20,712 nucleotides of DNA from positions 1 through 20,712 of the IMG/VR virus record IMGVR_UViG_3300026484_000228; one strand, written 5' to 3'. Shown piece after piece: positions 1-20,712 of this stretch. The stretch comes from a virus. The translations under genes and the position numbers were made by a program. Numbering within the stretch: the stretch's first letter is position 1; every line of letters starts with the position of its first letter. A model generated the notes under the pieces. It searched no databases, had not been told where the DNA came from, and saw nothing but the letters and a program-made list of their open reading frames with translations.

Positions 1-594
1 TAAATGTTGTAATTCTTGTCCATTAATTGTATAAACACCTCTTGTTTTATATCCTTCAGGAAGAAGTATTTTGATTCTATCTAAATTTTTTCCCTTATAA
101 TGTGCTACAATTTTTCTTGTATTTTCTAAATTTTGTAATGCGTATTTATCAATAACTTCATCTCCAGAAAAAACAAAATATTTTGAAGCTCTTTGAATAT
201 CATCGATAAATTCTTTTTCTTGTGCTAATTCTTTCAATGTATATCGTGTTGATTTAACTGTCGGTGCAATTCCAACACAATGACGTGACAATTCTTGTAA
301 TGTTGCTCTACTAAAATTCATAATCCTGAATGTATATGTTAGATGCCTTAAAATAGATTTATGTTTAAATTTATTACCTATCCTTTCTATAAATTCTTTA
401 TCTTTTTCACCTGTTATATTATTTTTTATATCACTATCTGATTTACTATGACTTTGCCATGCTTCTCTTCCACCTTCAGCACATACCCATAATGGTGTAT
501 ACCAAAGAACTTCAGATTTTTGTGGATTTAATTCTTCAAAATCGTAATTCCATTGTCTTAATTCTTTTATTTTATTTTTAATTTTTTCGATCAT
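1..594 (-). CDS. thyX: Flavin-dependent thymidylate synthase ThyX (3' end cut by window edge)
   Basis: Makes dTMP from dUMP with FAD, NADPH and methylene-tetrahydrofolate. I translated 198 codons from the ATG at 592-594; the frame is open to base 1, so the C-terminus lies outside. The ThyX signature region is at residues 94-118: FSRATLQELSRH, then VKSTRYTL. The late motif LPEGYKTRGVYT followed by INGQELQHL (residues 178-198) fits the family's C-terminal half. The RHR of the signature reads RHC (104-106), and the loop to the SxRY element is one residue longer than in the usual RHRxxSxxxxSxRY pattern. The ribosome site AGGAG lies inside the end of the upstream dNMP kinase gene, and the genes overlap by 17 bases. 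It sits last in the nucleotide/DNA-modification operon and would supply dTTP beside hydroxymethyl-dCTP. T4 uses the unrelated ThyA-type Td instead. Confidence 0.88.
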   Translation of the reverse strand, partial: MIEKIKNKIKELRQWNYDFEELNPQKSEVLWYTPLWVCAEGGREAWQSHSKSDSDIKNNITGEKDKEFIERIGNKFKHKSILRHLTYTFRIMNFSRATLQELSRHCVGIAPTVKSTRYTLKELAQEKEFIDDIQRASKYFVFSGDEVIDKYALQNLENTRKIVAHYKGKNLDRIKILLPEGYKTRGVYTINGQELQHL

Positions 595-1075
595 TTAAAA
601 CTCCTATTTCAATTAAAATTTTTTTAACTTTATCTTTTAATTTGTTAATATCTTTTTCTGTATTATCTAAAATAATTTCTTTATCAAAATCAATTTTTTC
701 AATAAATTCTTCTTTTATATTTTTATCAATAACATGTATAACAATTACATTATCAACTTCTTTAATTCTCTCATATTCAACTTTAAATCTCAAATCTGTT
801 ATTAAATTAATTTTTGTAACATTCATTTGTTTCTTCACAAAATCAGCCCAAATATAAGGATACCCTTTTTTTATTTCTTCTGAAAACCATATCAAATCTT
901 TTCGATATTTTTCTTTGTTTTTTTCAAAATCATCTAAAGATATACCTTTTATTTTACAAAATATTTCTTTAGGTTTTTTAGCAAAAGAAAATCTATCAAC
1001 TTTTATATATTTTTCAATGACATCTGCAACAGTATCTTTTCCAACTCTTTTTTCACCATATAAAAAAATTGTCAT
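578..1075 (-). CDS. Deoxynucleoside monophosphate kinase (T4 gp1-like)
   Basis: P-loop kinase of 165 residues. The Walker A motif GEKRVGKDT lies at residues 7-15 directly after the first strand and closely resembles the GVKRSGKDT start of T4 gp1 (dNMP kinase, about 240 residues, phosphorylates dTMP, dGMP and hydroxymethyl-dCMP). A later ITDLRF segment, followed by VIVIHVIDK, matches the gp1 layout of a conserved Asp/Arg before a strand. It is clearly shorter than gp1. The start overlaps the stop of the nucleotidyltransferase gene as ATGA, which implies translational coupling. In this operon the expected job is to phosphorylate hydroxymethyl-dCMP made by the gp42 homologue. That substrate is inferred from context, not seen in the sequence. 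Confidence 0.8.
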   Translation of the reverse strand: MTIFLYGEKRVGKDTVADVIEKYIKVDRFSFAKKPKEIFCKIKGISLDDFEKNKEKYRKDLIWFSEEIKKGYPYIWADFVKKQMNVTKINLITDLRFKVEYERIKEVDNVIVIHVIDKNIKEEFIEKIDFDKEIILDNTEKDINKLKDKVKKILIEIGVLNDRKN

Positions 1076-1659
1076 TTTAATTCCTTTAAAACTTTTTTAT
1101 ACTCTTCTGGTGTGTTGAAAAATAAAGTTTTTTCTTTTACAATATTAACATGAAAATTATTTTTAACAGCTAAATCTAAAAATTCTTTTTCTTTTTCTTT
1201 TAATTCTTTAATTATAAAAATTGAATTATCTTGATAACCTTCTTTTTGACCTTTAGTCCAATCTATTAATTTATTTTCTTTAAAAACCAAAGAAACATAT
1301 GGATTTTTTCTTTTTGTTACAGTCAAACAATTATTATCAAATTTTTTATATGTTTCTAAAATATCTTTTATATTTTGTTCATTAAAAAATACGTCACTCC
1401 AACAAATACAAATAGGTTCTTTAATTTTCTTTTTTAATTCAAAAACATCTGCTCCTGATCCATTCCCAAAATCACCTGTTATAGTTTTAGAAAATGTTTT
1501 AATTTTCGGATAATTATTTAAAATATTATCTGTTGTAACTATATAAATATTATCAAAAAATTTTTTAAAAATTTTTTCATTATATTCAAACGTTTCTAAT
1601 ATTTTTGGCTTATAGGAAAATCTTGATGATTTTCCTGCTGCCATAATATATAAATTCAT
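1072..1659 (-). CDS. Nucleotidyltransferase, GT-A fold (MobA/CofC/sugar-nucleotidyltransferase type)
   Basis: A 195-residue protein with the N-terminal nucleotide-binding signature of NTP transferases, MAAGKSSRF followed by KPKIL (residues 6-20; the GxxSRF...KP pattern). A mid-protein CWSD (about residues 95-98) lies where the family has its metal-binding Asp, and GNGSGAD (about 76-82) fits the base/phosphate-binding loop. Enzymes of this fold activate a phosphorylated sugar, alcohol or acid by transferring NMP from an NTP. The true substrate cannot be read from sequence. It starts three bases after the stop of the CofD/YvcK-HAD gene, whose last codons carry its AAAGGA ribosome site, and it overlaps the dNMP kinase. 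Pairing with a CofD-like gene recalls the CofC-CofD pair of F420 synthesis, suggesting that it makes the activated donor. It could equally make an ordinary nucleotide sugar. Confidence 0.72.
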   Translation of the reverse strand: MNLYIMAAGKSSRFSYKPKILETFEYNEKIFKKFFDNIYIVTTDNILNNYPKIKTFSKTITGDFGNGSGADVFELKKKIKEPICICWSDVFFNEQNIKDILETYKKFDNNCLTVTKRKNPYVSLVFKENKLIDWTKGQKEGYQDNSIFIIKELKEKEKEFLDLAVKNNFHVNIVKEKTLFFNTPEEYKKVLKELK

Positions 1660-1662
1660 TGT

Positions 1663-3321
1663 TTATCCTTTTCTTAAAAGATATTTTAAAAATACATTAG
1701 TATCATAAACATTTTTTACATGAAGTGATGGTAATTTTTTAATCATATCTTTATCATTTCCATTTATTTCATCACCAATATAAAACACTTTATTTTTATC
1801 TATATCAATTAATTCAAGCAACTTTTTAAAATTATTATATTTATTATTGTCTTTTTTCATTATATCAATAGTTGAAATACCTGCTTTAATAACTTGTAAA
1901 TCAGGTAGTTTAATTAACAAATATTTATGTAGAACTTCTCTATATTCATAATCTAAAAATCTTAATGAAATAATACAATTATTTCTATTTTCAATTTTTG
2001 AAACATTGAATGATATATCTCTCAAAACATCAAAAATCTCATTTAATTCATTTGTTTTTAATTCAAAATTTTTATAAATAATTTTATTATCTTTATAAAT
2101 AGTACTTCCATAATTTGTCGCATAATAATTACATTTTAATTCTTTAGGAATTTCAGAAAGTTTTTTACCTGTAAAAAGTATTATTTTGTATTTATCATAA
2201 AGTTTATTTATCAAATTATTATTTTCTAATGAAACATCTACATCTTTTATATTTCTAGAAAAAATAGTATCATCAAAATCAAATATCAATGTATTAAAAT
2301 CATCAAAATTAAAATAACTGTCAAAAATTGTAAATGCTAACTCATCAGGATCATGTTTATCTTTATTTTTTATTTTTTCATTGATAACAACAGGAATATC
2401 TAACTTTGAATAAATTTTTGTATGAGATATAATTTTTGAAACATCATAATTTAGACTTTTTAAAATAATTTTAAGTTCTTCTTCTAAAGAATACCCTATC
2501 ATATCTTTATCACGTGTAATATTGACCACAAGATATTTTTCTTTTTCTTTTATTGCTTCTTTAAATCCTTTAGTTTTATATGTTGGTATTAGTGAAGAAA
2601 ATTGTGTTCCTGAACTAAATATTATTAAATCACTTTTTTTAATTACTTTTTTAGCTCTTTCAGACAAAATTGGAATTTTTTCGTTTCCATATTTATCAAT
2701 AAAAAATATGTCAGTAATTCTGTTGTTAGGATTATTCCAATCAACTATTTCAGCTTCATCATATATATTAACTGATTTCTCAGTTTTTGCGCATAAAAAT
2801 AATGATTCATCAGAATTAACAATAACATTTTTAGGTAAATTAAGATATTCTGCCATAATATCAGCCGCTTTTTGTAACGACTTATTATTAATATAAGCAA
2901 GACCACCATATACAATATTAGCAATAGAAAAATCTACATATCTTATTTTATGTGAAAGTTTTTGTTTAAAATACACTTCAACAGCTTGTTTAATTTCATC
3001 AGGAAAATCTGAAACTAATTCTTTTATTTTATATTCAGCATCTTTATAAAACGTGTATCTCTTTGATAAAACATTAAAAATTTTTTCTGATAAATCTGTT
3101 TTAATTTTATCTCTATATAATTCATAATCTAAAAATTGTTGTTTTCTGACATCAGATGGACCGAGTATTTCACCATTAAAAACTTTTCTAACAATACCAG
3201 TAGAAAGACCATTATCATACGCATTTACTAAAGTATACATATTATTAATATCTAAATATTTAGAAAGTCCTTTTTTTAATTGTTTACTTCCTGTTCCTCC
3301 TGAAATTATTAACACTTTCAT
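1663..3321 (-). CDS. CofD/YvcK-like transferase domain fused to a HAD phosphatase domain
   Basis: A 552-residue two-domain fusion. Residues 1-300 resemble CofD/YvcK: GGTG at 8-11, AYDNGLSTGIVRK at 34-46 (YvcK has DDGGSSGrLR), LGPSDVRK at 53-60 (YvcK PPGDiR), SIANIVYGGL at 132-141, SDLIIFSSGTQFSSLIP at 230-246 (YvcK GPGSLYTSiiP) and NITRD at 267-271. Residues 343-545 form a HAD hydrolase: DFDDT 348-352, ILFTG 381-385, GDEINGND 516-523. CofD transfers a phospho-acid from a nucleotide-activated donor; YvcK binds UDP-sugars; HAD domains of this type remove phosphate. The acceptor here is unknown. I start at the ATG (3319-3321), not the TTG one codon earlier, because AAAGGA is then at normal spacing. 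It lies between a UDG-fold gene and a nucleotidyltransferase in the glucosyl-hydroxymethylcytosine operon. Confidence 0.78.
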   Translation of the reverse strand: MKVLIISGGTGSKQLKKGLSKYLDINNMYTLVNAYDNGLSTGIVRKVFNGEILGPSDVRKQQFLDYELYRDKIKTDLSEKIFNVLSKRYTFYKDAEYKIKELVSDFPDEIKQAVEVYFKQKLSHKIRYVDFSIANIVYGGLAYINNKSLQKAADIMAEYLNLPKNVIVNSDESLFLCAKTEKSVNIYDEAEIVDWNNPNNRITDIFFIDKYGNEKIPILSERAKKVIKKSDLIIFSSGTQFSSLIPTYKTKGFKEAIKEKEKYLVVNITRDKDMIGYSLEEELKIILKSLNYDVSKIISHTKIYSKLDIPVVINEKIKNKDKHDPDELAFTIFDSYFNFDDFNTLIFDFDDTIFSRNIKDVDVSLENNNLINKLYDKYKIILFTGKKLSEIPKELKCNYYATNYGSTIYKDNKIIYKNFELKTNELNEIFDVLRDISFNVSKIENRNNCIISLRFLDYEYREVLHKYLLIKLPDLQVIKAGISTIDIMKKDNNKYNNFKKLLELIDIDKNKVFYIGDEINGNDKDMIKKLPSLHVKNVYDTNVFLKYLLRKG

Positions 3322-3377
3322 CAATTTTCCTTTATTTTAAATATTCATTTAAAATTATATTATATTTTTTAAAAATG

Positions 3378-3917
3378 CTAACTTAAAATTTTTAAAAGTT
3401 GTTTTTTGAAAATTTCTTTTTTATTAAATCTTCTTACATACGATGGATGATAAACTTTAAAAGAATTAAATTTTTCAAAAACATCATTGTATTCTTTATA
3501 ATTTCCTAAAAATACAAACCTATCAAAATCATATTCATTTTTTAGAAAATTCAATTCATCTAAAAGAATATTAGTCCATTCTTTTAATGATAAATTAGAT
3601 TCATCTTTTATTAAATTAGTAAAATAAGGAAATAATTTTATTTCTTTTAAAACATCTAAAAGTGTTTTTGATGAAGGACCAAATAACCAAGCAGATTCAC
3701 ATTTATATAAATGTTTAAATTTTGTTCCAGGTTTGTAACCTATAAAAACAATTTTTGAAAATAAATTTCCTCTAGGAGGAGTATAGAATTTTTTAAAATT
3801 ATTAAAATACTTTTGATGTTTCTTTAATCCAAAAATTCCTGGATATTCTATATCATCTATATTTGGTTTTATTTCTTTAATTTTTAAAATATTTTTACAG
3901 ATACTATCCCAATTCAT
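3378..3917 (-). CDS. Uracil-DNA-glycosylase-superfamily protein with altered motif 1
   Basis: A 179-residue protein with the order of elements of family 4/5-type UDGs. Motif 1 is VFIGYKPG (about 57-64). Next come AWLFGPSSKTLLDVL (matching the family's FxGxxGxLLdxxL) and YFTNLIK (family yiTNlvk). The sequence FVFLGN leads to the motif 2 strand, and VYHPSYVRR is motif 2 (family HPsxxlR). Family 4 enzymes carry a catalytic acid in motif 1 (GExPG), and MUG/SMUG types an Asn; this protein has Tyr-Lys there. Plain uracil excision is therefore doubtful, and action on or binding of a modified base is possible (inference). No Cys cluster for the 4Fe-4S site of family 4 is visible. It overlaps the glucosyltransferase gene by ATGA and precedes the CofD/YvcK-HAD gene by about 55 bases. 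Confidence 0.7.
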   Translation of the reverse strand: MNWDSICKNILKIKEIKPNIDDIEYPGIFGLKKHQKYFNNFKKFYTPPRGNLFSKIVFIGYKPGTKFKHLYKCESAWLFGPSSKTLLDVLKEIKLFPYFTNLIKDESNLSLKEWTNILLDELNFLKNEYDFDRFVFLGNYKEYNDVFEKFNSFKVYHPSYVRRFNKKEIFKKQLLKILS

Positions 3918-5005
3918 ATTCTTTCTTTTATTATTTGATATAATTCTTTTGCATATTCATCAACATTAATTTTAGTATTCTCATATTGTAAATCACAAAT
4001 TTTTTTACATTTCTCTTCATCATTTTTCAACATTTTCATTCTTTTTTCAATATCATCTTTACTTTTAACATATAACAATTTTCTCAAAGTTTCATCTGTA
4101 TAAATTTTCATTTGTGGATCTAATTCTTTATCAACAAATGTTATGTTGTTTGCTAAAATTGACTCATATACTCTTTGATTTATATTATTACCATTATATT
4201 TTTTATCACCTATGATTACTGTCGCTTTAAATTCATTCATCTTGTTTAAAAATTCTGAATATTCAACTGGTTTTCCAAATAGTGGTGGTCTACCATGTAT
4301 TTCTTCTTTGTATTTTTTAAATTTTTCTAATTTTATAGGACCAAAAACTTCAACAATTAAATCATTATATCCAAATAAAAACTGAAGAATTTTTTCTTCT
4401 CTTTTTCCACCTCTTAATGTTCCACCATATCCTAAGTCTTTTATTTTTTTAGACCAATCCCAAGGAAGTCTTTCATTTAATAAAGGAAATTTATAAAAAG
4501 GAAAATGGACATATTCTTTAACTTTCACTTCTTTTTCAATTTGTTTTCTAAAAGGATTAATATTATAAGGTTGATGAATATAAATAATTTCTTTGTCTAT
4601 ATAAATATCCTCTTTTTTATATTTTTTACTCCATGGTTTCTTTTCAATCGATTTCCAAATTTGTTTCAAATGTAATTCAGGGTCACAATACATATAAAAT
4701 ATAGGTCCATTAAATTTATTAATCATAATATAATTCATTATTTGAGCTTTATCTTCAGCACCTCCAAAAAAGTTAACATTACCATTAATAACTACAAGTG
4801 CATCAAAATTATCTAAATTATTGTCTTCTAAAATATTGTGTCCTATTGCAAAATCAATTTTTGGATCTTTTTTTAAAATTTTAGTAAAATAATGAACTTC
4901 AAAATTTTTAGACAAAAGCTTCATAATTGATAGTGCTTCTCCTGAACCGCCTGATGTTCCTTTATTTACAATTCTAGCTCCTAATTTTAAAACAGCTATT
5001 TTCAT
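3914..5005 (-). CDS. bgt: DNA beta-glucosyltransferase (T4 BGT-like)
   Basis: Transfers glucose from UDP-glucose to 5-hydroxymethylcytosine in DNA. At 363 residues it is close to T4 BGT (351) and aligns throughout: N-terminal MKIAVLKLGARIVN; VVINGNVNFFGG at 71-82 (T4 VVNSSINFFGG); Asp108 in YCDPEL, matching the T4 catalytic base Asp100; GGTLRGGKREEKI at 194-206 with Arg198 and Arg202, matching T4 Arg191 and Arg195 at the UDP phosphates; IIGDKKYNGN at 264-273 (T4 IIGDKNYNDN); and Glu281 in VYESI, matching T4 Glu272 at the ribose. All key residues are kept, so it is probably active. It overlaps the membrane-protein gene before it and the UDG-fold gene after it, each by ATGA. With the gp42 homologue it predicts glucosylated hydroxymethylcytosine DNA, protecting against host nucleases. 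Confidence 0.92.
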   Translation of the reverse strand: MKIAVLKLGARIVNKGTSGGSGEALSIMKLLSKNFEVHYFTKILKKDPKIDFAIGHNILEDNNLDNFDALVVINGNVNFFGGAEDKAQIMNYIMINKFNGPIFYMYCDPELHLKQIWKSIEKKPWSKKYKKEDIYIDKEIIYIHQPYNINPFRKQIEKEVKVKEYVHFPFYKFPLLNERLPWDWSKKIKDLGYGGTLRGGKREEKILQFLFGYNDLIVEVFGPIKLEKFKKYKEEIHGRPPLFGKPVEYSEFLNKMNEFKATVIIGDKKYNGNNINQRVYESILANNITFVDKELDPQMKIYTDETLRKLLYVKSKDDIEKRMKMLKNDEEKCKKICDLQYENTKINVDEYAKELYQIIKERI

Positions 5006-5409
5006 TTGTTTTCCTTAAATTCTTTTAATTCTTTTAGTTTTTTATCAAGTTCTAAATTAATTATTTTTAAAGATTTATCTAAAATTGGTGATAATTTTTC
5101 ATCTATTTTAATCTTTTTACCAACATTGTATCCTAAATAAGAATAAAACAAATATTTTCTAGGACTTAAAACAATAAGTAAAAGACCAATAATAGTCAAT
5201 ATAACACTCACTTTTATATATTTTTTGAGATTTGATTTTATATCTTTTATTCTTTTTATTTCTTCTTCTTTTTTCAAGCAACATTCATCTAAAACCAATT
5301 CATAATAAAAAGATAAAATAGATAATACAAGTAGTCCACCAAAAAACAAAACATTTTCCAATTTTCCTATCATATCATAAAGATAAAGATAAACAAAAAT
5401 TTTTTCCAT
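5002..5409 (-). CDS. Small two-helix membrane protein, function unknown
   Basis: 135 residues with two clear hydrophobic segments: about 19-38 (ENVLFFGGLLVLSILSFYYE) and about 68-82 (VSVILTIIGLLLIVL). A charged Lys/Glu-rich linker lies between them and a Lys/Glu-rich tail follows. The segment after the second helix, SPRKYLFYSYLGYNVGKKI, resembles the short conserved patch (Pxkkxxy...a..G) of small membrane proteins found in many tailed phages, but I cannot name a family. A topology with both termini on the same side is inferred. It has a good GGAAG ribosome site and overlaps the glucosyltransferase start by ATGA, so it is co-translated with the DNA-modification genes. Possible roles are superinfection exclusion or a membrane link; nothing in the sequence decides. 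Confidence 0.75.
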   Translation of the reverse strand: MEKIFVYLYLYDMIGKLENVLFFGGLLVLSILSFYYELVLDECCLKKEEEIKRIKDIKSNLKKYIKVSVILTIIGLLLIVLSPRKYLFYSYLGYNVGKKIKIDEKLSPILDKSLKIINLELDKKLKELKEFKENK

Positions 5410-5454
5410 CTTAACTTCCTTTTCATGTTTTGTATAACCACCACATCATATTTA

Positions 5455-6222
5455 TTAAAAAACGTAAATATATTCATTTTCATTTATAAATCTTTCAATG
5501 TATTTGAAATGTCTTTCATAAACATGTAAAGAGCTCGCTGTCCAGATAATAGGTCCTTTTTTTAATTCCGGGTATGTCTTTTTTAGTTCATCAAAAACTT
5601 TATTTTGGACATACAAATCCCAATAAAAATCGGAAGAATACCCAAACACAATATCATTACTGCGCATTACATAATGACTAATTAACACATTATCTCTAAT
5701 AAAAAATTGATTATACATTGTGCAAATAAAATCTGACATACCATTTTTATTGTATTCATAATGCATAGAAGGTCTATTGTAAATCATAATAGCTCTTCTA
5801 CTATCCGGATTTCGTTTTAATTCTCTTATACAATTTTTGTATTGATCAAAATTTTCTTTACTAAAAATAACCCAACCATAATTAGAATTTATAAAACCAT
5901 CTTTATCTGCAACTTGCTGCCAAATTAACGGAACTTTTCCTGGAATATCATAAACATTTAATGATTGACTTTCATACCATTGTATTTCTCTTTGTGCATA
6001 ATCTAAATTTGTCTCTCTAAGAATATACGGTTCATCAACTATAAATGTTGCTCCAATAATTTCAATTAATTTTTGTCCTGTCTTATCAATAACAAATTCT
6101 TTATTTTTATATTTTTGAATTATTTCATTTCTTATATCTTTTATTTTTTTATAAAAATTAGTTTTATCTGTCCAATTTGACATTCTTTCATTTATTTCTT
6201 TGTTTATATCTATTACACACAT
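5455..6222 (-). CDS. Deoxycytidylate 5-hydroxymethyltransferase (T4 gp42-like)
   Basis: Converts dCMP to 5-hydroxymethyl-dCMP with methylene-tetrahydrofolate. At 255 residues it aligns closely with T4 gp42 (246): FVIDKTGQK at 43-51, IEIIGATFIVDEP at 53-65, PLIWQQVADKDG at 98-109, NSNYGW at 112-117, NPDSRRAIMIYNRPSMHYEY at 138-157, catalytic Cys167 in GMSDFICT, MRSNDIVFGY at 186-195, and SLHVYERHF at 231-239. Asp198 (SSDFYW) sits where thymidylate synthases carry the dUMP-reading Asn and gp42 carries Asp179, which favours dCMP rather than dUMP. It is about 13 residues longer than gp42 at the N-terminus. AAAGGA precedes the start at good spacing and spans the stop of the MazG-like gene. With the glucosyltransferase gene downstream it defines a glucosyl-hydroxymethylcytosine pathway. 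Confidence 0.93.
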   Translation of the reverse strand: MCVIDINKEINERMSNWTDKTNFYKKIKDIRNEIIQKYKNKEFVIDKTGQKLIEIIGATFIVDEPYILRETNLDYAQREIQWYESQSLNVYDIPGKVPLIWQQVADKDGFINSNYGWVIFSKENFDQYKNCIRELKRNPDSRRAIMIYNRPSMHYEYNKNGMSDFICTMYNQFFIRDNVLISHYVMRSNDIVFGYSSDFYWDLYVQNKVFDELKKTYPELKKGPIIWTASSLHVYERHFKYIERFINENEYIYVF

Positions 6223-6225
6223 TTT

Positions 6226-6729
6226 TCATCCTTTATATTTTTTAATAATATCTTTATATCTCGGATCAGTTTCTTTTACAAAATTACCTTCAGGAGTTAA
6301 AAAACCTTTCCTATCTTTTATTTCATTATAAGCAACTTCTAATGCATAATCAGAATCTATTCCTAAATATCTAGAATATCCTACTAAATAAATATATGAT
6401 TTTTTAATTAAATCTAATGCTGATTTTGTATCTTCTTTAATAATCATATCACCAATATTGCAAATAGTTTCTGTCAACAAATCTAAGTCATAAAATTCAT
6501 TAGATTTTTCAAATTCAATTCCACCTAACATTTCACTCAAATTAATCAAAACAACTTGAACATCACCTATAGCGTCCACTAATTTATCATTATCTTTTAA
6601 TCTTTTAGCTTCAAATATTTCACTAAATTCGCTCATTAATTTTGCAAATTGAGTCAATGGTTTACCGTTATCAATAATTCCTCTATCTTTACTCCATTGT
6701 ATAACTTTTTGCTTAAGTTCTTTTTTCAC
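6226..6729 (-). CDS. MazG-like all-alpha nucleotide pyrophosphohydrolase (candidate dCTPase), GTG start
   Basis: Predicted to hydrolyse a (d)NTP to (d)NMP plus pyrophosphate. The 167-residue mature frame has the paired acidic motifs of the MazG/all-alpha NTP-PPase fold: EFSEIFEA near residue 33 (ExxE) and DAIGDVQVVLI near residue 51 (xxxD helix). A helix-rich C-terminal half ends in KGFLTPEGNF with DPRYKDI. I chose the GTG at 6727-6729 because AAGGAG lies six bases upstream (6735-6740); an upstream in-frame ATG would add about 45 hydrophobic residues overlapping the nuclease gene and has no such site. Lying just before the dCMP hydroxymethylase, it may do the job of T4 gp56 (dCTP/dUTPase), supplying dCMP and keeping plain dCTP out of DNA. 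It has its own promoter. Confidence 0.75.
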   Translation of the reverse strand: MKKELKQKVIQWSKDRGIIDNGKPLTQFAKLMSEFSEIFEAKRLKDNDKLVDAIGDVQVVLINLSEMLGGIEFEKSNEFYDLDLLTETICNIGDMIIKEDTKSALDLIKKSYIYLVGYSRYLGIDSDYALEVAYNEIKDRKGFLTPEGNFVKETDPRYKDIIKKYKG

Positions 6730-6763
6730 GTTATCTCCTTTATCAAAATATTTTTCATAAATA

Positions 6764-6791
6764 ATTATATTAAATTTCACAAATTTGTAAA
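6764..6791 (-). promoter_or_regulatory. Promoter for the MazG-like gene and the DNA-modification operon
   Basis: On the minus strand TTTACA (6786-6791), a 16-base spacer and TATAAT (6764-6769) match the sigma-70 consensus and the other promoters here (TTTACT/A-17-TATAAT). It lies between the nuclease stop at 6818 and the GTG start at 6729, giving a leader of about 30 bases. It would drive the run from the MazG-like gene to ThyX. Confidence 0.65.
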
Positions 6792-6817
6792 TCAAAATAG
6801 ACAAAAATATTTTTTGT

Positions 6818-7279
6818 TTAAAAAACTTCACATTGACAAAAATGATTAAAATAATAACCTCCATAATTTGACTCTTTTATATTTTCAATAAATATGTCAG
6901 TTCTAACTTTGTATTTAAAGTTAATATCACCATTAGGAAATATTTCACATAATAAAACAAAATCAATTAAATTAGAATTTTGTTTCACGTATTTCATATC
7001 TTGTCTAATTGGAAACCATTTGTGTCCATTCACTCTTGCAGTTTTGACTTCATATTTTGTATTAAAACAATCAATTAAATCATATCTCCAATCAAAACTT
7101 TTCTTGAAACCAAAATTTTTAATTAAAAAATATTCTGCTGCTATTCCATTAAATGCATCTTTATAAATTTGTTGAGATGTTCTTCCACTAGTATTGTTTG
7201 TTTGGATTATTTTGTTAACTTCAAAATTTACAAAATTTAAAAAATCTTTATCTTTACAATTAATATTTCCTATAATCAT
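6818..7279 (-). CDS. Putative PD-(D/E)XK-fold nuclease
   Basis: 153 residues. The pattern fits a restriction-endonuclease-like fold: an early helix with Glu (GIAAEYFLIKNFG, about residues 45-57), then WRYDLID with an Asp (about 64-70), then YEVKTARV giving the E-x-K pair (about 76-83), followed by a strand-rich region. No named family is recognised. In T4-like phages nucleases near the hydroxymethylcytosine genes degrade unmodified cytosine-containing host DNA, so that role is an attractive inference, but repair or packaging roles cannot be excluded. The start overlaps the stop of the dTMP-kinase-like gene by ATGA, so translation is coupled. The long plus-strand frame across it is a shadow. 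Confidence 0.58.
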   Translation of the reverse strand: MIIGNINCKDKDFLNFVNFEVNKIIQTNNTSGRTSQQIYKDAFNGIAAEYFLIKNFGFKKSFDWRYDLIDCFNTKYEVKTARVNGHKWFPIRQDMKYVKQNSNLIDFVLLCEIFPNGDINFKYKVRTDIFIENIKESNYGGYYFNHFCQCEVF

Positions 7280-7800
7280 TTTAACACCTTATCTAGAAAA
7301 TATTTTACAATATCAAATACATCATCTTCATTTTTGTCTTCTATATTTATAAGAAATTTACTTTTTATGTTAGATAATTCATATGCCTTTTCAAAAAGAT
7401 TAATTTCTTTTTCTTTTAATTTCAAATCAGTAGTAAATGACTGTCCATCATCACGTTGTATTAAATTTTTAGGATTATCAATAAAAATAAATAAAATACT
7501 ATCTTTTAAAAAAATTTTTTCAAATTCTAGAACTTTTTCTATTTCTTTTTTTGTATAATTTCTATAAATTGGTCCATAAACCAACTCACCTATATGTAAT
7601 CTATTAGAAATAATTGGATAAATTAAATCTAGCTCTGATATTCTTATATATTCTTCTAATGCTAATTCAGGATTATTTATACCATAATAACTACAGTGTG
7701 TTTTTATTAAAGGCTCTTTATACTTTTTATAATACCATTTTTGTATTTTTTTAATTTGCGTATCTTTGCCAACATTATCAGGACCTTCAATTATTATCAT
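7276..7800 (-). CDS. Thymidylate-kinase-like P-loop nucleoside monophosphate kinase
   Basis: 174 residues starting MIIIEGPDNVGKDTQ, a Walker A loop (GPDNVGKD, 6-13) typical of thymidylate kinases. NRLHIGELVYG followed by PIYR (about 86-100) corresponds to the family's D/NR...S/GE.VYG substrate region, and QRDDGQSF (about 118-125) lies near the lid. The annotated ATG at 7800 is preferred over one six codons upstream because AAAGGAGG lies six bases before it. It is the second nucleotide kinase of the window and would raise dTMP to dTDP, or act on a modified nucleotide. It overlaps the nuclease gene by ATGA. An AT-rich gap with a TATAAT (no convincing -35) precedes it, so a separate promoter is possible but not shown. 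Confidence 0.78.
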   Translation of the reverse strand: MIIIEGPDNVGKDTQIKKIQKWYYKKYKEPLIKTHCSYYGINNPELALEEYIRISELDLIYPIISNRLHIGELVYGPIYRNYTKKEIEKVLEFEKIFLKDSILFIFIDNPKNLIQRDDGQSFTTDLKLKEKEINLFEKAYELSNIKSKFLINIEDKNEDDVFDIVKYFLDKVLK

Positions 7801-7845
7801 AATTCCTCCTTTATGCAATTATAATATAACAATATTAATTTTATA

Positions 7846-8079
7846 TTAATTATTATATTTTTTTAAAAATTCTTTAGTATATTCAATAAAAGTTTCTAGA
7901 CAATTAAAATCATCAGGAAGTAAATATTCAAATTCTTTATGACCATCCATAATGAATCTATTATCCCATCTTCCTACTATCATTTCTTTTTCATTAACAA
8001 TTATACCATTTCCAAAATAAAATTTTCCATCTATATAAGATTTCTTATATTTATTAAGTAATTTTTCACCAAAATTCAT
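7846..8079 (-). CDS. Small protein of unknown function (77 aa)
   Basis: Not recognised. The 77-residue product is charged and soluble, with likely strands in the first half (GKFYFGNGIIVNEKEMIVGR, about 18-37) and a C-terminal helix ending EFLKKYNN. There is no signal peptide, membrane segment or Cys cluster. It has a canonical ribosome site (AAAGGAGTTA) seven bases before the ATG, ten bases after the stop of the HD-Pnk gene, so it is probably translated from the HD-Pnk transcript. The position suggests a link to RNA repair or nucleotide kinases but gives no proof. Confidence 0.7.
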   Translation of the reverse strand: MNFGEKLLNKYKKSYIDGKFYFGNGIIVNEKEMIVGRWDNRFIMDGHKEFEYLLPDDFNCLETFIEYTKEFLKKYNN

Positions 8080-8088
8080 TTAACTCCT

Positions 8089-9138
8089 TTAATTATGAAA
8101 GAAAAGACATTGTGTTGTATCTTTCATATATTCAAAATAAATTCTATTAAATCCTTCAGTATACAAAGGAAGTTCAAATCTTTTTGCAAAATCTATTAAA
8201 ATATTTTCTGGAATAAATTTTCCATCAATTTCACTTCTTTCTTTATTTCTTTTGAGAATTTCATCTAAAGATGATAACATGACAACTGCTTTTACATTAT
8301 AATCATCAAGTTGAGATAACCATCTTCTTCTTGATTTCCAACTAATATTTGTCATATCTATAACAAAATCTTTATTTGATTTTTTAAGTTTATTAAATTT
8401 TTGTAAAAGAATTTTATTAATTTCTTTTTGATCCTCTGAGCTTAATTTTTTCCAAATATCTGTATATGTATCACCATATCCTTTCTTTTTTCCATATTCT
8501 AAAAGAATATCATCTCTACTTAAAACTTCTAAGTCTTTAAAATTCTTTTTTATATAAGTCGATTTTCCAGATCCTGGAAGTCCTATCATAATATAACAAT
8601 TTTTATCTAATATTGTATTACAAATTTTATTAAATCCATATTTTTCTTTTTCTTTATATTGAAAATCTTTAAAAGAAATATTTCCTTTGGCATCATAAGA
8701 TGAAAATTCATAAAGTTTTTCATATAAATCATAATGTCCATTGACAAAATATTTTTTAATTTGTTTGTCTGATTTTCTCCAAAATATTCCATGATAATTT
8801 GTTATGTAAAGAATTTCAATAGCATTCAAAAAAGATACAGTATCTTTATAAACTAAATTTATTAAAAAATCAATAGACATCAAAGTAGAAATTCCTTCAT
8901 GTCCTCTAAATACTATTTTACCATTTTCTAGATGATTTTTTGCAAGAGGTTTTCCAATATCATGAAGAAGTGCAGCAATTTGAAGATTCTTTGAAGCATT
9001 ATTTAAGCGAGCTTGATTAAATACAAGCATAGTATGAGTCCAAACATCCCCTTCAAGATGATATAAATCACCCTGATGAGAAGTAGATTTTAACAAAGTT
9101 TCATAAGTTTTCTTAAAATCTTTAAATATTCTTTCCAT
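8089..9138 (-). CDS. HD-Pnk: N-terminal HD phosphohydrolase plus C-terminal polynucleotide 5'-kinase
   Basis: 349 residues. The HD domain (about 1-150) shows His35 in WTHTMLV, His59-Asp60 in ALLHDIGKP and His80-Glu81 in RGHEG. The C-terminal kinase (about 180-330) shows GLPGSGKST (186-194), SRDD (207-210, matching the catalytic RDD of T4 Pnkp), DMTN (261-264) and a KSRRRW Arg cluster (268-273). This architecture is known from bacterial HD-Pnk (studied in Runella), where HD removes 2',3'-cyclic or 2' phosphates and the kinase phosphorylates 5'-OH ends. T4 PseT/Pnkp uses a HAD phosphatase instead. The likely job is healing RNA ends cut by host anticodon nucleases, with a ligase encoded elsewhere. 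It is transcribed from its own promoter through a structured leader nearly identical to that of the TerD gene. Confidence 0.85.
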   Translation of the reverse strand: MERIFKDFKKTYETLLKSTSHQGDLYHLEGDVWTHTMLVFNQARLNNASKNLQIAALLHDIGKPLAKNHLENGKIVFRGHEGISTLMSIDFLINLVYKDTVSFLNAIEILYITNYHGIFWRKSDKQIKKYFVNGHYDLYEKLYEFSSYDAKGNISFKDFQYKEKEKYGFNKICNTILDKNCYIMIGLPGSGKSTYIKKNFKDLEVLSRDDILLEYGKKKGYGDTYTDIWKKLSSEDQKEINKILLQKFNKLKKSNKDFVIDMTNISWKSRRRWLSQLDDYNVKAVVMLSSLDEILKRNKERSEIDGKFIPENILIDFAKRFELPLYTEGFNRIYFEYMKDTTQCLFFHN

Positions 9139-9270
9139 TTTAACTCCTTTAAAATTTATTTATCAGAACCTCTCTGGAGGTCTCTGGTTAATTTTTTAAT
9201 TATCGTAATAGTTTTAATTATCAAAGTTTTAAATTTTCACCAGAGAGGCTCCAATAAATAAATACTAACA
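9139..9270 (-). promoter_or_regulatory. Structured mRNA leader of the HD-Pnk gene (copy 1 of 2)
   Basis: On the mRNA strand a 5' arm CCUCUCUGG (9240-9248) can pair perfectly with CCAGAGAGG (9169-9177) close to the start codon. Its UCUCUGG part plus the preceding GGAG (9249-9252) can instead pair with CCAGAGA (9181-9187) and CUCC (9176-9179). The two folds exclude each other. The ACCUCC at 9176-9181 could also pair with the ribosome site AAGGAG (9144-9149), which suggests translational switching. Both arms and the spacing recur before the TerD gene with a different loop. Confidence 0.72.
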
Positions 9271-9275
9271 ATAAA

Positions 9276-9304
9276 ATTATAACAAATTTTTTGAAAAAAG
9301 TAAA
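9276..9304 (-). promoter_or_regulatory. Promoter of the HD-Pnk gene
   Basis: TTTACT (9299-9304), 17-base spacer, TATAAT (9276-9281) extended by TG; sigma-70 consensus on the minus strand. It lies directly after the stop of the 139-residue gene (9320). The sequence from 9239 to 9311 is identical to the one before the TerD gene (12888-12960). Confidence 0.82.
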
Positions 9305-9319
9305 TAAATTACAATTTAT

Positions 9320-9739
9320 TTATATTTCAAAATCATTTTTTGAATATTCATAAACATCTTTGATAACTTCTTTGAGATATTTTTCTAATTCTTTTAATGG
9401 TTTATCCTTAAAGAAAAATACCTCATTATCTGTAGCACAAGCTCTTTCTATTAATTCTTTAAATTTACCATCTTCTTTTAGAACTTTAAAAATTAATTCT
9501 TTCATTCTATAAGGATACTTAACATTTTTAATATGTATTTTTGGACCTTTTATTGATATCAAAAATACAGAATCATTTTGATTTATTTCTTTATCCCATA
9601 CATTTATTTCTTTGCCAACAATTTTAAAATGAAATTCTACATCATCAATTTCAAAAATAACAGGTTGATCAATACTGTATTCAAAAATTAATTTTGTTTC
9701 TTTAACTTCTTTTCCAGTTTTTGGTAAAATAACATTCAT
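9320..9739 (-). CDS. Protein of unknown function (139 aa)
   Basis: Not recognised. The first two thirds alternate short strands (KLIFEYSIDQPVIFEIDD, FHFKIVGKEINVW, VFLISIKGPKIHIKNVKY), suggesting a small beta domain. The last 50 residues are helical and charged, with one Cys (ACATDNEVFFF). There is no signal peptide or membrane segment. The ribosome site AAGGAGTAAAT leads into the ATG. It starts two bases after the stop of the 117-residue gene, forming a small cistron pair, and it ends 15 bases before the -35 of the HD-Pnk promoter, so it is probably the last gene of the unit starting at 10588. Confidence 0.75.
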   Translation of the reverse strand: MNVILPKTGKEVKETKLIFEYSIDQPVIFEIDDVEFHFKIVGKEINVWDKEINQNDSVFLISIKGPKIHIKNVKYPYRMKELIFKVLKEDGKFKELIERACATDNEVFFFKDKPLKELEKYLKEVIKDVYEYSKNDFEI

Positions 9740-9741
9740 AT

Positions 9742-10095
9742 TTACTCCTTAATTTTTTTATAAATATATTTGATATCATCCCAATCAGCACCAAACATAC
9801 TGTATGTTTTAATTTCTATTTTACTTTCCCAATTTTTATCTTTTTCAAGTAATTCATTTTTCATATTTGTTTTATAAACAAAACCAACAGGAGCATATTT
9901 TTGTAGAAATTTATCTTTTCTCACATGAATTTCATTTTTAAATTTTGATTTATTACAATCAATTTCAAAAATATGAATACAATTGTCAATTTCATCAATA
10001 TTATCCAAAATGTATTTTTTAATTTCTTCAAACGTTTTAAATAATTTTAAAAAATTATATCTTTCAAAACAATTTGAATCTGAAAACAAAAACAT
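9742..10095 (-). CDS. Protein of unknown function (117 aa)
   Basis: Not recognised. It is soluble and charged, with Cys at 9, 39 and 47. A helix-rich N-terminal third (KLFKTFEEIKKYILDNIDEI, about 17-36) is followed by strands (CIHIFEIDC, EIHVRKDKF, APVGFVYKTN). Near the end, the Trp/Asp-rich FGADWDDIKYIYKKIKE closes the protein. The start is set by a very strong AAGGAGG six bases before the ATG. Two bases separate its stop from the next gene, so the two are probably co-translated. The family cannot be named. Confidence 0.75.
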   Translation of the reverse strand: MFLFSDSNCFERYNFLKLFKTFEEIKKYILDNIDEIDNCIHIFEIDCNKSKFKNEIHVRKDKFLQKYAPVGFVYKTNMKNELLEKDKNWESKIEIKTYSMFGADWDDIKYIYKKIKE

Positions 10096-10214
10096 CTTTT
10101 CCTCCTTATATATATATTTTCTAAAAATTCTTTTGCTTTTGATAATTTGTTTGTATTTTTAATAATTTTTATTTTGAGCAAATTTTGAAGTTCTTCTTCA
10201 TTTTTTGCTTTCAT
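10047..10214 (-). CDS. Doubtful small ORF (55 aa) overlapping the next gene
   Basis: An ATG at 10212-10214 opens a 55-codon frame, Lys/Glu-rich at first (MKAKNEEELQNLLKIK), that runs 49 bases into the 117-residue gene. Its N-terminal half looks helical, but no ribosome site precedes the ATG. Just upstream lies an unusually GC-rich patch with a 5-bp inverted repeat (AACAC 10218-10222, GTGTT 10232-10236) immediately after the stop of the 98-residue gene. It may be a small gene, a decayed gene or untranslated spacer. The stretch 10096-10238 otherwise holds nothing I can support. Confidence 0.22.
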   Translation of the reverse strand: MKAKNEEELQNLLKIKIIKNTNKLSKAKEFLENIYIRRKRCFCFQIQIVLKDIIF

Positions 10215-10238
10215 TGAAACACTGGGTGAGGGTGTTCT

Positions 10239-10535
10239 TTATTCAACATATACCCCTTCATAAAAAATATAATAAAAATTTTTTCTAACTCTAGATTTTG
10301 AATTCAAAACATCTTCAATTTCTTCTTTTGAATATACCTCTATATGTTCAGGTTCTCTTTCATCATTTAAAATTGGAACAGGATATTTTTTATCAAAATA
10401 AAATCCTATTTCATAAAATTCTTCTTCTGGATAATTTTCTTTTTTAATTAATTTTTTTAGCCACCACTTATCATATTTGTTTAATTTTATAGTAATATCT
10501 TCTCCTGTAGAAAATTTATTTTTATAAACTTCCAT
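10239..10535 (-). CDS. Small acidic protein of unknown function (98 aa)
   Basis: Not recognised. The product is rich in Tyr, Trp, Glu and Lys: KYDKWWLKKLIKKENYPEEE (about 20-39), FYFDKKYPVPI (about 46-56), an acidic segment EPEHIEVYSKEEIEDVL (about 62-78) and a YYIFYEGVYVE tail. There is no membrane segment or signal peptide. It is the first gene after the promoter at 10560-10588, with a ribosome site AAAGGAGTTA before the ATG and a leader of about 18-20 bases. Small, first-in-operon, early-promoter phage genes of this kind often encode host-takeover proteins; that is inference from position only. Confidence 0.72.
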   Translation of the reverse strand: MEVYKNKFSTGEDITIKLNKYDKWWLKKLIKKENYPEEEFYEIGFYFDKKYPVPILNDEREPEHIEVYSKEEIEDVLNSKSRVRKNFYYIFYEGVYVE

Positions 10536-10559
10536 TTTAACTCCTTTTTCTTTTTTATA

Positions 10560-10588
10560 ATTATAACATATTTTTTGAAAAATGTAAA
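10560..10588 (-). promoter_or_regulatory. Promoter of the 98-residue gene
   Basis: TTTACA (10583-10588), 17-base spacer with a T-run then A-run, and TG-extended TATAAT (10560-10565). The leader is short and goes directly into the ribosome site; it lacks the long hairpin of the HD-Pnk and TerD leaders. Confidence 0.8.
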
Positions 10589-10644
10589 TAGTAGAATAGA
10601 TATTCCAAAAATTTTACACAACAAATGATTTATATAATGTATAT

Positions 10645-10738
10645 TTGAAAATGTAACTTGAAGATATATTTTGAAAATGTAATTTGAAGATATATTTTGA
10701 AGGATATATTTTGAAGGATATATTTTGAAGGATATATT
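10645..10738. repeat. Tandem repeat array (two 26-bp and three 14-bp units)
   Basis: Two 26-bp units (10645-10670 and 10671-10696, one mismatch) are followed without a gap by three identical 14-bp units TTGAAGGATATATT (10697-10710, 10711-10724, 10725-10738). The 26-mer ends in a variant of the 14-mer (TTGAAGATATATT). On the plus strand each unit supplies a TTGAAG and a TATATT that fall 16 bases apart between neighbouring units, resembling overlapping weak promoters. Iteron-like protein binding is an alternative. Confidence 0.88.
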
Positions 10739-10762
10739 TTAAATCAATGGAAGATTTGCAAT

Positions 10763-10796
10763 AAAGAGTTTTTAATTTAACTTTTGAAAACTCTTT
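10763..10796. other. Perfect 10-bp hairpin
   Basis: AAAGAGTTTT (10763-10772) and AAAACTCTTT (10787-10796) form a perfect 10-bp stem with a 14-base AT-rich loop. GAAGATTT occurs on both sides of it. It lacks the AAGGA loop motif of stem-loops A-C. It lies between the tandem repeats and stem-loop A. Confidence 0.6.
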
Positions 10797-10818
10797 GAAG
10801 ATTTTTAAAGAAAATACA

Positions 10819-10882
10819 GAGAGAGTTGAAGACTAACAGTTACTTTAATTATAAAAACAAAGGAAGTCTTTTTAACTCTCTC
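10819..10882. other. Stem-loop A of a three-member structured element family
   Basis: Outer stem GAGAGAGTT (10819-10827) with AACTCTCTC (10874-10882); inner stem GAAGACT (10828-10834) with AGTCTTT (10865-10871); two extra T (10872-10873) on the 3' side; a 30-base loop ending CAAAGGA (plus-strand reading). Stem-loops B and C have the same plan with different but complementary outer stems. The coding strand is unknown. Confidence 0.75.
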
Positions 10883-10899
10883 ATTAATGATCATAAAAA

Positions 10900-10975
10900 C
10901 TTAAGAGGGCGGAGACAACAAATAACCCCTTTTATTAAAATATATCAAGGATGTCTCTTTGCCCTTTTTTTTAAG
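10900..10975. other. Stem-loop C of the same family, overlapping the TerD gene stop
   Basis: Outer stem AAGAGGGC (10903-10910) with GCCCTTTT (10961-10968), extendable by CTTAA/TTAAG at the base; inner stem GGAGACA (10911-10917) with TGTCTCT (10952-10958); two extra T; a 34-base loop ending CAAGGA. It contains the TAA stop of the TerD gene at its base. On the plus strand it ends in eight T, on the minus strand a short T-run follows, so it may also work as a transcription terminator. Confidence 0.7.
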
Positions 10976-12788
10976 AAAAAAGTCTCAATTGAACATCTTT
11001 TGTATATTCCACTTTTTTGAAATCCTTAGAATTTAAAAATCCTTTTAAAATTTCTAATAAATCTTCTGATAAAATATCTTCAATTCTCAATCTTGCTTCA
11101 TTGTAAGCTTTTATCACATTCATAAAAAGCGTTTCGTTTTCATTTGCTACAGATTTTGGAGGCATTTTGAAATTATTAATATAAAAAGTATCTTCTATTA
11201 ATACACCTAATGTTTTATGAATATTTTTTTCATCCACATAATCATTACATTTAAAAATAATTTCATCAGCCATTGTATTTTTTGGTAATTCATTTGTTCT
11301 TTCTATATTTCCAAACCAAAGTGTATAAGGAACCTTTACATCTTGTGGTGAAAAATAATTAATATTCAATATATAAATTGAACCTTTTGTGTTTAACAAA
11401 AGAAAACTTTCAGCAGCACCATTTTTTGCGTCAGTCATATCACCACTAAAAATTACATTATTGTTTTTCCAATCAGAATTCCAACCAATTTTTCTAAATT
11501 GATTTGTCAAAGAAAGATCTAAATCTATACTTTTTCCATTAACATTTTCCCAATAAATACCCATTAAATTAAAATTTGTTATTTTTGTTCCAAATGGAAC
11601 ATCATTTAAAAATTGTTTTCCAGAAACAGGTAAAGCATAATTTTTATATTTTTCTATATCAAAAATGATTTTCTCTTTAACAATTTTTTTAATAAATTTC
11701 ATTTGTATAAAATTTATTAATATTTCTAAAAATGGTTTATATTCACCTGTAAAATATGTTTTTGTATACCATATTTTTCCATTTCTTATAACATACATTG
11801 CACCGTTAATATTATTTTCTTGACAATAAACTCTGTATTTAAAGGCATTCCCTAATTTAATAACATATGATAAATCCATATTTGATATCAATTTCATAAA
11901 ATCATCATAACATATATTTCCATATTCTATTAATTCTGTGATTCTTAGATATTTTGGAAGTCCTTTAGGTTTGTGATATTTTTTAGATAATTTAGAGATT
12001 CTATTTATAGTCCATTTTAATTTTCTATTATTAGAATTTGCTTTCACTGCTACAAATATTTTCTTATATCTATTAAACCCTTCAGCTAAAGGAATAAATC
12101 CATATTTTTCTATAAATTTTTTAAGATATTCAAAAAACTCATTTGATTTATTCACAAAAACACCAAGTGTCTCTTCATCTTTAACAAATAAGGTATTACC
12201 TGTTAAAATATAATTTACGTATCCAAAAAATTCATCAATATTATCTGGTAATTTATTAAACTTATCAAAAAGTGCATATCTTAATTCTTTAGAAGGAATT
12301 TTATCAAAATCAAGTTCTAAATTGTTATAGTTTATGAAATTAACAATAAAAGAAATTTCTTCAAAAGTCCATTGTTTAGTATTGTAAATATCTTCTACAA
12401 ATCTTTTAACAAATTCTTCAAAAGACATTGATTCAATTACAATAACTTCTTTGATAATTTGATTAAATTCAGGATTATCTAAAAATACATCTTCACCTTG
12501 AAGACCTAATCCATATGTTGTAAAATAATGTAATAATTGTTTTACTAAAATATCAAATCTTGAAGAATTAGCTACTTTTTTAAAAGTACTAAATGTTTTA
12601 GCAGTTCTAGCTTTTGTAATTTCAGTTTTTAAAACTTCTTTAATATTTTGAATATCATCTTTTGTTAAATGCTGAAAATTTTTAACAACAAAAGGCAAAA
12701 GATCTTCCATTTCTTGAAAATTATTTTCATCTTTTCCTGTATAAACAAATTTGTTGTATCTATCATAAACAAATTTTTGTAAATTCAT
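10971..12788 (-). CDS. Large protein with a C-terminal TerD-like domain
   Basis: 605 residues. The C-terminal part has TerD-family features: WENVNGKSIDLDLSL (about 413-427) with the acidic DLDLS core, then SGDMTDAKNGAAESFLL (448-464), matching the family's hSGDnxxg...de segment that binds calcium in TerD, then strands YILNINYFSP. The N-terminal 400 residues are helix-rich with no catalytic motif I recognise. Larger cellular proteins combine a TerD domain with such regions and belong to stress and defence-linked Ter gene sets; phage examples are unusual. No transmembrane helix is seen. It has its own promoters and a structured leader almost identical to that of HD-Pnk, and its stop codon lies in stem-loop C. 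The function is unknown; a stress or anti-defence role is inferred from family and shared control. Confidence 0.68.
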   Translation of the reverse strand: MNLQKFVYDRYNKFVYTGKDENNFQEMEDLLPFVVKNFQHLTKDDIQNIKEVLKTEITKARTAKTFSTFKKVANSSRFDILVKQLLHYFTTYGLGLQGEDVFLDNPEFNQIIKEVIVIESMSFEEFVKRFVEDIYNTKQWTFEEISFIVNFINYNNLELDFDKIPSKELRYALFDKFNKLPDNIDEFFGYVNYILTGNTLFVKDEETLGVFVNKSNEFFEYLKKFIEKYGFIPLAEGFNRYKKIFVAVKANSNNRKLKWTINRISKLSKKYHKPKGLPKYLRITELIEYGNICYDDFMKLISNMDLSYVIKLGNAFKYRVYCQENNINGAMYVIRNGKIWYTKTYFTGEYKPFLEILINFIQMKFIKKIVKEKIIFDIEKYKNYALPVSGKQFLNDVPFGTKITNFNLMGIYWENVNGKSIDLDLSLTNQFRKIGWNSDWKNNNVIFSGDMTDAKNGAAESFLLLNTKGSIYILNINYFSPQDVKVPYTLWFGNIERTNELPKNTMADEIIFKCNDYVDEKNIHKTLGVLIEDTFYINNFKMPPKSVANENETLFMNVIKAYNEARLRIEDILSEDLLEILKGFLNSKDFKKVEYTKDVQLRLFS

Positions 12789-12919
12789 TTTAACTCCTTT
12801 AAATTTACTTATCAGAACCTCTCTGGAGGTCCCTGGACAATTTTTATAATGTATAAATATTTTTTACAATCAACTTTTTAAACTTTAACCAGAGAGGCTC
12901 CAATAAATAAATACTAACA
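12789..12919 (-). promoter_or_regulatory. Structured mRNA leader of the TerD gene (copy 2 of 2)
   Basis: Same design as the HD-Pnk leader. The 5' arm CCUCUCUGG (12889-12897 on the mRNA strand) pairs with CCAGAGAGG (12818-12826) or, with the preceding GGAG, with CCAGGGA (12830-12836) and CUCC. The one change in the proximal arm (A to G on the mRNA strand) keeps pairing as G-U, whereas it would break a pair on the plus strand, so the minus-strand RNA is the likely functional form. The roughly 50-base loop differs from copy 1. Confidence 0.72.
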
Positions 12920-12924
12920 ATAAA

Positions 12925-12953
12925 ATTATAACAAATTTTTTGAAAAAAGTAAA
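12925..12953 (-). promoter_or_regulatory. Promoter P1 of the TerD gene
   Basis: TTTACT (12948-12953), 17-base spacer, TG-extended TATAAT (12925-12930); identical in sequence to the HD-Pnk promoter, within a 73-base exact duplication. Confidence 0.82.
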
Positions 12954-12978
12954 TAAATTAAAAAGAATTCGTTATGAA

Positions 12979-13008
12979 ATTATAACAATTTTTTTTAAAA
13001 AAAGCAAA
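12979..13008 (-). promoter_or_regulatory. Possible second upstream promoter P2 of the TerD gene
   Basis: TTTGCT (13003-13008), 18-base T-then-A spacer, TG-extended TATAAT (12979-12984), 54 bases upstream of P1. It resembles the other promoters but has a poorer -35 and longer spacing. Confidence 0.5.
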
Positions 13009-13026
13009 TTTTTTCTAAAACAATTT

Positions 13027-13095
13027 TATAGAGTGGATGAAGACTAAATAATAATAATTATAAAAGATCAAGGAAGCCTTTTTATCCACTCTATA
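13027..13095. other. Stem-loop B of the three-member structured element family
   Basis: A 12-bp perfect outer stem TATAGAGTGGAT (13027-13038) with ATCCACTCTATA (13084-13095); inner stem GAAGACT (13039-13045) with AGCCTTT (13075-13081); two extra T (13082-13083); a 29-base loop ending CAAGGA. Loop and inner stem match A while the outer stem is unrelated in sequence, which indicates selection on pairing. It lies between the 100-residue gene and the TerD promoters. Outside it and the promoters, the gap 12789-13147 shows nothing else. Confidence 0.75.
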
Positions 13096-13147
13096 TAAAA
13101 TATTGAAAAGAATTAATTTTTTTACTTTAATTTATATTCAAATATTC

Positions 13148-13450
13148 TCAAACTTTTTTTCCTGTAAAAACACCGTCTTTCAGTTCTGCAGCAACATACT
13201 TCAATCCATAATATTTTTTCTCTCCAGGAGATAAATATTTATTCATTTGTCTTGCATATTTTTTTGCTTCTTCTGGTATGTTAAAAATTTTCTTTTTGTT
13301 AATTACTTCTTTTCCTTCCAGTTCTTTTACACTTCTAATAGGTTTTTCTCCAATACTTCCACCTAAAAGAACAACAGTGTATTTAATTCCAGATAAATCT
13401 GGTTCTGTTCCTTCTGAAACTTTTATTTTTTCTAAAATTTCTCTTATCAT
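13148..13450 (-). CDS. Small protein of unknown function (100 aa)
   Basis: Not recognised by name. After an acidic N-terminus there is a strand (YTVVLLGGSIG, about 24-34), then IFNIPEEAKKYARQMNKYL (about 55-73), SPGEKKYYGLKY (about 74-85), VAAELKDG and a C-terminal FTGKKV. The helix followed by SPGEKKYYGLKY and FTGK looks like a compact conserved phage domain, but I cannot tie it to a function. The ribosome site AAAGGATATAA precedes the ATG, 44 bases after the Nudix stop. It appears to be the last gene of its unit, followed by stem-loop B. Confidence 0.72.
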   Translation of the reverse strand: MIREILEKIKVSEGTEPDLSGIKYTVVLLGGSIGEKPIRSVKELEGKEVINKKKIFNIPEEAKKYARQMNKYLSPGEKKYYGLKYVAAELKDGVFTGKKV

Positions 13451-13494
13451 TTATATCCTTTTTTTATTTAATAACCTAAAATGCTAATTAAATT

Positions 13495-13920
13495 TTAATT
13501 TATTAACTTGTATTTTTTAATAAGTGTCATAATTTGCTCTTTAAAATTACCATTTTCTTTCTGATTTAAAATGTTTTCTATGTTTTCTTTTTTCAATTTT
13601 AACAATTCAACACCTAATATCTCAGATTTAAAATGTTTAGCATTAAAACTGTTTTTCATTATTTTAATAATATCTTCTATATTCATAAATAAAATAAATA
13701 AAAAAATTCTGTCACTTGATGTTTTTACTTCTTCAATTTTATCCAAATATTTTTCAACATCAAAATTTAATTCTTCATATATTTCTCTTTTTAATGCTTC
13801 AACTTTTGACTCATTATTTTCAATATATCCACCTGGAAAACTTGAAGTATTATCATATCTTCTAATTAAAAGAATGTATTTTTTCTTTTTATCAATAATA
13901 GACAAAAAGATTGCTTTCAT
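13495..13920 (-). CDS. Nudix hydrolase
   Basis: 141 residues. The Nudix box starts at Gly31: GYIENNE (31-37), seven residues, then REIYEELNF (45-53), fitting Gx5Ex7REUxEExGU except that the last Gly is Asn52. FPGGYIEN just before the helix is typical. Such enzymes cleave a nucleoside diphosphate linked to another moiety. T4 NudE (about 150 residues) acts on ADP-ribose, Ap3A and related compounds and is the nearest functional model by size, but the substrate here is unknown. GAGGAAG lies four bases before the ATG. It is in one run with the membrane-anchored protein upstream and the 100-residue protein downstream, behind the promoter at 14402-14430. Confidence 0.85.
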   Translation of the reverse strand: MKAIFLSIIDKKKKYILLIRRYDNTSSFPGGYIENNESKVEALKREIYEELNFDVEKYLDKIEEVKTSSDRIFLFILFMNIEDIIKIMKNSFNAKHFKSEILGVELLKLKKENIENILNQKENGNFKEQIMTLIKKYKLIN

Positions 13921-13938
13921 TTTTCTTCCTCATAAAAA

Positions 13939-14376
13939 TTAAAATTTAATAGGTGTCCACAATTTGTTAACTCCATTATTACATTTAATAATTTTACCTT
14001 TATATTCATCATGTGAATAACTTGCTAATAACAATACACTTTCAGCATCAGATTCAACTTTATTTATTTTAACAATTTTTGGTTTAATAGATTCTACTTC
14101 AAAATTTCCATCTGTGTCAACTTTAAATTCAATTACTGAAAGAATATTACCATAACAAAATTCACCTTTATAAAATACAGTATTTTCTGTTAAATCTCTA
14201 CTTATTATTGAAATTTTATTTTTTTCAGCAAATTCTTTTGCCATTTCTCTTGTTTCTTTACTAACAAATGTATGAGTATTCGAATATATAATATCCCATG
14301 CAAATGCACCAACAAACATTAAAAATATTAAATATCCCAAAGCTTGTTTTGAATATTCTTTGAAACATTTTACCAT
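13939..14376 (-). CDS. Membrane-anchored protein with a periplasmic-type domain, unknown function
   Basis: 145 residues. A short positive N-terminus is followed by one hydrophobic segment (ALGYLIFLMFVGAFAWDIIY, about 12-31), acting as a signal anchor. The rest is soluble: a helix with charged residues (SKETREMAKEFAEKNK, about 39-54), then strands and two Cys (FCYGN and IKCNNG) that could form a disulfide if exported. No family is recognised. The promoter and the ribosome site AAAGGAGTTA sit directly upstream, so it is the first gene of an early unit. A role at the cell envelope, for example blocking superinfection, is possible but unproven. Confidence 0.72.
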   Translation of the reverse strand: MVKCFKEYSKQALGYLIFLMFVGAFAWDIIYSNTHTFVSKETREMAKEFAEKNKISIISRDLTENTVFYKGEFCYGNILSVIEFKVDTDGNFEVESIKPKIVKINKVESDAESVLLLASYSHDEYKGKIIKCNNGVNKLWTPIKF

Positions 14377-14401
14377 TTTAACTCCTTTTTTCTTTTTTAT
14401 A

Positions 14402-14430
14402 ATTATAACAAAAAATAAAAGAAAAGTAAA
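14402..14430 (-). promoter_or_regulatory. Promoter of the membrane-anchored protein / Nudix unit
   Basis: TTTACT (14425-14430), 17-base T-rich spacer, TG-extended TATAAT (14402-14407). A TATAAAAAAG tract and then the ribosome site follow, as at 10560 and 15758. Confidence 0.8.
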
Positions 14431-14447
14431 TAATTTTTATATTTTTC

Positions 14448-15731
14448 TTACGAATTTTTAATTATATTCAAAAGTTCCATCCATCTATCTTTCAAAACAC
14501 TTTTATCAGCACCTTTTCTCCATAAATCTTTATCCATATCTTTGTGTTCATCTTTAAGTTTTAATCTCATCCCATCTGGTGTAATTTCACTGTGAATTCT
14601 ATCAGCATTTTCATTTTGAAAATAACATAAATCTACCAATTCAAGTCCATAAGAATCAAAATAATGAAATAACCACCAACTAACATAATTTGTTAATATT
14701 TTGCTATGTTGTGTATCAATATAAAAATCAGCAAATTCATCAGCAATTGCTTCATCACCTTTATCAATTAATTCACCTGTTTTTTCATCATGTTCAACAG
14801 GATTTCTCCAATCAAATCTTATAACTGGATTGGGATACAATCCTTCTGGTTTAATAACTTTTCCATATCTTGTTTTAAACTTTTCAACACCTATCAATTT
14901 ATGTTTAGGAGTTCCAACATGTTTTCTTTTCCAAACAACCTCAATATTTGGAATTTGATTTTCAAACACGACAAGAGATGTATTATCATTTATTTTAAAC
15001 AAAAAATTTGATACAAAAATATCTTTTTTAAATTTCATTAACCCATTTGCATAATAATTTAATAATCTAACAATATAATTTTCATTATGAAATTTGAATC
15101 TATTATACGATATGTTTAATTTACTTCCAATTATTTCCCAAATTCCATTTCTTGCTACATCAGTTCCTTCAACTATTGAATATCTTTTAAACGTAAAACT
15201 ATATACAGATGGTTTTAACGTTGCGACAGCAATGTTCAAATTATACACTTTCCTATAAATTTTACTTTCTCCTTCAATTGTGATTGGTAATTCTTCAATT
15301 TTTAAATCTTCAAGATATTTTTTAATAATTTCAACAACTAATTCATATGGTGTTGTATCTACTTTTCTTTCAAGAATTAACACATTATCAAAATCATTTA
15401 ATTTTTCAACAATTTTTAAGTAACTCTGATTGTATTTATCAAAATCTTTGTCATATTTATCACTTTTATCAATTATTCCTTTTATTTGTTCAGCAACTTT
15501 ATTGTCTTTATAAACAATGAAGACATATAATGTTATTGAATTATTTATGATTTCATTTTTTATATTTTCAATATTTTCATTTGTCAAATTATGAGGTAAT
15601 TTAACATTTTTTGAAATATTAATACTTCTATCACTAACATCAAATCCTAAATATTTTAAATTTTCAACTATTGTGGTTTTACCTATTTTATCCGTTCCTT
15701 CCAATACAATTCTATCAAATTTCATTGACAT
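14448..15731 (-). CDS. Thymidylate-kinase-like domain fused to a SAICAR-synthetase (PurC)-like domain
   Basis: 427 residues in two parts. Residues 1-145 are a P-loop kinase with GTDKIGKTT (12-20). Residues about 150-420 follow the PurC order: EGESKIYR (PurC EGKtKxvY), IVEGTDVARNGIWEIIGSKL (PurC ITAGnaaR...I.gK), NIEVVWKRKHVG (PurC PiEvVvRx.a.GS), YPNPVIRFDWRNP (PurC pPxvEffyKdd), LELVDLCYFQNE (PurC lvDfKlEFG) and HSEITPDGMRL with DKDLWRKG (PurC laDEisPDxxRlw...DKdxyR). SAICAR synthetase joins aspartate to a carboxylated purine precursor. The fusion to a nucleotide kinase is unusual. Either the phage boosts purine supply, or the ligase domain attaches an amine to a carboxylated nucleotide (speculative). 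It has its own promoter and ribosome site AAAGGAGTTA. Confidence 0.72.
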   Translation of the reverse strand: MSMKFDRIVLEGTDKIGKTTIVENLKYLGFDVSDRSINISKNVKLPHNLTNENIENIKNEIINNSITLYVFIVYKDNKVAEQIKGIIDKSDKYDKDFDKYNQSYLKIVEKLNDFDNVLILERKVDTTPYELVVEIIKKYLEDLKIEELPITIEGESKIYRKVYNLNIAVATLKPSVYSFTFKRYSIVEGTDVARNGIWEIIGSKLNISYNRFKFHNENYIVRLLNYYANGLMKFKKDIFVSNFLFKINDNTSLVVFENQIPNIEVVWKRKHVGTPKHKLIGVEKFKTRYGKVIKPEGLYPNPVIRFDWRNPVEHDEKTGELIDKGDEAIADEFADFYIDTQHSKILTNYVSWWLFHYFDSYGLELVDLCYFQNENADRIHSEITPDGMRLKLKDEHKDMDKDLWRKGADKSVLKDRWMELLNIIKNS

Positions 15732-15757
15732 CTTAACTCCTTTTCTTCTTTTTTATA

Positions 15758-15786
15758 ATTATAATAAAAATAAAAGAAAAAGTAAA
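15758..15786 (-). promoter_or_regulatory. Promoter of the kinase-PurC-like gene
   Basis: TTTACT (15781-15786), 17-base T-rich spacer, TATAAT (15758-15763). Just upstream (15798-15815) a 7-bp stem TACTTAT/ATAAGTA with a 4-base loop lies next to the nrdG stop; without a T-run on the minus strand it is only a weak terminator candidate. Confidence 0.78.
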
Positions 15787-15819
15787 TATTTTTTAATTAC
15801 TTATCATTATAAGTATTTG

Positions 15820-16314
15820 TTACCAAAAATTAGATTTAAACCTATTATAAAACCATGATGTTTTATCTTCTACAATTTCACCATTTTTCAAAACATAAAA
15901 TCTTTGATTTGTTGTTGTTGATGATAATGGTCCTAATTCTTTAATATATGGTCCAACCTTTACATAATCTAATTTTTTTAAAAAATCTTTTGTAAATTTT
16001 GGAAAATCTAACTCTCTTCCCGTATAAAAAGCTATTTTTAAATGAGGATATTTCTCTTTAATATAATCAATAATTCTATTCAAATCTTCAAATTCCCATT
16101 CACCTCCATACAAAAGAACACAACTTATATGTTTATGTCTTTTCAAAAGTTTATCTATTTCCTCATTAGTTAATAGTTTACCAAATTTAGGATTCCATGT
16201 TTCTTTTGAATGACATCCTTTACAATGAAGATCACAACCTGATAAAGATAAAGATAAACTTATCTCATCAGGTACTTCTTGAAACTGTATTTGAGGATAA
16301 GAATAATACAACAT
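15820..16314 (-). CDS. nrdG: Anaerobic ribonucleotide reductase activating protein
   Basis: Radical-SAM activase that generates the glycyl radical on NrdD. The 164-residue length is close to T4 NrdG (156). The 4Fe-4S motif is CxxxCxxC at Cys27, Cys31 and Cys34 (SGCDLHCKGCHSKETW). LLYGGEWE (about 67-74) is the typical GGE SAM-binding loop, and KVGPYIKEL (about 118-126) fits the family's DxxxxGxY/F region. Its ATG overlaps the stop of the small exported-protein gene by one base. With nrdD upstream it makes dNTPs without oxygen, so the phage replicates in a host growing anaerobically at least part of the time. Confidence 0.93.
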   Translation of the reverse strand: MLYYSYPQIQFQEVPDEISLSLSLSGCDLHCKGCHSKETWNPKFGKLLTNEEIDKLLKRHKHISCVLLYGGEWEFEDLNRIIDYIKEKYPHLKIAFYTGRELDFPKFTKDFLKKLDYVKVGPYIKELGPLSSTTTNQRFYVLKNGEIVEDKTSWFYNRFKSNFW

Positions 16315-16643
16315 TATTTTACCTTACAATTATTTATATGAATAATAACAGAACCATTAGAATATTCAAAAATAAGAACTGCATCTTTTCCTGAATTTAT
16401 TTGTTTTCTAAATTCCTCGTCCGAACAATAAAGTTTGACTAATGCGTTTTTTAATTTTTCCATTGTTTTTGAACTTGTATTTTTAGCTGTTCTGAAAACA
16501 GTTGATGTTGTTGTAATTACTATTGTATTGTCAACAAATCCATATTTAGTTTTAGACAAATCTCCTGGTAAAAATACTGCATCATTTGCAAATAAAATAC
16601 TCATAAAAAATCCACTGATTAGAAATTTTAAAAGTAATTTCAT
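16314..16643 (-). CDS. Small exported (periplasmic) protein of unknown function
   Basis: 109 residues with a classical signal peptide: Lys-containing start, hydrophobic core LLLKFLISGFFMSILF and a probable cleavage after ALFA-like LFAN (about residues 19-21). The mature part has short strands, a Thr/Ser-rich stretch (IVITTTSTVFRT), then a helix (SKTMEKLKNALVKLYC), DEEFRKQINSG, and a C-terminal two-strand region. The two Cys, in LYCSDEEF and NNCKVK, may form a disulfide. No family is named with confidence. It is inserted between nrdD and nrdG, overlapping both (ATGA and TAATG), with its own AAGGAGTC ribosome site. An exported protein within a dNTP-synthesis operon is odd; an envelope or superinfection role is a guess. 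Confidence 0.75.
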   Translation of the reverse strand: MKLLLKFLISGFFMSILFANDAVFLPGDLSKTKYGFVDNTIVITTTSTVFRTAKNTSSKTMEKLKNALVKLYCSDEEFRKQINSGKDAVLIFEYSNGSVIIHINNCKVK

Positions 16644-18499
16644 ATTTGACTCCTTTTTATTTTTTCATAATATCTCAATTTTTCTTCTTGTTGTCTTGCT
16701 TTACTAAATGATGAAACTCTTTTTAAATATCCAATCACCCTTGTAGCATAATCAATATTTTTTGAACCACATTTTGGACATTTATAATGTGTTCGTTTAT
16801 CAATATGTCCACAGTCATTACAAATTGTAATTTTAACATTATATGTCCAGTAATTGCAACCAACTTTTCCAGCCACATTTAGAAGTTTTCTAAAAGATTC
16901 TTTAGATGGATAATCTTCAAGATTAAGATGAACTGCTTGCCCACCGTCTAAATATTGTGATGTTTCTTTTCCATGTAATTCAAGTTTATCTAAAACTGAC
17001 AAAGATTCATCTTCTGGTCCATAAATATAACTTGAATAAAGATTTCTCCATTCTGGAACCCAATATCCATCCTCTTTGTCCCATTTATAATTTTTTACTG
17101 CAAGATTTTCTGCTGGAACAAACTCAGTATTGAATTTAATTCCATATATTTTTCTACCTTTTTTATTTTCATCACTAAATGTTTTTAAAACATCAGAAAC
17201 CCATTTCATATATTCTTCATTTGGACTTATTTCAAAACCCATAAATTCAGAAGCTTCAACAAGTCCATTTATACCAATTGTTGAAAATTGTTTATCTAAT
17301 GAAATAAAACCAGCTTTATAAACAGGCAACATATCATTATCATAATACCATTCAATAATTTTTCTATGTGCATATTGAAATTTATGAACATCTTTTATTT
17401 TTCCCCTAATATATTCTAAAATTTTAGAATAATTTTCTTTAGGATTTTGAATATTGTATTTTTTAATAGCATCTTGAATTAATCTGTTGAGATTTAAAGT
17501 CATAACACCTACAGAACCAGTCATAACTCCACCTGCTCCAAGTGTATAACTAAATTCGTTTATTTGGTCTTCGATTTCATTTCGTAAACGGCAGCAACTG
17601 GACAAGGCATTCGCATTCTTATCCATAAAAATAAAAAATGAATTCCCTCTACTCATTTCTTCAGCAAGGAAATCTTCATAATCTTTGTCTTTAAGAGTTC
17701 CATCTTCATTTAATAAAACAGCTGCAGTCACGACTGGATATGTTAAAATTGATTTTGTTCTTTCCTGATTGAACCATCTCATGAAATATTTTTGTAATTT
17801 ATCTAACGTTTCCCATTTAGGCTTATTCATATCAGGGAATACAAAATTTCCAAACATTGCATCAAAGTAATATTTATCATATATTGAAATATTCCAGAAA
17901 ACACTTTGATATCCTCTAGCAGCTGCAGGCTGATTTAATGAATATACAACATGTTGTAATGCTTCTTTGATTTCATTTTCATGAGTTTCCAAATAATTAT
18001 CTCCAAAATCTTTTCTTGCAAAATAATCAAAATACATTAACCACTCAACAGTTGCTACTGCTCCTGCAAATTGAGCCGCAGTAGCAAATACAAAATTAAT
18101 AAATACCCCATTAAATGAATAAAGATGTTTAGGAGCTTTACTTTCTCCACCCATTTTAGTTAATCCATCTATTAATAAAGGATACATTGTTACTGACACA
18201 CAATAAGGAACTGCAGGATGTGTTTCATCATGTTTATAAAGTTCGTGCTTATTTAGCATTTCTAAATATTTATTTGCAGTTTCTTCATCAAATAACTCAA
18301 TAATTTTTCTTCTCATCATTTCTCTATTTATAAATATATTTTCTCTTTTATATAGTTCTGACATCATTGTTGCCACATTCTTACTATCTACATTAGCATT
18401 TGGATCATATTTTGAGCCTTCTGCCGCATTCTCTGAATAAACATAGTTTTCTATAAAATTAATTTTTTCATCTACAAATTCTTTCATGAATTCATTCAT
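16640..18499 (-). CDS. nrdD: Anaerobic ribonucleoside-triphosphate reductase
   Basis: Reduces ribonucleoside triphosphates to dNTPs with a glycyl radical. The 619-residue length is near T4 NrdD (605). The C-terminal motif RVIGYL places the radical Gly at 590. The zinc site is Cys560, Cys563, Cys574 and Cys577 (CNDCG ... CPKCG). Candidate active-site Cys residues are Cys100 (HPAVPYC) and one of the SSCCRLRNE pair, matching the T4 arrangement. GGVMTGSVGVMTLNLNRLI fits the family's conserved barrel segment. No N-terminal ATP-cone is obvious, as in T4. The start overlaps the 92-residue gene by eight bases, with AAAGGAAT upstream. It is the main dNTP source seen in the window; no aerobic reductase is present here. 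Confidence 0.95.
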   Translation of the reverse strand: MNEFMKEFVDEKINFIENYVYSENAAEGSKYDPNANVDSKNVATMMSELYKRENIFINREMMRRKIIELFDEETANKYLEMLNKHELYKHDETHPAVPYCVSVTMYPLLIDGLTKMGGESKAPKHLYSFNGVFINFVFATAAQFAGAVATVEWLMYFDYFARKDFGDNYLETHENEIKEALQHVVYSLNQPAAARGYQSVFWNISIYDKYYFDAMFGNFVFPDMNKPKWETLDKLQKYFMRWFNQERTKSILTYPVVTAAVLLNEDGTLKDKDYEDFLAEEMSRGNSFFIFMDKNANALSSCCRLRNEIEDQINEFSYTLGAGGVMTGSVGVMTLNLNRLIQDAIKKYNIQNPKENYSKILEYIRGKIKDVHKFQYAHRKIIEWYYDNDMLPVYKAGFISLDKQFSTIGINGLVEASEFMGFEISPNEEYMKWVSDVLKTFSDENKKGRKIYGIKFNTEFVPAENLAVKNYKWDKEDGYWVPEWRNLYSSYIYGPEDESLSVLDKLELHGKETSQYLDGGQAVHLNLEDYPSKESFRKLLNVAGKVGCNYWTYNVKITICNDCGHIDKRTHYKCPKCGSKNIDYATRVIGYLKRVSSFSKARQQEEKLRYYEKIKRSQI

Positions 18500-18770
18500 T
18501 TTTTATTCCTTTCTTATTTAACTTTATTTTTGAAAAATTAACTTTTAATCCTCTTTTTAACAATTCCTCTGTAATCTTAAAATATAGATTTAATAATTTA
18601 TTGTCTGGAATATTTTTTAAAATTAATTCATCTATTTTATCATATAAACCTATAGCAATTGAAGTTCTAATATTCTTTTCTTCATCTACAATTTGATAAG
18701 CAAAAGCATCCATGTTATCTATTTTGAAAGTTCCAAATTTTATTTTCGGAGTGAGTATTTTATAATCCAT
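18492..18770 (-). CDS. Small protein of unknown function (92 aa)
   Basis: Not recognised. The N-terminal half is strand-rich (YKILTPKIKFGTFKIDNMDA, IRTSIAIGLYDKI) and the second half helical (ELILKNIP, LLNLYFKITEELLKRG), ending in a basic tail (KIKLNKKGIKNE). There is no Cys, signal peptide or membrane helix. It starts 12 bases after the possible 25-codon ORF, with AAAGGAATTA before the ATG, and overlaps nrdD by eight bases, so it is probably co-translated with the reductase. A reductase-linked or replication-linked accessory role is inferred from position only. Confidence 0.75.
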   Translation of the reverse strand: MDYKILTPKIKFGTFKIDNMDAFAYQIVDEEKNIRTSIAIGLYDKIDELILKNIPDNKLLNLYFKITEELLKRGLKVNFSKIKLNKKGIKNE

Positions 18771-18782
18771 ATTAATTCCTTT

Positions 18783-18860
18783 TTATTCAACTATTTTTTT
18801 CTGCACTATTAGATTTATAAAATATTTCATTATTTTTAAAAAATAGGATACTAGTTTCAT
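18783..18860 (-). CDS. Possible 25-residue hydrophobic micro-ORF
   Basis: The 100-base gap between the polymerase and the 92-residue gene is almost filled by an ATG-started frame of 25 codons beginning MKLVSYFLKIMKYFINLIVQ and ending in a basic KK segment. It would form one short membrane or amphipathic helix. Its stop lies 12 bases before the next ATG, as expected for coupled genes, but the ribosome site (AAAGAAG) is weak and so short a frame can arise by chance. Confidence 0.3.
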   Translation of the reverse strand: MKLVSYFLKIMKYFINLIVQKKIVE

Positions 18861-18870
18861 TGTTTCTTCT

Positions 18871-20079
18871 TTACCATTCATCTAAATCAATTTTATTTTC
18901 TTTTTCAAATTTATAATTAATAGCATCTGCAATTAATTTCAATGGTTGTAAAAAATTTGTTTGAAACGCTTGTTCTTTATCAATATATTTTACTAAATCA
19001 ACATCAAATAAAAATCCTTCATCTATAAATCCTATAACATTTTCATTTATAGGATTTGGTAATTTTAATGGAACATACTTTATCTTGTCACCTTCTGTAA
19101 TTAAAGGATAAATATCCCATAATCCATTTTTATTAACTAATTCATTATGTAAAATAGCAGCTCTAGAATTTATTGGACATGGAATTCTAACACCATTTTC
19201 ATTTAATCTATAATAACCTTTTTTATCTTTTTTATAATCTAAATTATTAACAGAACTTGTTTTAGCTATTACTTCAGGATTATTATCACATTTTTCAAAA
19301 AATTCTTTTTTTACTTCTTGAACAAATTCTTGTAAATCTTTTTCATCTTTATCCATCATTATTAAAAGAGCTTTTTCTAATTTATCTATTACAAAATCAG
19401 GTGTTGAACTTCTAACAATTTCTAAACCTGTTACAGATAATTTAGGTTTGTTTATTAAAATAGTTCCTTCATTCCATATTGTTTTTAATGCATATCTTTT
19501 TTTGGCAATCCATATTCCTTTTTCATTAATTTTTTCAACTTTAAATCCCATGAAACCTGGTTCTTTAACATTTAATTTTTCTTGTATTTCTTTTATAGCA
19601 TTTTCTGCAACATTGTTAACTTTATCTATAAATTTTAGTAATGTATTTAATAATTTTTCTTTTTCTTCATCTGTCATTTCTTCATATTTTTTACCCATTT
19701 TGTTTTCAATTAATTTAACAAAATCTTCTAAAGAAAAATAAAATGAATCAGTATCAGAATAAATAATATAATTCTTATTTGATTTAAAAACATTTTGTAA
19801 ATACTCATTAACTTTTTTTGATGTAAATTGTATCATAAATCTTCCAATAAAAGTAATACTACCAGACATATTTCTATTGTGTATAAAGAAATATTTATTA
19901 TCCAATGCACCAAATAAAGAATTCATCAAAATTTTAAAAGCCATTTGTTTATTATTATATTTTGTTATTAATTCTTCAATCAAAGATTTATCAACGTCTA
20001 ATTCAAAATCATTGTTATAAATATCATCAAATGTTAATTCTAAATTTTCTATTTTATTTAAAACTTCTGAAACTTTCAT
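18871..20079 (-). CDS. 43B: DNA polymerase, family B (T4 gp43-like), C-terminal part of a split gene
   Basis: 402 residues carrying the second half of a T4 gp43-type polymerase. Motif B is KILMNSLFGAL (49-59), with Lys49 matching RB69/T4 Lys560 and Phe56 in place of the fidelity-related Tyr567. Motif C is YSDTDSF (107-113), with the catalytic Asp109 and Asp111. A thumb region and an acidic C-terminal tail (KIDLDEW) follow, where gp43 has its clamp-binding peptide. The first 40 residues, upstream of motif B, correspond to the second fingers helix. It starts with its own ATG and ribosome site, overlapping the first part by ATGA, so this is a true two-gene arrangement and not a frameshift. The two proteins must assemble. 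It replicates the phage genome. Confidence 0.93.
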   Translation of the reverse strand: MKVSEVLNKIENLELTFDDIYNNDFELDVDKSLIEELITKYNNKQMAFKILMNSLFGALDNKYFFIHNRNMSGSITFIGRFMIQFTSKKVNEYLQNVFKSNKNYIIYSDTDSFYFSLEDFVKLIENKMGKKYEEMTDEEKEKLLNTLLKFIDKVNNVAENAIKEIQEKLNVKEPGFMGFKVEKINEKGIWIAKKRYALKTIWNEGTILINKPKLSVTGLEIVRSSTPDFVIDKLEKALLIMMDKDEKDLQEFVQEVKKEFFEKCDNNPEVIAKTSSVNNLDYKKDKKGYYRLNENGVRIPCPINSRAAILHNELVNKNGLWDIYPLITEGDKIKYVPLKLPNPINENVIGFIDEGFLFDVDLVKYIDKEQAFQTNFLQPLKLIADAINYKFEKENKIDLDEW

Positions 20080-20712
20080 ACTTTCTCCTTTAGTGCTTTC
20101 AATAAAAGCATTTTTTGTTTTTCTTTTTTTCTTCCATAATATGTTTTTTCAATAATTTTTGGTATTATTCCTTTTTGTGTGTTTTCAAAAAAACCCAAAC
20201 CAGCAAAAATATAATTAGGGTATTTTTTCAAAATTTCGTTTATTTTATCTAAATTTTCAACTAATTTTAATTCATTTTCATCTCTAAAATATTGATAAAT
20301 TTTTTGCAATTCTTCTGGTAATCTTTCAGGATTAACATAAGTATCAGGAGAAATATTGAATGATAACATTATACTTGGATACATTGAATTAGCATCTTCA
20401 GAGGCAACCCAATTATGTTTTCCGATTATTGGATCCTTAACAAATCCACCTTTAATAGGTTTATCATCTGTTGATTCAGAACCAGAAATAACTAATTTTT
20501 CATTCAATGCTATTAATGTTAAAAAATTAGTCCAAGGATGAACAGTTCCAAAAATTTTGTCTAAATTTGTTCCAGTCATTTTTGCTATAGTAATACTTAA
20601 ATCCATTAATCCTGTTTTCTTCATAATATTTTTTAAAACAATAGGGTCTTTAATAGCATATTCAGTAAATCCATCATAATCTTGCTCATAAAAATCATAA
20701 ATAGATTTATAC
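20076..20712 (-). CDS. 43A: DNA polymerase, family B (T4 gp43-like), N-terminal part of a split gene (5' end outside window)
   Basis: The frame is open to the window edge, giving 211 visible residues; the internal Met at 20624 is not the start. It begins with the end of the 3'-5' exonuclease domain: EYAIKD holds the Exo III YxxxD motif (T4 YNIID). It continues into the palm with motif A SEDANSMYPSIMLSFNISPD (T4 FDLTSLYPSIIRQVNISPE). GFFENTQKGIIPKII (T4 QEGIIPKEIAK) follows, then the first fingers helix YYGRKKEKQKMLLLKALKEKV. It then stops, about 40 residues before motif B. The missing N-terminus should hold Exo I and Exo II. The second cistron supplies motifs B and C, so polymerisation needs both products. 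Confidence 0.93.
   Translation of the reverse strand, partial: YKSIYDFYEQDYDGFTEYAIKDPIVLKNIMKKTGLMDLSITIAKMTGTNLDKIFGTVHPWTNFLTLIALNEKLVISGSESTDDKPIKGGFVKDPIIGKHNWVASEDANSMYPSIMLSFNISPDTYVNPERLPEELQKIYQYFRDENELKLVENLDKINEILKKYPNYIFAGLGFFENTQKGIIPKIIEKTYYGRKKEKQKMLLLKALKEKV
20085..20091 (-). promoter_or_regulatory. Internal ribosome binding site for the second polymerase cistron
   Basis: AAAGGAG on the minus strand, five bases before the ATG at 20077-20079 and inside the last codons of the first cistron (KALKEKV). With the ATGA stop/start overlap it shows that the C-terminal part is translated separately and in step with the N-terminal part. Confidence 0.85.

Follow-up and report, generated by a model that had tools for sequence, protein, structure and literature searches.

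The window, i.e. the whole stretch of 20,712 nucleotides of viral DNA analysed here (IMG/VR record IMGVR_UViG_3300026484_000228), carries on its minus strand a single uninterrupted frame of 427 aa (14448-15731), a letter-for-letter copy of which is present in a second IMG/VR contig. The frame joins a small kinase-like domain to a divergent relative of SAICAR synthetase (PurC). NrdG and NrdD genes upstream and a Nudix hydrolase gene downstream lie on the same strand, a setting of nucleotide metabolism. The features of the locus are the following:

13495..13920, minus strand: Nudix hydrolase, downstream of the fusion (Nudt16-like 1.3e-12, NUDIX 2.6e-10)
14448..15296, minus strand: divergent PurC-fold domain, residues 146-427 plus the stop codon, a candidate PRFAR-using synthase (profile and model matches, residue mapping, tree)
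15297..15731, minus strand: small P-loop (TMPK/NMP-kinase-like) domain, residues 1-145 (P-loop GTDKIGKTT and DR motif, own-profile match, stand-alone homologues)
15737..15742, minus strand: ribosome-binding site AAGGAG, a few bases 5' of the ATG at 15731 (read directly)
15820..16314, minus strand: NrdG-like radical-SAM activase, directly upstream of the fusion (Fer4_12 1.5e-16, Radical_SAM 5.5e-7)
16640..18499, minus strand: NrdD anaerobic ribonucleotide reductase, upstream of the fusion (NRDD 1e-102)

Two contigs, both from one metagenome, overlap the window: positions 1-12912 are 100% identical to part of a 109-kb contig and positions 12787-20712 to part of a 15-kb contig. The phage genome is therefore at least ~122 kb long. 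A 95% repeat was noticed between window positions 12787-12955 and the opposite end of the 109-kb contig (L030:1-171), possibly a terminal or dispersed repeat.

The N-terminal part has the GxxxxGK[ST] P-loop and the DR motif by which thymidylate/NMP kinases were recognized. The P-loop GTDKIGKTT and the DR motif are common to small stand-alone kinases of 120-150 aa, homologous to residues 1-145, that adjoin the PurC-like gene in relatives. Residues 1-145 match their own kinase profile, which was built with this sequence included, at E = 5.1e-35. In the family-profile search the 427-aa protein reached none of the cut-offs for Thymidylate_kin, dTMP kinase or other kinase families, and the separate small kinase of locus L019 scored 30.2 bits against a cut-off of 83.25 bits (Thymidylate_kin/dTMP kinase). 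Modelled alone, the kinase domain gave a pLDDT of 52, too poor for a structure search. Thus, the label ‘thymidylate-kinase-like’ used in the initial annotation holds as to the kinase type, given the P-loop and the DR motif, but neither family cut-offs nor the model back it further.

For the C-terminal part, the sequence case for PurC is modest for the single protein and strong for the family. A Pfam search with the 427-aa protein returned no significant match, phmmer matched the protein to 2yzl (E = 0.006), and the C-terminal part matched PHROG 1112, a phage PurC (E = 1.7e-5); the family profile matched PDB SAICAR synthetases at E = 5.6e-17. The AlphaFold model of the 427-aa protein (mean pLDDT 80.7, above 90 across most of the C-terminal domain) retrieved Streptococcus pneumoniae PurC (4fe2) in Foldseek with E = 2.3e-14, and VIA-align superimposed it on SAICAR synthetase with Z = 27.4 over 229 aligned residues at 2.0 Å. 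SAICAR synthetases were the only strong structural matches of the model. The family profile and the structural matches bear out the earlier assignment of a SAICAR-synthetase-like fold, and the fusion itself is real.

The PurC-like family is rare and patchy. Using tblastn, relatives were detected in 15 Lak phage records at ~30% identity; these phages (Prevotella) are the closest relatives that have a name. Profile-guided scans, which were seeded from exact peptide patterns so that all counts are lower bounds, found at least 15 loci in 84,980 bacterial and archaeal species genomes and, among viruses, one 335-kb and one 141-kb phage contig. The hosts include Saccharibacteria, Parcubacteria, Falkowbacteria, Vogelbacteria, Uhrbacteria, Woesearchaeota, Myxococcota and a gammaproteobacterium, among others. 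When 240 genomes sampled from the CPR phylum of G011 were searched with an HMM, G011 itself was the sole match, and a core CPR pathway was rejected on this ground. The gammaproteobacterial MAG (G013), which has HisF and HisD, contains two tandem, very divergent PurC-like genes (L021:9030-10990); a longer kinase of the TMPK-like type lies 2 kb from them.

In a maximum-likelihood tree, in which long branches are present, the family separates from canonical PurC, cyanophage PurC included, with support of 100/99; the window sequence clades with loci L008-L011 (95/93). Against the PurC equivalog TIGR00081 (cut-off 189.9 bits) the window protein gives no match, and the Lak and L019 proteins score 26.7 and 16.6 bits, respectively. 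Active-site residues were mapped from human PAICS (as in PMC9376930) by aligning the family together with six canonical PurC proteins. Nine positions (PAICS numbering) are replaced throughout, or almost throughout, the 20 family members compared: Lys17 to Glu, Thr40 to Tyr, Asn43 to Thr, Phe129 to Asp, Lys131 to Arg, Asp133 to Pro, Lys191 to Cys, Glu193 to Phe and Asp207 to Ser or Gly. Retained positions are Lys19, Glu97, Asp137, Asp212, Arg215, Lys228 and Arg232, and the Gly106-Ser107 turn is kept as Gly-Thr. The PAICS positions are presumed ones, whose residue letters agree with the published list. Within the ATP/Mg set (Lys17, Lys19, Glu193, Asp207), where we take Glu193 and Asp207, from PurC structures, to be Mg ligands of ATP, Lys19 alone is retained; the aspartate-binding set has lost Thr40 and Lys191 and kept Lys228 and Arg232. 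Both Glu193 and Asp207 are listed as active-site residues of human PAICS (PMC9376930). Judged from the alignment, the nucleotide pocket is partly kept, while the family has lost the ATP-Mg ligands and half of the four contacts to aspartate.

The family also has a new invariant set, RFDWRNP and D367-x-C369. Eleven residues, including R305, F306, D307, W308, R309, D326, D367, C369, E382 and D386, do not vary across 19 very diverse members; together with the existence of stand-alone copies, this looks like a catalytic site. The active site thus seems repurposed rather than decayed. Several of the PurC residues for ATP, SAICAR and aspartate that the initial annotation had singled out for a conservation check are not kept, and the nearly family-wide replacement of Lys17, Lys191, Glu193 and Asp207 means that ATP-driven amide formation with an amino acid is not the favored chemistry. 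The PurC-fold domain probably does not act as an ATP-dependent aspartate ligase.

The company that the PurC-like gene keeps is distinctive. In a tally of 18 relatives, made with profiles built from members of those same loci, HisG is found near it in 12, a kinase in 12 (the small type in nine, the longer TMPK type in three), HAM1 NTP pyrophosphatase in 11, a HisA-HisI-HisE fusion in eight and PurA in four. These neighbors mostly lie within 2 kb and often overlap. As an independent check on example loci, Pfam and NCBIfam models recognize HisG, HAM1, CoaD, PurA and HisAIE, and most of the triple fusions keep HisA, HisI and HisE catalytic motifs that look intact. Loci L008-L011 have the PurC-like gene, HisG and HisA-I-E together, the first two fused in L011; in L013 it is the kinase and HAM1 that are fused. 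The kinase is a separate gene beside the PurC-like gene in Lak phages, several CPR genomes and a Woesearchaeon, which supports the suggestion made at first annotation that the two fused domains share one substrate.

The Lak phages have the order HisG, TMPK-like kinase, HAM1, CoaD-like adenylyltransferase, PurC-like, seen as a compact unannotated operon in Lak-B7 (L003:9656-12756) and Lak-A1 (L004:9660-12756). In the 335-kb phage (G015), a cluster of HAM1, HisG, PurC-like and HisAIE genes occupies L006:8705-12114; the same phage has genes for a short protein resembling PurA, for an IMP dehydrogenase that contains an intein, and for PurB (L045:4765-5805 and 8107-9675, L046:4168-5481). Viral scans with the HisA-I-E alignment matched this 335-kb phage only, and those with Lak HisG matched nothing.

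HisD and any HisF above cut-off are absent from 13 of the 14 host genomes, with controls positive in 13-14 of 14 and the reservation that bins may be incomplete. PRFAR formed by the steps from HisG to HisA therefore has no histidine outlet in these 13 genomes. The idea that the HisG and HisA-I-E genes serve to make histidine was rejected, G013 being the only host with both HisF above cut-off and HisD. The PurC-like gene is the constant extra gene beside the HisG-to-HisA steps. Most of the host genomes, as far as possibly incomplete bins can tell, also lack PurH and canonical PurC; a separate canonical PurC is present in G002, G003 and G013.

A similar combination is known from the pentostatin, coformycin and adechlorin clusters, in which HisG and HisA homologs are paired with a SAICAR-synthetase homolog (PMC12648386, PMC13055916); one review among these sources calls the function of PenC unclear. 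CofB, PenC and AdeA resemble the family in being PurC homologs that work with PRFAR-making enzymes of the HisG/HisA type and lead to a nucleotide product. CofB reportedly converts PRFAR to 8-ketocoformycin-5'-phosphate without a phosphorylated intermediate, and it is said to be activated by ATP yet not to require it. The loss of ATP-Mg and aspartate ligands in the family would fit a reaction of this kind. The two sets differ in distribution, CofB, PenC and AdeA coming from actinomycetes and the family from phages, CPR bacteria, Woesearchaeota, Myxococcota and a gammaproteobacterium. They differ as well in partners, the family being linked to HAM1, a TMPK-like kinase (fused in the window phage) and PurA. 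Gene company and the described chemistry suggest that the family probably acts in the manner of CofB; identity with CofB is not claimed. No CofB, PenC or AdeA chain was among the PDB matches of the family profile, tblastn of plasmids for CofB/PenC-type sequences gave no match, gammaproteobacterial relatives yielded no useful lead to such sequences, and no CofA/PenB-like short-chain dehydrogenase was noticed by eye among the ORFs read around relatives.

We give an even chance to the reading that the fusion carries out PRFAR-using synthesis of an unusual, coformycin-like purine nucleotide and its phosphorylation. HisG, HisE, HisI and HisA would make PRFAR from ATP and PRPP. The PurC-fold domain would rearrange it to a purine-like nucleoside monophosphate resembling coformycin, either 8-ketocoformycin-5'-phosphate or a near analog with a seven-membered 1,3-diazepine ring, which the fused kinase would then phosphorylate. 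PurA could aminate the keto group of the product, and HAM1 would destroy keto-type triphosphates. In the window phage the Nudix hydrolase could do the clean-up that falls to HAM1 in relatives. HisG, HisI and PurA were not found in the 109-kb contig of this phage, nor HisG in its 15-kb contig; with no HisG in ~122 kb, PRFAR would have to come from the histidine pathway of the host.

Several observations count against this reading, among them that HisG, HisI and PurA were not found in the window phage and that no CofA/PenB-like reductase was noticed near the relatives. HisI was not found in Lak phages or in G008, G010, G011 and G014, all of which have HisG, and neither HisG nor HisI was found in three bins, G005 and G007 (Saccharibacteria) and G006 (Bacilli). 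The retention of Lys228 and Arg232 counts in the same direction.

The PurC-like domain might instead turn PRFAR into ordinary IMP or AICAR, providing organisms and phages that lack de novo purine synthesis with a by-pass from adenine to inosine and guanine nucleotides, with HAM1 removing ITP and XTP. The frequent HAM1 neighbors, the IMP dehydrogenase and PurB of the 335-kb phage and the lack of PurH and canonical PurC in most hosts would all suit this scheme. However, where PurA directly adjoins the PurC-like gene, IMP would go straight back to AMP in a futile cycle, and a gene present in one of 240 genomes of a CPR phylum is too patchy for a core purine route. Moreover, we know of no biochemical precedent for such a conversion by a PurC fold. 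Overall, we consider the by-pass unlikely.

We find it similarly improbable that the domain is still an ATP-dependent ligase, one that links a carboxylated nucleotide with a different amine or amino acid, although the fold and the seven retained residues, from Lys19 to Arg232, speak for it. The presumed Mg ligands Glu193 and Asp207, the ATP-site Lys17 and the aspartate contacts Thr40 and Lys191 are replaced in all or nearly all members, and a ligase leaves the company of HisG and HisA-I-E unexplained. The amino-acid-decorated nucleotide envisaged by the initial annotation is thus weakened by the replaced residues, and the gene company points to PRFAR chemistry.

It seems very doubtful that the domain is degenerate or merely regulatory, binding a purine intermediate and controlling the kinase. 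The lost residues of the ATP-Mg site and the activation of CofB by ATP without a requirement for it agree with such a role, but invariance of eleven residues over so diverse a set, the stand-alone copies and the conserved operons with HisG and HAM1 do not. Simple complementation of purC is also disfavored. Finally, an ordinary phage PurC boosting purine synthesis in the cyanophage style has next to no probability and was rejected on the separate clade, the replaced residues, the scores against TIGR00081, the different gene company and relatives in genomes that lack the rest of the pathway or have a canonical PurC besides, even though PurC is a known phage auxiliary gene (the canonical form was matched by 196 phage records).

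With SAICAR synthetases such as cyanophage PurC and PHROG 1112 the family has in common the fold, at a Z of about 27, and a portion of the nucleotide-binding site; it differs in the nine replacements, its clade, its scores below the equivalog cut-off and its neighbors. The PurZ-type pathway for 2-aminoadenine (Z) DNA follows a shared logic (non-canonical purine synthase, NTP clean-up and kinase) with different enzymes; identity with it was rejected, as the PurA proteins beside the family score as PurA, not PurZ. Viperin systems with a CMPK2-type kinase likewise combine a modified-nucleotide enzyme with a small TMPK-like kinase, but no radical-SAM viperin is present here and PADLOC kinase matches are weak (VakA, E = 3e-4). 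The PADLOC search for known defence systems gave no useful match. Literature searches found nothing relevant tying Lak phages to ATP phosphoribosyltransferase or Patescibacteria to hisG and purC, and nothing relevant on coformycin in phages or on 8-ketocoformycin.

Extending the proposed PRFAR-using synthesis, we put forward with low confidence that phages and scattered episymbiotic bacteria and archaea may start from an intermediate of the histidine pathway and build a purine nucleotide whose ring is expanded to a 1,3-diazepine. Its phosphorylation to the di- or triphosphate would be the task of the kinase, PurA and PurB may aminate it and HAM1 would remove faulty triphosphates. The nucleotide might finally enter phage DNA or RNA as a letter, or serve as a weapon against adenosine-deaminase defences (RADAR, Kongming). 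To our knowledge, diazepine nucleosides (coformycin, pentostatin), tight inhibitors of adenosine deaminase, are known only from actinomycetes and fungi. If true, diazepine nucleotide biosynthesis would extend to CPR bacteria, DPANN archaea and giant phages, phages would tap the histidine pathway for a modified purine, and the conserved unannotated Lak operon would gain a function. A concrete prediction would also follow, concerning both the nucleotide pools of phages and their counter-defence to adenosine-deaminase systems.

As judged by reading of ORFs, the window phage has structural and DNA-replication genes, and it encodes, in addition to NrdD and NrdG, a family-B DNA polymerase, split in two overlapping ORFs (18871-20712, minus strand). 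It has both ThyX (1-594, minus strand) and a ThyA-family thymidylate-synthase homolog (5455-6222, minus strand). The latter reads GYSSD at what we take to be the dUMP-specific Asn site of thymidylate synthases and is probably a dCMP hydroxymethylase. Near it lies a T4-type beta-glucosyltransferase (3914-5005, minus strand; phrog_7922, E = 1.2e-58), and the two together make glucosylated hydroxymethylcytosine likely in the DNA of this phage. A CofD/YvcK-like domain fused to a HAD phosphatase (1072-3324, minus strand), unusual for a phage, adjoins a weak MobA-like nucleotidyltransferase; CofC and CofD form such a pair in F420 synthesis.
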